NCBI GenBank assembly: GCA_903895995.1 | Contig: CAITVX010000035.1 | Span: 1-55,187, forward strand | Origin: an uncultured Actinomycetes bacterium | GTDB lineage: Bacteria; Actinomycetota; Actinomycetes; Nanopelagicales; Nanopelagicaceae | Length of the DNA: 55,187 bases | Direction: 5' to 3' | Shown here: positions 1 through 55,187 of the stretch, in pieces | Layout of the letters: each line of letters opens with the position of its first letter | Numbering within the stretch: the first letter of the stretch is position 1 | Notes under the pieces: model-generated | What the model was told of the DNA's origin: nothing | Database searches by the model: none | Seen by the model: only the letters and a program-made list of their open reading frames with translations | Translations under genes and position numbers: made by a program

Positions 1-351
1 GGCACACCAAAACCACCACTGAAAGAACTCGGCCCAGACCCAGCCACCGGTCGCGAACTCATCATTAAAGATGGTCGCTTCGGTATGTACATCACCGATG
101 GCGAAACAAATGCAACCCTTCGCCGCGGTGACACAGTCGAATTCATGACGATCGAACGCGGACTCGAACTCTTAGCTGGCCGCCGTGCATGGGAAGCAGA
201 GAACGGCCCATCACCTAAGAAGACAAAGAAAGCTACCTCTAAGAAAACAGCAGCAGCGAAGAAGGCCGAATTAATTAAATCCGTAACACCTAAGAACGTC
301 ATCAAAAAAGGCACCCGCAAAAAAGCTGCCAAGAAAAAATCAAAAGTTTAA
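1..351 (+). CDS. topA: DNA topoisomerase I, C-terminal end (partial)
   Basis: The window opens inside this reading frame (frame 1), so only the last 116 codons are present. The visible part has the actinobacterial TopA C-terminal signature: PDPATGRELIIKDGRFG followed by YITDGETNATLRRGD, then a helix with ERGLELLAGRRAWE, then a lysine/alanine-rich tail (KKATSKKTAAAKK-like, about 45 residues) ending at TAA 349-351. TopA relaxes negative supercoils; the basic tail of actinobacterial TopA helps DNA binding. The catalytic part lies upstream of the window. In actinobacteria topA commonly precedes an MFS-dTMP kinase and holB, which is what follows here after one inserted gene. The coding strand is strikingly rich in C and A. 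Confidence 0.9.
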   Translation, partial: GTPKPPLKELGPDPATGRELIIKDGRFGMYITDGETNATLRRGDTVEFMTIERGLELLAGRRAWEAENGPSPKKTKKATSKKTAAAKKAELIKSVTPKNVIKKGTRKKAAKKKSKV

Positions 352-407
352 TTTCCATAAAACTACTTTCCGTAACCAAAAAAACTTTACAAAACAATAA
401 AAAAATA

Positions 408-436
408 TTTGCAAATAACTTCAACTGTGCTTTAAT
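408..436 (+). promoter_or_regulatory. Sigma-70-type promoter for a candidate small RNA
   Basis: TTTGCA (408-413) and TTTAAT (431-436) are separated by exactly 17 nt, a near-consensus -35/-10 pair. It is the clearest complete promoter in the window. The predicted start is about 441-443, the first base of the hairpin described in the next entry. It reads away from topA and there is no open reading frame immediately downstream. Confidence 0.65.
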
Positions 437-440
437 TAGA

Positions 441-530
441 ACAGTTAAGGGACTTGCGTCCCCCAACTGTCTGTCTGGAACCAGACCGTTTAAGAAGTGG
501 ATCCGCCGTTGTTGCGGCGGATCTTTCTTT
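441..530 (+). ncRNA. Candidate structured small RNA (about 90 nt), unnamed
   Basis: This interval runs from a near-consensus promoter to an intrinsic terminator and contains three hairpins and no credible coding frame. Hairpin 1 (441-470) has a 6-bp outer stem ACAGTT/AACTGT, an AA/CC internal loop and a 5-bp inner stem GGGAC/GTCCC closed by TTGC. Hairpin 2 (473-486) is GTCTG/CAGAC with a GAAC loop. Hairpin 3 (500-523) is the terminator stem. I do not recognise it as 6S, tmRNA, RNase P, SRP or a known riboswitch class, and no gene lies directly behind its terminator, which argues for a free-standing RNA and against a cis leader. Function unknown. Confidence 0.6.
500..530 (+). terminator. Rho-independent terminator of the candidate small RNA
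   Basis: A perfect 9-bp stem, GATCCGCCG (500-508) with CGGCGGATC (515-523), loop TTGTTG, is followed directly by TTTCTTTTC. It is GC-rich in the stem with a U-rich tail on the plus strand. Confidence 0.8.
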
Positions 531-800
531 TCTCAAGGTATTTCAGAAACGAACGAAATATCTCAAGGATGAATCTGAGCCATGTTGCAAGCTCACTCAC
601 CTGGTCTCCTTTCTTTAGCAAGTAGCCCTGTGATGGGCCATCCCGAGCGGCCGCTCGAGAAAGTTAGATCGCACACCGCGAAGTGCGATTGAATAACTTG
701 CTTTGTAAAGGATTGATTCCAAACGGCGGCAGAGTAGCCCGCCAACCTCTGAGATGCCTTGCACTATCCACAGTGCGACCCCACCCAATAAACTCTCCAC
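531..800. other. Gene-free spacer with clustered inverted repeats
   Basis: No convincing gene was found between the terminator and the M3 peptidase. The segment holds several dyads: a perfect 14-bp palindrome CGAGCGGCCGCTCG (644-657); a two-part stem at 661-699 (AAGTTA/TAACTT outside, TCGCAC/GTGCGA inside); GGCGG/CCGCC (725-729 with 739-743); and GCACT/AGTGC (761-776, its loop including a near DnaA-box CTATCCACA). A minus-strand frame over 615-965 exists but has no start signal and overlaps a real gene. The density suggests a structured RNA or an operator region, but I cannot name one. Confidence 0.35.
789..794 (+). promoter_or_regulatory. -10 box TAAACT, leaderless start of M3 peptidase gene
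   Basis: TAAACT sits 6 nt before the ATG at 801, so transcription would begin at or next to the start codon. There is no Shine-Dalgarno sequence in the 20 nt upstream. Confidence 0.55.
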
Positions 801-2840
801 ATGACTCTCGCTAAAGAAGCAATGGCCAACAACCCCTTCGCAACCCGCTCGACCCTCGAATACGAGATCCCACCATTCGCTCTCATCAAAGAAGAGCACT
901 ACCTGCCCGCTTTCTACGCCGGCTGCGAAGAACAACTCGCCGAAATCAAAGCAATTACAGACCAACCCACCGTCACATTCGAAAACACCATCGTCGCAAT
1001 GGAAAAATCCGGACAGCTACTATCCCGCGCACTCTTGGTCTTCTATAACAAATCATCGAGTGACACATCCCCATCACACGACGCCATCGAAGAAGAGATC
1101 GCACCCAAACTCTCTGCCCACCGCGACGCAATCTCACTCAACCCCGCACTCTTCGCACGAATCAAATCACTCTATGAAACCACAGCCACACTCAATCTCA
1201 ACGAAGAAGATGCATGGCTACTCCACAAGTATTACAACGACTTCATTCACGCCGGCGCCCACCTCTCCGACGATAAGAGAAAAACACTCACCGCGCTCAA
1301 CGAAGAAATCTCCAAGCTCGATGCCGAATTCGGCAAGCGCCTACTCACCGATATGAAAGACCTCGCCGTCGTAGTCGACACCGTAGAAGAACTCGATGGC
1401 CTCACCGAGAACCAGATCGCATCCTGCAAAGCCGGCGCCGAAGCCCGCGGGCTCACAGGCAAATACCTCATCAACACCATGAACTTCTCTGGCAACCCAC
1501 TCCTGAGCTCACTCACCAACCGAGCACTCCGCCAACGCATCATGGAAGCATCACTTCAAAAAGGTGATCGCAACAACCCCAACAACACCCAAGAGATCAT
1601 CCTCAAAGTAACAAAACTACGTGCCCAGAGAGCAGCGCTCTTCGGCTTTAAAAACCACGCCGAATACCAGACCAGCAACCAGACCGCGAAAAACCCAACA
1701 AATATCCACGCGATGCTCACCAAGATCGCAAAGAGCGCCCGCGCAAACGCAGAAAAAGAAGCCGCAGCACTCCAAACCAAAACCACAGAACCAATCCAAT
1801 CCTGGGACTGGGCTTTCTACACCGAGCAAATCCGCAAAGATAAATACAACCTCGACGTGGCTGCAATGCGCGAATACTTCGAACTCGAGACAGTGCTCCA
1901 TCAAGGCGTCTTCTTCGCCGCCACCAAACTATTTGGCATCACATTCAAAGAGCGCCCAGATATCACCACCTACCACCCAGAAGCCCGTGCATTCGAAGTC
2001 TTCAATGAAGATGGATCCAAACTCGGTCTCTTCATCGGCGATTTTTACACCCGCGACTCAAAGCGCGGTGGCGCCTGGATGAACAACCTTGTCGATCAAA
2101 ACCACCTCTTCGGCCAACTACCGGTGGTCTGCAACAACCTCAATATTCCTAAGCCACCAGCTGGTGAACCAACACTGATCACACTCGATGAAACCACCAC
2201 ACTCTTCCACGAATTCGGCCACGCACTCCATGGCCTCCTCTCCAACGTGAAGTACCCGCGCACATCAGGCACATCAGTTGAGAGAGATTTCGTTGAGTTC
2301 CCATCGCAAGTAAACGAGATGTGGATCCTCTGGCCAGAAGTTCTCGATAACTACGCCAAGCATTACATCACCGAAGAGAAATTCCCAGAAGAATGGACCA
2401 AAAGCCTGCAAGCATCAGAAACATTTAACCAAGGCCACGCCACCGCCAGCTATCTCGCTGCAGCAATCCTTGACCTCGCTTGGCACGAACTCACAGCAGA
2501 CCAAGATATAAAAGATGTCACAACCTTCGAAACCCAAGCCCTAAACAACTACGGCCTCAATTACGCCCCAGTCCCCACCCGCTACCGCTCCACTTACTTC
2601 TCCCACATATTCGCCGGCGGCTACAGCGCGGGCTATTACGGCTATATCTGGTCAGAGGTTTTAGATGCTGACACAGTCGAATGGTTTAAAGAATCAGGCG
2701 GACTGACCCGCAAAAACGGCGATCACTTCCGCACGCAACTCCTTTCACGAGGCGGATCCATCGACTCAATGCAGATGTTTAGAAACTTCAGAGGAAGGGA
2801 TGCGGTGACGGAACCTCTACTTAAGAGGCGAGGGATGTAA
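801..2840 (+). CDS. dcp: M3-family zinc oligopeptidase (Dcp/OpdA-like)
   Basis: A 679-residue cytoplasmic metallopeptidase of the thimet/oligopeptidase A/Dcp family, which finishes degradation of short peptides. The zinc site is clear: TLFHEFGHALHGLLS with HEFGH at about residues 470-474, and the third ligand region downstream (FVEFPSQVNEMW). Length fits the family (about 680). I keep the start at 801 because a TAAACT box lies 6 nt before it; a second ATG at 822 (MANNPFATRS) is an alternative. The gene interrupts the usual actinobacterial topA-tmk-holB order. Its coding strand is very rich in C and A (hand count of 1081-1140: C24 G10 A18 T8), the opposite of the next gene. Peptide versus dipeptide release cannot be decided from sequence. 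Confidence 0.92.
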   Translation: MTLAKEAMANNPFATRSTLEYEIPPFALIKEEHYLPAFYAGCEEQLAEIKAITDQPTVTFENTIVAMEKSGQLLSRALLVFYNKSSSDTSPSHDAIEEEIAPKLSAHRDAISLNPALFARIKSLYETTATLNLNEEDAWLLHKYYNDFIHAGAHLSDDKRKTLTALNEEISKLDAEFGKRLLTDMKDLAVVVDTVEELDGLTENQIASCKAGAEARGLTGKYLINTMNFSGNPLLSSLTNRALRQRIMEASLQKGDRNNPNNTQEIILKVTKLRAQRAALFGFKNHAEYQTSNQTAKNPTNIHAMLTKIAKSARANAEKEAAALQTKTTEPIQSWDWAFYTEQIRKDKYNLDVAAMREYFELETVLHQGVFFAATKLFGITFKERPDITTYHPEARAFEVFNEDGSKLGLFIGDFYTRDSKRGGAWMNNLVDQNHLFGQLPVVCNNLNIPKPPAGEPTLITLDETTTLFHEFGHALHGLLSNVKYPRTSGTSVERDFVEFPSQVNEMWILWPEVLDNYAKHYITEEKFPEEWTKSLQASETFNQGHATASYLAAAILDLAWHELTADQDIKDVTTFETQALNNYGLNYAPVPTRYRSTYFSHIFAGGYSAGYYGYIWSEVLDADTVEWFKESGGLTRKNGDHFRTQLLSRGGSIDSMQMFRNFRGRDAVTEPLLKRRGM

Positions 2841-2896
2841 GTAGTTTGGTTAGCTTTAAAGTTAAATTGCTCAAAGCCCTGTCAGACCCCTCCCGA

Positions 2897-2902
2897 TAGA
2901 CT
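2897..2902 (+). promoter_or_regulatory. -10 box TAGACT, leaderless start of MFS-tmk
   Basis: TAGACT is followed by CCCCCT and then the ATG at 2909, giving the same 6-nt spacing as at 801. No Shine-Dalgarno sequence is present. Confidence 0.6.
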
Positions 2903-2908
2903 CCCCCT

Positions 2909-4945
2909 ATGTCGCAATCGATGCCCTATCCCGGGGCCCCTGCCCAGGCGGACTCGCGCTCTGTCTTGTCGATTCCGGCTTTCAGGAAACTTTGGAATTC
3001 GATGGCCTTCTCATCGTTTGGGGATTGGCTTGGACTTCTAGCGACTACTGCGCTCGCTCAGCAATTGGCGGGTGGCAATTATTCAAAGGCGAACTTTGCG
3101 ATCGCTGGTGTGTTCATTGTGCGATTGTTGCCTGCTGTGATCTTGGGTCCGATTGCTGGTGTGATCGCTGATCGATTTGATCGCAGACGGTTGATGATTG
3201 TCTGTGACATCTTGCGTTTTGGTTTATACCTATCTATTCCATTGGTTGGAAACTATTTCTGGCTCTATACGGCGACTGTCTTGGTTGAGTCGGTTACTTT
3301 GTTCTGGTCACCTGCGAAGGAAGCATCGGTTCCCAATCTTGTTCCAAAGAATAAGTTGGAATCTGCAAATCAGGTGACTCTACTTGCATCGTATGGGACT
3401 GCGCCGATTGCGGCGATTATGTTCTCGTTGTTGGCTTTGTTTGCTGGTGGGCTAGAGAAGATTGTTCCTCATCGCTATGCATCGACAGCTGATCTTGCTT
3501 TATATATTGATGCAGTCTCGTTCTTGTATACAGCGTGGGTTGTTTCGCGGATCAAGGGGCTGCCAAAGGGCGGAGTCGATAAGACTTCTGGTTCTGAGAA
3601 TATCTTTGGCTCGTTGGTCTCTGGATTTAAATTTGTCTCTAAGTCAAAGATTATCTCTGGGTTGATCGTTGGAATGCTCGGTGCATTCTTTGCTGCCGGT
3701 GCTGTTATTGGTTTGGCTCGAACATTTGTTGGTGATCTGCATGCTGGTGATGCTGCCTATGGTGTCTTATTTGGTTCTGTATTCGCCGGGCTTGCTCTGG
3801 GTATATCTGCGGGGCCGAAGTTATTTGGGCAGTTCTCACGTCGGCGTATCTTTGGTGCATCGCTGACTATTTCATCGCTATTTTTGATGGTCTTGGCTGC
3901 TGTTTCGAACTTGGTGCTCGCGATCTTTATCGTGGTGCTTCTGGGGGCCTTTGCGGGCTTGTCATGGGTCACTGGCTTCACAATGTTAGGCCTTGAGGTT
4001 GAAGATGAAGTACGCGGGCGTACCTTTGCCTTCGTACAGTCATTGATACGTATCTCATTGGTTTTGGTGCTGGCTGTCTCGCCTGTGGTCGCAGCTGCGA
4101 TTGGGCGGCATACATATCAAGTCGGTCGCTACACCGCTACATATAACGGTGCAGCGTTCACGATGTTTGCGGCTGGTCTGATCGGTGTTGTTGTGGGAAT
4201 CGTTTCTTATAAGCGGATGAAAGATCGTCCATCGGTTTCGTTGTGGTCAGATATCAAGAGCGCTGTGCGCGGAGAACTTGGTGGGATTACTGGCGCTACT
4301 CAGGTGGGAATCTTTATCTCATTTGAGGGTGGCGAAGGTTCTGGTAAGTCGACGCAGACTTCTTTGTTGAAGAAATATTTAGAGTCGATCGGTGAGACTG
4401 TTGTGTTAACGCGCGAACCCGGTGGGACTGAGTTGGGTGTAAAGATTCGACAGATCTTGCTTGCAAATGAGACAGGGCACATCTCTCCGCGCGGTGAGGC
4501 GTTGTTGTATGCGGCTGATCGTGCGCACCATGTCTACTCGTTGATTAAGCCGGCTCTGGATTCTGGATCTGTTGTGATTACTGATCGTTACATTGATTCA
4601 TCGATTGCGTATCAGGGCGCTGGTCGTGTGCTTGCACCGGCAGAGGTTGCGCGTATTTCGCGATGGGCGACTGAGTCGTTGACGCCGACGTTGACCTTTA
4701 TCTTGGATGTGCCAGCGAGTGTGGGGATTAAGCGGGCTGGGGCAGATCTCGATCGCTTAGAGTCAGAGCCATTGGCATTTCATGAGCGAGTGCGTAGTGA
4801 GTTCTTGAACTTATCGAATATCGATCCTGAGAGATATGCGGTGATCGATGGAACGCAGTCGATAGAGGCTATTGCCGACCAGATTAGAGAGCGTGTTCAG
4901 TCATTGCCGCTGTTGAAGATAAATCAAAAAGAATCTAAGAAGTAG
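2909..4945 (+). CDS. tmk: MFS transporter fused to dTMP kinase
   Basis: A 678-residue two-domain protein. Residues 1 to about 455 form an MFS-type membrane domain (many hydrophobic spans; DRFDRRRLM loop after the second/third helix). From about residue 470 a complete thymidylate kinase follows: P-loop FEGGEGSGKST (about 472-482), TREPGGTELG, DRYIDSSIAYQGAGR for dTMP binding, and LDRLESE near the lid. It phosphorylates dTMP to dTDP for DNA synthesis; the role of the transporter half is unknown. This fusion is known in actinobacteria and is not a sequencing artefact: there is no internal stop or frame change. It precedes holB by 10 nt, so both probably share a transcript. The coding strand is G/T-rich (3241-3300: G16 C10 T24 A10). 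Confidence 0.93.
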   Translation: MSQSMPYPGAPAQADSRSVLSIPAFRKLWNSMAFSSFGDWLGLLATTALAQQLAGGNYSKANFAIAGVFIVRLLPAVILGPIAGVIADRFDRRRLMIVCDILRFGLYLSIPLVGNYFWLYTATVLVESVTLFWSPAKEASVPNLVPKNKLESANQVTLLASYGTAPIAAIMFSLLALFAGGLEKIVPHRYASTADLALYIDAVSFLYTAWVVSRIKGLPKGGVDKTSGSENIFGSLVSGFKFVSKSKIISGLIVGMLGAFFAAGAVIGLARTFVGDLHAGDAAYGVLFGSVFAGLALGISAGPKLFGQFSRRRIFGASLTISSLFLMVLAAVSNLVLAIFIVVLLGAFAGLSWVTGFTMLGLEVEDEVRGRTFAFVQSLIRISLVLVLAVSPVVAAAIGRHTYQVGRYTATYNGAAFTMFAAGLIGVVVGIVSYKRMKDRPSVSLWSDIKSAVRGELGGITGATQVGIFISFEGGEGSGKSTQTSLLKKYLESIGETVVLTREPGGTELGVKIRQILLANETGHISPRGEALLYAADRAHHVYSLIKPALDSGSVVITDRYIDSSIAYQGAGRVLAPAEVARISRWATESLTPTLTFILDVPASVGIKRAGADLDRLESEPLAFHERVRSEFLNLSNIDPERYAVIDGTQSIEAIADQIRERVQSLPLLKINQKESKK

Positions 4946-4948
4946 TAT
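4943..4948 (+). promoter_or_regulatory. Possible -10 box TAGTAT before holB
   Basis: TAGTAT overlaps the tmk stop codon and lies 7 nt before the holB ATG at 4956. It could give holB a leaderless internal promoter, but co-transcription from tmk is equally likely. Confidence 0.35.
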
Positions 4949-4955
4949 CTAGAGC

Positions 4956-6098
4956 ATGTCAGTCTTCGATAGGTTGATCGATCAGGGCGATACCGTTGCG
5001 GTATTAGAGCGGGCGGTTGTTGCATCGCGCGATAGCACTGACGAATCACAAGATATGACGCATGCGTGGTTATTTACTGGGCCACCGGGGTCGGGGCGAT
5101 CTAATGCGGCTTTGGCATTTGCTGCCTCACTTGTTTGTAGTGCGGGTGGTTGTGGTGATTGTGTTGATTGCCGGACTGCGTTGTCGGGATCTCATGCTGA
5201 TGTAGAGCTGATCCAGACTGAGGGTCTATCGATCAAGATTGATGAGATCCGTGAATTAATCACGCGCGCTGCGTGGACTCCATCGGTTGCGACCTATCGG
5301 GTGGTGGTGATGGAAGATGCAGATCGCCTTACTGAATCTGCTGCGAATGCTCTGCTGAAAGCTGTTGAAGAGCCGTCATCTCGGACGATCTGGTTGTTAT
5401 GTGCTCCGACTGTGACAGATGTATTGCCGACCATTAGATCACGTACACGTAATCTGACTTTACGGACTCCATCGGCTGCTGCGGTATCGGTTTTGCTTCA
5501 AGGTGAGGGAATCTCAGTCAACCTTGCAAACTTTGCAGCCGCTGCCTCGCAAGGACATATTGGCCGTGCGCGGTATTTGGCACGGGATCAAAGTGCGCGC
5601 GATATTCGAAACGATATCTTGAAGTTACCGACAACAATTGTGGATGTTGCTACTGCTTTTGCTGCAGCTGCGCGATTGGTTGAGGCGGCAAAGGGCCAAG
5701 CCGAAGAAGATGCCGAGAAGAAGAACGATGGAGAACTTGCCGCTTTGAAAGAGGCGTGGGGACAGCAGGGCACTCGTGTTGTGACTGGTGGCGCAAAGGC
5801 TGTAAAAGAACTTGAGAAAGAACAGAAATCGCGTCAGACCCGTATGGTCCGTGATTATTTGGATCGTGCTTTATTAGATATCGCTACCTTCTATCGAGAT
5901 GTATTGCTTGTGCAGACTGGTAGCGGGGATGAGTTAATTAATCCTGATCTCTCAGATGTTATTAACGCAATGGCTGGGTCAACTACCCCCGAGAAGACTC
6001 TGGCGAAGATCGAAGTGATCATGAAAACCCGCGCTAACTTGTTGCTCAATGCTGCGCCGCTCTTGGTGATTGAAGCGATGATGGTCCAACTTCGGTGA
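4956..6098 (+). CDS. holB: DNA polymerase III delta prime subunit
   Basis: 380 residues, an AAA+ clamp-loader subunit that with delta and DnaX loads the beta clamp. Visible features are a degenerate Walker A, GPPGSGRS (arginine replaces the lysine, as in non-hydrolysing delta prime proteins), a four-cysteine zinc module (CSAGGCGDCVDC), the DAD box with ALLKAVEEP and SRT-type sensor region TIRSRTRNLTL. A charged helical insertion (EEDAEKKNDGELAALKEAW) lies at about 250-280. The stop overlaps the next start (GTGA), so the S33 hydrolase gene is translationally coupled to it. The same neighbour order is typical in actinobacteria. Confidence 0.92.
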   Translation: MSVFDRLIDQGDTVAVLERAVVASRDSTDESQDMTHAWLFTGPPGSGRSNAALAFAASLVCSAGGCGDCVDCRTALSGSHADVELIQTEGLSIKIDEIRELITRAAWTPSVATYRVVVMEDADRLTESAANALLKAVEEPSSRTIWLLCAPTVTDVLPTIRSRTRNLTLRTPSAAAVSVLLQGEGISVNLANFAAAASQGHIGRARYLARDQSARDIRNDILKLPTTIVDVATAFAAAARLVEAAKGQAEEDAEKKNDGELAALKEAWGQQGTRVVTGGAKAVKELEKEQKSRQTRMVRDYLDRALLDIATFYRDVLLVQTGSGDELINPDLSDVINAMAGSTTPEKTLAKIEVIMKTRANLLLNAAPLLVIEAMMVQLR

Positions 6099-7582
6099 GG
6101 CGCCGGACTTTCTTTCCACTCTATATTGCGATCTTTGCGCTGCTTGCGATCTTTGCCTTTAGCTTTATTAAGGGCAAACCTGTCGTTCCTAATACATCGA
6201 GCTTTACAACCCTTGCTGATTATCAGAACCAGAAGCTCGGTTGGAAATCATGTAGTTCGGGTGTTGAGTGCGCGACGATGCAGGTGCCTGTTGATTACGC
6301 AGATATAACCCCAGGGCAATCCTTTCCCTTATTTGTCCTTCGGCACCGGGCGACTGTGGCGGGATCTCGGATTGGGTCGCTGGTTGTGAACCCTGGTGGG
6401 CCTGGTGGATCGGCTGTGGACTATGCCTTTAACTGGGATTCGATCGTCTCTAAAGCGCTCTCTGATAGGTATGACATCGTTGGTTTCGATCAGCGCGGGG
6501 TGAACAACTCCCAGCCGATTCGCTGCCTAAACGATGCGCAAGAAGATGCTTATATGACGAACGATGGAACTATCGGCGGGGTGGCCGAACTTCAGGTCGC
6601 GATCAAAATTGCGAAAGATTTTGCGAATAAATGCGCACTTGCTGCGGGGTCAAAGCTAGGCCATTACGGCACTCTTGATAGCGCTCGCGATATGGAGTTA
6701 TTGCGCGGGTTACTGGGTGATTCGAAGTTGAATTTTATTGGTAAGTCATACGGAACATATCTTGGGACTTTATATGCAGATCTCTATCCAACTCGCGTAG
6801 GCAAGATGGTTCTTGATGGCGCAGTAGATCCTCAAGAATCTGTTCTCAATCAGAACCTCTATCAAGCTGTTGGATTTGATTTAGCGCTGAAGAGTTTCCT
6901 TGCTGCCAACCCACCTATTACTACAAAGCAGATCACAACTTTTGTCACATCACTGCATAAGAATCCCCTTGCAGTGGGTAAGCGGAAGTTGACGCAATCA
7001 CTTGCAATCACCGGAATCGCCGCAGGTCTCTATGACAACAAAGTCGGATGGAAAGATCTTTCTGTTGCGCTCAATGATGCGCTTTATAAATCATCTTCTG
7101 TGAAATTACTTGCGATGGCCGATGACTACAACTATCGAGATAAGAATGGCCACTTCACCAGCAATCAAGCTGATCTGCAACAGATCATCTCGTGTTTAGA
7201 TTTTGTTGATAACCGCACCATCGCTGAGATCACTGCTGGGCAAACTACATTTGCAAAGGCTGCGCCAGTATTTGGTCCATATTTAAGTTATGCAGGGTTA
7301 TCGTGTAAATTCTGGAAGGCGAAGGCGAGTGTCACAACCGATTTCTCTGCTCTCAAGAGCGTTGCGCCAGTGATTGTTATCGGTGTTACCCGAGATCCTG
7401 CGACTCCTTATCAATGGGCGGTCGCTCTCCATAAAGATTTCGCGAAGTCGACTCTTCTTACCTACGACGGTGATGGCCATACCGGTCACGGTCGCGGGTC
7501 TACATGTATTGATTCGAAGGTGGATGCATATCTACTGACGGGGGCTACGCCTGCGGGCCCAGTGAGCTGCAAAGTGGCCTAA
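6095..7582 (+). CDS. Secreted alpha/beta hydrolase, S33 tripeptidyl-aminopeptidase-like
   Basis: 495 residues starting at GTG that overlaps the holB stop. An arginine-rich N-terminus and one hydrophobic stretch (residues 6-25) indicate export or membrane anchoring. The peptidase S33 fold is recognisable: oxyanion-hole NPGGPGGSA, FDQRGVNNS, nucleophile elbow GKSYGT (Ser about 218), a late Asp in TRDPATP and His in DGHTGHG. This matches the TAP/SlpD family of actinobacteria, which removes tripeptides from protein N-termini outside the cell, so a peptide-scavenging role fits. The terminal cysteines (STCID and VSCKVA) may pair. Exact substrate is not known. Confidence 0.85.
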   Translation: MRRRTFFPLYIAIFALLAIFAFSFIKGKPVVPNTSSFTTLADYQNQKLGWKSCSSGVECATMQVPVDYADITPGQSFPLFVLRHRATVAGSRIGSLVVNPGGPGGSAVDYAFNWDSIVSKALSDRYDIVGFDQRGVNNSQPIRCLNDAQEDAYMTNDGTIGGVAELQVAIKIAKDFANKCALAAGSKLGHYGTLDSARDMELLRGLLGDSKLNFIGKSYGTYLGTLYADLYPTRVGKMVLDGAVDPQESVLNQNLYQAVGFDLALKSFLAANPPITTKQITTFVTSLHKNPLAVGKRKLTQSLAITGIAAGLYDNKVGWKDLSVALNDALYKSSSVKLLAMADDYNYRDKNGHFTSNQADLQQIISCLDFVDNRTIAEITAGQTTFAKAAPVFGPYLSYAGLSCKFWKAKASVTTDFSALKSVAPVIVIGVTRDPATPYQWAVALHKDFAKSTLLTYDGDGHTGHGRGSTCIDSKVDAYLLTGATPAGPVSCKVA

Positions 7583-7595
7583 TTTCGGCCTTTTT
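7576..7595 (+). terminator. Weak terminator-like hairpin after the S33 gene
   Basis: GGCC/GGCC (7576-7579, 7587-7590) forms only a 4-bp stem but is followed by TTTTT. The stop codon lies in the loop. Marginal as an intrinsic terminator. Confidence 0.35.
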
Positions 7596-7666
7596 ACGCT
7601 CGGATTTTGCCTCTCGATGTGGCCTGGGTGGCAGTGGATTGGTAAAGAGCACCCCTTGAGATGGTG

Positions 7667-7672
7667 CATTAT
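7667..7672 (+). promoter_or_regulatory. -10 box CATTAT, leaderless start of glyoxalase-like gene
   Basis: CATTAT lies 6 nt before the ATG at 7679, supporting that start over the ATG at 7661. A GCACC/GGTGC dyad (about 7650-7667) abuts it and could be an operator. Confidence 0.4.
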
Positions 7673-7678
7673 TTCCCT

Positions 7679-8314
7679 ATGCGCTTAGACCATATCTCAT
7701 ATGTTGCCAGCCACGACCAGATCTCAGATGTCGTCCAGAGAATCGGGGCTCAGCTTGAAACAGCATTTGTAGACGGTGGTATTCACCCTCGCTTTGGAAC
7801 ACGTAACTTCACTGCATCACTTCTCAACGGCCAATATGTTGAAGTTGTCTGCCCGCTTGATCACCCAGCAGCAGAAGCAACTCCATGGGGCAAGGCAGTA
7901 ACAAAGAAGGCGAATGAAGGCGGCGGATGGCTCACATGGGTCTTCTCAACAAGAGATATTGCACCAATCGAAGCAAAGTTTGGTCGCGCTGCAGTTGATG
8001 GTTCACGTAAGCGCCCTGATGGAACAGAACTTTCATGGAAGCAACTCGGTGTTATCGAGATTGCAGATCAGCCAGAACTTCCATTCTTCATCCAATGGCT
8101 CTCATCAGATCACCCATCAGTAGATGGAAAAGCTCATGCAGAGATCACAAAGATTGAGATTGCAGCTAAGGGCGAACTGGATGAGTCTTGGTTTAAAGAT
8201 GATATCCACGCAGCACTTCGCGATCTTGAAGTGAACTGGGTTGATCCATCAACAGTTGATGGCGAATCAGGAATTGTCTCCGTTGGTTTTAGTAACGGCG
8301 CAGTAATTTCCTAA
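7679..8314 (+). CDS. VOC/glyoxalase-like domain protein
   Basis: 211 residues if started at 7679, where the protein begins MRLDHISYVASHDQ, the usual opening of this glyoxalase-like family; the upstream ATG at 7661 adds only MVHYFP and lacks support. The N-terminal half has the beta-alpha-beta-beta-beta pattern of vicinal-oxygen-chelate proteins (MRLDHISY, RNFTASLLNGQYVEVVCPL). Enzymatic substrate is unknown. It converges on the MFS gene behind it; the two stop codons overlap within CTAA at 8311-8314. Confidence 0.75.
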   Translation: MRLDHISYVASHDQISDVVQRIGAQLETAFVDGGIHPRFGTRNFTASLLNGQYVEVVCPLDHPAAEATPWGKAVTKKANEGGGWLTWVFSTRDIAPIEAKFGRAAVDGSRKRPDGTELSWKQLGVIEIADQPELPFFIQWLSSDHPSVDGKAHAEITKIEIAAKGELDESWFKDDIHAALRDLEVNWVDPSTVDGESGIVSVGFSNGAVIS

Positions 8315-9513
8315 GCTTTACTTCGATCTGGAAGATGTAATCGAAGTGCTGCAATTGCAACAATGATGAGTCCGGTGACTAATCCGCCGATCCACCACCA
8401 TTGAAGATGCGCGCCTAATAAAACACCAGCGATAACTGGGCCCATGATGGTGCCAATAGTCCATGTGCTTGTAGATGCTGCGTTATAGCGGCCGCGTAAG
8501 TGTTCTGGTGCTAATTGATTAACGATTGAAGGCATGATCGGTGACCAGACCATCTCACCAAAGCCAAAGACAACTTGGCAGATAATAATGAGCGCGAGTG
8601 CTTGAGTTCTGATGATCCCGGCCATTGCGAGTGCGACCCATGCAGCTGCCCATAAGAGCGCTGCGATAGCGATCGATTTAGTGCGATCGAAGTTCGCAAG
8701 CTTCTTCACAAACCAGAGCTGGGCGACTGCGATCAAGAGAGTATTGGCAACAAATGCCCACGCGATATCAGAGGGTTGAACCTTTGCAATCATCGACGAG
8801 AATGCGGTGAAACCAACTTCAAGTTGGGCATAACCACATAAGACTGCACCGATTGAGATTAGCCAGACTTTGACGAAGACCTTGTCAGCTAAGACGCTCT
8901 TCCAACCATCGATACGGTCAGAGTTTATTTTGCGTTCTGCATGGGTGCGATGGCCAACTCCGCGAATGCTCATCACAATAAATAAGTAACCGAGGAATGA
9001 GATCCCATCGCCGCGATAGAGGTTGACGAAAGTTTGTGGGTGGGATGTGTCGACGATCAGTGATGCAACAAGTCCGCCAAGTCCCATCCCAAGGTTCATC
9101 ATTGCAAATTGGGATCCGAAGTAACGCGGACGTTGTTCTGGTGTGGTGAGCTCTGCCGCGATTGCACTCTGGCTTGGCCACATCGCAGCGCCACCTAATG
9201 CAGTGATTGTTGTGACAACGAGTGCGCTCGGAATGTTATGGATGTAACCCATGCTGCCGATTCCGAGTGCGCTAATAATGAGTGAGCCCATCAAGACGGG
9301 CTTAGGACCCCAGTGATCAATCAGTGAACCAAATATCGGTGATAGGCATAGCCCGACAACTGCGCCATAGGCAGAGATCAGACCGACGATTCCCGAAGGG
9401 ATTCCGCGTACTTGGTGGAGGTAGATAAAGAGGAATGAGAAGACGAGCCCGTTGCCGGTGCCAGAGATTAAAACCCCAAGCAGAAGTAATCGAATGGTTT
9501 TGGGGAGCTTCAC
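8311..9513 (-). CDS. MFS transporter (drug/sugar efflux type)
   Basis: 400 residues with about 12 predicted membrane spans, typical MFS length. Visible motifs are the loop 2-3 region SPIFGSLIDHWGPKPVL and a matching second-half loop. It starts at GTG 9513, which overlaps the upstream gene's stop as TAGTG, so it is probably co-transcribed with the Ig-repeat secreted protein. Substrate cannot be predicted. Confidence 0.8.
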   Translation of the reverse strand: MKLPKTIRLLLLGVLISGTGNGLVFSFLFIYLHQVRGIPSGIVGLISAYGAVVGLCLSPIFGSLIDHWGPKPVLMGSLIISALGIGSMGYIHNIPSALVVTTITALGGAAMWPSQSAIAAELTTPEQRPRYFGSQFAMMNLGMGLGGLVASLIVDTSHPQTFVNLYRGDGISFLGYLFIVMSIRGVGHRTHAERKINSDRIDGWKSVLADKVFVKVWLISIGAVLCGYAQLEVGFTAFSSMIAKVQPSDIAWAFVANTLLIAVAQLWFVKKLANFDRTKSIAIAALLWAAAWVALAMAGIIRTQALALIIICQVVFGFGEMVWSPIMPSIVNQLAPEHLRGRYNAASTSTWTIGTIMGPVIAGVLLGAHLQWWWIGGLVTGLIIVAIAALRLHLPDRSKA

Positions 9514-11408
9514 TACTTAACTATAAGGGTTTTCAAGTAGACGATCGTTGAACCCTGCAAGACCAGGAATATATGTTTTCCTGCAGTCAGAGTGTGTTTG
9601 CCGAGCGCGCTCTTCTTTCCATCGATCGTAAGAACAACGGTCTTCAACGTACTTGTCACAGTCACAACGCGCTTGAGGATACTTACTTTGATGATGGCAA
9701 GCTTTGCTGGCGCGACGGTTGGTTTAGCTGATGGAGTAGGGGTTGAGGAGGAGACAGGCATTGGAGTAGGAGTTGCGCTCGCTGTCGGCTTTGGAGTCGG
9801 GGTAGGCGTTGGTGTTGGAATCGGAGCTGGATTTACCGTAACAATTGCTGTGACGATATTGGATTGACCGAAGAGGCCACCTGGGTTTTGTACAGCAGTG
9901 ATTGTTGCGGTGCCGACCTTTACTCCAATAATCGAATTAGTAGAGATCTTTGCAACGCTTGGATCACTTGATGTGAAAGTCCAGCTTCCTTTGGAGTTCG
10001 ATGTTGGTGGAGCGATCACAATCGGAGTGTTATCAGCCATGATTGTGATCGGATTAAATGCACCGAGTGTTGGAACAATTCCATTGACTTGAACTGTAAA
10101 TGTGGTTGAAGCCGAGAGCCAATAAGTACTCGCTGCTTGAGTAGCAGTGATGGTTGCTGTTCCTGCCCCAACAATCTTCGCACTGCTTCCGTTAATGGCA
10201 ACGATATTTGAATCGCTAGATGTATATGTAATTGCCCCAGGTGAGGCAGAAGTTGGGGCGGTGATTGCGATATCTGGGTCACCCGCAACACGTAATAAGT
10301 TAGTCAGAGATGTAAGCACTGGAGTTCCCTGAATAGTGACTGTTGTTGTGATCGGGCCGACGGGGCTGAAGCTTCCAGATGATGCTTGATTTGCAGTCAA
10401 AGTAATGATTCCAGGCTTAGTGAGTGTGAGAACGCTGCCGGCGATAGATGCAATAGATGGATCACTGGATGAATACGACCATGTGCCTGGTGAACTTGAT
10501 GCAGGTGGGTTAAGAATAAAAGTCTTTGTTGATGTGGGTGAAAATGGCTGTGCGATTGCAGGCCATGCACTCACTGTCGGAGCAGTACCTGTAATTGTGA
10601 CCTTCATTGTCACCGTAATACTTGCATAGGGAGTTGCCCCTGCTTGGGTTGCAGAGATTGTTGTTGTTCCTATTGCGATCGGCGAGAGAGTCCGTGCACT
10701 CACTGTTGCAATAGATGGGTCACTTGATTCGAATGTCCACGCACCGGTTGATGTTGAAGATGGTGGGTTAAGAGTGATCGACGTGACGCTATCTCTATTG
10801 AGTGAGATATCACCGAAGGTCCCAAGCACTGGAGGGATTAGTGCGACGGTGAGCAAGAAGTTGAGCGATGTCGCTGCCCATGCTGCAGTCGCTGCTTGAT
10901 TGACAGTCACATAAATAGTTCCACCGTCGGTAAATTTAATGACATTGCCCGTGAGAGTTGCAAAAGATGCACCGTTGATCGAATAACTCCACGCGCCATT
11001 ACTTGTGCTTGATGGTGTTGGGATGGTAAATGTGTTCGCTGCGAACTGGACTGTCTGGTTTGGAATTTTCGCAATGACTGGAACGCCTTTTGTAACAGTT
11101 AATTCAGTAACGCGAGAGACTGTGTTGAATGCACCAGAAGCTGCCTGGACAGCGGTGATACGTGAGTAGCCGGCGCCAACAAGGGTTGCGATATCTCCGA
11201 TAACTGTTGCCACTAAAGGATTGGCTGCAGTGAAGGTCCACTTGCCAGGTGATGTCGAACTAGGGGGAATGAGGGTCACGGTCTTCTGATCAAAGGAGAC
11301 GACGATCGGCATCATGCTCCCGGCTTGGGTCAGCGTCGCCTGGGCCGAGGGTAATCCAGTCGAAATCAATGCAAAGGAGATGGTGGCAGCAGCAATGATT
11401 CGTTTCAT
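9513..11408 (-). CDS. Secreted protein with tandem bacterial Ig-like (Big) repeats
   Basis: 631 residues from ATG 11408, chosen because MKRIIAAATISFALISTGLPSAQA is a classic signal peptide and a GATAAT box lies 6 nt upstream; the frame stays open further upstream but has no signal there. The mature part is at least six Big-type repeats of about 85-90 residues, each with a PPSSTS-G-W(T/S)(F/Y)-S-P(S)-A-I pattern. They are followed by a Pro/Thr/Ser linker (PTPTPTPTPKPTASATPTP) and a short beta-rich C-terminal domain. It has no LPXTG motif or clear anchor. The fold suggests an extended surface or adhesion molecule. The low-complexity repeats resemble parts of the giant protein at 21985 and the 341-residue protein at 19988. 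Confidence 0.8.
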   Translation of the reverse strand: MKRIIAAATISFALISTGLPSAQATLTQAGSMMPIVVSFDQKTVTLIPPSSTSPGKWTFTAANPLVATVIGDIATLVGAGYSRITAVQAASGAFNTVSRVTELTVTKGVPVIAKIPNQTVQFAANTFTIPTPSSTSNGAWSYSINGASFATLTGNVIKFTDGGTIYVTVNQAATAAWAATSLNFLLTVALIPPVLGTFGDISLNRDSVTSITLNPPSSTSTGAWTFESSDPSIATVSARTLSPIAIGTTTISATQAGATPYASITVTMKVTITGTAPTVSAWPAIAQPFSPTSTKTFILNPPASSSPGTWSYSSSDPSIASIAGSVLTLTKPGIITLTANQASSGSFSPVGPITTTVTIQGTPVLTSLTNLLRVAGDPDIAITAPTSASPGAITYTSSDSNIVAINGSSAKIVGAGTATITATQAASTYWLSASTTFTVQVNGIVPTLGAFNPITIMADNTPIVIAPPTSNSKGSWTFTSSDPSVAKISTNSIIGVKVGTATITAVQNPGGLFGQSNIVTAIVTVNPAPIPTPTPTPTPKPTASATPTPMPVSSSTPTPSAKPTVAPAKLAIIKVSILKRVVTVTSTLKTVVLTIDGKKSALGKHTLTAGKHIFLVLQGSTIVYLKTLIVK

Positions 11409-11414
11409 TTTTAC

Positions 11415-11420
11415 ATTATC
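11415..11420 (-). promoter_or_regulatory. -10 box GATAAT, leaderless start of Ig-repeat protein
   Basis: On the minus strand GATAAT is followed by GTAAAA and the ATG at 11408. This fixes the start at the signal peptide. Confidence 0.6.
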
Positions 11421-11498
11421 GTCTCCTTCCCAGTGGAACCCAGCAGGCTCCCCAGCGGATGTGCTGTTACTTTGCCTAGCTTTTAGAAGCAAAGTGTT

Positions 11499-11504
11499 TA
11501 GAAT
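11499..11504 (+). promoter_or_regulatory. -10 box TAGAAT, leaderless start of esterase gene
   Basis: TAGAAT, then CCCTTT, then ATG at 11511. No Shine-Dalgarno sequence is visible. Confidence 0.6.
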
Positions 11505-11510
11505 CCCTTT

Positions 11511-12440
11511 ATGGCACTCCACCCTCAGGTAGTTAAATTCCTTGAAGCTCGCAAAGCCGCTGCGCTCACGATCGAAAATCCGACGCTTGAACAGATGCGT
11601 GCCGATCCATGGAATTGGCTCGATGTCGCGGGCCCTTTGGCCACTGATGTCGATACTCGACATACCTATGTGACCTCACCTACCGCCGATCTTCATACCG
11701 TTATCTATACGCCTAAGAATGTGAAGCCTGGAGCGCCAGCACTCGTCTATTTCCATGGTGGTGGATGGGTCTTTAGTTGGGTGCTGCGTTATGCGCCGCA
11801 GCTATCAAATATCGCAAGTGAATCAGGCGCCGTAGTTATTGGAATTAATTATCAGAAAGCCCCTGAACATCAATTCCCGATTCCATTTGATGATTGTTAT
11901 GCAGGGCTGCTCTGGGTTCGAGATCATGCGGCGGAACTTGGAATTGATCCAAAGAAGATTGGTGTGGGTGGAGATAGCGCTGGCGGAAATCTCGCTGCAG
12001 CGGTTGCACTTAAAGCTGGGCATACTGGCGATGTTGCGCTCGCTTATCAAGCGTTGATCTATCCATGTGTTGATACCAATTACACACGTCAGTCATATCG
12101 CGATCATGAGACTGGATATGGACTCGAAGCAGTGGGAATGAAATGGTGTTGGGATGCATATATTCCTGAAGCAGAACGTGCGAACCAATACGCCGTACCA
12201 ATGAAGGCTGATCGTTTTAATGGAGTTGCTCCAGCATTTGTGGCACTCGCCGAACATGACATCTTGCGAGATGAAGGCGTTGCATATGGCGAGAAGCTAG
12301 CTAGCGCAGGTATTTCTGTGACGATAAAAGAGTGGCCAGGAATGGTCCATGGCTTCTTTGGTCACGGTAGATATGTTGATGCTGCCTATGAGATCCGTTC
12401 GTGGATCAGCGCTCAGATCGTGAGCCACACACAAGGTTAG
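11511..12440 (+). CDS. HSL-type alpha/beta hydrolase (esterase/lipase)
   Basis: 309 residues, no signal peptide, so cytoplasmic. The hormone-sensitive-lipase family marks are complete: oxyanion motif YFHGGGWVFSW (about residues 80-90), nucleophile elbow GGDSAGGNLA, catalytic Asp in AEHDILRDEG and His in MVHGFFG. It would hydrolyse an ester or amide of a small carboxylic acid. The HGGGW arrangement also occurs in kynurenine formamidases, and a tryptophan-degrading gene pair without a formamidase lies 25 kb away, so that role is a speculative alternative. Transcribed alone from its own promoter. Confidence 0.85.
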   Translation: MALHPQVVKFLEARKAAALTIENPTLEQMRADPWNWLDVAGPLATDVDTRHTYVTSPTADLHTVIYTPKNVKPGAPALVYFHGGGWVFSWVLRYAPQLSNIASESGAVVIGINYQKAPEHQFPIPFDDCYAGLLWVRDHAAELGIDPKKIGVGGDSAGGNLAAAVALKAGHTGDVALAYQALIYPCVDTNYTRQSYRDHETGYGLEAVGMKWCWDAYIPEAERANQYAVPMKADRFNGVAPAFVALAEHDILRDEGVAYGEKLASAGISVTIKEWPGMVHGFFGHGRYVDAAYEIRSWISAQIVSHTQG

Positions 12441-12457
12441 TCAGGCCTACGGTCGCG

Positions 12458-12463
12458 TACTCT
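12458..12463 (+). promoter_or_regulatory. -10 box TACTCT, leaderless start of murT
   Basis: TACTCT is followed by AAGGGC and the ATG at 12470. It rules out the longer frame that would begin inside the preceding esterase gene. Confidence 0.55.
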
Positions 12464-12469
12464 AAGGGC

Positions 12470-13627
12470 ATGGAGAATCTGCGGCTTGCGATTGCGATTG
12501 CGATCGCAAAGAGCGCTGGATTCCTATCTAAATCTCTTGGCCGGGGCTCTGGCGAGACGCTACCGGGCCGAGTACTTCTCACTCTTTGTCCTAATGCGAT
12601 TGAGCTCTTATCTGCTTCTCGCGTAATTATTTTGGTATCAGGCACTAATGGCAAGACATCAACAACGAAAGAGTTAGTTACCCAGGTACGGACCGTCGGG
12701 ACTGTTGTTACATCAGGATCAGGTTCTAACTTAACCCGGGGTGTTGCAGGTGCTTTGATGCAGGATTCAGTCTTTGCAGTGCTTGAAGTCGATGAATTAC
12801 ATCTTCCATCTGTTGTGGCTGCGACTAATCCGGCATTGGTTTTACTTCTCAATCTTTCACGTGATCAATTGCATCGTATGCACGAAGTCAAGCGCGTTGC
12901 ATCGCGCTGGCATGAGATGTGTAAGAGTGCAGATCCTTCTACTCTCTTTGTCGCAGATGTTGATGATCCCTTTGTGAACTATGCAATTACTGGTGCTGCA
13001 TCTGCTGTACGAGTCTCATTTGGCGCAGCATCTGGTGGTCGCCATCCTGATGGTGCTGTCTGCCCTTCATGTGGACGTTACTTGGATTGGATCGAAGGTA
13101 AGTACCACTGCGAATGCGGATTAAGTAATGAGTACGCGGATCACACATACGAGAGTGGTTCTGCGGGGTATCGAAACTTTGTCTTAGCATCGATCGCAGC
13201 AGATATGGTCGGAGTCCATAACTCGATCAGCAATATTGCACTGCGCACTGATTATCGTGGGATGGAACGTGCAACCGAGAAAGTCTTTGCTGGAGTGAAG
13301 GCGCGTCTTCGCCTCACAAAGAATCCTGCATCATGGACTGAAGCTCTCGCTGGTGTAGTTGGCGATAATGTGATCTTGGTTCTCAACGCTCGTGAAGTCG
13401 ATGGAATCGATACTTCATGGATCTGGGATGTCTCCTACGCAAACCTTGCTGGAAAGAAAGTTGTCGTTACGGGTGAACGAGGCGCAGATCTTGCCTATCG
13501 AATTCATGTCGAGGGCGTTGAAAGCACGCTCGTAGATACCTTTGATGAGGCGATCGCTCTCTTTGGGCTTGGATCGGTCGAAGTATTAGCTGCTTACACA
13601 GCTTTCTTTGGGCTGGTGAACCGATGA
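12470..13627 (+). CDS. murT: Lipid II isoglutaminyl synthase, MurT subunit
   Basis: 385 residues from ATG 12470 (MENLRLAIAIAIAKSAG), the family's normal N-terminus. It is a Mur-ligase-like ATPase: ATP-binding VSGTNGKTSTTK (about residues 54-65), followed by EVDELHLPSV and a zinc-ribbon CPSCGRYLDWIEGKYHCECG in the middle domain. With GatD it amidates the alpha-carboxyl of D-glutamate in lipid II to D-isoglutamine. The stop overlaps gatD (ATGA), as expected for a two-subunit enzyme. Confidence 0.93.
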   Translation: MENLRLAIAIAIAKSAGFLSKSLGRGSGETLPGRVLLTLCPNAIELLSASRVIILVSGTNGKTSTTKELVTQVRTVGTVVTSGSGSNLTRGVAGALMQDSVFAVLEVDELHLPSVVAATNPALVLLLNLSRDQLHRMHEVKRVASRWHEMCKSADPSTLFVADVDDPFVNYAITGAASAVRVSFGAASGGRHPDGAVCPSCGRYLDWIEGKYHCECGLSNEYADHTYESGSAGYRNFVLASIAADMVGVHNSISNIALRTDYRGMERATEKVFAGVKARLRLTKNPASWTEALAGVVGDNVILVLNAREVDGIDTSWIWDVSYANLAGKKVVVTGERGADLAYRIHVEGVESTLVDTFDEAIALFGLGSVEVLAAYTAFFGLVNR

Positions 13628-14304
13628 AGATCATCCGTATTCATAATGAATTACTTGGCACATATGGTGACCGAGGCAATGCTGATGTTCTTGCCTATCG
13701 CGCTGGGCTCGCTGGAATCTCTACACGGGTAATCGATGTTTCCTATCGGGATGCAATCCCCCATGATGGCGATATTTACTTGCTAGGCGGGGCTGAAGAT
13801 GCAGCACAGATACTTTCTTGTAACGCGCTCAGCGGTGGATCACTGCATGGCGCGGTAGAGAAGGGCGCTGTAGTACTTGCGATCTGTGCCGGTTTCCAGA
13901 TACTTGGTAAATCTTTCTATGCAAACAATAATGAAGTCCGGGGACTTGGCTTACTCAATGTCACAACAGTGCCCGGGACTCAAAGATATGTCGGTGATAT
14001 CAAGATTCACTCAGATCTATTAGGTATCGATCTCACAGGATTTGAAAACCATGGAGGCAAGACTTTACTTGGTGCTGGTGCGCAGAGTTTTGGTTCTGTG
14101 GTGGTAGGTCACGGCAATGGTGAGAGCGGTGTCGACGGCGCAGTCTCTGGAAATATCTTTGGTACATATCTTCACGGCCCAGTGCTGGCACGTAATCCCG
14201 AGTTTGCAGATCTACTTCTCTCGCGTGCACATGGTTCACCAGTAAAGGTAGATGATCCACTCGCTGATCACTATGCCGCACTTCGTCTGCGCCTTGTGAA
14301 GTAA
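13624..14304 (+). CDS. gatD: Lipid II isoglutaminyl synthase, glutamine amidotransferase subunit
   Basis: 226 residues, a class I (CobB/CobQ-like) glutaminase supplying ammonia to MurT. The catalytic cysteine sits in LAICAGFQILGKSF (about residue 93) and the histidine in GTYLHGPVLARNP. The N-terminus RIHNELLGTYGDRGNADVL is diagnostic of GatD. It overlaps murT at its start and the LysE-type gene at its end (TAATG), forming one operon of three. Confidence 0.93.
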   Translation: MKIIRIHNELLGTYGDRGNADVLAYRAGLAGISTRVIDVSYRDAIPHDGDIYLLGGAEDAAQILSCNALSGGSLHGAVEKGAVVLAICAGFQILGKSFYANNNEVRGLGLLNVTTVPGTQRYVGDIKIHSDLLGIDLTGFENHGGKTLLGAGAQSFGSVVVGHGNGESGVDGAVSGNIFGTYLHGPVLARNPEFADLLLSRAHGSPVKVDDPLADHYAALRLRLVK

Positions 14305-14930
14305 TGCTCTCTGTCATTCCTGCATTCGCTCTTACTGCCCTCATTCTTGCAATGGTGCCAGGCCAAGGTGTTGCTATGGTTCTGCGCCAATCACTTATTG
14401 GTGGCCGCAGTGCCGCTTTCTATAGCGTTGCTGGAAATAGCACCGGGCTCATTATCTGGGGCACGATGTCTTCGGTTGGACTCTCTGCAGTCTTTGCTCA
14501 ATCACACTTCGCATTCAATATATTGAAATGGTGCGGTGTTACATTCTTAATCGGGCTCTCAATTCAGACTCTCTGGCAGCTTCGTAAAGAGTTCGGAAAA
14601 TTCGATATTGATAGTGGCGCTAAGACATCATTCTTTCCCGCATATCGACTGGGTCTATTAACTAATCTGACCAATGTGAAAGCCGCTGTATTCGCTGTTG
14701 CATTTATCCCCCAGTTTGTACCGAAGGGATTTAACCTCGGGCTCGGTATTGTCTTGCTCGCATGCGTGCAATCGATGACATCAGCGCTCTGGTACACATC
14801 ATTAATATTCGCCGTACATAAATCATCTGCATTTCTCGCAAAGCCCGCGGTCAGGCGTACATTGACTGCAATTTCGGCGATCGGCATCGTTGTATTAGCG
14901 ATTGGGCTCGCGGTAACTAGCCCTCGATAA
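14304..14930 (+). CDS. LysE/RhtB-family amino-acid exporter
   Basis: 208 residues, about six hydrophobic segments, normal length for LysE/RhtB exporters. The N-terminus (IPAFALTALILAMVPGQG) carries the conserved P-G-Q/P region, followed by RQSLIGGRSAAFYSVAGNSTG. It starts on the last base of the gatD stop. Substrate is uncertain. Confidence 0.8.
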   Translation: MLSVIPAFALTALILAMVPGQGVAMVLRQSLIGGRSAAFYSVAGNSTGLIIWGTMSSVGLSAVFAQSHFAFNILKWCGVTFLIGLSIQTLWQLRKEFGKFDIDSGAKTSFFPAYRLGLLTNLTNVKAAVFAVAFIPQFVPKGFNLGLGIVLLACVQSMTSALWYTSLIFAVHKSSAFLAKPAVRRTLTAISAIGIVVLAIGLAVTSPR

Positions 14931-14949
14931 CGCTGGTAAACTTGCCTCA

Positions 14950-14967
14950 TTGTTGCCACTGCAACAA
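14950..14967 (+). other. Perfect hairpin upstream of the helicase gene
   Basis: TTGTTGC (14950-14956), loop CACT, GCAACAA (14961-14967). There is no T-run after it, so it is not an intrinsic terminator; it might be part of a 5' leader of the DEAD-box gene or an operator. The AT-rich stretch TATATAGGTATAACT just before the start codon at 15042 is a plausible -10 region. Confidence 0.35.
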
Positions 14968-15041
14968 CCCCGAATGCGAGTCTTAATTCTTAAGCACCAA
15001 CGAGACGCGCTTGATGTCCCGATTGGTATATAGGTATAACT

Positions 15042-16886
15042 ATGTCTTTTGAAAAACTTGGCGTTCACCCTGCCCTAGCGCAGGCGATGACCGATGAAGG
15101 TAAAACCACCGCATTCCCGATTCAGGTAGCAACTCTTCCTGAAGCGATCGCAGGACGCGACATTCTTGGCCGCGGTCAGACTGGATCAGGTAAGACTCTT
15201 GCCTTCGGTCTAGCAATGATGACTCGTTTGGCTGGACGAACAGCTCGCCCACATCACCCACTTGGTTTAGTTCTTGCACCAACTCGCGAACTTGCGGTGC
15301 AGATCAGCGAAGTTATTGCACCACTTTCTCGCACAGTAAATCTCAACTCACAAGTTGTTGCTGGCGGAATGCCATATATGCGCCAGATCCAAGCTTTAAA
15401 GCGCGGAGTGCCAATCATTGTTGCAACACCAGGACGTTTGATGGATCTTCTTGATAAGGGCCACATCAACTTAAGCGATGTTGAGATTACAGTTCTTGAT
15501 GAAGCAGACCAGATGGCAGATATGGGCTTCTTGCCTTCTGTGAAAGAGATCCTGGCTCTCACAAAGAAAGATGGCCAACGCCTACTCTTCTCTGCAACTC
15601 TTGATCGCGATGTAGACACACTCGTCAAGATGTTCTTAAAGAACCCAGTTACTCACTCACTTGAGAATGAGAAGACAACTGCCGGTCGCATGCTTCACCA
15701 TATTTTGATTATGGATCAAGCTCATAAAGATGTTATTTCAACACAGATCGCAGCCCGAGAGGGACGCACAATCTTCTTCGTACGTACAAAGCATGGCGCA
15801 GATAAACTCGCTGAAAAGATGCTCCGCGCAGGTGTTCCTGTCGGCGTATTGCACGGCGGAAAATCTCAAGGCCAGCGCACACGCGTACTTGCAGCATTTA
15901 AAGATGGAAAAACTAATGCACTCGTCGCAACAGATGTAGCGGCACGCGGTATCCACGTAGATGGCGTATCACTTGTTGTTCACGTCGATGCACCTGCAGA
16001 TCACAAGGATTACTTGCACCGCGCTGGCCGTACAGCACGTGCTGGTGAGTCAGGCACCGTCGTCACTCTTGCAACATCGAAGCAGAAGAAGGGCATCCAC
16101 GGTCTCGCATCGCGCGCTGCTGTGAAACTTGCTGAAGTATTTGTGAAGCCACATGATCCAGAGCTCATTCGCGTTACTGGTGCTCAAGCTCCATCGGGTA
16201 TTCCGATTGAGGCAGAGCCAGAGAAGCATGAGAGTTCACGTAAGCCAGGAAGCCGTAACCGCGGTGACCGTGGGGATCGTGGGGATCGTCCTGCACGTAA
16301 CCAGGATCGCCCTGATTATCCAAAGCGCGAACGCGGCCCTTACAAAGGCAATAGCGGCAGCAATGGTGGACGCAGTGGATTCATCAAGAAAGAAAAGCCA
16401 GAGCCAGTAGCAGAGTTCCGTAATAACGAACGTCCTGTCCGTAATTTTGAACGCCCAGCGCGTGATGATCGTTCTGAGCGTCCATCAACACGTCCTTCAA
16501 CGCGTCCGTCTTCACGATCTGAAGCACGCACTACACGCGATGATCGTGCATCACGTCCAGCGCGCGCAGAACGTCCTGATTTTGATCCACGCGATCGTGC
16601 TCCAAAGAAGAAGTGGACTCCACAAGAAGTCCGTAACTCTGAACGCCCATCACGCGATGATCGTTCTGAGAGAGGCGACCGTCCAGCTAAGAAATCAGCT
16701 GCAGCTAAACCTTTCCGCTCAAATAAGTTCGATCCAATGGCCTCAAAGCCAACAGATGGATTCCGTGCAAAGTCTGCTGCTAAAAAAGCTGGCAAGAAGG
16801 CTGCACCTAAAACATCAAAGCCTGGCCGCCCAGGAAAACCTGCGGTGAAGAAGGTTGCCGGAAAGAAGAAGCCCCGCACTAAATAG
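15042..16886 (+). CDS. DEAD-box RNA helicase with long basic tail
   Basis: 614 residues. The helicase core covers residues 1 to about 375: Q motif region FPIQVATLPEAI, motif I GQTGSGKT, PTRELA, DEAD box (VLDEADQMADMGF), SAT, and motif VI HRAGRTARAG. The last 215 residues are a low-complexity tail with many RDDRSER, RPSTRPSTRPSSR and KKAGKKAAPK segments, expected to bind RNA nonspecifically. RhlE/CsdA-like enzymes unwind structured RNA in ribosome assembly and cold adaptation. The gene ends 10 nt before the convergent heme-import ATPase gene. Confidence 0.9.
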   Translation: MSFEKLGVHPALAQAMTDEGKTTAFPIQVATLPEAIAGRDILGRGQTGSGKTLAFGLAMMTRLAGRTARPHHPLGLVLAPTRELAVQISEVIAPLSRTVNLNSQVVAGGMPYMRQIQALKRGVPIIVATPGRLMDLLDKGHINLSDVEITVLDEADQMADMGFLPSVKEILALTKKDGQRLLFSATLDRDVDTLVKMFLKNPVTHSLENEKTTAGRMLHHILIMDQAHKDVISTQIAAREGRTIFFVRTKHGADKLAEKMLRAGVPVGVLHGGKSQGQRTRVLAAFKDGKTNALVATDVAARGIHVDGVSLVVHVDAPADHKDYLHRAGRTARAGESGTVVTLATSKQKKGIHGLASRAAVKLAEVFVKPHDPELIRVTGAQAPSGIPIEAEPEKHESSRKPGSRNRGDRGDRGDRPARNQDRPDYPKRERGPYKGNSGSNGGRSGFIKKEKPEPVAEFRNNERPVRNFERPARDDRSERPSTRPSTRPSSRSEARTTRDDRASRPARAERPDFDPRDRAPKKKWTPQEVRNSERPSRDDRSERGDRPAKKSAAAKPFRSNKFDPMASKPTDGFRAKSAAKKAGKKAAPKTSKPGRPGKPAVKKVAGKKKPRTK

Positions 16887-16896
16887 CACTAAGTAA

Positions 16897-17499
16897 TTAC
16901 GAGAGGTAGATACTCTCGTCAAAGTTTTGTGCAAGATGACCGGTGTTATGGCTAATAACCAGAATGCCGGTCTCTTTGCTTAATCTGGAGATAAGTTCTA
17001 ATAGCTTGCGTGAATACTCACTATCTTGTGCGCTCAGCGGTTCATCTAACAAGTAGTACTCGGCCTGTTGAATCAATGCGAGTGCCACACTGACACGTTG
17101 TTGTTGGCCAAGAGATAGCTCTGTCACTTTAAGTGGGAACAAGTCAAAGAGATCAAGTGATTCAAAGACATCACTTGCGTGCTTTGCACGGCGCTTTGCT
17201 TTGATAATTGCGAAGATCTCTTCGACTGTGAAAGCTAATTCAAAGATACGCCTTTGCGGTGCGATGGAACGCAGCTCTGCTTGCTCTCTTGTCTTGAGCT
17301 TTGAAATATCGTGGCCATTGATAATGATCTGACCTGAATCTGGCTTATGCACGCCACCGATGAGTTGCAGCAGGGTTGTTTTCCCAGAGCCATTTGGGCC
17401 CCCAAGAAGTGTGGCAAAGTTATTGGAGATCAGCGTAGAGAAGTCATCAAAGACGCTCTTCTTGCCGTAAGAGAAGCTGAGGTTCTTAATCTCAATCAT
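16897..17499 (-). CDS. Heme/cobalamin-type ABC importer, ATP-binding protein
   Basis: 200 residues, a compact FecE/HmuV-type ATPase. Walker A GGPNGSGKTT (about 35-44), signature LSLGQQQR, Walker B YYLLDEPLSAQDSE and the switch histidine in ILVISHNTGHL. At 200 residues it is shorter than usual (about 250) but all motifs are there. The start overlaps the permease gene's end by 8 nt, so the three importer genes form one operon. Confidence 0.88.
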   Translation of the reverse strand: MIEIKNLSFSYGKKSVFDDFSTLISNNFATLLGGPNGSGKTTLLQLIGGVHKPDSGQIIINGHDISKLKTREQAELRSIAPQRRIFELAFTVEEIFAIIKAKRRAKHASDVFESLDLFDLFPLKVTELSLGQQQRVSVALALIQQAEYYLLDEPLSAQDSEYSRKLLELISRLSKETGILVISHNTGHLAQNFDESIYLS

Positions 17500-18475
17500 T
17501 AGCGACCCACTGACTCGTCTTTGTGCGCAGCAAGATAATCAGTGCTGGTGCGCCAATCAAACTTGTAATTAACCCAAGTGGGATCTCGTGGGGTTGAAAG
17601 AGTGTGCGGGCTAATAAATCAGCGAGTAAGAGCAGGGTTGCACCGATAATCGCTGAGAATGAGAGCATGGTGCGATGCGCTGGGCCTATCAGTAAGCGAA
17701 CAATATGTGGGACAAGAAGACCCAAGAAAGCGATTGAACCAACTGCGCTCACAGATGCACCAATCAAGAAGGCCATCGAGATAACTGCCATTAAGCGCAG
17801 GCGCTTTGGATTGATCCCGATGTAGTGGCTACTCGTTTCACCTAACGAATATGCATCGAGCTTGCGAGAGACGAAGAAGGCAGAAATAAATCCAACTTCG
17901 ATAAATGGAGCGATGATCTGAAGCGTGTGGTTATTGAGCAGTGCAAGTGAGCCGAAGTTCCAGAATGCGAGGCTCTGGATCCCTGGCTTTGGTGACATTG
18001 AGATCAGAATTCCTGCCAGTGCAGTCAAGATTGCAGAGACTGCAATACCGGTGAGCAGGAATCCATAACCCTTGTTAGGGGCAAGTACTTGAACAAGAAG
18101 TGCAGCAATAACGGCGAAGAGGATTGCTGCCTCTGCGTTGGTACGTGATCCGTAAGCAGCAGCACCTGATGAGATCACTGCGATTGTTCCAAGAGTCGCA
18201 CCACTAGAGAGACCGATGAGTGTTGGTTCAGCGAGTGGATTGCGGAAAATTCCTTGGGCGATCGCACCTGCAATACCGAGCCCTGCACCGATTATTGCCG
18301 CACCGAAGGCTCTAGGGAATCTAATCTGCCAGACAGTTGTGGCATCAGTGCCAGAGTGATGAGTCAGTAAGTGCCAGAGTGATGTGTGGATCTGCACGAT
18401 TCCAGTGCGAAGTGATACTGCGAAGAGAACCAGCGCGAGAGTGCTGAAGAATATATAGAGCGCTACTTTCTTCAT
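17492..18475 (-). CDS. Heme/siderophore-type ABC importer, permease (FecCD family)
   Basis: 327 residues with about nine to ten hydrophobic segments, matching BtuC/FecCD/HmuU permeases. Recognisable segments are WQIRFPRAFGAAIIGAGLGIAG near the N-terminus, GIFRNPLAEPTLIGLSSGATLG, and LGLLVPHIVRLLIGPAHR, the coupling-helix region contacting the ATPase. The start overlaps the binding-protein stop (ATGA). Confidence 0.88.
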   Translation of the reverse strand: MKKVALYIFFSTLALVLFAVSLRTGIVQIHTSLWHLLTHHSGTDATTVWQIRFPRAFGAAIIGAGLGIAGAIAQGIFRNPLAEPTLIGLSSGATLGTIAVISSGAAAYGSRTNAEAAILFAVIAALLVQVLAPNKGYGFLLTGIAVSAILTALAGILISMSPKPGIQSLAFWNFGSLALLNNHTLQIIAPFIEVGFISAFFVSRKLDAYSLGETSSHYIGINPKRLRLMAVISMAFLIGASVSAVGSIAFLGLLVPHIVRLLIGPAHRTMLSFSAIIGATLLLLADLLARTLFQPHEIPLGLITSLIGAPALIILLRTKTSQWVAND

Positions 18476-19371
18476 AGGGTAGATGCTTTCAGAATATCGG
18501 CCCGAAGTCTTGGAATCAGCGGAATCGTGCGTGGGCCAAATGAGAGCAGGAGTGAATCATCAACCGTTACAACGCGCTTACGCTTACCAGCCGTTGTCTG
18601 GGCGATACCGGGCAACTGTGTGAGGCCATCTAATCCACCGACAGAGACGAGGCCTTTCGTCATGAGCAAGATGACATCAGGATTGAGTTTCACTAACTCT
18701 TCAGCGCTCATAGAGCTAAATGGTTGGTTTAACTGCGCTGCACCAATATCTGTAAAGCCCATTGCCTGTATCAATGAATCAGCACCACTTCCCTTGCCAC
18801 CGATCAGATAGATGCTGGAAGTTCCACGCAGATAAAGAAAGACTACTTTGATTGGTTTTGTTGGATTGTTGATAGAAGTAATTTGATCTGAAAGAAGTTT
18901 GCCAGCTAGCGGAGTACCAATTGCGGTTGCAACAGCCAACTCTTTAGCAGTGATGCTCTTTACATCAAAGGTCGTTGGAATCATCACTGTCTTGATTCCA
19001 GAGTTCTTGAGAGTATCGAGTGCTGTCGCTGGAGATGTGTTGCTATCAATAAGAATGAGATCTGGTTTTTGAGCTAAAACTGTTTCAGTAGAGACAGTGT
19101 GTCCAGGGTTGTCGATGGGTACCTTGGAAAGAGCGGGCATCGTGGACGCGACATCGCGGCCCACAAGAATAGATTCATAACCGAGTGCAGCAACGATCTC
19201 GGCAGAGCCATTTGCGAGTGCAACAACTCGCGAAACCGAAGGCAACTCACCTGAATGCACGATTGGCAATGTGATATCGGCGGCAGATATATCAGACACT
19301 ATGGGAGCTGCTGTAGTGCAACCTGTGAGAAAGAGAGTCGCGCATACAAGAACTGCGCTCAGCTTTTTCAT
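18472..19371 (-). CDS. Heme-type ABC importer, substrate-binding lipoprotein (HmuT-like)
   Basis: 299 residues. A lipoprotein signal with lipobox FLTGC puts the acylated cysteine at about residue 18. The mature part has the BtuF/FhuD fold signature RVVALANGSAEIVAALGYE, and RDVASTMPALSKVP followed by AQKPDLILID, which resembles the heme-binding HmuT branch. Substrate assignment to heme is an inference, strengthened by the two divergent neocarzinostatin-like secreted proteins, a protein type found beside heme importers in actinobacteria. It is preceded by AAGAAT, 6 nt before the ATG. Confidence 0.85.
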   Translation of the reverse strand: MKKLSAVLVCATLFLTGCTTAAPIVSDISAADITLPIVHSGELPSVSRVVALANGSAEIVAALGYESILVGRDVASTMPALSKVPIDNPGHTVSTETVLAQKPDLILIDSNTSPATALDTLKNSGIKTVMIPTTFDVKSITAKELAVATAIGTPLAGKLLSDQITSINNPTKPIKVVFLYLRGTSSIYLIGGKGSGADSLIQAMGFTDIGAAQLNQPFSSMSAEELVKLNPDVILLMTKGLVSVGGLDGLTQLPGIAQTTAGKRKRVVTVDDSLLLSFGPRTIPLIPRLRADILKASTL

Positions 19372-19377
19372 AGTGTG

Positions 19378-19383
19378 ATTCTT
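19378..19383 (-). promoter_or_regulatory. -10 box AAGAAT before the heme-binding lipoprotein gene
   Basis: Minus-strand AAGAAT is followed by CACACT and the ATG at 19371. It keeps the 6-nt spacing but matches the consensus only moderately. Confidence 0.4.
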
Positions 19384-19395
19384 TCAGAGGTTATC

Positions 19396-19420
19396 CCGAC
19401 TATGTGACGAAAAGTGTCGG
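19396..19420. promoter_or_regulatory. Inverted repeat in the divergent heme-locus promoter region
   Basis: CCGAC (19396-19400) and GTCGG (19416-19420) form a 25-bp dyad midway between two divergent start regions. It is a candidate regulator site (TetR-type or iron-responsive), but the half-sites are short. Confidence 0.3.
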
Positions 19421-19442
19421 AGACCAAGCGTGGAAATCGCTC

Positions 19443-19448
19443 TAGATT
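19443..19448 (+). promoter_or_regulatory. -10 box TAGATT, leaderless start of secreted protein
   Basis: TAGATT, then ACGACC, then ATG at 19455; no Shine-Dalgarno sequence. Confidence 0.55.
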
Positions 19449-19454
19449 ACGACC

Positions 19455-19964
19455 ATGAGCAAGCGAGCAATGCTAGGTGTTAAGGGTGCAATAGCTGCAG
19501 GGATCTTCTTCTCCTTACAGATATCACCAGCGCTCGCTGTTCTTGGCTCTCATGGCGAGTCTCTTAAAGTTTCCAAGACCACTGGAATCAAAAGTGGAGA
19601 TTCACTTGTCGTTACAGGTCAACACTACGACGAAACGATCGGCATCTATGTTGCATTCTGCAAGGTCGTACCAAAGGGCCAACTACCAACGCCTTGCGGT
19701 GGCGGTGCAGATAAAAATGGTGGTACCGGCGCATCTGAATGGATTAGTTCTAATCCCCCTTCATACGGAGTTGGTTTAGCGAAGCCATATCTACCTGGCG
19801 GTCGCTTTAGTGTGACCATAAAAGTTTCACCGGTTATTGCTGTGCCAAATGGGAAAGCAATCGATTGCCGTAAGAGTGCATGCGCGATCTATACGCGCGC
19901 AGACCACACACGTGGTGATGATCGTTCTTATGATCTAGCAGTTCCACTTGCCTTTAAAAAATAG
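19455..19964 (+). CDS. Secreted neocarzinostatin-like protein of the heme locus
   Basis: 169 residues with a signal peptide ending near SPALA. The mature domain (KVSKTTGIKSGDSLVVTGQHYD ..., shown here only in part) has the immunoglobulin-like fold of the neocarzinostatin family, with AFCKVVPKGQLPTPCGGG and SEWISSNPPSYG. This closely matches domains found in actinobacterial heme-uptake proteins such as those fused to HtaA, although no HtaA domain is present. It ends with C-x4-C-x6-DHT-x3-D-x-S-x-D-x2-VP-x2-F, which the next gene repeats. Likely a cell-surface or secreted heme-handling protein; the function is inferred from context. Confidence 0.7.
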   Translation: MSKRAMLGVKGAIAAGIFFSLQISPALAVLGSHGESLKVSKTTGIKSGDSLVVTGQHYDETIGIYVAFCKVVPKGQLPTPCGGGADKNGGTGASEWISSNPPSYGVGLAKPYLPGGRFSVTIKVSPVIAVPNGKAIDCRKSACAIYTRADHTRGDDRSYDLAVPLAFKK

Positions 19965-19987
19965 AAATCACAGAGAGAAGAGTAGAT

Positions 19988-21013
19988 ATGAAGCGCATCA
20001 TGACAGCAGTAGCAGCAGCTGCATTGGCAATCGGGTTTGCACCGCAAGCATTTGCGGCTAACACGCAAGTTATGTGGACCGGAGCGAATGGTGCGCCAGT
20101 ATCAGGAACTCCAGGAGTCGCTGCCGGAGATACTCTGCATTTTGTTCTTGGAAAGTTCCCAAGTGGACATGGGCTCTATGCTTACGAAGCTGTACAGCCT
20201 GCAGCAGGTACGCGTCCAACTCAGACTAGTGCCGCAATCCCAGCGCTAACGATGTGGATTAGCGCCGACCCAACTGCGCCTTCACACCCAACTCAAGTGC
20301 TCGCATTTACAATCGATAATGGAAATGCCTGGGGTGCCGACTGTGCACACCAGCAATGTGGATTATGGTTCCAATACGATCACACAAATGTGGCAGATAA
20401 GAGCGAAGATCAATTCGTGCCGTTTACTTTCATCGCGGCCCCACTTGCATCCGGTACGGCTCCAACTGGTGCGAATCCCGCCCCAGTGACGCTCGCAATC
20501 CCTGCGGATACGCTCGCGGTAACGGCCAATGGAGTGGCTCTTGTAGAGAATGTTCCGGGTTCAATTACATATCGCACACCACTTACCTTCGCAGCGAAAA
20601 CTGGCTCAGGTGTTGTGGTCACATTGAAGTCCTACACACCAGATCTCTGCCCAGTAAATGGTTTAGTAGTCGATGCGCTCAAAGGCACTGGTGTCTGCGA
20701 TATCGCAGTCATATCTACTGGTGATGCGATGCATGCACCAAAGACTGCACACTTCCCATTGATGCTCTCACCTGCAACACAATCCCTCACAACTACTACG
20801 GCCGCAGTGAAGGTTGGAAAGAGCGTTGCGCTTACTTCAACAACGGCATTCGGCGAGAAGATCACGTATAAGTCTTCTTCTAAGAATTGTTCCGTGAGTG
20901 GCGCTGCAGTAAAGGGTCTTAAAGCTGGTTCATGCACAATTAATGCAACTGCACCTGGGACTGCAAATTATGGTGCGTTAAAGGCGAGCGTTCTTGTAAC
21001 CGTTAAGAAGTAA
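19988..21013 (+). CDS. Secreted protein: neocarzinostatin-like domain plus Ig-like repeats
   Basis: 341 residues with signal peptide MKRIMTAVAAAALAIGFAPQAFA. The first about 150 residues contain the same C-x4-C-x6-DHT-x3-D-x-S-x-D-x2-VP-x2-F motif as the preceding protein (CAHQQCGLWFQYDHTNVADK), so the two are diverged paralogues. Two Ig-like repeats with internal cysteine pairs (CPVNG/GVCDIA and NCSV/SCTI) follow. It has a good Shine-Dalgarno (GAGAGAAGAG) and lies 23 nt after the previous stop, so it is the second gene of that transcript. It ends 3 nt from the convergent TetR gene. Confidence 0.75.
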   Translation: MKRIMTAVAAAALAIGFAPQAFAANTQVMWTGANGAPVSGTPGVAAGDTLHFVLGKFPSGHGLYAYEAVQPAAGTRPTQTSAAIPALTMWISADPTAPSHPTQVLAFTIDNGNAWGADCAHQQCGLWFQYDHTNVADKSEDQFVPFTFIAAPLASGTAPTGANPAPVTLAIPADTLAVTANGVALVENVPGSITYRTPLTFAAKTGSGVVVTLKSYTPDLCPVNGLVVDALKGTGVCDIAVISTGDAMHAPKTAHFPLMLSPATQSLTTTTAAVKVGKSVALTSTTAFGEKITYKSSSKNCSVSGAAVKGLKAGSCTINATAPGTANYGALKASVLVTVKK

Positions 21014-21016
21014 TTT

Positions 21017-21598
21017 TTAAACGAGGGCTCGGAGTCCAGCTAAGGCAAAAGTAGTTGCGCTCTGGATTTCGAGCTCTGCATCATTTCCGGCATCGATCCG
21101 GACAGATGCAGCATCAGTAACGCTCTGCAGGAATGCAGCAGCAGCCATCGGTTCCTTAATTCCAGTTTCAGTGAGCGCTTTACGAAGCGGAGCCATCATC
21201 TTGCGGTGGCCGAGTGCAATCTCTTCTTTGCGATAGTCAGGTGCCTGAATCGTATTGAGTGATTTCACGAGCATATGGCGACCATCTGCAACATAGCGAA
21301 GGCCTTCTGCAATCCACTGTTCGATCTGTTCAAAGGGATCTGTGACATCTTTAATGGCTACAGCGAGGCGATCGGTGTAGTAATCGAGCTCTTCAATAAC
21401 TAAATCAGCAACGAGATCGGCAGAGCTCTCAAAGTATTCATAGACAGATGAGCGCGCGAGGCCCGCTTTTGCAGCGACTGCTGCGACTGTAATTGCGCTA
21501 GCGCCTTCATTCATAGCGAGTTCAAGCGCAGCAGCCATCAATTGCTGACGGCGAAGTTCGCGGTGAGCTACAACTGAAGGGGCTTGAATCTTTGGCAC
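21017..21598 (-). CDS. TetR-family transcriptional regulator
   Basis: 193 residues from GTG 21598, chosen because minus-strand CATAAT-TCCAAG directly precedes it; a TTG at 21625 is possible but lies upstream of that -10 box. The N-terminal helix-turn-helix is typical of TetR (RRQQLMAAALELAMNEGASAITVAAVAAKAGLARSS region, then VYEYFESSADLVADLV). Its own -10 and start codon lie wholly inside the left copy of a 47-bp direct repeat. The ligand is unknown; it may regulate the adjacent heme genes or the YdcZ transporter that probably once stood next to it. Confidence 0.88.
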   Translation of the reverse strand: MPKIQAPSVVAHRELRRQQLMAAALELAMNEGASAITVAAVAAKAGLARSSVYEYFESSADLVADLVIEELDYYTDRLAVAIKDVTDPFEQIEQWIAEGLRYVADGRHMLVKSLNTIQAPDYRKEEIALGHRKMMAPLRKALTETGIKEPMAAAAFLQSVTDAASVRIDAGNDAELEIQSATTFALAGLRALV

Positions 21599-21635
21599 CT
21601 TGGAATTATGCCTTGCGCTTCTCAAAATAGCGACT
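21589..21635. repeat. 47-bp direct repeat, left copy
   Basis: Identical over 47 bp to 31236-31282, same orientation. It contains the tetR start and -10 box and, read on the minus strand, the last nine complete codons and stop of a YdcZ C-terminus (SRYFEKRKA). Just outside the repeat the left copy reads CTTGTA where the right copy has CTCGTC, both coding Leu-Val, so it looks like a remnant of a related ydcZ allele. Confidence 0.9.
21605..21610 (-). promoter_or_regulatory. -10 box CATAAT, leaderless start of tetR
   Basis: Minus-strand CATAAT-TCCAAG-GTG. In the right-hand copy of the repeat the TAA within this box is the stop codon of the YdcZ transporter gene, which points to the ancestral arrangement ydcZ-tetR. 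Confidence 0.6.
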
Positions 21636-21984
21636 TACAAGAGTGGTCGCTCACACCAACGCCTCCACTTGGTCTAGTTCACACCTCGTTGAGAGCTACA
21701 AAGCTAAGTGGTGCGGTGGTCAATGGACCGGCACAAGATCCTTTGCTGGAATACAAAGTGGCGCACGTTGGCGGCGAGCTTTTCGTTTTCAACGAAGTTT
21801 TACTCAGAAGTAAGGCCTTTTACGCTCAAATTCTTCTCAGTGGGGTGCCGATAGGCCCCCATATCGCAATCGATGCTCAATAAAATAGGGTGAGAAAAAA
21901 GGGTTATCCCCGCTTGAAGGCGCGTACCCTTAGAGGGGCCGCTGACCGTTGGATGGCCGGCGCTTTTTTTTGGGGGGGGCTGTC
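21636..21984. other. Gene-free 5' region of the giant surface-protein gene
   Basis: No credible gene was found here; a plus-strand frame starting at TTG 21584 begins in the repeat, has no start signal and resembles no known family. The region has a TGGGG/CCCCA hairpin (21841-21860), a -10-like TAAAAT (21881-21886), an AAGGGT/ACCCTT dyad (21899-21931) and the T8G8 tract. It may be a structured promoter/leader. Confidence 0.35.
21964..21979 (+). repeat. T8G8 homopolymer tract at the 5' end of the giant gene
   Basis: Eight T (21964-21971) followed by eight G (21972-21979), the longest mononucleotide runs noticed in the window. It lies between possible start codons TTG 21949 and ATG 21953 and the start GTG 21985. 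Adding one base would put ATG 21953 in frame with the gene; at the present length ATG 21953 is out of frame and TTG 21949 is in frame. This is the layout expected for slipped-strand phase variation, though it is not proven. Confidence 0.6.
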
Positions 21985-24900
21985 GTGGCACCTTCCGGCG
22001 TACGCAAAAGAATTGCGACGTTTTTATCTTCTTCACTTATTTTTGGGATGAGCTTATTTGTAGCTACCACCCAAGCAGGAGCAGTCTCTACCGTCACATC
22101 TGGGTCGACTGTCACCAATACTTATTCCAATACCGCGGCAGTTGAATATTTTACGGTCCCGGCAAATGTCACCTCGATCACGATTACTTTGAAAGGTGCT
22201 GAAGGCGGTCTCGGTGGCACAGATTCTGCTGGACGACCACCTGCAGGTGGTTACCAAGGTTTGGTATCAGGAACAATCTCTGTAACACCGGGGCAAGTCC
22301 TATCTGTTGGTGTTGGTAGCGGAGGAAAAGACTCAACTGCTGCAACAGTGTGCACGGCTGGAACTCAAGACTGGAGAGTAGCTGATACAAAGAATGCTGT
22401 TGGCGGAACAAATCCATTTGGTGGGTATGGTGGCGGTTTAGGAGGGTCAACTGGCCCTGATGGTTGTTCAGGTTATGGCGGCGCTGGCGGCGCTGCATCT
22501 GTCATTCGAATTGGTGCAAGTAACAATGATGCATCTGTAGCAACAATTGTTGCCGGTGGTTCTGGTGGTTCTGGTGGTTCGGGCCAATTCCCAGAAACAG
22601 TTGGCCAACTCTCTCTTTCAGCATTTGCGGCAAGAACAGATTCCACATCAACAAGTGGACAGCCTGGCCTTTATACGTCTTACGCCTGTTATAACGGAAT
22701 TCTTCCTAATTCCTTCCCTACTAGATCAGAGTCAAAACCGACATCCACTATGGGATATCGCATTACATCAGATCAACGATGTGATGGCGGTGGCGGTGCT
22801 GGTGGCGGTGGCGGTGCACAAGGTGGCGCGCAAGGTGTATTGCAATATGGAGCAGGCGTCTCTCGCCCTGCACCAGAATTTTTTGGTCACGGCGCGAATC
22901 CGGGACAAAATTCTACGAATAGTTTGAGTGGCCTAACTGCCAGCTATCAGTATTACGCAGATAACAATGCCAACGGCTCGGCTGTCATTAGCTACTCAAG
23001 CGGAGTTCCAAACCCACCCACGACAGTAGCCGGGAATCCCGGGGATAAGCTCGTCAATCTATATTGGACTGCGCCTGTAAACACTGGAAATAGTGCAATA
23101 ACTGGGTACCAAGTCCAATATTCGGTGAGCCCATACACCTCGTGGACCACGGCCTCTGGGTGCACTGGAATAGGCACCACCTGCACAATCTCATCCTTGA
23201 CCAATAGCACGGGCTATAAATTCCAAGTCGCGGCTATTAACGCGATTGGCACTGGCTCTTATTCATCTCCATCTGTGGTGATCACACCCGTTGCAGTGCC
23301 AACTGCTCCAACTGCACTTGTGGCGACCCCTAGTGATGGAACGATTTCGATCGCATTCACTGCGGCGACATCATCAATTTCGATTACAGGTTATGACTAT
23401 TCAATCAATAGTGGGTCTACGTGGAGTGCAAGTGGTTCAACATCAACACCAGTGTTGATCACAGGTTTGAGTAATGGCCTCGCATACACGGTAATACTTC
23501 GTGCTAATAACGCATCTGGAGCTGGTGCAGCATCAACCTCGGTGACCTCGACGCCACTGACAATCCCGGGTGCGCCGACAATTACAAGTGTTACCTCTGG
23601 TTCGAGCGGGACCTCCTTGATCGTTGCTTTCGTTGCAGGAAGCAATGGCGGATCGACGATTACCTCGTATCAATATGCAATCAGTACTGGTGCCAATAGT
23701 TCTAACTTTGGAACGCCAGTAGCAATTACAGGTACATCATCTCCATTTACAATTTCAGGTTTAAGCAATGGAACCTATTACACAGTCGAGTTGAGAGCTG
23801 TGAATACAGCAGGCAATGGACCATTTGCAGTGTTCAACAACAGCGTCACCCTTGCAGCACCAAATGCTCCGGTTCTTTCATCTCTTGTTGCCGGGAACCA
23901 GAGTATTCAGGTGAATTACACACCATACACATCATCAACGAACGGCGGATCCGCGATAACTAGCATCTCCTATTCATTAGATGCTGGAACTACATGGGTT
24001 AGCGCAGGAACTCTTACAAACCCATTTACTATCTCTGGGCTTACTAACGGAACTTCGTATGCAGTTTTGTTGAAGGCAACAAATGGAATAGGAAGTAGTT
24101 CGAACTCTAATTCACTTTCTGCGATACCAATTACTGTTCCAGGTGTGCCAACACAACTCAGTGTTACAGCCGCCCCTACATCGGCAGTCGTCTCATGGAC
24201 CGCCCCCGTATCTACCGGTGGTTCAGCTATAACAGCCTATACAGCCACTGCCTATAGCGCTTTAACTGGCGGGATTGCAGTAAAGAGTTGCACCACATCT
24301 GGGGCTCTTACGTGCACAATCACCGCCCTCACAAATGATACAAATTATTATGTTTCTGTCTTAGCAACTAATGCGCCTGCGGGAAATGGAGCTGAAGCAT
24401 CACCACGTATTTCTGTGATACCAGCTGCGCTACCAGGGGCACCAACTATTGGAACAATCACAGCAGGTAGCGCCTATCTCACCGTTCCCTTCACCGCAGG
24501 ATCAGCAGATACTCAAAATCCAATAACAAATTATCAATATTCAACCAATGCTGGTGTCTCATGGACAAATACCAATTCACTTCTCTCACCATTCACAATC
24601 TCTGGACTTACCAATGGAACTTCTTATAGTGTGATTTTGCGAGCAGTAAGTAATTTAGGTAACGGAACCACATCAAGCGCTGTGAGCGCAACCCCATATA
24701 CATTCCCAGATTCTGTGAATCCTGCAACTATCTCGTATGCCGCGGCCGTGAAGCAGGTGAATGCTTCATGGACTGCACCATTTAATGGTGGCTCACAGAT
24801 TCAAAATTATTACGTCTCTGTATTTAACGCATCTGTTGGTGGCACGCAGCTCACCGCTAATTCATGTACATCCACGGGCACTCCTGCAGCACCATCGTGT

Positions 24901-27900
24901 TTGATTACAGGCTTGACTGATGGAACGACATATTGGATTTCAATTCAGCCATATAACGCGGCAGGTTACGGAAACCGATCAGATCCTCGTGTTTCAGTTT
25001 TATCTGGAGTGAGTACAACAGTTGGTCTCACTTCGACTGCATCAACTATTAATTACAATGGGTCGGTCACATTAACGGCGACCGTTTCGACGGCATCTGG
25101 CACTCCAACAGGCACGATGAACTTCATGTCAGATGGCACAACAATCACTGGCTGTGGAACCCAGGCGATTACTTCACGGGTTGCGACATGCGTTGCAACT
25201 GGATTTACAGTTGGATCACATTCGCTCACCGCTGCCTACTCTGGTAGTTCCTCATATTCTTCTTCACTGAGTGGGACGACCGGGCTGAGCGTTAATGCCC
25301 TCGCCCAAACGATTACTTTTGGGGCCTTATCTGCAAATTCGCTGACTGCAAGCCCTATTTCTATATCGGCGACAGCTTCTTCTCTGCTGAGCGTCACCTT
25401 TACTTCATCGACTCCGAGCGTCTGTACCGTTTCTGGTACTTCGGTCACTCTCGCGGCAACCGGTACATGTTCAATCAATGCAGACCAAGCAGGCAGCGCC
25501 ACATATGCGAGCGCTCCCACGGTCCCTCAATCATTTACGGTGAATCCTGCTGCCCCAGGAATCTCCACACCTAGTATTTCAGGGACCGCGCAAGTTGGAA
25601 CTTCATTAAGTGTAAATGCCTTATCCACAACAGGAGTGGTTACGACAACGGGCTATGTGTGGAAAAAATCTGCGACATCTGGTGGCACTTACTCTCCAAT
25701 ATCAGGTGCGATTTCAAGTAGTTATACACCAAACGCAGCTGATGCTTCTTATTATCTAGAAGTGGTTGTAACCGTATCTAATGCCGGTGGAAGTGCAACG
25801 GCTACTTCACTGCCAACTAGTGCAGTGGCATTGATTCCGCAAACTGGATTAGCCATCACATCTTTGAGTGGAACTTTTGGAACTTCCCTTCCACTCGTCA
25901 CAAGTGGTGGTAATGGTTCTGGAACCGTTACTTTCTCGACCCCAACAACTGGGTGCTCAATAATCGGTGGCGCGCTCACTGTTACGGCACCAAAGAGTTG
26001 TTCTGTTACTGCGGTTAAAGATGCCCAAGGAAATTATGCAAGTGCTTCAACGACAAGTTCTGTTGTGATTGGGAAAGCAGCGTCCACGGTTGTCCTTACT
26101 CTTCCAAATAATTCTATCTACGCAAACCTCAACAAAACTGTTGTGATTAGCGCAACCACAAATACACCTGGTGTCGTCTCATTCTTGCTCGATGGAGCGG
26201 CGATGTCGGGTTGCTCTTCCATCTCTACCAGCGCCAATGTAGCTACATGTAGTTGGACTCCTGCTGTTGCACCAAGCAATGCAGCACTTACAGCAACTTT
26301 CACACCAACAGATTCAGTGGATTATCTGACTGCAACTGGTTCCTTGGCAGTCGCAGTAGTTGGTAGTTCTTTGGCGGGTGTGAACCCTAGTGATTTAACA
26401 AACCTAGCCAGCATCACAACGATTGATAATGTTACTAATCGAACCCTAACTGCTGATTCAGCTGATACACATTTAATACTGACCGTTCCAGGGGGCTCAC
26501 TTCCAATCGGATCACAAGTAACAATCTATTTAAATGCAAACTTTACGACTGCTAGAGCTGCAATTGCTTCAAGTAATTACCTACTCAATTTCATTATTGC
26601 GTGGAATGCTTCTGATAACACTGTTCCTTCAGCGTCGAAACCATTGACCTTGGCGATTACAAATGCAAGCATCTCTAAAGGAATGGCTGCATATGCAATT
26701 ATCGGAGGAGTTGCCACCTCAATAGGTAAAGCGACTGTTGCTGGTTCGATGACTGTGGACTTAGCACAGGATCCACTTGTAGTTGTTGCACCTACGGTGC
26801 CAGATGCTCCAACAGTTGTGACTGCCACATCAGGAGGAAACGGAAGTTCTACAGTAAGTTGGGTAGCACCTGATAACGACGGAGGAAAATCCATCTCTGG
26901 TTATACGGTAACTGCAAGTGGCAGTGGTGGCCAATCATGCACCACTTTTGGTAGCTCGCGATCATGTGCTGTGAGTGGCTTAACAAACGGAACCGCTTAT
27001 ACATTTACTGTTACGGCTCAAAATGTAGTTGGAACCAGCACTCCAAGTAGCCAATCTGCCGCAATCACTCCTAGCGACCCACCAGTTATCACTACACCTA
27101 GTTCTGGACTTACCGGAACCTACAATTCACCATTCTCTCTCTCGTTCTTTGCCACAAGTACAGCGGCTATTTCAAGTTATGCAGTGACTTCAGGCGGATC
27201 AGCATTGAGTGCACTCGGACTTTCACTCAACACAAATAGCGGAGTAATCACAGGCACACCTTCATCAATAGGAAATGCCACAATTGTCGTGCAAGTAACA
27301 GATGGAAATAATCAAAGTGCTGTTACATCCTCGTTTACCATCTCGATTGCCCCAGCCGCCTCAAGTATTACTTCATTCACTGTCCCATCGATGACTTATG
27401 GAAGTGCCGTCACATTAAGTGCTACTTCGAGTGTGGCAGGGCAAATAACCTTTAATGTAGGTGGATCCGCAATCTCTGGCTGTAGCAATGTAGTTGAAAA
27501 TGGCTCTAGAACTGCTACTTGTTCGTTCACGCCTACTAGTACCAACCTACTTAGCTTTACTGTGAATTTCACTCCTACATCTAGCAACTATTCAGCACTC
27601 ACAGGAGTCGGCACAACGACTTCGACTCCATCGCATGCTTCAAGCAGTACGAGTTTTACGATATCCAATGCTTCTCCAACCTTCGGTACCCAAATCACTC
27701 TCACGGCAGTAGTAACGACCGGGGCTACAGGAACTGTGCAATTTGTTGATGGCTCCAACAATGTTCTCTGCACTACTGGCAATCTTTCATCTGGCTCTGC
27801 AAGTTGTTTATGGACCCCTGACAATGTGACGACATATTCCGTGAAGGCCGTTTATGCGGGTGATAGCAACTATCTTAGCTCGGAATCAAGTGCCTCTAAT

Positions 27901-30900
27901 GTTGTAGTCGTTGGGGCGACCCTCCTTGCCCCAACCTCAATATCTGGTGCGGGTTCGAGCACAACCGAACTGACAGTTACCTTCACACAAGTCACACATG
28001 CGTCCTCGACAACTTTGAATCTCTATTCATCATCAACAGGCGGAAGTGCAGCTCAAACAATTGCAAACTTCACATCGGGGTCAACGGTAAGTGAGCTCAC
28101 AGCCAGCACTACGTATTACATCACTTTACAGAGTATCGGTTCTGGAAATTATGCGTCGAGCGATGAATCGTCACCACGAACATCGATCACAACCCTTGCC
28201 GCAGCAGTTACGCCAGTAATCGTCACTGCGCCATCTTCTACAACGGTAGTACTTGGTAATTCTGTTACTTTCACAGTATCGGCCACACGCGCAGACTCGG
28301 GCGTGCTCTCCTATCAATGGAAATTCAATGGCTTGGCTATTTCTGGGGCAACTAGCGCTACCTACACCTTCACGCCGCCATCAACGGCGAGCAGTGGTTC
28401 GTACACTGTTGACGTCACTAATACTTTAAACGCAACTGTCGCTGCCATCACATCAAGTGCAGCAATACTGAATGTGACAGGACCGGTTTCAATCGCTGCC
28501 CCAGCGACGGGCCTTACAGGAACATTTGGAGTGCCATATTCACTCGCCGTTGCGGGCGGCGGAGGAACTGCTCCACTTGTTTACTCATTGAATTCAGGGA
28601 CCCTTCCTGCCGGGCTAGCTTTAGATCCAAATACAGGATCTATTACAGGAACTCCAACAGCGGCCGCACCTTCAGGGCAGAGTATCACTGTAAAAGTTAC
28701 CGATCACAGTAACTCCACTGCAACTACTGCGCTCTTCACGATCGTCATTAACCTGGCAAACCAAGCGTTACTGGCATTCACTATTTCACCAGATAATGCT
28801 CCGTCAAATGGGAGTGCATTTACTCGTGCAGTGTCCCCAACTCTAACAAGTACGGGATCAGGTTCAGGATCTGTCACATATTCTGTGACATCCGGGACAG
28901 CGACAAATTGCGCGATCAGCAGCAGTACCTTGATTGGCACATTAAGTGCAGATACTTCTGGTACTTGTTTAATTACTGCTACTAAAGCAGGAGATACTAA
29001 CTATCTTGCTGCTACAAGCAGCGCAGTAACATTTATATTCACAAAGGCAGCGCAGAGTGCGTTAATAATTACCTCAACAAGTGGCAGCTTTGGTTCGCCC
29101 CTGGCATTAACAACATCGGGGGGAAGTGGAACTGGATCAGTATCTTTCGCAGTTGATACATCAGGTTGTCGTATTTCTGGTTCGACATTAAACGCTGATA
29201 TTTCTACAACCTGTTATGTAACGGCGACCAAGAGTGGTGACACCTACTATTTAAGTCAGGTCTCTTCACCCACTGGCGTGAATATTGGAATTGCTTCCCT
29301 TAATACTCCTGTTATAACGTCAGTGACTTCTGATGGGACAACTTCTGGATTAATTGTGGACTTTACTTCGGATCCGGCTTCATCTGGGTTTACTGCTTAT
29401 GTATATAGCCAGGCGGTCGGCGGTAGCGCACTTATTATTGTGCCTGCGTTTGCGACTGGGGAGACAATCACGGGTCTTAGTGCAAATACTACTTATTACA
29501 TTGGTGTGGTTGCAGGCGGTGGAGGCAGCTACGGTGACAGCGCAGAGTCGAATCGAGGAGTAGCTTCTACACTTGCTCGGGCAAGCGCTCCGGTGATCGA
29601 TCTACAGCCGGTTGCTATTAATGTAACAGTTGGTCAGCAAGAGTCGATGACTGTCACAGCTCATAGCACTGATTCCGGAACTCTCTCATACCAATGGAGT
29701 TTTGCGGGTAGCACTTTGCCCGGAGCAACAGGGGCGACGTACTCGTTTATCACCACATCATCACTTAACTCCGGTAACTATTATGTCGTTGTCACAAACA
29801 CGAAGAATGGTAGTTCAGCTTCAACCACATCCAATATTGCAGTTCTTGTCGTATCGGGACCGGTTCAAATCGCGACCCCATCTGCAGGACTTACAGCAAC
29901 GCTTGGATTCCCATACTCTCTAGCCCTTAACGCTTCAGGCGGAAGTGCGCCATTGAGGTACAGCATTGCTTCTGGTCAAAGTGCATTGACCTCTGCTGGC
30001 TTATCGCTCAATACGGCGACTGGCTTAATAAGTGGAACCCTCCTTGAGAGCGGAACAGTAACTTCTTCCATCCGAGTTACTGACGCAAATGGAGTGACAG
30101 CGACCACTAATCCATTCTCCATCACTGTCGATTTAGATCCAGATGCGACTATCCCAACATTCTCTACCCCTGTCGCAACTGCAGATGGCTTCACCGTGAA
30201 CGTAACTAATTACAGCGTGGCCTTCACGGCAACGGCAAGCGTAAGTATGGGCACAATTACCTCTGCAGTACCAGTTGGCTCTATCTGGCTTCTAACAGTT
30301 TCTGGTTTACTGGAAACGCAAACAGCAACGGTTACGGTAACAAATAGTGCGGTTGGTTACGTGAGTGAGTCTGCTTCAGTCACAGCTGGCCCACGCAGTG
30401 TGCCTACTCCACCCACACCAATACCAGATCCGGTGCAGCGATCATTCATTACATCGCTCTCTCCAACATTTGCAGTCGAAGGTGATTCACCGATTGTTGT
30501 GATTACTGGTGGATTTGTAGAGAAGATAGTTAATATTGATGTCGGTAGTAAGCGTCTTGAGCAGTTCTCGTGGATACAGACTCCGACTACATTAACCTTC
30601 ACAATCCCGTTCCGCGTACCTGGAAGTTATGCGATTCAGTTGTACAACGGAGCGGTACCTGTGCTTGCAGCTCAAATATTTGTTATTAACAAATTTGTTC
30701 CTATTCAACCAGTTATCACACCAGTTATCACACCAGTTATCGCACCGGTTGTGCCTACACCGGTTGTGCCTACGCCGATCGTCACTGTTCCAATCGCCCC
30801 CGTTCCAGTGGTGCCAGCTCCACAACCAACTGTTGCTCCTGTGCCGGTGCCAACTCATAACACGCAACCAACTTCAATTATGAAGAAGATCTCAACAGTG

Positions 30901-31206
30901 CAATTTGCATTGAACACTTATTACCTCAACGCAGCAGCCAAGGCGACGCTTCAAAAAGTTGCAGCAATCATTATGCAATCCCCGAATAAGGCTGTATTGA
31001 TCTATGGCAATACCGATATCCAAAAGGGAGTGGACAACGTCTGGCTCTCACATCAAAGAGCGATTTCAGCATTCACGTACATTCGAACATTCTTGAGTGG
31101 CACGACGATCAAACTTGGTTGGTTTGCGGCGACAAAACCAGCAGTCCTAGGGAACAGCCAAGCTGCCTATGCAAAAAATCGACGAGTCGAAATCTGGGTC
31201 AATTAA
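21985..31206 (+). CDS. Giant secreted surface protein: Gly-rich, FN3/Ig repeats, OmpA-like C-terminus
   Basis: About 3,073 residues from GTG 21985 (3,085 from TTG 21949). I prefer the GTG because it places VRKRIATFLSSSLIFGM directly as a signal peptide. Approximate order, numbered from TTG: glycine-rich domain 80-340 (GGGGAGGGGGAQGG); about seven fibronectin-III-like repeats 350-1015; Big3-type Ig repeats 1020-1600; another FN3 about 1615; putative-Ig repeats with (S/T)xGLT(G/A)T(Y/F/L) at 1715, 2180 and 2640; an IPT/TIG-like domain about 2830-2915; a Pro-Val-Thr linker; and an OmpA-like peptidoglycan-binding domain 2978-3085 ending NRRVEIWVN. Probably a long cell-wall-attached adhesin. It is the only gene in the repeat-bounded segment. 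Confidence 0.85.
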   Translation: MAPSGVRKRIATFLSSSLIFGMSLFVATTQAGAVSTVTSGSTVTNTYSNTAAVEYFTVPANVTSITITLKGAEGGLGGTDSAGRPPAGGYQGLVSGTISVTPGQVLSVGVGSGGKDSTAATVCTAGTQDWRVADTKNAVGGTNPFGGYGGGLGGSTGPDGCSGYGGAGGAASVIRIGASNNDASVATIVAGGSGGSGGSGQFPETVGQLSLSAFAARTDSTSTSGQPGLYTSYACYNGILPNSFPTRSESKPTSTMGYRITSDQRCDGGGGAGGGGGAQGGAQGVLQYGAGVSRPAPEFFGHGANPGQNSTNSLSGLTASYQYYADNNANGSAVISYSSGVPNPPTTVAGNPGDKLVNLYWTAPVNTGNSAITGYQVQYSVSPYTSWTTASGCTGIGTTCTISSLTNSTGYKFQVAAINAIGTGSYSSPSVVITPVAVPTAPTALVATPSDGTISIAFTAATSSISITGYDYSINSGSTWSASGSTSTPVLITGLSNGLAYTVILRANNASGAGAASTSVTSTPLTIPGAPTITSVTSGSSGTSLIVAFVAGSNGGSTITSYQYAISTGANSSNFGTPVAITGTSSPFTISGLSNGTYYTVELRAVNTAGNGPFAVFNNSVTLAAPNAPVLSSLVAGNQSIQVNYTPYTSSTNGGSAITSISYSLDAGTTWVSAGTLTNPFTISGLTNGTSYAVLLKATNGIGSSSNSNSLSAIPITVPGVPTQLSVTAAPTSAVVSWTAPVSTGGSAITAYTATAYSALTGGIAVKSCTTSGALTCTITALTNDTNYYVSVLATNAPAGNGAEASPRISVIPAALPGAPTIGTITAGSAYLTVPFTAGSADTQNPITNYQYSTNAGVSWTNTNSLLSPFTISGLTNGTSYSVILRAVSNLGNGTTSSAVSATPYTFPDSVNPATISYAAAVKQVNASWTAPFNGGSQIQNYYVSVFNASVGGTQLTANSCTSTGTPAAPSCLITGLTDGTTYWISIQPYNAAGYGNRSDPRVSVLSGVSTTVGLTSTASTINYNGSVTLTATVSTASGTPTGTMNFMSDGTTITGCGTQAITSRVATCVATGFTVGSHSLTAAYSGSSSYSSSLSGTTGLSVNALAQTITFGALSANSLTASPISISATASSLLSVTFTSSTPSVCTVSGTSVTLAATGTCSINADQAGSATYASAPTVPQSFTVNPAAPGISTPSISGTAQVGTSLSVNALSTTGVVTTTGYVWKKSATSGGTYSPISGAISSSYTPNAADASYYLEVVVTVSNAGGSATATSLPTSAVALIPQTGLAITSLSGTFGTSLPLVTSGGNGSGTVTFSTPTTGCSIIGGALTVTAPKSCSVTAVKDAQGNYASASTTSSVVIGKAASTVVLTLPNNSIYANLNKTVVISATTNTPGVVSFLLDGAAMSGCSSISTSANVATCSWTPAVAPSNAALTATFTPTDSVDYLTATGSLAVAVVGSSLAGVNPSDLTNLASITTIDNVTNRTLTADSADTHLILTVPGGSLPIGSQVTIYLNANFTTARAAIASSNYLLNFIIAWNASDNTVPSASKPLTLAITNASISKGMAAYAIIGGVATSIGKATVAGSMTVDLAQDPLVVVAPTVPDAPTVVTATSGGNGSSTVSWVAPDNDGGKSISGYTVTASGSGGQSCTTFGSSRSCAVSGLTNGTAYTFTVTAQNVVGTSTPSSQSAAITPSDPPVITTPSSGLTGTYNSPFSLSFFATSTAAISSYAVTSGGSALSALGLSLNTNSGVITGTPSSIGNATIVVQVTDGNNQSAVTSSFTISIAPAASSITSFTVPSMTYGSAVTLSATSSVAGQITFNVGGSAISGCSNVVENGSRTATCSFTPTSTNLLSFTVNFTPTSSNYSALTGVGTTTSTPSHASSSTSFTISNASPTFGTQITLTAVVTTGATGTVQFVDGSNNVLCTTGNLSSGSASCLWTPDNVTTYSVKAVYAGDSNYLSSESSASNVVVVGATLLAPTSISGAGSSTTELTVTFTQVTHASSTTLNLYSSSTGGSAAQTIANFTSGSTVSELTASTTYYITLQSIGSGNYASSDESSPRTSITTLAAAVTPVIVTAPSSTTVVLGNSVTFTVSATRADSGVLSYQWKFNGLAISGATSATYTFTPPSTASSGSYTVDVTNTLNATVAAITSSAAILNVTGPVSIAAPATGLTGTFGVPYSLAVAGGGGTAPLVYSLNSGTLPAGLALDPNTGSITGTPTAAAPSGQSITVKVTDHSNSTATTALFTIVINLANQALLAFTISPDNAPSNGSAFTRAVSPTLTSTGSGSGSVTYSVTSGTATNCAISSSTLIGTLSADTSGTCLITATKAGDTNYLAATSSAVTFIFTKAAQSALIITSTSGSFGSPLALTTSGGSGTGSVSFAVDTSGCRISGSTLNADISTTCYVTATKSGDTYYLSQVSSPTGVNIGIASLNTPVITSVTSDGTTSGLIVDFTSDPASSGFTAYVYSQAVGGSALIIVPAFATGETITGLSANTTYYIGVVAGGGGSYGDSAESNRGVASTLARASAPVIDLQPVAINVTVGQQESMTVTAHSTDSGTLSYQWSFAGSTLPGATGATYSFITTSSLNSGNYYVVVTNTKNGSSASTTSNIAVLVVSGPVQIATPSAGLTATLGFPYSLALNASGGSAPLRYSIASGQSALTSAGLSLNTATGLISGTLLESGTVTSSIRVTDANGVTATTNPFSITVDLDPDATIPTFSTPVATADGFTVNVTNYSVAFTATASVSMGTITSAVPVGSIWLLTVSGLLETQTATVTVTNSAVGYVSESASVTAGPRSVPTPPTPIPDPVQRSFITSLSPTFAVEGDSPIVVITGGFVEKIVNIDVGSKRLEQFSWIQTPTTLTFTIPFRVPGSYAIQLYNGAVPVLAAQIFVINKFVPIQPVITPVITPVIAPVVPTPVVPTPIVTVPIAPVPVVPAPQPTVAPVPVPTHNTQPTSIMKKISTVQFALNTYYLNAAAKATLQKVAAIIMQSPNKAVLIYGNTDIQKGVDNVWLSHQRAISAFTYIRTFLSGTTIKLGWFAATKPAVLGNSQAAYAKNRRVEIWVN
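30709..30774 (+). repeat. Tandem repeats in the proline linker of the giant gene
   Basis: Three 12-bp units of CCAGTTATCACA (the third with G for A) at 30709-30744, then two 15-bp units CCGGTTGTGCCTAC(A/G) at 30745-30774. They encode PVIT and PVVPT units just before the OmpA-like domain, and copy number could vary without a frameshift. Confidence 0.85.
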
Positions 31207-31235
31207 CGCTCACAAAGTGGGGATTTAGGCCCAAG

Positions 31236-31282
31236 TCTTTGGCACCTTGGAATTATGCCTTGCGCTTCTCAAAATAGCGACT
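31236..31282. repeat. 47-bp direct repeat, right copy
   Basis: Identical to 21589-21635. This copy is the genuine 3' end of the YdcZ gene plus 17 bp beyond its stop. It also carries an orphan copy of the tetR -10 box and GTG, which here would read only a six-codon frame (V-P-K-T-W-A-stop). Confidence 0.9.
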
Positions 31283-32173
31283 GACGAGGATCGATCCTAG
31301 AGTCATGAATACGCCTGTAACGAGATATCCGCTCAAGGTGGTGTTCGCAGCAGGCGCTAACCAGTCGAGAAGAAGAGCCCCTATGAGTTGGCCAGTAACG
31401 CTTCCGAGGACAAAGTTCAAGATTCCCATGTGCTTCACAGCAAAGGCAGATGTAGCGATGAAGATAACGCCGATCGGTCCACCGAGATAGATCCACGGAT
31501 TACTTGGCAGGTGCCCGATGCTTCCACCGTTACTCAAGTTAAATGCAAGTGCAATTGCGAGAACGAAAGTTCCCATTAAGAAGTTTAAGAATGCTGTCGC
31601 AAGAGGGCGTGTAGCTACAACATTGACGCGGCCATTAAATGCTTGCTGGAATGAGATAACAACTCCAACTATCAGCGTTATAACGACTGCAAGAGCAGAG
31701 AAGGTTGCATGGGCTAAATCTGGCAAGACTGCAATAGTGACTGCAAAGAGAGTCATCACCGCAGCAAATATTCTTGGGATAGTGATGTGCTTTTTGCCAG
31801 CAGGACCAATTCCTAATTTATCTACGAGAAGTGAAGCAACTGTCTGCCCACCAACTGTTGCAATTGTAAATATTGCGACACCAAGTTTTGGAACAGTGAT
31901 CGATTGAGTTGCAACAAAGAAGCCGCCACCCATTCCACCAATAATCTCCCAGCGCTTCAAGCGACCAGATTGCACTGCCTTCCAAATGTTGCGAAGTCCC
32001 TGACGCTCTACCTTTAAGCCAAAGCAGAGAATGAAGAGGACGATCCAACCACTACCAAAGGAGATGATTGCAGCAGCTAAACCATTATGAATATCTTTAG
32101 AGAGCTGACCATTAAGGCGTGACTGAATGGCTGTGAGCGCTCCGACAAAGACTGCCAGTAGTGGATATATCAC
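31253..32173 (-). CDS. YdcZ-family (DMT superfamily) membrane transporter
   Basis: 306 residues made of two homologous halves of about 150 residues, each with four to five hydrophobic helices, the layout of tandem DUF606/YdcZ proteins. The first half has SRLNGQLSKDIHNGLAAAI and the second QQAFNGRVNVVATRPLATA, the paired N-G motifs of this family. It starts at GTG 32173, overlapping the LCP stop as TAGTG. Its last codons lie in the right 47-bp repeat. Substrate unknown. Confidence 0.82.
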   Translation of the reverse strand: MIYPLLAVFVGALTAIQSRLNGQLSKDIHNGLAAAIISFGSGWIVLFILCFGLKVERQGLRNIWKAVQSGRLKRWEIIGGMGGGFFVATQSITVPKLGVAIFTIATVGGQTVASLLVDKLGIGPAGKKHITIPRIFAAVMTLFAVTIAVLPDLAHATFSALAVVITLIVGVVISFQQAFNGRVNVVATRPLATAFLNFLMGTFVLAIALAFNLSNGGSIGHLPSNPWIYLGGPIGVIFIATSAFAVKHMGILNFVLGSVTGQLIGALLLDWLAPAANTTLSGYLVTGVFMTLGSILVSRYFEKRKA

Positions 32174-33309
32174 TAGTTAACGCACGGAATCTTTGATCCA
32201 TCAACGCTCTTACCGTTTGCAAGGTGTCCGTAATTGATCTTTGTTGGTTTTGGCGAAGCTGAAGGTGATGCTGTTGCAGATACCTTTGGAGGATAGAAGA
32301 GATCCTTCACGAACTTTCTGACAGTTGGCAGATCAACCTTGTTCACAGATTGGCTGTTGATCATTGCATAACCCTCGATAGGCAATGTGTGGAAGGTGAT
32401 ATTTCCACCTGTCAGAGCCTTTGCTTGTGGCAAGAATCCAAGGACATTCCAACCGCTATCAATAACGACATCCTTCTTTGCGACGTTGAGAAGCGCGGAA
32501 ACTTTGCCAATATCCCCAAAGATTCCCTGGCTGCGGAACTTGGTGATCACACCGGTAATAAATGCTTGCTGGCGGTGCGTGCGATCTAAGTCGCCATTAG
32601 GTAATCCGTGGCGCTGGCGAACAAACTTGAGCGCATCGACGCCTGTAATGGTTTGAAGTCCTGCAGGAAATACAGCGCCAGAATATTGAGAATCATTCAC
32701 TGCGTTGTTGAGACAGACTTGGATACCACCGACAGCATTAGCAAGATCGTAGAAGCCAACGAGATTCACTTCAGCAAAGTGATCAATGGGGACTTGTAAG
32801 AATGCAGAGATAGTTTTGATTGTGGCGGTACGGCCTGCCTCACGCGAGAGTGATTCAAGCTGAGGATTCTTTACGCCTTGCTTATAGAGAGCAGATTCAG
32901 AGGCATATTTTGCATAGCCATACGCTTCTTTGATCTTCTTAGGTCGCTGTCCAGGGACATCAACATAGTCATCGCGAGGAATAGAGATTGCTACAGCTTT
33001 CTTTCCACCTGAAGGAATGTGAATCAAAATCATTGTGTTCGTGTTGTAACCACCAACTGAGCTTGTCGATCCGACGTGCATGAGGTTGAGGAGCTTGCGT
33101 GGAAGATTTGATCCATCATTTGCGCGACGTGAGTCAAGGCCGAGTAACAAGATATTTGTATCGCCACCTGATGATTGAGGCGCACCATTTAAGGCATGAG
33201 AGCGTGGAATCGCAGAACCTGCGGTTTTCGCAAATAAACTAAAAGCGAGTGATAAGACCACGATCCCAATAGAGATACCGGTGAAGATTCGTGTGGGTAA
33301 TCCGCGCAT
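32173..33309 (-). CDS. LytR-CpsA-Psr family cell-wall glycopolymer ligase
   Basis: 378 residues from ATG 33309, supported by TACAAT 7 nt upstream; a GTG at 33354 would add 15 residues but lies upstream of that -10 box. One N-terminal membrane helix (ISIGIVVLSLAFSLFA) anchors an extracytoplasmic LCP domain with LLLGLDSRR, NTMILIHIP, VAISIPRDDYVDVPG, and KFVRQRHGLPNGDLDRTHRQQ, the arginine-rich pyrophosphate-binding motifs. LCP enzymes attach teichoic-acid-like or arabinogalactan polymers to peptidoglycan. A Pro/Ser linker leads to a short tail with one cysteine. Confidence 0.9.
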   Translation of the reverse strand: MRGLPTRIFTGISIGIVVLSLAFSLFAKTAGSAIPRSHALNGAPQSSGGDTNILLLGLDSRRANDGSNLPRKLLNLMHVGSTSSVGGYNTNTMILIHIPSGGKKAVAISIPRDDYVDVPGQRPKKIKEAYGYAKYASESALYKQGVKNPQLESLSREAGRTATIKTISAFLQVPIDHFAEVNLVGFYDLANAVGGIQVCLNNAVNDSQYSGAVFPAGLQTITGVDALKFVRQRHGLPNGDLDRTHRQQAFITGVITKFRSQGIFGDIGKVSALLNVAKKDVVIDSGWNVLGFLPQAKALTGGNITFHTLPIEGYAMINSQSVNKVDLPTVRKFVKDLFYPPKVSATASPSASPKPTKINYGHLANGKSVDGSKIPCVN

Positions 33310-33316
33310 TTGCGTA

Positions 33317-33322
33317 ATTGTA
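33317..33322 (-). promoter_or_regulatory. -10 box TACAAT, leaderless start of LCP gene
   Basis: Minus-strand TACAAT is followed by TACGCAA and the ATG at 33309 (7-nt spacing), one mismatch from TATAAT. Confidence 0.55.
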
Positions 33323-33388
33323 GTGGGTGATATGTAACTGCCCGCTTCGCTCACGTCGTGGAAGCCTGAGAATTACTAGAAAGCGACG

Positions 33389-33394
33389 TAAAAT
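33389..33394 (+). promoter_or_regulatory. -10 box TAAAAT, leaderless start of small membrane protein
   Basis: TAAAAT, then AGCCGCT, then ATG at 33402. A CTGAGA at 33366-33371 sits 17 nt upstream as a partial -35. Confidence 0.55.
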
Positions 33395-33401
33395 AGCCGC
33401 T

Positions 33402-33785
33402 ATGAGCAAGATCAATAACTTCAATATGAAGCTGGCCGCAAAGATCACAAGCGGGGTCTCCACGATGTGGTGCGCCTATCTCTTTGCCGCGATTGCTTTG
33501 ATCTCTCTGCCAGCCGCGATCAAGAGCCACGACCTCATCACCATCGTCGCTTGGGTAGCCCAGACATTCCTTCAGTTGGTACTTCTTTCGATCATTATGG
33601 TTGGGCAGAGCGTCTCCTCAGCTTCTGTTGAGCAGAAGATCAACGAGACCCACGATGCATCTCTTGGTGAATTTGAATTAGCAAAGGAAGCTCGCGCGCT
33701 GGCAAATCTTGAACTCGCAGAACTGAAGAAGCTCGCTGCCGATATCCATCGGGTACTTAAAGATATTGAGGGTAAAGATAAGTGA
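33402..33785 (+). CDS. Small two-helix membrane protein with coiled coil, unknown function
   Basis: 127 residues. Two membrane helices (about MWCAYLFAAIALISLPAAI and VAWVAQTFLQLVLLSIIMVG) are followed by a charged helical tail (ELAKEARALANLELAELKKLAADIHR region) likely to form a coiled coil. The helix-2 end plus the GQSVSSASVE segment recalls DUF1003 and low-affinity iron-permease proteins, but the match is too loose to assign. The stop overlaps the following MFS gene (GTGA). Confidence 0.7.
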   Translation: MSKINNFNMKLAAKITSGVSTMWCAYLFAAIALISLPAAIKSHDLITIVAWVAQTFLQLVLLSIIMVGQSVSSASVEQKINETHDASLGEFELAKEARALANLELAELKKLAADIHRVLKDIEGKDK

Positions 33786-35002
33786 ATTCAACGCGAGCCA
33801 TCCTCTCGCGCCCCAACTTTCAAAGATTCTTAGCGGCGCGGTTAATCTCTAATTTCGGAAACGGCATGGGCACGATCGCCCTTGCATTCGGTATTTTGCA
33901 TATGCGTGGGGGTTCAGCAACTGAACTCGGAGTTGTTGTTGCTTCAACCACTGTTGCCTTTCTTGTTTTGAGCCCATTCGGAGGAGTCATTGCCGATCGA
34001 TATGGCCGCATCAAAATGGCTGCCATTACAGATACCTGGGGTGGCTTGATCTTGTTAGTCCAAGCAATTTGGTTCACCACCGGCCATGTCCCGCTCTGGG
34101 TCTTACTTGTTGCACAAATTAATTTTGGTGCGGCATGGGCGATCTTCTGGCCAGCACTCACTGGTGTGGTGCCGGTACTTGTCGAAGAAGAACAGTTGAT
34201 GTCAGCGAATGCACTTACACAGATGACTTCTAATTTGATGTTGATCCTTGGAACTTCTGTTGGCGGATGGATTATCGCGACAAAGGGAAGTTCGATTGCG
34301 CTGATCATTGACTCGTGCACATTTATTATTGCGGGAATGATAGTTCTGACGATGCGACATCTCACGATTGCTCCAGCAGCGACTGAAAATACGATGATTG
34401 ATGATCTGCTTCATGGCTGGAAAGTGTTCTTATCTTTCCGCTGGATTGTAATTATCGTTATTGGATTCTCATCAGTGATCATGTGTTGGGCAGCAGTGGA
34501 TTCCGTACTTGGGCCGCTGCTATCTATCCAGAAATTCCACGGAGCATCATCCTGGGCAACGATTGTTGCAGCTGAATTCGTTGGCTATCTGGCAGGCTCA
34601 ACTATCGCGCTCAAACTACGGCCTAAGTACCCAATGCGCTTCTTACTGCTTGGCACCTACGCAATCTGCGGATATCTCATTGCTCTTGCAACAAGTAATT
34701 CAGTATGGGTTATCGCAATCTTCGCCTTCGCCTTCGGAGTGAACTTTGATTTGTGGGGCGCTATTTGGAATACCGCTTTACAACGCGAAGTCCCGAAAGA
34801 ATCTCTCTCGCGAGTCTCATCCTTTGATGGAATGGGTAGCTTGTTGATGCGCCCAATCGGCGTAGCTCTCGCGGCACCTCTTGCCAACAGCATTGGCCTC
34901 AGTCATACATTTCTTCTTTTAGCTGGCGTAAGCGCCTTTGTCGTAACGGCAATGCTCGCCTTCCCTGCTGTCTGGAAGATGGAGTTCTCAGAAGACTCTT
35001 AG
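33782..35002 (+). CDS. MFS transporter (EntS-like exporter type)
   Basis: 406 residues, about 12 membrane spans. Early region FQRFLAARLISNFGNGMGTIALAF and the loop GVIADRYGRIKM are typical of MFS_3/EntS-like exporters. Translationally coupled to the small membrane protein by a 4-nt overlap. Substrate unknown. Confidence 0.8.
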   Translation: MNSTRAILSRPNFQRFLAARLISNFGNGMGTIALAFGILHMRGGSATELGVVVASTTVAFLVLSPFGGVIADRYGRIKMAAITDTWGGLILLVQAIWFTTGHVPLWVLLVAQINFGAAWAIFWPALTGVVPVLVEEEQLMSANALTQMTSNLMLILGTSVGGWIIATKGSSIALIIDSCTFIIAGMIVLTMRHLTIAPAATENTMIDDLLHGWKVFLSFRWIVIIVIGFSSVIMCWAAVDSVLGPLLSIQKFHGASSWATIVAAEFVGYLAGSTIALKLRPKYPMRFLLLGTYAICGYLIALATSNSVWVIAIFAFAFGVNFDLWGAIWNTALQREVPKESLSRVSSFDGMGSLLMRPIGVALAAPLANSIGLSHTFLLLAGVSAFVVTAMLAFPAVWKMEFSEDS

Positions 35003-35086
35003 GTTTTGCAGCCCTTTCTTGAAGGTCCGGTGGCTTTAATAGGCCTATAGCGACTGAGAGTAATTCAACGAATACAGGAGATAGAT

Positions 35087-36217
35087 ATGCGTTTCACAAG
35101 TACCGCGTCAAAGGTAACGATCGGATTCATTCTTGGAGCATCCACGATCGGCGGAATTGCCACGGCAGCTGGGACTTTCTCAACGTCAGCAGCAGTTGCA
35201 TGCGCAGATAATCGTACTGGCGCTCTCTATATCTCTAACAATGGTTCGTGCCCGACTTCTCGTTCAGCGGTGGCACTTGGCTCACCTGCAGGATCGATTA
35301 AAGGTATCGTTGCAAAAGTTTCCCCAAGTGTTGTAACAGTGAATGTCACAACAAGCACCGGTGGAGATACTGGTTCTGGCTCAATTATTCAAAGTACGTC
35401 AACTTATGCATATATCTTGACTAACAACCACGTTATCGATGCAGCAATGAATGGCGCTGGTACTGTAAGCATTGAATTAAATAACGGAGATACAGTCCCT
35501 GCAACAATTGTTGGCCGAGATGTGAACTACGACTTGGCCGTACTTAAAGTAAACCAAGGCAATCTCACTCCGATTGTTATTGGAGATTCCTCAACTATTT
35601 CAATCGGTGATACTGCAATCGCCTTTGGTTCACCTCTTGGACTATCAAACACTGTTACTTCTGGAATTATCTCCGCGCTCAATCGCCCGGTTACAACGCA
35701 ACAATCTGGCGGAGTGAACTCATATGTTGATGCAATCCAGACTGATGCTGCTATCAATCCAGGCAACTCTGGCGGACCTTTAACAGATGCATCTGGATCA
35801 TTGATCGGAGTGAACTCAGCAATTGCTTCCACAGGGAGTGCTTCGGGTGGACAATCCGGAAATATCGGCCTTGGCTTTGCAATCCCGATCAATGAAGCTA
35901 AACGCGTCTACACAGAAATTATTAACTCCCCTACACACCAATCAAGTCGCCCATTCCTTGGAGTGAGCTTCGATCCAAATTACACAGGTGTAGGAGCAAA
36001 GGTTCTCTCACTTGTGAGCGGAGAGGCAGCACAGAAAGCTGGTATCCCAGTCGGAGCGATTATTACTTCTATCGAGGGCGTGAAGATTCATGATCAGGTG
36101 ACCGCGATTGTGCGCATTCGCGCGAGCGTTCCGGGTGCCACAATTAAGATCGTAGCGACTCTTCCAGATGGATCGTCTAAGTCATACTCAGTCGTCTTGG
36201 GAAGTACTACAAACTAG
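35087..36217 (+). CDS. HtrA/DegP-like serine protease with PDZ domain
   Basis: 376 residues with an N-terminal export signal (about residues 1-28). The trypsin-like S1C domain shows the triad His in NNHVIDA, Asp in NYDLAVLKV and Ser in NPGNSGGPLT, with a C-terminal PDZ (about 280-376; FLGVSFDP, GAIITSIEGVKIHDQ). A short N-terminal insert with two cysteines (ACADNRTGALYISNNGSCP) is distinctive. It degrades misfolded proteins outside the membrane. Start at ATG 35087 is fixed by a strong AGGAGA Shine-Dalgarno, in contrast to the leaderless genes nearby. Its stop shares CTAG (36214-36217) with the convergent dioxygenase gene. Confidence 0.9.
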   Translation: MRFTSTASKVTIGFILGASTIGGIATAAGTFSTSAAVACADNRTGALYISNNGSCPTSRSAVALGSPAGSIKGIVAKVSPSVVTVNVTTSTGGDTGSGSIIQSTSTYAYILTNNHVIDAAMNGAGTVSIELNNGDTVPATIVGRDVNYDLAVLKVNQGNLTPIVIGDSSTISIGDTAIAFGSPLGLSNTVTSGIISALNRPVTTQQSGGVNSYVDAIQTDAAINPGNSGGPLTDASGSLIGVNSAIASTGSASGGQSGNIGLGFAIPINEAKRVYTEIINSPTHQSSRPFLGVSFDPNYTGVGAKVLSLVSGEAAQKAGIPVGAIITSIEGVKIHDQVTAIVRIRASVPGATIKIVATLPDGSSKSYSVVLGSTTN

Positions 36218-37005
36218 AGCTGATCTCGTATCGCCCAAAGATCTGGGAATACTGGGTGGAAGAGAGTGCTGCTTAAGTAGCCAACTCCTGAAGATCCACC
36301 GGTACCAGTTTTGTGGCCGATTGTTCTCTCAACCATCTTGACGTGGCGATAGCGCCACTCTTGAAGGCCTTCATCAATGTCGAGTAGGCGTTCACAGATC
36401 ATCGCACCTTCAGGATCACTCTTATGCATTGCAACTAATGAAACCTGGACATCTGCATTGGGTGTGTAGTGCTGTGAGAAGTCGCGATCTAAATATTGTG
36501 CAGGAATCGTGAAGCCACGACCGTTGATATAGACGAGAGTGCAATCCCAGACAGATCTGCGTGCGGTGATCTCTTTAATCTCTGCTTGGTTCTGTGGAGG
36601 CAAATGTCCTGACATCTTTGAATCGCGGCGACCAAAGAGCGCTTCAACCATACGGAATTGTGCTGATTGGAATCCTGAAGATGATGCGAGGCGATCTCTA
36701 AATGAATTAAATTGCAGTGGCGTCATCGTCTCTAAGATATCTACTTGAGAGACCAAGACCTTCAAAATTGTGCGGATACGTCCAAGTGTTGAGAGCGCGA
36801 CGTAGGTGTTACCGGCTTCGATATCTGCCATCGCCCGCTTGATCTCATGGATTAATTGCTTGAACCAGAGTTCATAGGTTTGGTGGATAATAATGAAGAG
36901 CATCTCATCGTGTTCGGGGCCGTCAGAGAGTGGGCGTTGCAAGCTAAGTAGCTCATCGATAGCAAGGTATGAGTTGTAACTGAGCGCTGAATCATATTCA
37001 CTCAT
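36214..37005 (-). CDS. kynA: Tryptophan 2,3-dioxygenase
   Basis: 263 residues, a heme enzyme that opens the indole ring of L-tryptophan to N-formylkynurenine. Diagnostic segments are DEMLFIIIHQTYELWFKQLIHE (active-site His/Tyr region, about 32-53, partly quoted), PLQFNSFRDRLASSSGFQS and the C-terminal RHVKMVERTIGHKTGTGGSSG, whose His is the expected heme ligand. It starts within the kynureninase stop (ATGA), so the two form an operon in which kynureninase is read first. It needs heme, which links it to the importer at 16897-19371. Confidence 0.93.
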   Translation of the reverse strand: MSEYDSALSYNSYLAIDELLSLQRPLSDGPEHDEMLFIIIHQTYELWFKQLIHEIKRAMADIEAGNTYVALSTLGRIRTILKVLVSQVDILETMTPLQFNSFRDRLASSSGFQSAQFRMVEALFGRRDSKMSGHLPPQNQAEIKEITARRSVWDCTLVYINGRGFTIPAQYLDRDFSQHYTPNADVQVSLVAMHKSDPEGAMICERLLDIDEGLQEWRYRHVKMVERTIGHKTGTGGSSGVGYLSSTLFHPVFPDLWAIRDQL

Positions 37006-38276
37006 GAGACACGCTGAGATTCGACGTTGATCTTCTCGTATTGGCGAGTGCTCACCAGATCGCGTAAGCGTTGGAATCCATCCCAGACTTCTACATAGCT
37101 TGTTGGCAGTGGACTAATGGCGACACGAACTGAGTTTGGCTCACGATAATCAGGGATCACATTCGCGAACTGACGCAGTGCAACCGCAATTCTCTTCGCA
37201 TCAGGATGCACCAGAGATATATGTCCTCCGCGCTCTTTCGGGTTACGTGATGTATTGAGCGTGAATCCAAGAGGCGCGAGCCAGGCATCAAAGAGTGCGA
37301 TCATCATCTCTGTGCCCTTGGCAGATTTCTCTGCAATCGCATCAATCCCAGCAGCTTCGATAATTTCAAAGGATGTTTTGATCGCACGAAGTCCCATAAT
37401 CGATGGGCTTGCGATCTGGAAGCCTCGAATATCATCGGTCTTCTCAAAGTTTGCGCCCATCGCAAATTGATCTTTCTGGGCAAACCATCCCTGAATCGGG
37501 ACTTGTAGTTCTGCTTGCATTCTCTTTGCAACATAGAGCCAAGCAGGAGCACCTGGACCTGAATTGCCGTACTTATAAGTACATCCAACTGCGAGATCAA
37601 CACCATTTGCATCGAAGTTCATCTCGATGGCGCCAACAGCGTGTGATGCATCCCAGACAACAAGTGCACCGTACTTACGGCAGAGATCAGTGAGTGCCTT
37701 AATATCGTTACGCGCACCAGAGCGGTATTGAATAACTTCGAGAGTCACGACAGCGACATCATCAGATAAATATTTTTCAAGGATATCAGGAGTGATGCGC
37801 TCGTGTTCGCAATCGCTACCATCTTCATTATCAATGGTGATGAGTTTTAGACCATGGCGCTCTGCAAAACCTTGCAAGATATAGCGATCTGTTGGGAAGT
37901 TTGCTGCATCGATAATCATCGTTTTGCGATCAGGACGCGCTTTGAGCGCTGCACCAATAAGTTGGAAGAAGTTCACAGATGTTGTGTCACAGGCGAGTAC
38001 TTGGCCCTCGGCTGCGCCGAGAGCTGCACGGCCAATTAAGTTCCCAGTTGGCTGAGCTTCATCGATCCAATGTGACCAACCTTCAACAACTTCATTTGCC
38101 CACTCATTGACGAGGAAATCATTGACCGCAGTGACTGTTCGCTTTGGAAGCCTGCCGAGGGAGTTGCCATCTAAATAACACATATCAGGAGTGTTATTGA
38201 TGAACTCATCGCGGAACTTTGCGAGTGGATCGCTCGCATCTAAATCAAGCGCATATTGACGGTCTGTTATTGCCAT
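37002..38276 (-). CDS. kynU: Kynureninase
   Basis: 424 residues, a PLP fold-type I enzyme cleaving kynurenine to anthranilate and alanine. Visible are CYLDGNSLGRLP near the N-terminus, DTTSVNFFQ for phosphate binding, WDASHAVGAIEMNFD, and the PLP lysine in GCTYKYGNSGPGAP. Length is normal. The formamidase between the two steps is not encoded beside them. The start is supported by minus-strand TAGGGT 6 nt upstream. Confidence 0.93.
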   Translation of the reverse strand: MAITDRQYALDLDASDPLAKFRDEFINNTPDMCYLDGNSLGRLPKRTVTAVNDFLVNEWANEVVEGWSHWIDEAQPTGNLIGRAALGAAEGQVLACDTTSVNFFQLIGAALKARPDRKTMIIDAANFPTDRYILQGFAERHGLKLITIDNEDGSDCEHERITPDILEKYLSDDVAVVTLEVIQYRSGARNDIKALTDLCRKYGALVVWDASHAVGAIEMNFDANGVDLAVGCTYKYGNSGPGAPAWLYVAKRMQAELQVPIQGWFAQKDQFAMGANFEKTDDIRGFQIASPSIMGLRAIKTSFEIIEAAGIDAIAEKSAKGTEMMIALFDAWLAPLGFTLNTSRNPKERGGHISLVHPDAKRIAVALRQFANVIPDYREPNSVRVAISPLPTSYVEVWDGFQRLRDLVSTRQYEKINVESQRVS

Positions 38277-38282
38277 TTCCCC

Positions 38283-38288
38283 ACCCTA
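38283..38288 (-). promoter_or_regulatory. -10 box TAGGGT, leaderless start of kynureninase gene
   Basis: Minus-strand TAGGGT, GGGGAA, ATG at 38276. Part of a 35-bp divergent promoter region shared with the ABC-F gene. Confidence 0.5.
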
Positions 38289-38299
38289 TCTCTGCCCAT

Positions 38300-38305
38300 T
38301 AGAAT
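38300..38305 (+). promoter_or_regulatory. -10 box TAGAAT, leaderless start of ABC-F gene
   Basis: TAGAAT, CCCCTA, GTG at 38312. Only 11 nt separate it from the outward-facing kynureninase -10 box. Confidence 0.6.
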
Positions 38306-38311
38306 CCCCTA

Positions 38312-40090
38312 GTGGCTGCGAAGAATTTAATTAATTTAGAGGCAGTCTCGAAATCTTTTGGGGTTAAACCATTACTCGATAATGTCTCACTTGGTATCAA
38401 TGCAGCTGAGCGCATCGGAGTCGTTGGGCGCAATGGCGGTGGAAAATCAACGCTGATGAAGGTTATCGCTGGGCTTGAATCCCCAGATAGCGGCCGCGTT
38501 GCTAAAGGATCAACTCTTGCGATGGGTATTTTGAGCCAGACCGATTCAGCAGCGAGTGGTGCAACTGTCCGAGATGTTGTTCTTGGGCAGAAAGAGAAGC
38601 ACGAGTGGGCGAGCAGCTCTGATATCCGCGAGATCTTCACAGGGCTCTTTGGGGGCTTTGATGATCATCCCTTAGACCGTGAATTTCATTCTCTGAGCGG
38701 TGGCGAGCGTCGCCGCGTAAACCTTGCAAAGTTATTGGTCGCAGATCTTGATCTTTTGCTTCTTGATGAGCCAACAAACCATCTTGATGTTGAAGGTGTC
38801 GCTTGGCTCGCAGCACATATTAAATCCCGCCCAGAGCTCGCAGTTATGGTTATTACGCACGATCGCTGGTTCCTAGATGAGATCTCAGAGCAGATCTGGG
38901 AAGTTATTGATGGAGAGATCAAGACATATGAAGGTGGTTACTCCGCATATGTTCTCTCAAAAGCTGAGCGGTCACGTCAGATGAGCGTTGAAGATAGCAA
39001 GCGCAATATGTTGATTCGCAAAGAGTTGGCTTGGCTTCGCCGCGGCGCACCCGCTCGAACAGCAAAACCAAAGTTTCGTATTGAAGCGGCAAATACTTTA
39101 ATTGCCAATGAACCACCTCCGCGTAATGAAGCAGAGCTCCTTAACTTTGCTCAGAACCGCTTAGGTAACACAGTTTATGAATTACACCAAGCAGATATTT
39201 CCGCGGGTGATAAAGAGTTACTGAAAGATATTTATTGGAATCTGGGTCCTGGTGATCGAATCGGGATTGTCGGAGTCAATGGCGCAGGAAAGACAACACT
39301 TATCCGTACCTTGATCGGTGAGAATAAGTTACATGCTGGAAAGTTAGTGACTGGTATAACAGTGAAGCCGGCCTATCTCTCTCAGCACCTTGAAGAGTTA
39401 GATCCAACATGGCGAGTCCTTGAAGCGGTTGAGAAGATCGCTAATCGAGTACAACTTGGAAACGGTAAAGAGCTCAGCGCATCACAACTCTGCGAACGAC
39501 TTGGCTTTACTAAAGATGCGCAGTGGACTCCCGTTGGTGATCTCTCTGGTGGAGAGCGCAGGCGATTACAACTCACTCGCCTATTGATGGATAGCCCAAA
39601 CGTTCTCATTCTCGATGAGCCAACCAATGATTTCGATGTTGAGACGCTGACCGCTCTCGAAGATCTCCTTGATTCATTTGGTGGCACGATGCTTGTGATC
39701 TCACACGATCGTTACTTCCTAGAACGAGTCTGTGATCGCTTCGTTGGGCTACTTGGGGATCACTCGCTGCGCGATCTTCCTAAGGGAGTTGAGCAGTACT
39801 TAGAACTTCGAAGAAGCCGTAATTCGGCTAGCGCGCCAGTAAAGAGCGCATCTGGGGTTGGGAATGCAGCCCAGCAACGTGATTTGAAGAAAGAGATTAC
39901 AAAGCTAGATCGTCAGATTGAGAAGGCGAATATTGAGAACGCTGCTTTGTTAGCAGAACAGGCTGCATCTGCGATGGATTACGAGAAGTTAGCGCAGGTA
40001 AGCGCTGCTCTTGAGGCAAACAGTGCGCGCAAGAGCGAGCTAGAAGAGCAGTGGCTCATTGCAACAAGTGCCTTAGAAGAGCTGAATTAA
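38312..40090 (+). CDS. ABC-F family ATPase (translation factor, Uup-like)
   Basis: 592 residues, two ABC domains without membrane segments. Walker A GRNGGGKST (about 37-45) and GVNGAGKTT (about 320); signatures LSGGERRRVNLA and LSGGERRRLQLT; Walker B LLLLDEPTNHLDVE and LILDEPTNDFDVE. The linker between domains and a C-terminal coiled coil (KKEITKLDRQIEKANIE, about 530-590) match Uup. ABC-F proteins act on ribosomes, resolving stalled or antibiotic-bound states. Its stop shares TTAA (40087-40090) with the convergent malic enzyme gene. Confidence 0.9.
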   Translation: MAAKNLINLEAVSKSFGVKPLLDNVSLGINAAERIGVVGRNGGGKSTLMKVIAGLESPDSGRVAKGSTLAMGILSQTDSAASGATVRDVVLGQKEKHEWASSSDIREIFTGLFGGFDDHPLDREFHSLSGGERRRVNLAKLLVADLDLLLLDEPTNHLDVEGVAWLAAHIKSRPELAVMVITHDRWFLDEISEQIWEVIDGEIKTYEGGYSAYVLSKAERSRQMSVEDSKRNMLIRKELAWLRRGAPARTAKPKFRIEAANTLIANEPPPRNEAELLNFAQNRLGNTVYELHQADISAGDKELLKDIYWNLGPGDRIGIVGVNGAGKTTLIRTLIGENKLHAGKLVTGITVKPAYLSQHLEELDPTWRVLEAVEKIANRVQLGNGKELSASQLCERLGFTKDAQWTPVGDLSGGERRRLQLTRLLMDSPNVLILDEPTNDFDVETLTALEDLLDSFGGTMLVISHDRYFLERVCDRFVGLLGDHSLRDLPKGVEQYLELRRSRNSASAPVKSASGVGNAAQQRDLKKEITKLDRQIEKANIENAALLAEQAASAMDYEKLAQVSAALEANSARKSELEEQWLIATSALEELN

Positions 40091-41403
40091 CCGAACTTAC
40101 GCACCGCTGCAGCAACGTTAGTCACTACACGTGGGTCGAAGACACTTGGAATAATGAAGTTCGCATTGAGTTGATCAGCAGAGACACACTCACTAATCGC
40201 ATCAGATGCAGCAACTAACATCTCATCAGTGATCTTTGTGATTCGCCCGTCGAGTAAGCCACGGAAGATTCCAGGAAATGCCAAGACATTGTTGATCTGA
40301 TTAGGTTGATCGCTACGACCGGTTGCAACAACAGCTGCATATTTGCGAGCAATAACAGGATCAATCTCTGGATCTGGATTTGCTAAGGCGAATACGATCG
40401 CCCCAGCTGCCATAGAAGCGACATCTTTCTCAGTGATGACATTGGGAGCGCTAACACCGATAAAGATATCTGCACCAACCATCGCATCATGGATAGTCCC
40501 CTTGTAATCACCAACGGCGCCAGAGATATCAAAGGATTGAATGGTCTTCGCTCCAGCTTTACGCAGAAGGTTTGATACTGCAGTACCAGCTGCACCAGCA
40601 CCGCTCATCACAATCTTTGCTTGCGAGAGATCTTTCTTCACAAACTTCAGTGCATTCTTCAGTGCTGCAAGCACAACGATCGCAGTCCCGTGTTGATCAT
40701 CATGGAAGACAGGGATATCTAAGAGATCACGCAAGCGTGCTTCGATCTCAAAGCAACGAGGCGCTGAGATATCTTCAAGGTTAATGCCACCATAGACAGG
40801 GGCGATGATCTGCACCGTTCGAACGATCTCATCAACATCTTGAGTATCAAGACATACAGGCCAAGCATCTACATCGGCGAAGCGCTTAAAGAGCGCTGCC
40901 TTTCCTTCCATCACAGGCAGGGCTGCTGCTGGGCCAATATTTCCAAGGCCTAGTACTGCAGAGCCATCAGTAACAACTGCCACTGTATTGCGCTTAATTG
41001 TGAGGCGGCGGGCATCGGATGGATCTTTAGCGATCGCCTGGCTGATACGTGCGACGCCAGGTGTATATGCGCGAGAGAGATCATCGCGAGTTTTTAGAGG
41101 AACTTTAGATTGAATCTCAATCTTTCCACCAAGGTGTAATAAGAATGTGCGATCTGAAACCTTGCGAACAACAAGACCAGGGCGCTCTGAGATCGCGGCG
41201 CTGATCTGTTCTGCGTGATCTGCATCAATAGCGTCGCAGGTTACATCGATAACTACGCGATCTAAGTGAGATTCAACAACGTCCAGTGCCGTGATGCTTG
41301 CACCAGCAGCGATAATTGCATTCGTTACTTCTGCTACTGGTTGCGATGAAGGTGGACCTTCAACGCGAATCGTAATTCCATAGCCGGGGCTAGTTGATGA
41401 CAT
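40087..41403 (-). CDS. NAD(P)-dependent malic enzyme with N-terminal ACT domain
   Basis: 438 residues. An ACT-like regulatory domain (about 1-80, GYGITIRVEG ... VVESHLDRVVIDV) precedes the malic-enzyme domain with YTPGVARISQAI, VVTDGSAVLGLGNIG, FHDDQHGTAIVVLAAL and the nucleotide-binding MSGAGAAGTAV. It converts malate to pyruvate with CO2 and NAD(P)H. The ACT fusion is common in actinobacteria and suggests amino-acid control. The ATG follows the upp stop directly, with a GGAG Shine-Dalgarno inside upp, so it is the second gene of the upp operon. Confidence 0.92.
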   Translation of the reverse strand: MSSTSPGYGITIRVEGPPSSQPVAEVTNAIIAAGASITALDVVESHLDRVVIDVTCDAIDADHAEQISAAISERPGLVVRKVSDRTFLLHLGGKIEIQSKVPLKTRDDLSRAYTPGVARISQAIAKDPSDARRLTIKRNTVAVVTDGSAVLGLGNIGPAAALPVMEGKAALFKRFADVDAWPVCLDTQDVDEIVRTVQIIAPVYGGINLEDISAPRCFEIEARLRDLLDIPVFHDDQHGTAIVVLAALKNALKFVKKDLSQAKIVMSGAGAAGTAVSNLLRKAGAKTIQSFDISGAVGDYKGTIHDAMVGADIFIGVSAPNVITEKDVASMAAGAIVFALANPDPEIDPVIARKYAAVVATGRSDQPNQINNVLAFPGIFRGLLDGRITKITDEMLVAASDAISECVSADQLNANFIIPSVFDPRVVTNVAAAVRKFG

Positions 41404-42042
41404 TTATACAACTCCGTATAAGCGATCTCCTGCGTCACCAAGTCCTGGGACGATATAACCGTGCTCGTTGAGTTTAGTATCAACTGCTCCAGTAACCAAT
41501 GTGATGTCGTAATCTTTATTAGCAAAAGCCTCTTTCACAGCCGCAATTCCTTCAGGTGCGCTCAAGATTGTGATTGCCGTTACTTCTGTTGCGCCACGAT
41601 CGAAGAGATATTCCATGGCAGCGATGAGGGTTCCCCCTGTAGCAAGCATCGGATCCAAGATATAACACTGGCGTCCTTCAAGATTTTCAGGCAGGCGGTT
41701 TGCATATGTTGATGCTTGAAGCGTCACATGATCGCGAACCATTCCAAGAAATCCAACTTCAGCAGTTGGCATTAAACGTGTCATGCCTTCGAGCATTCCA
41801 AGTCCTGCGCGCAAGATAGGAACGACGACTGGGCGAGGATGTGCGAGTTCAATTCCTTCAAAGAGTGCGACAGGAGTCATCACTGTGGCTGGCACTGTTT
41901 TAATATCGCGCGTCGCCTCGTAAGCCAGCAAGGTCACAATCTCCTCAGTGAGCTGGCGGAAAGTAGGCGATTTCGTATTCTTATCGCGCAGAACGGTCAG
42001 CTTGTGAGCGATAAGTGGGTGTTCGGCTATGTGAATCTTCAT
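41404..42042 (-). CDS. upp: Uracil phosphoribosyltransferase
   Basis: 212 residues, the normal length. It salvages uracil with PRPP to give UMP. Key segments are [16 protein letters not shown] at the N-terminus, [14 protein letters not shown], the PRPP loop [16 protein letters not shown], and the uracil-binding end [11 protein letters not shown]. Leaderless start: TAGGCT lies 6 nt upstream of the ATG. Confidence 0.95.
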
Positions 42043-42048
42043 AAACCG

Positions 42049-42054
42049 AGCCTA
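42049..42054 (-). promoter_or_regulatory. -10 box TAGGCT, leaderless start of upp
   Basis: Minus-strand TAGGCT-CGGTTT-ATG(42042). It overlaps the opposite-facing TACTAT box by 2 nt. Confidence 0.55.
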
Positions 42055-42058
42055 CTAT
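42053..42058 (+). promoter_or_regulatory. -10 box TACTAT, leaderless start of TadA-associated gene
   Basis: TACTAT-GAGCAC-ATG(42065). Together with the upp box it fits a complete divergent promoter into the 22 bp between two start codons. Confidence 0.55.
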
Positions 42059-42064
42059 GAGCAC

Positions 42065-42514
42065 ATGGCCGAAGATATTGGTGTGATCGCTTGGCACGAA
42101 GATGGCCGCTGGTCAGTCGCCGAGCTTGAGACTGATGACCTCACCGAGATCATCGATCGCCTGAAGGGCCAACACACAAATGGTGGAGCGGTAGCGCTCC
42201 TCTCCGTTAATGAGGATTTCTTTATCGTCGCTCGAGCACTCGGAACAAATCTGCAGATGATGATCAGCGATGTGACCTATGCCCTCGAAGATGACTTAGC
42301 AGCAGATCTCGTCGATGTTCTTGATCTCCCATTCCCTGAAGAAGATGATGAATCACAACCAGGTGGAGATATCGACTTGCTCGTTGATCTTGGAGTGAAC
42401 GTTATGGAGATTGAAGCGCTCGCTTCAGATCCAGAGTTGTTCCCTGACGAAGCTGTCTCTGCAATTGCACATCGACTTGGTTTCGGAGAACAGTTCGACG
42501 AACTTTATGATTGA
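42065..42514 (+). CDS. TadA-associated protein (actinobacterial, unknown function)
   Basis: 149 residues, acidic (DLPFPEEDDESQPGGDIDLL). It matches the small protein that actinobacteria encode just before tadA and that is annotated 'tRNA adenosine deaminase-associated'. Function is not established. It overlaps tadA by 8 nt, implying translational coupling. Confidence 0.8.
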   Translation: MAEDIGVIAWHEDGRWSVAELETDDLTEIIDRLKGQHTNGGAVALLSVNEDFFIVARALGTNLQMMISDVTYALEDDLAADLVDVLDLPFPEEDDESQPGGDIDLLVDLGVNVMEIEALASDPELFPDEAVSAIAHRLGFGEQFDELYD

Positions 42515-42959
42515 TTACAAGAAGGCGATGCTTGAAGCCCTTGAAGTTGCTGAGACTGCAACTGTAAGTGGCGATGTACCTGTAGGTGCTGTAATTTTTA
42601 ATGAAGAAGGTTCATTAGTTGGTGTGGGACATAATCTTCGCGAAAGAGATCACGACCCAACAGCGCATGCTGAAATTATTGCGATGCGAGAAGCAGCGAA
42701 GAAGAATGAAACTTGGCGTTTAGATGGCCACACACTTGTTGTCACACTTGAACCTTGTGCGATGTGCGCCGGCGCGATTGCTCAATCGCGAATGAAGACC
42801 GTCGTATTTGGAGCATGGGATGAAAAGGCAGGAGCAGTTGGTTCGGTCTGGGATATCTTGCGTGATCCACGCGCTCCGCATCAGGTTGAAGTGATCTCTG
42901 GGATCATGGAAGCTGAGTGTGCAGAGCTTTTGAAGGCCTTTTTTAAGCAACAACGTTAG
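42507..42959 (+). CDS. tadA: tRNA-specific adenosine deaminase
   Basis: 150 residues from ATG 42507 (MIDYKKAMLEALEVAETA); the frame is open upstream but those residues are not part of the family. It converts A34 to inosine in tRNA-Arg(ACG). The zinc/catalytic motifs are HAE in PTAHAEIIAMREAAKK and PCAMC in LEPCAMCAGAIAQSRM. The gene is followed 16 nt later by a tRNA-Ser gene, as in other actinobacteria. Confidence 0.94.
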   Translation: MIDYKKAMLEALEVAETATVSGDVPVGAVIFNEEGSLVGVGHNLRERDHDPTAHAEIIAMREAAKKNETWRLDGHTLVVTLEPCAMCAGAIAQSRMKTVVFGAWDEKAGAVGSVWDILRDPRAPHQVEVISGIMEAECAELLKAFFKQQR

Positions 42960-42975
42960 ATGTAGGCTCGCCCAC

Positions 42976-43062
42976 GGTGGCGTGTCTGAGCGGCCGAAAG
43001 AGCACGCCTCGAAAGCGTGAGTGGGGGAAACTTCACCGTGGGTTCAAATCCCACCGCCACCG
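42976..43062 (+). tRNA. tRNA-Ser (anticodon CGA)
   Basis: 87 nt. Acceptor stem GGTGGCG (42976-42982) pairs with CGCCACC (43055-43061), discriminator G43062. The anticodon loop is CT-CGA-AA, reading UCG. A long variable arm typical of serine tRNAs and a T arm GTGGG-TTCAAAT-CCCAC are present. The 3' CCA is not encoded. Confidence 0.95.
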
Positions 43063-43082
43063 CGATTACTTATTAGAAAATA

Positions 43083-45434
43083 TTAAATAATAAGTTCGTA
43101 CGATGGATTCAAAATAGTTAGCGCGCCATCTTCTTCACCGACCATGCCTTCGGCACAGATAGTTGATCCAACATCGAGCCCGACAATGTTGCGGCGGCCA
43201 ATGAATTGCAATGTAATTCCGCCGGTTTCATCCCAGACTTCTACCTCTACACGCGGTGATCCACCTGATGGTGCAGTGCGGATTGAGGAGACTTTGCCGC
43301 GTACGTGAGCGCGTTTGCGCCATGTTGCTTGGTTGATTGGGATTCGATTTTCAGAGTAGTGAGAGACCTCAACGCCACTTTCAACAACTGGTTCATCAAC
43401 TCTTCGAGTCTGTGGACGTGCAGGCTTCTCAGTCTCATGTCTGGTGAAATCTTCTGGATGAACTAATTGAGTCTCACCAGAGATGATCTTTTCAACATCG
43501 AAAGGAACGATCGTTGCAACAACTCGTGAAAGTTGTGAGATCGGGCGTGCAATCTCTTCAGCAGTTTGATCGTGAAGGAGACGGCCTACGAATGGCGAGT
43601 ATGAGCGACGAGGCAAGAGCAAGGTGAGCTCTACATCTGGTGATGCAGTTGCGCGGATTGCATAATCAACAGCGGCATTAGCTATACGCCTGTCAGGGCA
43701 GTCAATGAATTCAATCGGAACATCAGCAAGAGCTGGATTTGATGCCCATGCTTCTTTAATCGCATCGGCGCGCACATCATCAATCACAAAGTGAACTGCA
43801 GTGAGGTGCCTTGGTTTTAAACTACGTGCATAACGGATAGAACCAACTGTTGCGACATCGACTGCGTCAACAAGGACGGCAACATCGTGGCGTGAGATTG
43901 ACGTAGCCCGAGCAGTTGAATCACTAATACGAAGCGCTGCTTGCTCTAATCGATATTGGCGGTTCAAACGGATCAGCGCGAAGACAATCACTGGGGTTAT
44001 TGCAAGAATGACCCAAGCGCCTTCTGTAAATTTCACAACAGCAAAAATCACAATGATCACTGCAGAGACGATTCCAGAGAGCCAGTTGACAGCAACTTTA
44101 TAGATCCAGCCAGGGCCCTTATTTTTTAGAGCGCGTTTACCCATTCCAAATCCGACGAGTGCGAATCCAGTGAATACTCCAAGGGCGTAGAAAGCGACGA
44201 GGTGGTTCACAGAACCGCCGGTAAATAAGACTAAGAGAACTGCACCTGTAGCAAGAACGATAATTCCATTTGAGAACGCTAAACGGTGGCCGCGCTTGGT
44301 GAGTTGGCGAGGCAAGAAGCCATCGTTGGCAACAAAGTTCACAAGATATGGGAAGCCAGAGAAGGCTGTATTTGCTCCAGTAATAAGGATCAACATCGTT
44401 GTTCCCTGCACGACATAGAACATCACAGTTCCAAAGGCGCCATTGCCGAGCGTCGCCTTCGCGATCTGAGAGATCACAGTCGGGGTTCCAGTTTCATACG
44501 GTGTAGCCCACGTGCGGTGAGCAAAGTATGAGACTCCAAAGACAAGAGATCCCAAGATCGCAGACATGATCACCAGTGTTTTACGCGCATTAACGCCCTC
44601 AGGTGCGCGGAAGAGTGAGACTCCATCAGAGATAGCTTCAAGGCCAGTCAGGGATGAACCACCATTTGCGAAGGCACGTAACAAGATAAAGATTGCAGCA
44701 AAATTGAGAAGTCCCTTTGCTTGTCCGATCGCCACAGCTCCGTGAAGTGCTGTTGGATCAAACTTTGGAAGAGTTCCTTGAACCATTCGGTAGATACCCA
44801 TACCGAAGACTGTTACTAAGGAGAGGACAAAGAGATAGGTAGGGAATGCGAATGCCGCTCCGGCTTCTTTAACACCGCGCAAGTTTCCAAATGTGAGTAA
44901 GAGAATGACTGCAAGAGTCATCCATACTTTGTAAGACTGTAATCCAGTAAAGGTAGAGATGATCGCATCGATGCCCGCCGATGATTGAATCGCCACCGTC
45001 ACGATGTAATCGAGCATAAGTGCGACTGCTGCGATCTGAGAGAAGATTGGCCCTAAGTTATCGCGGGATACTACGTATGCACCGCCAGATTTTGTGTAGA
45101 TCTGAACAACTTCGCGATATGAGAATGTGACGATAACGAGAACAGCTAAGACGATTGCTGTCATCGGCATCAAGATATTAAATGCTGCAAGCCCAAATGC
45201 TGGGAGCAGTGCTAAGAGAATCTGTTCTGAACCATATGCCGAAGATGAGATGCAATCTGAGGAGAGAATTCCAAGAGCAAAGGTCTTGCTCAATCGTTGA
45301 TGAGAAAGTGAGTGGCGGTTAAGTGGTTCGCCGAGAAGAGTCTTCTTGATGCGATAGGAGAAGGAATCCTTCAGGTGCGCATGTTCGTGTAGAGCTTGTG
45401 GTGCGGGGGCGTTATCGCTCCATGATTGTGGCAC
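43083..45434 (-). CDS. KimA-like potassium transporter fused to an OB-fold domain
   Basis: 783 residues. The N-terminus (KKTLLGEPLNRHSLSHQRLSK, then LSSDCISSSAYGSEQILLALL) is characteristic of KimA/YdaO, the APC-superfamily K+/H+ symporter, and about 12 membrane spans follow to about residue 500. A cytoplasmic USP-like domain (VAVLVDAVDVATVGSIRYAR ... LTLLLPRRSYSPF) spans about 510-650. The last about 80 residues form an OB-fold (VEVEVWDETGGITLQFIGRR) that other actinobacteria encode as a separate small protein near potassium genes. In Bacillus KimA is inhibited by c-di-AMP; whether that holds here is unknown. Starts at GTG 45434 with an AGAGGA Shine-Dalgarno. Confidence 0.85.
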   Translation of the reverse strand: MPQSWSDNAPAPQALHEHAHLKDSFSYRIKKTLLGEPLNRHSLSHQRLSKTFALGILSSDCISSSAYGSEQILLALLPAFGLAAFNILMPMTAIVLAVLVIVTFSYREVVQIYTKSGGAYVVSRDNLGPIFSQIAAVALMLDYIVTVAIQSSAGIDAIISTFTGLQSYKVWMTLAVILLLTFGNLRGVKEAGAAFAFPTYLFVLSLVTVFGMGIYRMVQGTLPKFDPTALHGAVAIGQAKGLLNFAAIFILLRAFANGGSSLTGLEAISDGVSLFRAPEGVNARKTLVIMSAILGSLVFGVSYFAHRTWATPYETGTPTVISQIAKATLGNGAFGTVMFYVVQGTTMLILITGANTAFSGFPYLVNFVANDGFLPRQLTKRGHRLAFSNGIIVLATGAVLLVLFTGGSVNHLVAFYALGVFTGFALVGFGMGKRALKNKGPGWIYKVAVNWLSGIVSAVIIVIFAVVKFTEGAWVILAITPVIVFALIRLNRQYRLEQAALRISDSTARATSISRHDVAVLVDAVDVATVGSIRYARSLKPRHLTAVHFVIDDVRADAIKEAWASNPALADVPIEFIDCPDRRIANAAVDYAIRATASPDVELTLLLPRRSYSPFVGRLLHDQTAEEIARPISQLSRVVATIVPFDVEKIISGETQLVHPEDFTRHETEKPARPQTRRVDEPVVESGVEVSHYSENRIPINQATWRKRAHVRGKVSSIRTAPSGGSPRVEVEVWDETGGITLQFIGRRNIVGLDVGSTICAEGMVGEEDGALTILNPSYELII

Positions 45435-45493
45435 GGGTAATCCTCTAGTTAAGAAGTTCTCTGAGGTTGCTATTTTAACGACTAAGCGGGGCG

Positions 45494-45499
45494 TATGCT
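45494..45499 (+). promoter_or_regulatory. -10 box TATGCT, leaderless start of aldehyde dehydrogenase gene
   Basis: TATGCT-GGTCTC-ATG(45506); no Shine-Dalgarno sequence. Confidence 0.55.
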
Positions 45500-45505
45500 G
45501 GTCTC

Positions 45506-46930
45506 ATGGAGTTGAAAACAGGCTTATATATTGATGGAAAATGGGTTACAGGCGATGGGACCCTCAATGTCATAGACCCCAGCACAGGTGAGGTCATCGC
45601 TGCGGTTTCAACCGCTGGCGACGCTGAATGTGACGCCGCTATAACAGCCGCCCACAACGCATTCCCTGAATGGGCAAAGACCGCCCCTCGTTATCGCGCT
45701 GAGATCCTCCGTAAAGCATTTGAATTGATGGTCGCAGAGGCTGATCACTTAGCTACTTTGATCTCACGAGAGAATGGCAAAGTCTTCTCTGATGCACGCG
45801 GTGAGGTGATGTATGCGGCAGAGTTCTTCAGATGGTTCTCTGAAGAGGCAGTTCGCACACCGGGAGATTTCCGCAAGAGCCCAAGTGGTGACAAGCGCAT
45901 TCTCGTAACGCACCAACCAATCGGCGTCTCATTACTTATCACCCCTTGGAATTTCCCTGCAGGTATGGCTACTCGAAAGATTGGCCCAGCAATTGCCGCA
46001 GGTTGCACAATGGTTTTGAAGCCAGCTGGTGAGACACCTCTTACTGCGCTCGCTATCGTCGATATCTTAGAACGCGCTGGAGTTCCTAAGGGCGTCGTTA
46101 ACGTGATCTTGCCTTCAAAGACTGGCCCAATGATCTCCAAGATGTTGCACGATCCTCGTGTACGCAATCTCTCCTTTACGGGATCAACCGAAGTTGGCCG
46201 CGTGCTGCTTAAAGAGTGTGCTGATCTTGTTATTCGCACTTCAATGGAACTCGGTGGCAATGCGCCATTTGTCGTTCTCGATGATGCAAATATAGATGAA
46301 GCTATCAAGGGTGTCATGCTCGCGAAGATGCGTAACGGTGGCGCTGCATGTACCGCTGCAAACAGAATCTTTGTTGCTCGCGCTATTGCAGATGAGTTCA
46401 CCGAAAAGTTCACGGCAGCGATGGCTGGAATGAAGATGGCTAATGGCCTCACCGAAGGCGCTCAACTTGGCGCATCGGTCTCTATGAAGGAGCGCAATAA
46501 GATTGCAGAGCTCGTTGATGCATCAGTTGCTGCAGGAGCAAAGGTTCATACTGGCGGCAAGACCCCAGATGGCGCAGGCGCTTTCTATCCCCCAACTGTT
46601 ATGACAGTTGATAAGAGCAATCCAATCTTGCAGAGTGAAGTCTTCGGACCAGTCGCGCCAATCATCCGTTTCGATACTGATGAAGAAGCGATCAAGCTAG
46701 CCAATGACACTCCTTTTGGTTTGATTAGCTATGTCTATTCACAAGATCTCACACGTGCGATTCGCACAGCAGAAGCTCTTGAAGCAGGAATGGTTGCTAT
46801 CAATCGCGGAATGATCTCTGATCCAGCTGCGCCATTTGGTGGAGTGAAGCAATCAGGTCTTGGCCGCGAAGGTGGCTTCGATGGAATTCACGAATACTTA
46901 GAGACTAAGTTCATCGGCGTAGAGATTTAG
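45506..46930 (+). CDS. gabD: Aldehyde dehydrogenase, succinate-semialdehyde dehydrogenase type
   Basis: 474 residues. It oxidises succinate semialdehyde (or a similar aldehyde) to the acid with NAD(P)+. Motifs include PWNFPAGMATRKIGPAIAAG for cofactor binding, FTGSTEVGRVL, the catalytic Glu in MELGGNAPFVV and Cys in NGGAACTAANRIFVA. The C-terminal PFGGVKQSGLGREGG is typical of the SSADH group. A GabT transaminase is not in the window, so the semialdehyde source is unknown. Overlaps the next MFS gene as TAGTG. Confidence 0.88.
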   Translation: MELKTGLYIDGKWVTGDGTLNVIDPSTGEVIAAVSTAGDAECDAAITAAHNAFPEWAKTAPRYRAEILRKAFELMVAEADHLATLISRENGKVFSDARGEVMYAAEFFRWFSEEAVRTPGDFRKSPSGDKRILVTHQPIGVSLLITPWNFPAGMATRKIGPAIAAGCTMVLKPAGETPLTALAIVDILERAGVPKGVVNVILPSKTGPMISKMLHDPRVRNLSFTGSTEVGRVLLKECADLVIRTSMELGGNAPFVVLDDANIDEAIKGVMLAKMRNGGAACTAANRIFVARAIADEFTEKFTAAMAGMKMANGLTEGAQLGASVSMKERNKIAELVDASVAAGAKVHTGGKTPDGAGAFYPPTVMTVDKSNPILQSEVFGPVAPIIRFDTDEEAIKLANDTPFGLISYVYSQDLTRAIRTAEALEAGMVAINRGMISDPAAPFGGVKQSGLGREGGFDGIHEYLETKFIGVEI

Positions 46931-48123
46931 TGACGACTCTTGAACTGCGCGCCACTCGCGCGCGCAATTCGATCTGGGCACTCTTCTTCACCATGGGAAT
47001 TCTCTCCATGGCGTGGGTCCCCCGTATCCCCGAAATTAAAAAATCACTCGGGATCAACAACGGTCAATTCGGTCTAATTCTTCTCAGCTCTTCCATGGGT
47101 TCGATTATCGGAACACAAATCATTGGTCGATTAGTCCATCAATTCGGTTCCAAAACAATCTTGCGATATCTCACGTGCGGCCTTCCGCTTGGAATCATTT
47201 TAATTTCATTCTCCACCCACAACGTTTTGGCGATGGTCGTCTCACTCTTCATCATGTCAATGTGTCTGATGGGTCATGATCTAACAGTCAACGTGCAAGC
47301 CGTTGCGATCGAAGCCCATTTAAAGAAGCGTTACATGTCCAGCTTCCATGGAATGTGGTCTGTCGGTGCGCTCGTTACAACAATCATTGGCGGGGTAGTT
47401 GCCCATCTGATCTCTCCTGAAGTTAATCTCTTTGCTATCGGAATCGTGGGACTAGTCGCAAATATCTTCCTGCTCCGTGGAGTACTGAGCGATGAGGAAG
47501 ATGGTCATGAGGGAAATGATGAAGCCACAGGGAAGATCCCATTCATCGGTAAGAAGTACCTCATTCTTTGGTTATTTGGATTAGCTTTTATTGGCGCTCT
47601 TCTTCCTGAAGGAGCTGTTGCGGATTGGAGTGCAATTCTTCTCAAAGAGAATATGGGAATTGGTAAAGGTCTGAACTCCACTGCATTTGGTTGCTTTGCA
47701 GCCGCGATGATCGTCTCGCGCCTCACCGGTGACAAGATCTTGACTCGCTTTGGCCCAGTGCAGACTGTAAAACTCGGTGGTTATGTAGGCGGTTTTGGTT
47801 TAGCTCTTGGAATCATTATCGGAGTTCCACTTTCACATCACCACAAAATACTTGCACTCATCATTATTAATATTGGCTTTGCGATTGCCGGATTTGGAAT
47901 CGGTCCGATCATTCCAGCGCTCATGGTTGCGGCAGCGGCTCTTCCAGATATCGCCCCATCAGTTGCTCTTGCCCGAATGGGTCTCATCGGAATGGCTGGT
48001 TTCTTTATTGGACCAACCGTTACAGGTGGATTAGCTCAGGTCTTTAGCTTGCCCGTTGCAATGTTCTTCCCGATCTCAGTCTTACTGATGGCTGGTTGGC
48101 TCAGCCACTTACTGAAGGATTGA
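46930..48123 (+). CDS. MFS transporter
   Basis: 397 residues, about 12 membrane spans. Early segment ILSMAWVPRIPEIKKSLGINNGQFG resembles the YbjJ/Fuc-type MFS branch. It is coupled to the aldehyde dehydrogenase by a one-base overlap, suggesting uptake or export of a related metabolite. Substrate unknown. Confidence 0.8.
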   Translation: MTTLELRATRARNSIWALFFTMGILSMAWVPRIPEIKKSLGINNGQFGLILLSSSMGSIIGTQIIGRLVHQFGSKTILRYLTCGLPLGIILISFSTHNVLAMVVSLFIMSMCLMGHDLTVNVQAVAIEAHLKKRYMSSFHGMWSVGALVTTIIGGVVAHLISPEVNLFAIGIVGLVANIFLLRGVLSDEEDGHEGNDEATGKIPFIGKKYLILWLFGLAFIGALLPEGAVADWSAILLKENMGIGKGLNSTAFGCFAAAMIVSRLTGDKILTRFGPVQTVKLGGYVGGFGLALGIIIGVPLSHHHKILALIIINIGFAIAGFGIGPIIPALMVAAAALPDIAPSVALARMGLIGMAGFFIGPTVTGGLAQVFSLPVAMFFPISVLLMAGWLSHLLKD

Positions 48124-48127
48124 GTAT

Positions 48128-48493
48128 TTAAACCGATGGCCAGATTTCTAATTCAACTTCTGCGATAAATCGAATGATTGCTGATGCACGTTTCCAGGGT
48201 AATAAAGGTAAAACCACTCCAGATTCAAAAGTTTCAATCTCGACCCCTTGAATTGTGTGTTGAAGGTGGAGTTCTCTTCCACCAAGGGAATATGTAAAAG
48301 AAACCTCTGGTCTGATGATTTCAAGTCTAGAATCCCGAATTATTTCTTTACTCTGTGCAAGATAGCGGGGAAAGTTGTCATCTATGCGACGCATCAGACT
48401 TTCCTCACGTTGAGATTCAAGATATGGATCTTGGTAGAGAGAATAACCGAGTCTCATTGGCTCTCTAAAGCGATTGTATTTGAACAGGTTCAC
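48128..48493 (-). CDS. Hypothetical protein
   Basis: 121 residues, not recognised. It starts at GTG 48493, overlapping the upstream gene's stop (GTGA). The sequence is charged and mixed helix/strand with no signal or membrane segment, ending in a hydrophobic-beta stretch (IRFIAEVELEIWPSV). Third gene of a three-gene unit on this strand. Confidence 0.6.
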   Translation of the reverse strand: MNLFKYNRFREPMRLGYSLYQDPYLESQREESLMRRIDDNFPRYLAQSKEIIRDSRLEIIRPEVSFTYSLGGRELHLQHTIQGVEIETFESGVVLPLLPWKRASAIIRFIAEVELEIWPSV

Positions 48494-48840
48494 AATTTTA
48501 ATTCTTCAAGAATGGCTGCTTCTTCGCATGCAAAGTGGAATGCTAACTGCTCCTTCTTAAGCCGCTTTTTTCTGCTGAGCGAAGTCCAACTCTTTTTATG
48601 AAAGTTAAATCCCTCATCATGAGAAATACGGATCGCAAACCCCTTACGCTCCTTTGTGATTAAGAACGTAACATCCATAAATTGATATGAAACCTCATGG
48701 TTCTCTAAATATTTTTCAATCAAACCGTCGTACCTATTTGCCTCGCTTTCTAAACGAAGAAATGCACGAGTCATCTGTGGATCTTCATCCCCGAAGCCAA
48801 GAGGTTTGACCGGCTGGCGCGCATCATTTTTCACACTCAT
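48490..48840 (-). CDS. Hypothetical protein, basic
   Basis: 116 residues, not recognised. The N-terminus is charged; the middle has a beta-like SYQFMDVTFLITKERKGFAI, followed by a lysine/arginine-rich helix (SLSRKKRLKKEQLAFHF). It lies 8 nt downstream of the secreted protein gene and overlaps the next gene, indicating an operon. Confidence 0.6.
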   Translation of the reverse strand: MSVKNDARQPVKPLGFGDEDPQMTRAFLRLESEANRYDGLIEKYLENHEVSYQFMDVTFLITKERKGFAIRISHDEGFNFHKKSWTSLSRKKRLKKEQLAFHFACEEAAILEELKL

Positions 48841-48848
48841 AGATTAGC

Positions 48849-49331
48849 TCAGGTTCCACAGGGGATGGTTGTAATTCTTATCGATCTAGTTGGGGGTGCT
48901 TGAACTTTCTGACCAGCGATCACCGCGGTTGCAAAGGCGATTCCGTAATACTTTGTAACCTTCGAATCTTTGCAACGAGCGGATGTTTGATTGTTTTCAA
49001 CTCTTAGGCCCGTTGATGATGGCCTATTTGCATCAGTCGTAGTTGACCTCACTAGGTGGTCAAAGAGGAAGCCAACTTTAAAAATTTGTACGGTGAGTAT
49101 AACTTCTTGCTGAATAACATCACAGACGGATCGTGCATTCACCTTTATTGCTGCTATTCCCTTATTTCTAAAGTACGTACTTGGATGAACGTAATCAATT
49201 TCAATCCGACATAGAGGTTTTTCTGGAGTTTTAGTGGAAGGCAGTGGAAGCGCACCTGCAATTGGAGCCGATATGAAATTAAGCGAATACAACCCGAGGC
49301 ATAGTGCTATGTGAGTGAATATTTTTCTCAT
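48849..49331 (-). CDS. Secreted hypothetical protein with four conserved-looking cysteines
   Basis: 160 residues. A signal peptide (MRKIFTHIALCLGLYSLNFISAP) is followed by a beta-rich domain with four cysteines (PLCRIE, SVCDVI, SARCKD, TIPCGT) that could form two disulfides. No family recognised. First gene of the three-gene unit. A CGGGA-ACC-TCCCG hairpin (49334-49346) sits immediately before the start codon and may hide it. Confidence 0.6.
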   Translation of the reverse strand: MRKIFTHIALCLGLYSLNFISAPIAGALPLPSTKTPEKPLCRIEIDYVHPSTYFRNKGIAAIKVNARSVCDVIQQEVILTVQIFKVGFLFDHLVRSTTTDANRPSSTGLRVENNQTSARCKDSKVTKYYGIAFATAVIAGQKVQAPPTRSIRITTIPCGT

Positions 49332-49553
49332 GGCGGGAGGTTCCCGTGAGATTGAAATTACTACAGAAAGTTATCCACACAACCGATGAAAAGGAATACA
49401 GAGAGTGATTTAGCCGAAGCGAGTGAGAGGAGCGGAGGGTGGCCCCATCATCTCTCTCCTCCGAGAAGCAGAGCCAAATGAATCCTCTCCAGCTGCATAA
49501 ATGTAGTGGTGATTCACGGTGAAGGTAGTAATACCGAGGCTTAGGGGATTCTT
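49332..49553. other. 222-bp divergent spacer
   Basis: It holds a perfect DnaA-box consensus TTATCCACA (49371-49379) and a CGGAGG/CCTCCG stem (49433-49438 with 49458-49463) inside a purine-rich then pyrimidine-rich stretch. No gene is seen. A single DnaA box does not make an origin. Confidence 0.4.
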
Positions 49554-50408
49554 GTGAAAATTCAAGGCTTAAAGCGGATTACGACCGTTGCAGTATTTGC
49601 TCTCACGCTGGGTGTTGGGATTCCAACAATAAGCCACGCGGACAATCAGCCGGCAGATACTAGTTACAGCGGGGCCATCGAAACCTTATATAGCGGAACA
49701 TTCACTTCGGCCGTAGCAGCTTACGAGAAACTTACTACCTCGCCGGCTCAACAATTGGTTCGTACGAGTGCGAAGTACAAAGCCTGGCTGAATTTAATTA
49801 ATGCCTCAATTACTAAAGTAACTAGTTCGATTGCAAGGGTAAATGGGTTAATTCCAAGCCCGAGCTACCAAAGTTCCGACGCGTTGTTGAAAAAGTATCT
49901 TTCGGATTACGCGGCCTTTATGTCAGTGATGAAGCAAAGTTTTAACAAACCAGCTGGAACAACAAAGACAGCAACCGCACAATTACTTGCGAGTCAAAAG
50001 AAATTAGCGAGCGCTTTAACGATCTCGGGTGGCTTATGGGCCACGCAGTACGCAACAGACTCTAGTATCTCAAACCTTGCGGCTCCGGCCACTGCACCAT
50101 CAGTTACCTTTACATCTGGGAATGATACAAATACCAATTTATTTACCCTTTTCGCAACAGTTTCAGATGACTCTACCTTTAGCCAAAAGGCGCTTCAGGT
50201 CACTGGCTATGTTTGGGAATGGTACGAGGGTTCATTAACGAGTACGCCAATTCCTGGAACAATTTTAGTAAAGGATATAAGTACTTCTCCCTTGGTTGTC
50301 GGCCTCAACGGAATTGTTAGTGGTGGTACCTATTTCTTTAGAATTGCTGCTGTGAACCCAACTGGGCAAGGAGTTTGGTCCTCCTACTTGTCCACAAAGA
50401 TTCCTTAA
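49554..50408 (+). CDS. Secreted hypothetical protein with C-terminal FN3-like domain
   Basis: 284 residues from GTG 49554 with AGGGG 8 nt before it as Shine-Dalgarno. A signal peptide (to about SHADN) is followed by a helical region about 30-170 (RTSAKYKAWLNLINASITKV, then AATYD-like heptads) and a beta-sandwich C-terminus resembling fibronectin type III (GYVWEWYEGS ... GGTYFFRIAAVNPTGQG). Likely a surface protein; function unknown. Followed by a strong terminator. Confidence 0.7.
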   Translation: MKIQGLKRITTVAVFALTLGVGIPTISHADNQPADTSYSGAIETLYSGTFTSAVAAYEKLTTSPAQQLVRTSAKYKAWLNLINASITKVTSSIARVNGLIPSPSYQSSDALLKKYLSDYAAFMSVMKQSFNKPAGTTKTATAQLLASQKKLASALTISGGLWATQYATDSSISNLAAPATAPSVTFTSGNDTNTNLFTLFATVSDDSTFSQKALQVTGYVWEWYEGSLTSTPIPGTILVKDISTSPLVVGLNGIVSGGTYFFRIAAVNPTGQGVWSSYLSTKIP

Positions 50409-50418
50409 AACCTAATAA

Positions 50419-50460
50419 AACCAAAGGCCCACAATCAATTCGGTTGCGGGCCTTTGGTTT
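50419..50460. terminator. Bidirectional terminator hairpin
   Basis: A 12-bp stem AACCAAAGGCCC (50419-50430) with GGGCCTTTGGTT (50448-50459). On the plus strand it is followed by TTCAATT; on the minus strand by TTTTATTAGG. It can end both the secreted-protein gene and the minus-strand tRNA-Ser. Confidence 0.75.
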
Positions 50461-50538
50461 CAATTACTGGCGGAGGATGTCCTAGCCATTGATAAGCGAT
50501 CATGGTGATTGGTTCCAGCTGAGCCACAAATGATCGAG

Positions 50539-50623
50539 CGGAGGATGAGGGATTTGAACCCTCGAAAGGTTGCCCTTTACACGCTTTCCAAGCGTGCGCA
50601 CTCGGCCGCTATGCGAATCCTCC
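50539..50623 (-). tRNA. tRNA-Ser (anticodon GGA)
   Basis: 85 nt on the minus strand. Acceptor GGAGGAT/ATCCTCC, discriminator G, anticodon loop TT-GGA-AA flanked by an ACGC/GCGT-type stem, long variable arm, and T arm GAGGG-TTCAAAT-CCCTC. No encoded CCA. Confidence 0.95.
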
Positions 50624-50704
50624 TGTGCTGGCCTCTGTGCGACTGAGCGTCTCAAAGCGGCTTTTACGAGTCTTGCTGTGTCCTAGCCTATCGGCTCTAG
50701 AAAC

Positions 50705-50710
50705 TATGAT
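50705..50710 (+). promoter_or_regulatory. -10 box TATGAT of the SRP RNA gene
   Basis: TATGAT lies 8 nt before the predicted 5' end of the SRP RNA at about 50719. No good -35 box is evident. Confidence 0.45.
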
Positions 50711-50718
50711 TACCCTCA

Positions 50719-50806
50719 GATCCTCCGTGCGGCGTTACCGTACTGAACTCCCCCAGGGCAGGAATGCAGCAAGGGTAGGTCCGCTCTAGCGGGTGTGCGG
50801 GGGATC
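50719..50806 (+). ncRNA. ffs: Signal recognition particle RNA, small type (4.5S)
   Basis: About 88 nt. The conserved apical part is clear: CCCCCAGGGCAGGAATGCAG with CAGG-loop-GGAA-AGCA asymmetric elements for Ffh binding, and the terminal stem closes with GATCC near 50719 and GGATC at 50802-50806. It targets nascent membrane proteins with Ffh. It lies just upstream of dnaX, as in many actinobacteria. The ends are accurate to a few bases. Confidence 0.9.
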
Positions 50807-50852
50807 CCACTAATTTTAGTTAATCAGGGCTCGATAAGTAGAGGAGATGGCG

Positions 50853-52535
50853 ATGTCACTAGCGTTGTATCGCAAGTATCGACCATCAACATTTGGCGAA
50901 GTTATCGGCCAAGATCACGTCACAGAGCCTCTCTCCAATGCACTGACATCAGGATCTATTCATCACGCATATCTCTTTAGCGGTCCACGTGGTTGCGGCA
51001 AGACTTCATCTGCACGCATCATGGCGCGTTCACTCAACTGTGAAAAGGGCCCAACATCTAATCCATGCGGTGAATGCCAATCATGTCGTGACCTTGTTGC
51101 AAACGGTCCAGGTTCAATCGATGTTATGGAACTCGATGCAGCAACACATGGATTAGTAGATGATGCTCGCGATCTTCGTGATAAAGCCTTCTTTGCACCA
51201 GTGCAATCTCGTTACAAGATTTATATTATCGATGAGGCTCACCAACTCGGACCCGGCGCTGCGAATGCGCTGCTCAAAGTTGTTGAAGAGCCACCTCCCC
51301 ATGTTCTCTTTATCTTTGCTACAACCGAACCAGATAAGTTAATTGCAACTATCCGTTCGCGTACACATCACTATCCATTCCGTTTAGTGCCACCTGCAGT
51401 TCTTGCAGAACATCTCGAAGGTGTTTGCAAACAAGAAGGCATCGCAGTTGCTAAAGGGGTTATTCCATTAGTAGTTCGTGCATCTGGTGGATCAGTTCGT
51501 GATGCTCTCTCCGTATTAGGCCAGCTCTTAGCTGGAGCCGGTAAAGAGGGCGTTACCTACGAAGTTGCTACAGCGCTTCTTGGTTATACCGACGGGGCTT
51601 TGCTTGATGAGGCTATCGATGCGCTCGCTGCACGAGATGGTGCGACTCTCTTTAATACCGTGAACCGAGTTGTTGAATCTGGCCATGATCCGCGCCGCTT
51701 CACCCAAGATTTCCTTGAGCGTCTGCGTGATCTGATCATTGTTGGCGCCTCAAAAGAGAACGCCGCACATATCTTGCGCGAATACCCAGAAGATCAACTC
51801 GAACGTTTAGAGAAGCAGGCTCGTTTGCTCGGGGCTGCAACACTTATTCGTTCTGCAGATATTGCAGCTGATGGCCTTACTCAGATGCGCGGTGCCACTG
51901 CCCCACGTCTGATTCTTGAACTTATCTGTGCACGAATCTTGCTTCCAGGTAACGATGATCAAGGGCTCTTGGCTCGTATTGAAAGACTTGAGAATGGTAT
52001 TTCCTTGCGTGGTACGAATGCAGAGGTGGCGCAGGTTGCTGATAAGCCAGCTGAATCAAAACCATCGACTGAAAAAATTGCCGTACCTGCTGCAGTTAAA
52101 GAAGAGCCAGCTAAAGCCGTAGCACCAACCCCAAAACCAAATGGCCCTGTCGATATAGCAGCCCTTCGTAAGTTCTGGCCTGAAGTGATTGAGAATGTGA
52201 AGAAACAACGTCGCCTCACGTGGTCTCTACTCTCCGCAAGCGCTCAAGTATTAGCTGTTGACGATAAGGCCATCACTATTGGAATCGTAAACTCAGGGGC
52301 GCGTGATTCATTTGTTCGCTCTGAATCTGATGTGATCTTGCGTAAGGCATTTGCTGAAGTAGTTGGACTCGATCTTAAAGTTGAGTGCATCGTCGACCCA
52401 ACCGTGAATGCATCAACCACCACACCCGAGCGCATGAGTGAAGATCCAACTGATGCACTAGAACTAGGCGGCGCGGCGCTACTTGCAAAAGAACTTGGCG
52501 CACATGTGATTAAGAAGTTCACCAACGATGTATGA
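50853..52535 (+). CDS. dnaX: DNA polymerase III gamma/tau subunit
   Basis: 560 residues from ATG 50853 ([11 protein letters not shown]). I prefer it to the ATG at 50847 because AGGAG (50842-50846) is 6 nt from 50853 but abuts 50847. It is the clamp-loader motor. Walker [10 protein letters not shown], zinc cysteines ([19 protein letters not shown]), Walker [14 protein letters not shown] sensor ([11 protein letters not shown]), a Pro/Ala/Lys linker about 390-430, and a C-terminal domain ([21 protein letters not shown]) for polymerase contact. No frameshift signal for gamma was seen. It overlaps recR by 8 nt. Confidence 0.94.
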
Positions 52536-53124
52536 AGGCGCGATACAAGATCTGATCGATGAACTTGGCCGCTTGCCCGGTATCGGTCCTAAGTCTGCAC
52601 AACGCATCGCATTCCACATTATTCAATCCGAACGTGTTGATGTGACTCGCCTCGTTGATGTTCTGCGTACGGTCAAAGAGCGCGTGAAGTTCTGTACTGA
52701 ATGCGGCAATATCACTGAAGAAGAGCTCTGCAGAATCTGTAAGGATCCACGCCGCGATGGCACGCTGATCTGCGTCGTTGAAGAATCTAAAGATGTTATG
52801 TCGATCGAAAAGACTCGAGAATTTCGCGGGAAGTATCACGTCCTTGGTGGCGCTATTAGTCCCATTGATGGCATTGGCCCAGAACAACTGCGTATTCGTG
52901 AGCTGATGGTTCGCCTCGCTAATCCCGATATCGCCGAGATCATCATTGCAACCGATCCCAATCTTGAGGGTGAAGCGACAGCTTCTTATTTGATCCGCCA
53001 GATCCGCCCGATGGGTATCAAGGTCAGCCGCCTTGCATCAGGGCTGCCTGTAGGCGGAGATCTTGAATATGCCGATGAAGTAACCCTTGGCAGAGCATTT
53101 GAAGGCCGCCGCACCGTCGAATAG
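52528..53124 (+). CDS. recR: Recombination mediator protein RecR
   Basis: 198 residues. N-terminal helix-hairpin-helix [16 protein letters not shown], zinc-finger [16 protein letters not shown], Toprim domain ([16 protein letters not shown] ... [15 protein letters not shown]) and Walker-like end [15 protein letters not shown]. It works with RecO/RecF to load RecA at gaps. ybaB, usually between dnaX and recR, is absent here, and recR begins inside the dnaX end. Confidence 0.95.
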
Positions 53125-53221
53125 AAGTTATCTCATTATTTGGTATGGCTACCCCTCTCACTATGTGAGATAAATCTGATAATTCTCCCGCCTCGGGTTA
53201 ACGCTCTGATTTCATTAAGCC

Positions 53222-54490
53222 ATGGGATTGATCGTTCAAAAGTATGGCGGCTCATCTGTCGCTGATGCCGAGGGGCTCAAGCGCGTAGCGAGCCGAATCG
53301 TCGCGACCAAAAAAGCTGGCCATCAGGTCGCTGTCGTGGTCTCTGCGATGGGCGATACAACTGATGGATTGATTGAATTAGCTGAACAAGTAAGCCCAAT
53401 GCCTAATGGGCGCGAACTCGACATGTTGCTCACAGCTGGCGAGCGAATCTCGATGGCACTTCTTGCCATGGCGATTGGAAACCTAGGCCACGAGGCTCGT
53501 TCATTCACCGGATCACAAGCAGGAGTACTTACAACATCAGCACATGGCAAAGCCCGCATTATCGATGTGAAGCCAGGCCGCATTGTTGAAGCGCTCAATG
53601 ATGGCGCAATCGCAATCGTCGCTGGATTCCAAGGGGTCAATCAAGATACAAACGATGTCACAACACTTGGTCGCGGTGGGTCAGATACGACCGCTGTTGC
53701 GCTCGCTGCAGCACTAGAAGCAGATGTCTGTGAAATCTATACCGATGTTGATGGTGTCTACACCGCAGATCCACGAATCGTGCCAACTGCACGCAAATTG
53801 AATTCCGTCACCTACGAAGAGATGCTCGAACTCGCGGCGAGTGGTGCAAAAGTTCTGCACCTTCGCTGCGTCGAGTATGCACGTCGCTATGACTTACCAA
53901 TTCACGTTAGATCATCATTTTCAAATCTCGAAGGTACCTGGGTGGTTAAGGATCATCCTGAAGGGGCAAACATGGAGCAAGCAATCATCTCTGGAGTCGC
54001 ACACGACAAGAGCGAAGCGAAGATCACGATCGTCGGCGTTCCAGATCGAACTGGTGTAGCGGCACGAATCTTCCAGACAATCGCTGATACAGATATCAAC
54101 ATCGACATGATCGTGCAGAACGTCTCCGCAGCATCGACAGGTCTTACTGATATCTCCTTCACACTTCCTAAGAGCGATGGCTTAGAAGCGACAACAATCT
54201 TAAAAGCGATTCAAGGTGAGATTGGTTTCCACTCTCTTCAATACGACGATCAGATCGGAAAGCTCTCACTCGTCGGCGCTGGAATGCGTTCACACCCAGG
54301 TGTAACAGCGACATTCTTCGCATGCCTAGCTGAAGCTGGGCTCAATATCGAGATGATCTCTACCTCTGAAATTCGCATCTCTGTCATTGTTCGCGAGATC
54401 GATCTTGAGAAGGGCGTAAAAGCAGCCCACACCGCATTTAATCTCGATGGCGAAGATGAGGCAATTGTTTACTCAGGAACTGGTCGTTAA
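53222..54490 (+). CDS. lysC: Aspartate kinase
   Basis: 422 residues. It phosphorylates aspartate, the first step to lysine, threonine, methionine and diaminopimelate for the cell wall. N-terminal [28 protein letters not shown] and [16 protein letters not shown] mark the kinase domain; the C-terminal part has two ACT domains (about 265-340 and 345-420) for lysine/threonine feedback. Two bases after its stop the asd gene begins. TTTCAT lies 6 nt before the ATG, a weak candidate -10. Confidence 0.95.
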
Positions 54491-54492
54491 TC

Positions 54493-55187
54493 ATGGCTAA
54501 GAAGAATCTTCCAACTCTTGCAGTTGTTGGTGCAACAGGTGCTGTCGGAACCGTGATGCTCGACATTCTCACTCAACGTAAAAATGTTTATGGCGAGATT
54601 CGCTTAATCGCATCTGCTCGTTCTGCTGGTAAGAAGTTGATGTGTCGCGGCGAAGAGCTCACCGTTGTAGCACTAACACCAGAAGCATTTGACGGAATTG
54701 ATATTGCGCTCTTTGACGTCCCAGATGAGGTCTCTGCCGAGTGGGCACCGATCGCTGCAGCACGCGGTGCAGTAGTTGTTGATAACTCAGGTGCATTCCG
54801 TATGGATCCAAAGGTCCCACTAGTTGTTCCTGAAGTAAATCCGAAAGATGCGCAGAAGCGCCCCAAGGGAATTATCTCAAATCCAAATTGCACAACACTC
54901 TCAATGATCGTTGCAATGGGCGCACTCAATAAAGTATTTAGTTTGAAGGAACTCGTCGTTGCTTCTTACCAAGCTGCATCAGGTGCGGGCCAACCTGGTA
55001 TCGATGCTCTTCGTGAGCAGCTTGCTGCTGTCGCAGGAACAACAGCTGGCGAATCAACTGGTGATCTTCGCAAACACATTACAGATTCGGGTCCATTCCC
55101 AGCACCACTTGCAATGAACGTTGTTCCGTGGGCTGGTTCACTTAAAGAAGATGGCTACTCATCTGAAGAGCTCAAGGTTCGCAATGA
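54493..55187 (+). CDS. asd: Aspartate-semialdehyde dehydrogenase (partial, 3' end cut)
   Basis: 231 codons are present before the window ends. It reduces aspartyl phosphate to aspartate semialdehyde, the step after LysC. NADP-binding [14 protein letters not shown] at the N-terminus, [20 protein letters not shown], and the catalytic cysteine in [10 protein letters not shown] are visible, then [13 protein letters not shown]. It begins at ATG 54493 directly after lysC, so the two are co-transcribed. Confidence 0.94.

Follow-up and report, generated by a model that had tools for sequence, protein, structure and literature searches.

A giant surface-protein gene between ydcZ and tetR as a probable horizontally inserted variable segment in an uncultured actinobacterium

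Sequence comparison of the window (the whole stretch of 55,187 nt analysed here) supports the interpretation of a single giant gene, encoding a predicted surface protein, as a horizontally inserted variable segment between ydcZ and tetR, two genes that were ancestrally adjacent (Table 1). The locus looks like a case of surface-gene swapping between species that is driven by recombination and involves no classical mobile element.

Table 1. Features of the ydcZ-tetR locus, in window coordinates.
Feature	Position	Strand	Description
Inserted segment	21636..31235		9,600 bp; sister species lack it at the orthologous site
Left 47-bp copy	21589..21635		Remnant of the 3' end of ydcZ, spacer and the initial 10 nt of tetR
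Right 47-bp copy	31236..31282		Genuine 3' end of ydcZ, spacer and the initial 10 nt of the former tetR start
Leader, left repeat to giant gene	21636..21948	+	Lies in 21636-22051, where the window and G022 differ by 1 substitution and 1 indel
Giant gene for a predicted secreted surface protein	21949..31206	+	3,085 aa from TTG; fn3 x6, Big_3_5, Ig_3, Pro-rich stretch, OmpA-like C-terminus
Predicted OmpA/Pal-like peptidoglycan-binding domain	30877..31188	+	GNTD...LSHQRA motif positions kept
Trailer, giant stop to right repeat	31207..31235		29 bp
ydcZ-type DMT transporter, intact	31253..32173	-	Pfam DMT_YdcZ; orthologues 82-86% aa in G083/G055/G065
tetR-family regulator, intact	21017..21598	-	Probable start GTG 21598; second copy in G022 98% identical
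Gene next to tetR, secreted protein	19988-21013	+	3' end 20922..21013 is the last stretch common with the G022 copy

The segment is bounded by two copies of a 47-bp direct repeat, which sequence comparison showed to be perfectly identical, with a match that extends to 53 nt at 96%. The copies are 9,647 bp apart and enclose exactly 9,600 bp with one long ORF only (~9.3 kb); the coordinates, the spacing and the single ORF given in the original prediction were all verified. No exact direct repeat in the 55-kb window is longer than the 47-mer, the runner-up measuring 22 bp, and in the 1.36-Mb, 39-contig genome assembly the 47-mer was found at these two sites only. The longest repeat in each of 30 order-3 Markov shuffles of the window was 14-19 bp, which excludes a chance origin, since the shuffles reached 19 bp at most. 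Read from ydcZ to tetR, the repeat is composed of AGTCGCTATTTTGAGAAGCGCAAGGCATAATTCCAAGGTGCCAAAGA, which holds the last ydcZ codons (SRYFEKRKA and the stop), 7 nt, and then GTGCCAAAGA, the start of tetR. No inverted core was found within the 47-mer, and an inverted-repeat recombinase core was rejected for that reason.

The direct repeats at both ends of the segment recreate the end of a target gene, with ydcZ intact on the right and tetR intact on the left. As had been predicted, ydcZ truly ends in the right copy, which aligns with the sole copy that three sister species (G083, G055 and G065) have at their empty site. The left copy had been described as containing both the start and the -10 box of tetR; the start was confirmed, but the -10 box was unsupported by a sigma-70 consensus scan, which actinobacterial promoters may escape. 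The tetR gene most likely starts at the GTG in 21598-21596, since G137 and G125 have ATG at the aligned codon. With this start the gap from the ydcZ stop to the tetR start in the restored state is 7 nt; the claim that removal of the segment makes the two genes adjacent was upheld, and the distance of 12 nt given with it was corrected. The Leu-Val codons beside the left repeat differ as claimed (CTTGTA vs CTCGTC), and the difference is common to the G022 copy described below. The ydcZ relic on the left reaches only ~6-12 nt past the 47-mer, and over such a length the recoding is by itself a weak sign of integration. The right junction, from the giant 3' end through the 47-mer into ydcZ, was found in this assembly only.

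The orthologous site is empty in G083, G055 and G065, which are syntenic with the window on both sides and in which ydcZ is joined to tetR with a single equivalent of the 47-mer. In blastn searches and alignments, the window up to 21637/21642 joined the sequence from 31236 onward as one continuous block in these species, at 73-80% nucleotide identity. YdcZ and TetR were searched against 151 genomes of the family, and the two genes were also found adjacent, about 0-80 nt apart, in more species of this genus (G007, G143, G137, G125 and, at its native locus on contig C7, G022) and in two genomes of other genera (G120 and G066); locus L153 represents an additional species with this adjacency. This adjacency across sister species and other genera indicates that the empty site is ancestral and that the giant gene is a derived insertion, in agreement with the ancestral state proposed in the original prediction. 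The ydcZ gene appeared truncated in G034 and G007, an effect of contigs ending at that point.

Other genes occupy the same gap in several relatives. A Flavodoxin_2 gene, encoding a flavodoxin-fold reductase, lies between ydcZ and tetR in G089, G131, G071, G119, G034 and G095 and at loci L158 and L160; in G021 the gap holds a thioredoxin/DsbD-like gene. All of these cargo genes are divergent from tetR and transcribed towards ydcZ. None of the six flavodoxin-type loci examined had a repeat of at least 9 bp between the ydcZ end and the tetR start, indicating that the gap takes single genes repeatedly and that the 47-mer is no general feature of it. Alignment in relatives thus revealed empty sites and alternative cargo, and not a segment carried by all of them. 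At the gene beside tetR (loci L035 and L037), G055 and G065 were seen by eye to be near-identical over several hundred bases and clearly diverged before them, which suggests that the two species recombined recently at this locus.

A copy of the left end of the insertion was found in another species, the metagenome-assembled genome (MAG) G022. Besides its own ydcZ-tetR pair on contig C7 (57% and 75% amino acid identity, respectively), G022 has a second tetR at the start of contig C21, which is 98% identical to the window TetR at the amino acid level and is preceded by the left repeat, the leader and the 5' end of the giant gene. The match, located at a contig edge of the MAG, spans window positions 22051 to 20922 with 96% identity over 1,131 bp and then ends; beyond it, C21 has a different gene context from the window, where an MFS transporter is encoded along with a cluster of heme genes. 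The tetranucleotide usage of C21 is consistent with that of the other G022 contigs. C21 may conceivably be a chimeric contig, because the piece lies at the edge of a MAG contig and searches of G022 for the remainder of the giant gene found nothing.

Divergence between the window and G022 is uneven along this match. The leader and giant 5' end differ by 1 substitution in 416 bp, plus one indel (99.8% identical by substitutions), the left 47-mer by 3 of its 47 positions (Fisher p = 0.004 vs the leader), and tetR by 30 of 572 positions, among which stretches of 191 and 86 bp show no difference. Such mosaic divergence points to homologous recombination between species. The three differences in the repeat are compatible with decay in G022 as well as with a gene conversion in the window genome, in which the right copy overwrote the left one. 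The left copy of G000 agrees with its own right copy and not with the left copy of G022; this counts against the insertion route proposed below, and needs gene conversion, another donor or decay in G022.

The heme biosynthesis cluster adjoining the second tetR of G022 was located at positions 2593-11966 of locus L070 (contig C21). Ferrochelatase was found in one of 32 genomes of the genus, G022 alone, and a related order has been described as heme auxotrophic (PMC10202952).

The giant gene probably starts at the GTG at 21985, which would give the protein an N-terminus resembling a signal peptide; a hydrophobic N-terminal segment was recognized by eye. Pfam searches detected six fn3 domains, Big_3_5 and Ig_3, and a Pro/Val-rich stretch is also present. 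The C-terminal domain matches the P6/Pal family in phmmer searches (best E value 1.4e-8), with the GNTD and LSxxRA positions kept, and its Pfam OmpA score of 25.9 bits is slightly below the cut-off of 27.2. With both a signal peptide and a peptidoglycan-binding domain predicted from its sequence, the protein is probably secreted and held on peptidoglycan through the OmpA-like C-terminus, an anchoring suggested by the relationship of this domain to the P6/Pal family. No recombinase or integrase domain was found in 21636-31235, which holds one long gene only, in accordance with the absence of an integrase noted at the outset.

Several possible signs of a foreign or mobile origin were considered and discarded. 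The GC content of the giant gene (46-50%) equals that of the flanks. Its tetranucleotide usage deviates, and so does that of one giant gene of G065, suggesting that the deviation is at least partly due to the composition of repeat proteins. The giant gene and tetR had no match in viral contigs, the segment had none in phages or plasmids, and tRNA-targeted integration was rejected, as no tRNA was found in the window closer than 10 kb to the insertion.

The leader of the giant gene showed some features of possible regulatory interest. A terminator-like hairpin followed by T8 at 21947-21971 could act as an attenuator. A T8 tract followed by G8 lies at 21964-21979, a few bases upstream of the probable GTG start, and the tract lengths are identical in G022; slippage in these tracts could vary the expression of the giant gene. 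A riboswitch was rejected, as the leader had no Rfam match and folded no better than its shuffles.

We consider it rather likely that the giant gene was inserted horizontally into the 7-nt ydcZ-tetR gap by homology-facilitated illegitimate recombination, a process known in transformable bacteria (PMC2884548). From the sequences compared we infer both this mechanism and the direction of transfer. The incoming DNA would already have been arranged as giant gene, leader, short relic of the ydcZ 3' end and tetR, as at the G022 contig edge. On one side it would have paired with the resident tetR and ydcZ end by homologous recombination, and on the other an illegitimate join would have formed ~10 nt inside the start of the recipient tetR; the outcome would be a ydcZ intact with one 47-bp copy and a tetR intact with the other. 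Homology on one side is the most economical account, and it explains the content of the repeat, the hybrid Leu-Val codons, the missing recombinase and the mosaic flank. Recombination between the 47-bp copies could maintain their identity and, in principle, also remove the segment. Since the product appears to be secreted and is probably held on peptidoglycan, the event would swap a cell-surface structure. In well-studied species, repeats border 10-18% of small variable segments (PMC2884548).

The original prediction had left the choice between a minimal cargo island and an allele swapped by recombination; swapping is favoured here, and the island less so. The 47-bp repeat is short for RecA and could also be an att site, and a minimal island integrated site-specifically, in which the 47-mer would serve as att site at the ydcZ 3' end and a recombinase would act in trans or have since been lost, would leave a perfect repeat that recreates a gene 3' end between two intact neighbours. 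A 20-bp repeat around a [tetR, giant] pair, by tRNA-Val and mutM in G065 and G055, is also compatible with such an island. We nevertheless regard this origin as unlikely, and found nothing that positively supports the 47-mer as the att site of an integrating element. The 9.6 kb lack an integrase, the repeat lacks an inverted core and the flavodoxin-type cargo sits in the same gap without a repeat, which, together with the mosaic divergence, argues for recombination over site-specific integration; in addition, the clean secA-DUF6459 insertion of G065 has no repeat, the G022 copy runs beyond the repeat and through tetR to 20922, and phage, plasmid and viral-contig matches are all absent. The giant gene could also have come to lie between two 47-mers through a single crossover with a circularised fragment, or after the ydcZ-tetR region had been duplicated and a deletion had followed. 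Each of these routes yields the observed left and right copies enclosing the gene, but they require a circle or a larger duplication, of which no trace was found, and the left relic extends just ~6-12 nt past the 47-mer, so that both seem quite unlikely.

An assembly artefact, in which a giant gene from elsewhere was joined via the 47-mer during metagenome assembly, deserves attention because an assembly of 39 contigs resembles a draft or a MAG and a 47-bp repeat can mislead short k-mer assemblers. It is nonetheless very improbable: an independent MAG has the left junction too, at 96% identity, so that this is no copy of the window contig, and both flanks are syntenic with three species. We give the least credence to the presence of the giant gene in a common ancestor with precise deletion in the sister species. 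Deletion by recombination between the direct repeats would yield exactly the empty sites observed, but parallel precise losses would be required in many species and genera with adjacent ydcZ and tetR, and the still identical 47-mers, with the 99.8% identity by substitutions of the G022 leader and giant 5' end, point to a recent event.

Surface variation in lakes is usually tied to phage escape. Surface-structure genes have been found to be hypervariable in lake bacterioplankton (PMC9426551), and replacement and additive flexible islands have been described in aquatic bacteria, the additive ones being able to adjoin tRNA-derived direct repeats (PMC10872708, PMC4033161). The present locus shares with these islands strain-variable DNA between conserved genes and surface functions; in contrast, the window insert is one gene, with no tRNA or mobile-element gene, and its repeat consists of the 3' end of a protein gene and the start of the next gene. 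It also resembles the small variable segments of Touzain et al. 2010 (PMC2884548) in being a dimorphic locus with one segment present or absent between backbone genes, although that study stresses segments of 20-500 bp vs the 9.6 kb found here, and the present comparison is between species. ICEs and genomic islands with att repeats likewise have a perfect direct repeat through which the target gene regains its 3' end, but the window insert has neither an integrase nor att-like symmetry, and the repeat is absent from other cargo in the gap. Apilactobacillus kunkeei, with a 1.5-Mb genome, is reported to encode very large secreted repeat proteins as well, Giant1-5 (PMC12863079); these are products of five consecutive genes, unlike the single genes described here, which are found at scattered variable sites and often by a divergent tetR, and the likeness concerns size, secretion and repeats.

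Among the papers searched, none on giant-gene insertions in this actinobacterial group was found. The locus is of a known kind, a horizontally inserted variable segment, and what is unusual is how clearly the empty, the alternative and the foreign state are all represented. If the interpretation is correct, a streamlined bacterium would gain a whole surface structure by means of one gene, without mobile-element machinery and with its neighbours intact. The locus would also provide a concrete site for measuring surface-gene turnover, and repeat-mediated loss, in lake metagenomes.

About 20 long genes were scanned in the window and in the loci of relatives, several of them cut by contig ends. 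Flanking repeats were detected at two of these genes, with 47 bp in the window and 20 bp on contig C5 of G065, and a general rule linking giant genes to repeats was rejected. Contig C6 of G065 carries a tetR and a giant gene of 1,766 aa (locus L109, 6995-13086) as a precise insert between secA and what we take to be a DUF6459 gene, in a gap of just 4-26 nt in G055, G083, G000, G007, G160 and G101; no direct repeat was found around this insert. On contig C5 of G065, a second pair of this type sits between tRNA-Val and a presumable mutM, flanked by the perfect 20-bp repeat TAAGTCGTTGACACTTCGGG, and the G055 orthologue, which is split over contigs C47 and C81, likewise has both copies of this repeat, at its two ends; the loci concerned in the two genomes are L118, L133 and L122. 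The names DUF6459 and mutM are our assignments from sequence motifs and gene order. The mutM locus of G083 was rejected as a clean empty site for the C5 module, since other genes are located there. Taken together, the two G065 loci and the window indicate that giant genes are variable inserts of one or two genes, with repeats as an occasional feature. A more speculative and doubtful idea is that freshwater actinobacteria of the genus may carry undescribed recombinase-free cassettes, each with one giant surface-protein gene with or without a divergent tetR, which would travel as units from one narrow intergenic gap to another and from species to species, leaving variable direct repeats. Giant genes rich in fn3 domains are often back to back with tetR, as in the window, on contig C6 of G065, on contig C5 of G065 with its G055 orthologue, and in G157. 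Three of the TetRs adjacent to giant genes are alike, two being 34-37% identical to the first, and the window TetR is 25% identical to the first.

Follow-up and report, generated by a model that had tools for sequence, protein, structure and literature searches.

What does a run of eight T followed directly by eight G do in front of a gene for a giant surface protein? The window analyzed here, a stretch of 55,187 nucleotides from an uncultured actinobacterium, carries such a tract (T8 at 21964-21971 and G8 at 21972-21979; coordinates refer to the plus strand unless stated otherwise) directly upstream of a 3073-aa reading frame starting at GTG 21985. An earlier note on this DNA proposed that changes in tract length could bring an upstream ATG or TTG into or out of frame and thereby phase-vary the protein, or else, if translation starts at the GTG, that the tract lies in the leader and tunes expression. 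Here, we weigh these options against each other and against the possibility that the tract is simply a stable sequence.

A rare double homopolymer ahead of a giant adhesin-like gene

The run of eight T and eight G is present exactly as the earlier note described it, and it is exceptional. T8G8 occurs a single time in the 1,357,352-base genome (G000), and no other start site there has a T8 directly next to a G8. Runs of at least seven G are found in three places of the genome (on either strand) and runs of at least eight T at five sites, far fewer than the approximately 25 G8 and 39 T8 runs expected from base composition alone; this genome is thus strongly depleted in long homopolymers of G and T. 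In 32 congeneric genomes, T7G7 was found at two sites, namely the adhesin leader of the window and a homologous leader in one other genome (G011). The tract is a real observation and more than chance, and, as is typical of contingency loci, it is far longer than the background and sits at the start of a gene.

This rarity counts against the plainest rival explanation, in which the tract is an ordinary and stable sequence, with G8 acting as a strong Shine-Dalgarno sequence and T8 as a spacer or terminator tail, and with no meaningful variation in length. On the other hand, the same rival gains from the wider survey of the genus. Of the 22 distinct runs of at least eight G that were inspected in 15 genomes, most are intergenic or at other unrelated sites, and surface genes are not systematically associated with the G8-G10 tracts of the genus. 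The tract is also absent from other giant adhesins: where the 5' end of a relative's giant surface gene is readable, it shows G4-G6 stretches and nothing comparable at the start codon. These runs and genes thus gave no genus-wide set of adhesins under G-tract control. A partial parallel was observed in G044 (contig positions ~843-858, minus strand), where the ATG of a LuxR-like regulator is immediately preceded by A8G8, another two-run homopolymer at the ribosome-binding position; the neighboring gene encodes a TasA-like secreted protein (both names are read from the sequences only).

The reading frame downstream of the tract (21985-31206) encodes a secreted adhesin-like protein with a signal peptide (VAPSGVRKRIATFLSSSLIFGMSLFVATTQAGA), a Gly-rich region, fn3 and Ig-like repeats, and a C-terminal OmpA-like (peptidoglycan-binding) domain that is related to Pal. 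Because of the fn3/Ig-like repeats and the OmpA-like domain, the protein is probably exported and held on the peptidoglycan, and we infer a role in adhesion. The gene is divergent from a gene for a TetR-family regulator (21017-21598, minus strand), and the leader and the adhesin gene are together enclosed by a 53-nt direct repeat, whose left copy (21589-21641, tetR start / ydcZ end) and right copy (31236-31288) are identical at 51 of the 53 positions. In four congeners (G012, G017, G043, and G015) the two flanking genes, ydcZ-like and tetR, are direct neighbors and no adhesin gene separates them; the block of leader and adhesin therefore looks like an insertion. A search for a phage origin of the region gave no match. 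The homologous copy in G011 (contig CAILXX010000021.1, uncultured actinobacterium, positions 1-1131) lies at the contig end and extends from tetR through the leader to codon 22 of the adhesin. It occupies a different locus, next to genes whose sequences suggest a role in haem biosynthesis, and G011 retains its own ydcZ-tetR pair elsewhere.

Start codon, promoter, and leader

Whether the tract can act on the reading frame depends on where translation starts. GTG 21985 opens a good, typical signal peptide, and G8, which ends 5 nt before it, is a probable Shine-Dalgarno-like ribosome-binding site: its predicted pairing with the anti-Shine-Dalgarno sequence (-11.1 kcal/mol) is the second strongest among 39 starts in the window, calculated with a generic anti-Shine-Dalgarno sequence because the species' own 16S is not in the assembly. 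GTG 21985 is thus the most likely start of the adhesin. Since its frame lies wholly downstream of the tract, a change in tract length would be unable to shift it.

The competing view is that translation starts upstream, at TTG 21949 or, after a length change, at ATG 21953 or GTG 21890, so that tract length would set the frame of the adhesin. The arithmetic behind it is correct, as TTG 21949 (36 nt upstream of GTG 21985) is in frame, ATG 21953 (32 nt upstream) is out of frame, and one additional base in the tract swaps the two. Upstream frames do cross the tract, including an overlapping frame of 53 codons (start GTG 21890, stop 22051), which contains ATG 21953 and continues into the signal-peptide region, but which is probably no gene. 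Furthermore, bifidobacterial pilus genes are known to switch through an intragenic G-tract (PMC9187656). However, TTG 21949 and ATG 21953 both lie within a hairpin and are preceded only by a distant GAGGGG (10 nt before the TTG and 14 nt before the ATG), a start in the hairpin would place approximately 12 extra residues before the signal peptide, and GTG 21985 has a far better ribosome-binding site and a frame that is independent of the tract. The frame switch suggested by the earlier note is for these reasons very unlikely.

The tract is probably transcribed. A TANNNT hexamer ending exactly 6 nt before the start codon is present at 10 of 38 genes in the window, which suggests that about a quarter of them have leaderless transcripts. 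The adhesin gene has no such hexamer at GTG 21985; its best -10-like hexamers lie instead approximately 95-105 nt before the GTG, and a leader is therefore to be expected. These hexamers, the overlapping TAAAAT (21881-21886) and TAGGGT (21886-21891), are the two top scorers of the region 21626-21990 under a -10 profile built from 11 apparently leaderless genes of the window. The transcript is thus likely to start at approximately 21893-21898 and to have a 5' leader of approximately 90 nt that contains the tract.

The DNA upstream of this putative promoter contains apparent remnants of two genes. Positions 21707-21799 resemble the C-terminal end of a Rieske iron-sulphur protein (translated matches to nine congeneric loci, 37-55% identity; the name comes from a CHGS motif in one match). 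A 99-aa open reading frame at 21584-21883 matches this Rieske C-terminal stretch only and no Pfam family, and it was rejected as a real gene. Positions 21819-21876 resemble the promoter and first codons of a thymidylate-kinase fusion gene, with 75-77% DNA identity to the genes of three congeners (G017, G012, and G003) and an ATA in place of the ATG, and they also align with the window's own copy of that gene at 2909. A candidate sigma-28-type promoter at GCCGATAG (21847) was dropped, since it falls in this remnant. Moreover, the palindrome TTCGTT-TTC-AACGAA (21782-21796), found among the loci compared in the G000 and G011 leaders only, may be an operator for the divergent TetR regulator.

Directly before the tract, a hairpin (CGCTGACCG-TTGGA-TGGCCGGCG, 21940-21962, with one A-C mismatch) is predicted from folding and is followed by a C and T8, which may thus represent the U-tract of a terminator-like element. 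This arrangement raises the possibility of a transcription attenuator, in which the hairpin and T8 would end most transcripts within the leader and the number of T, or a factor or alternative fold, would set the read-through. The genome offers precedents for T8 in the role of a terminator tail, since two of the four other T8 sites come after strong hairpins (-20.6 and -22.0 kcal/mol). The stem in the adhesin leader is weaker, though; folded with its T8 tail it reaches -9.4 kcal/mol, a moderate stability that 15 of 200 shuffled sequences equalled, and it contains the mismatch. The leader as a whole folded no better than shuffled sequence, comparison with the Rfam covariance models matched no known regulatory RNA family (one chance-level match fell near the leader), and an alternative fold receives no covariation support from the one near-identical relative. 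Attenuation as the main function of the tract is hence improbable.

The reading that we prefer, to which we assign a probability of roughly one half, is that the tract lies in a short 5' untranslated leader and acts as an expression dial rather than a frame switch. Transcription would start near 21893-21898, ahead of the tract; the hairpin and T8 would form a weak intrinsic-terminator-like element; and G8 would serve as the Shine-Dalgarno sequence for GTG 21985. Replication would probably slip in the tract at some rate, given that neither of the two known mismatch-repair systems is detectable (see below), and would leave the reading frame of GTG 21985 untouched. A change in length would then alter ribosome binding through the pairing of G8, the spacing, and local folding, and possibly also the read-through at T8. 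In the folding and pairing calculation, which is a single-sequence prediction with a generic anti-Shine-Dalgarno sequence, the number of G had an effect: going from G8 to G9 lowered the opening cost from 8.9 to 5.9 kcal/mol and strengthened the pairing from -11.1 to -13.8 kcal/mol. The number of T had little predicted effect on accessibility or pairing. If the tract varies, tuning of translation, and perhaps of attenuation, is thus more likely than a frame switch. Among the options of the earlier note, the leader placement fits best, with G8 as the Shine-Dalgarno sequence and -10-like hexamers upstream, the promoter and the pairing both being predictions.

Length variation and mismatch repair

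An expression dial requires that the tract changes in length. When the tract was searched as a pattern allowing a variable length of 0-20 bases, the G011 copy was the only one recovered from the genome collection, viral contigs gave no match, and in all DNA compared the pattern was confined to the G000 and G011 loci. The tract of G011, the sole other known copy, is likewise T8G8, an identity that speaks for the stable-sequence explanation. Its weight is limited by the history of the two copies. Their 1,131 aligned bases contain 40 substitutions and one A6/A7 indel, but this divergence is patchy: a stretch of 434 bases (21618-22051) contains a single substitution and the indel, whereas the tetR-side stretches differ by approximately 10%. 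The pattern suggests that the leader was recently recombined or transferred, and the equal length of the tracts therefore says little against variability. For the same reason, the strong conservation of the leader was not used as proof of function, as recent transfer explains it. It should also be kept in mind that a short-read consensus can be off by one at homopolymers. The flanking repeat and the apparent passage of the leader into a second species suggest that the surface protein travels along with its control region.

Searches with MutS_V and NucS_C, for which known genomes served as positive controls, gave no match in this 99.94% complete genome, which thus apparently lacks detectable forms of both known mismatch-repair systems (MutS and NucS). 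Instability of the tract is therefore plausible, because slippage errors may stay uncorrected, and the expectation of some slippage in such a genome weakens the stable-sequence explanation. Absence of both systems would make homopolymers mutation hotspots, which could explain their depletion. Based on its position and this apparent repair deficit, the tract is a good candidate for an expression-tuning site. Considering the identical copy and the genus-wide survey on the one side, and the depletion, the uniqueness of the site, and the expected slippage on the other, we regard an ordinary stable sequence as a serious possibility, with about one chance in three, but as less favored than the dial. 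A more elaborate version of the expression dial combines all elements, i.e., a mobile giant-adhesin module in a streamlined genome without MutS or NucS, in which the homopolymer joins a Shine-Dalgarno sequence to a terminator U-tract and slippage at this one site tunes both translation and attenuation with the frame unchanged; this full combination is rather doubtful.

Homopolymer control in other Actinobacteria

If the tract varies, it would represent a dial that sets the expression of a giant surface protein without touching its reading frame, and a contingency control that has survived in a small genome where other long runs of G or T are scarce. The earlier note knew of no described case in this lineage. 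A search of the open-access literature for homopolymer control in freshwater Actinobacteria likewise found nothing relevant, although close precedents exist in other Actinobacteria.

In Bifidobacterium breve, slippage in the G-tracts of sortase-pilus genes was experimentally shown to act as an intragenic frameshift ON/OFF switch (PMC9187656). Both cases concern a G-tract at an actinobacterial surface adhesin, with control by slippage shown in B. breve and proposed here; the tract of the window, however, lies outside the likely coding region. In Cutibacterium (Propionibacterium) acnes, 54 homopolymeric tracts are variable between 90 genomes, including those of dermatan-sulphate adhesins (PMC4746626). 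Here the likeness lies in G/C homopolymers that occupy the 5'UTR or the beginning of the coding sequence in surface-protein genes of Actinobacteria, whereas the present case comprises one tract of equal length in two genomes.

A further parallel is the espR 5'UTR of M. tuberculosis, in which a homopolymer of seven G is found and one inserted G is reported to raise translation through a changed UTR structure (PMC11898584). Both are G homopolymers of an actinobacterium, located in the 5'UTR of espR and in the predicted leader of the adhesin gene. The espR tract is located at the transcript start, 144 bp upstream, and is variable across many isolates (PMC11898584). In the adhesin leader, by contrast, the tract has the same length in two genomes, and the G-run itself occupies the Shine-Dalgarno position, beside a T-run.
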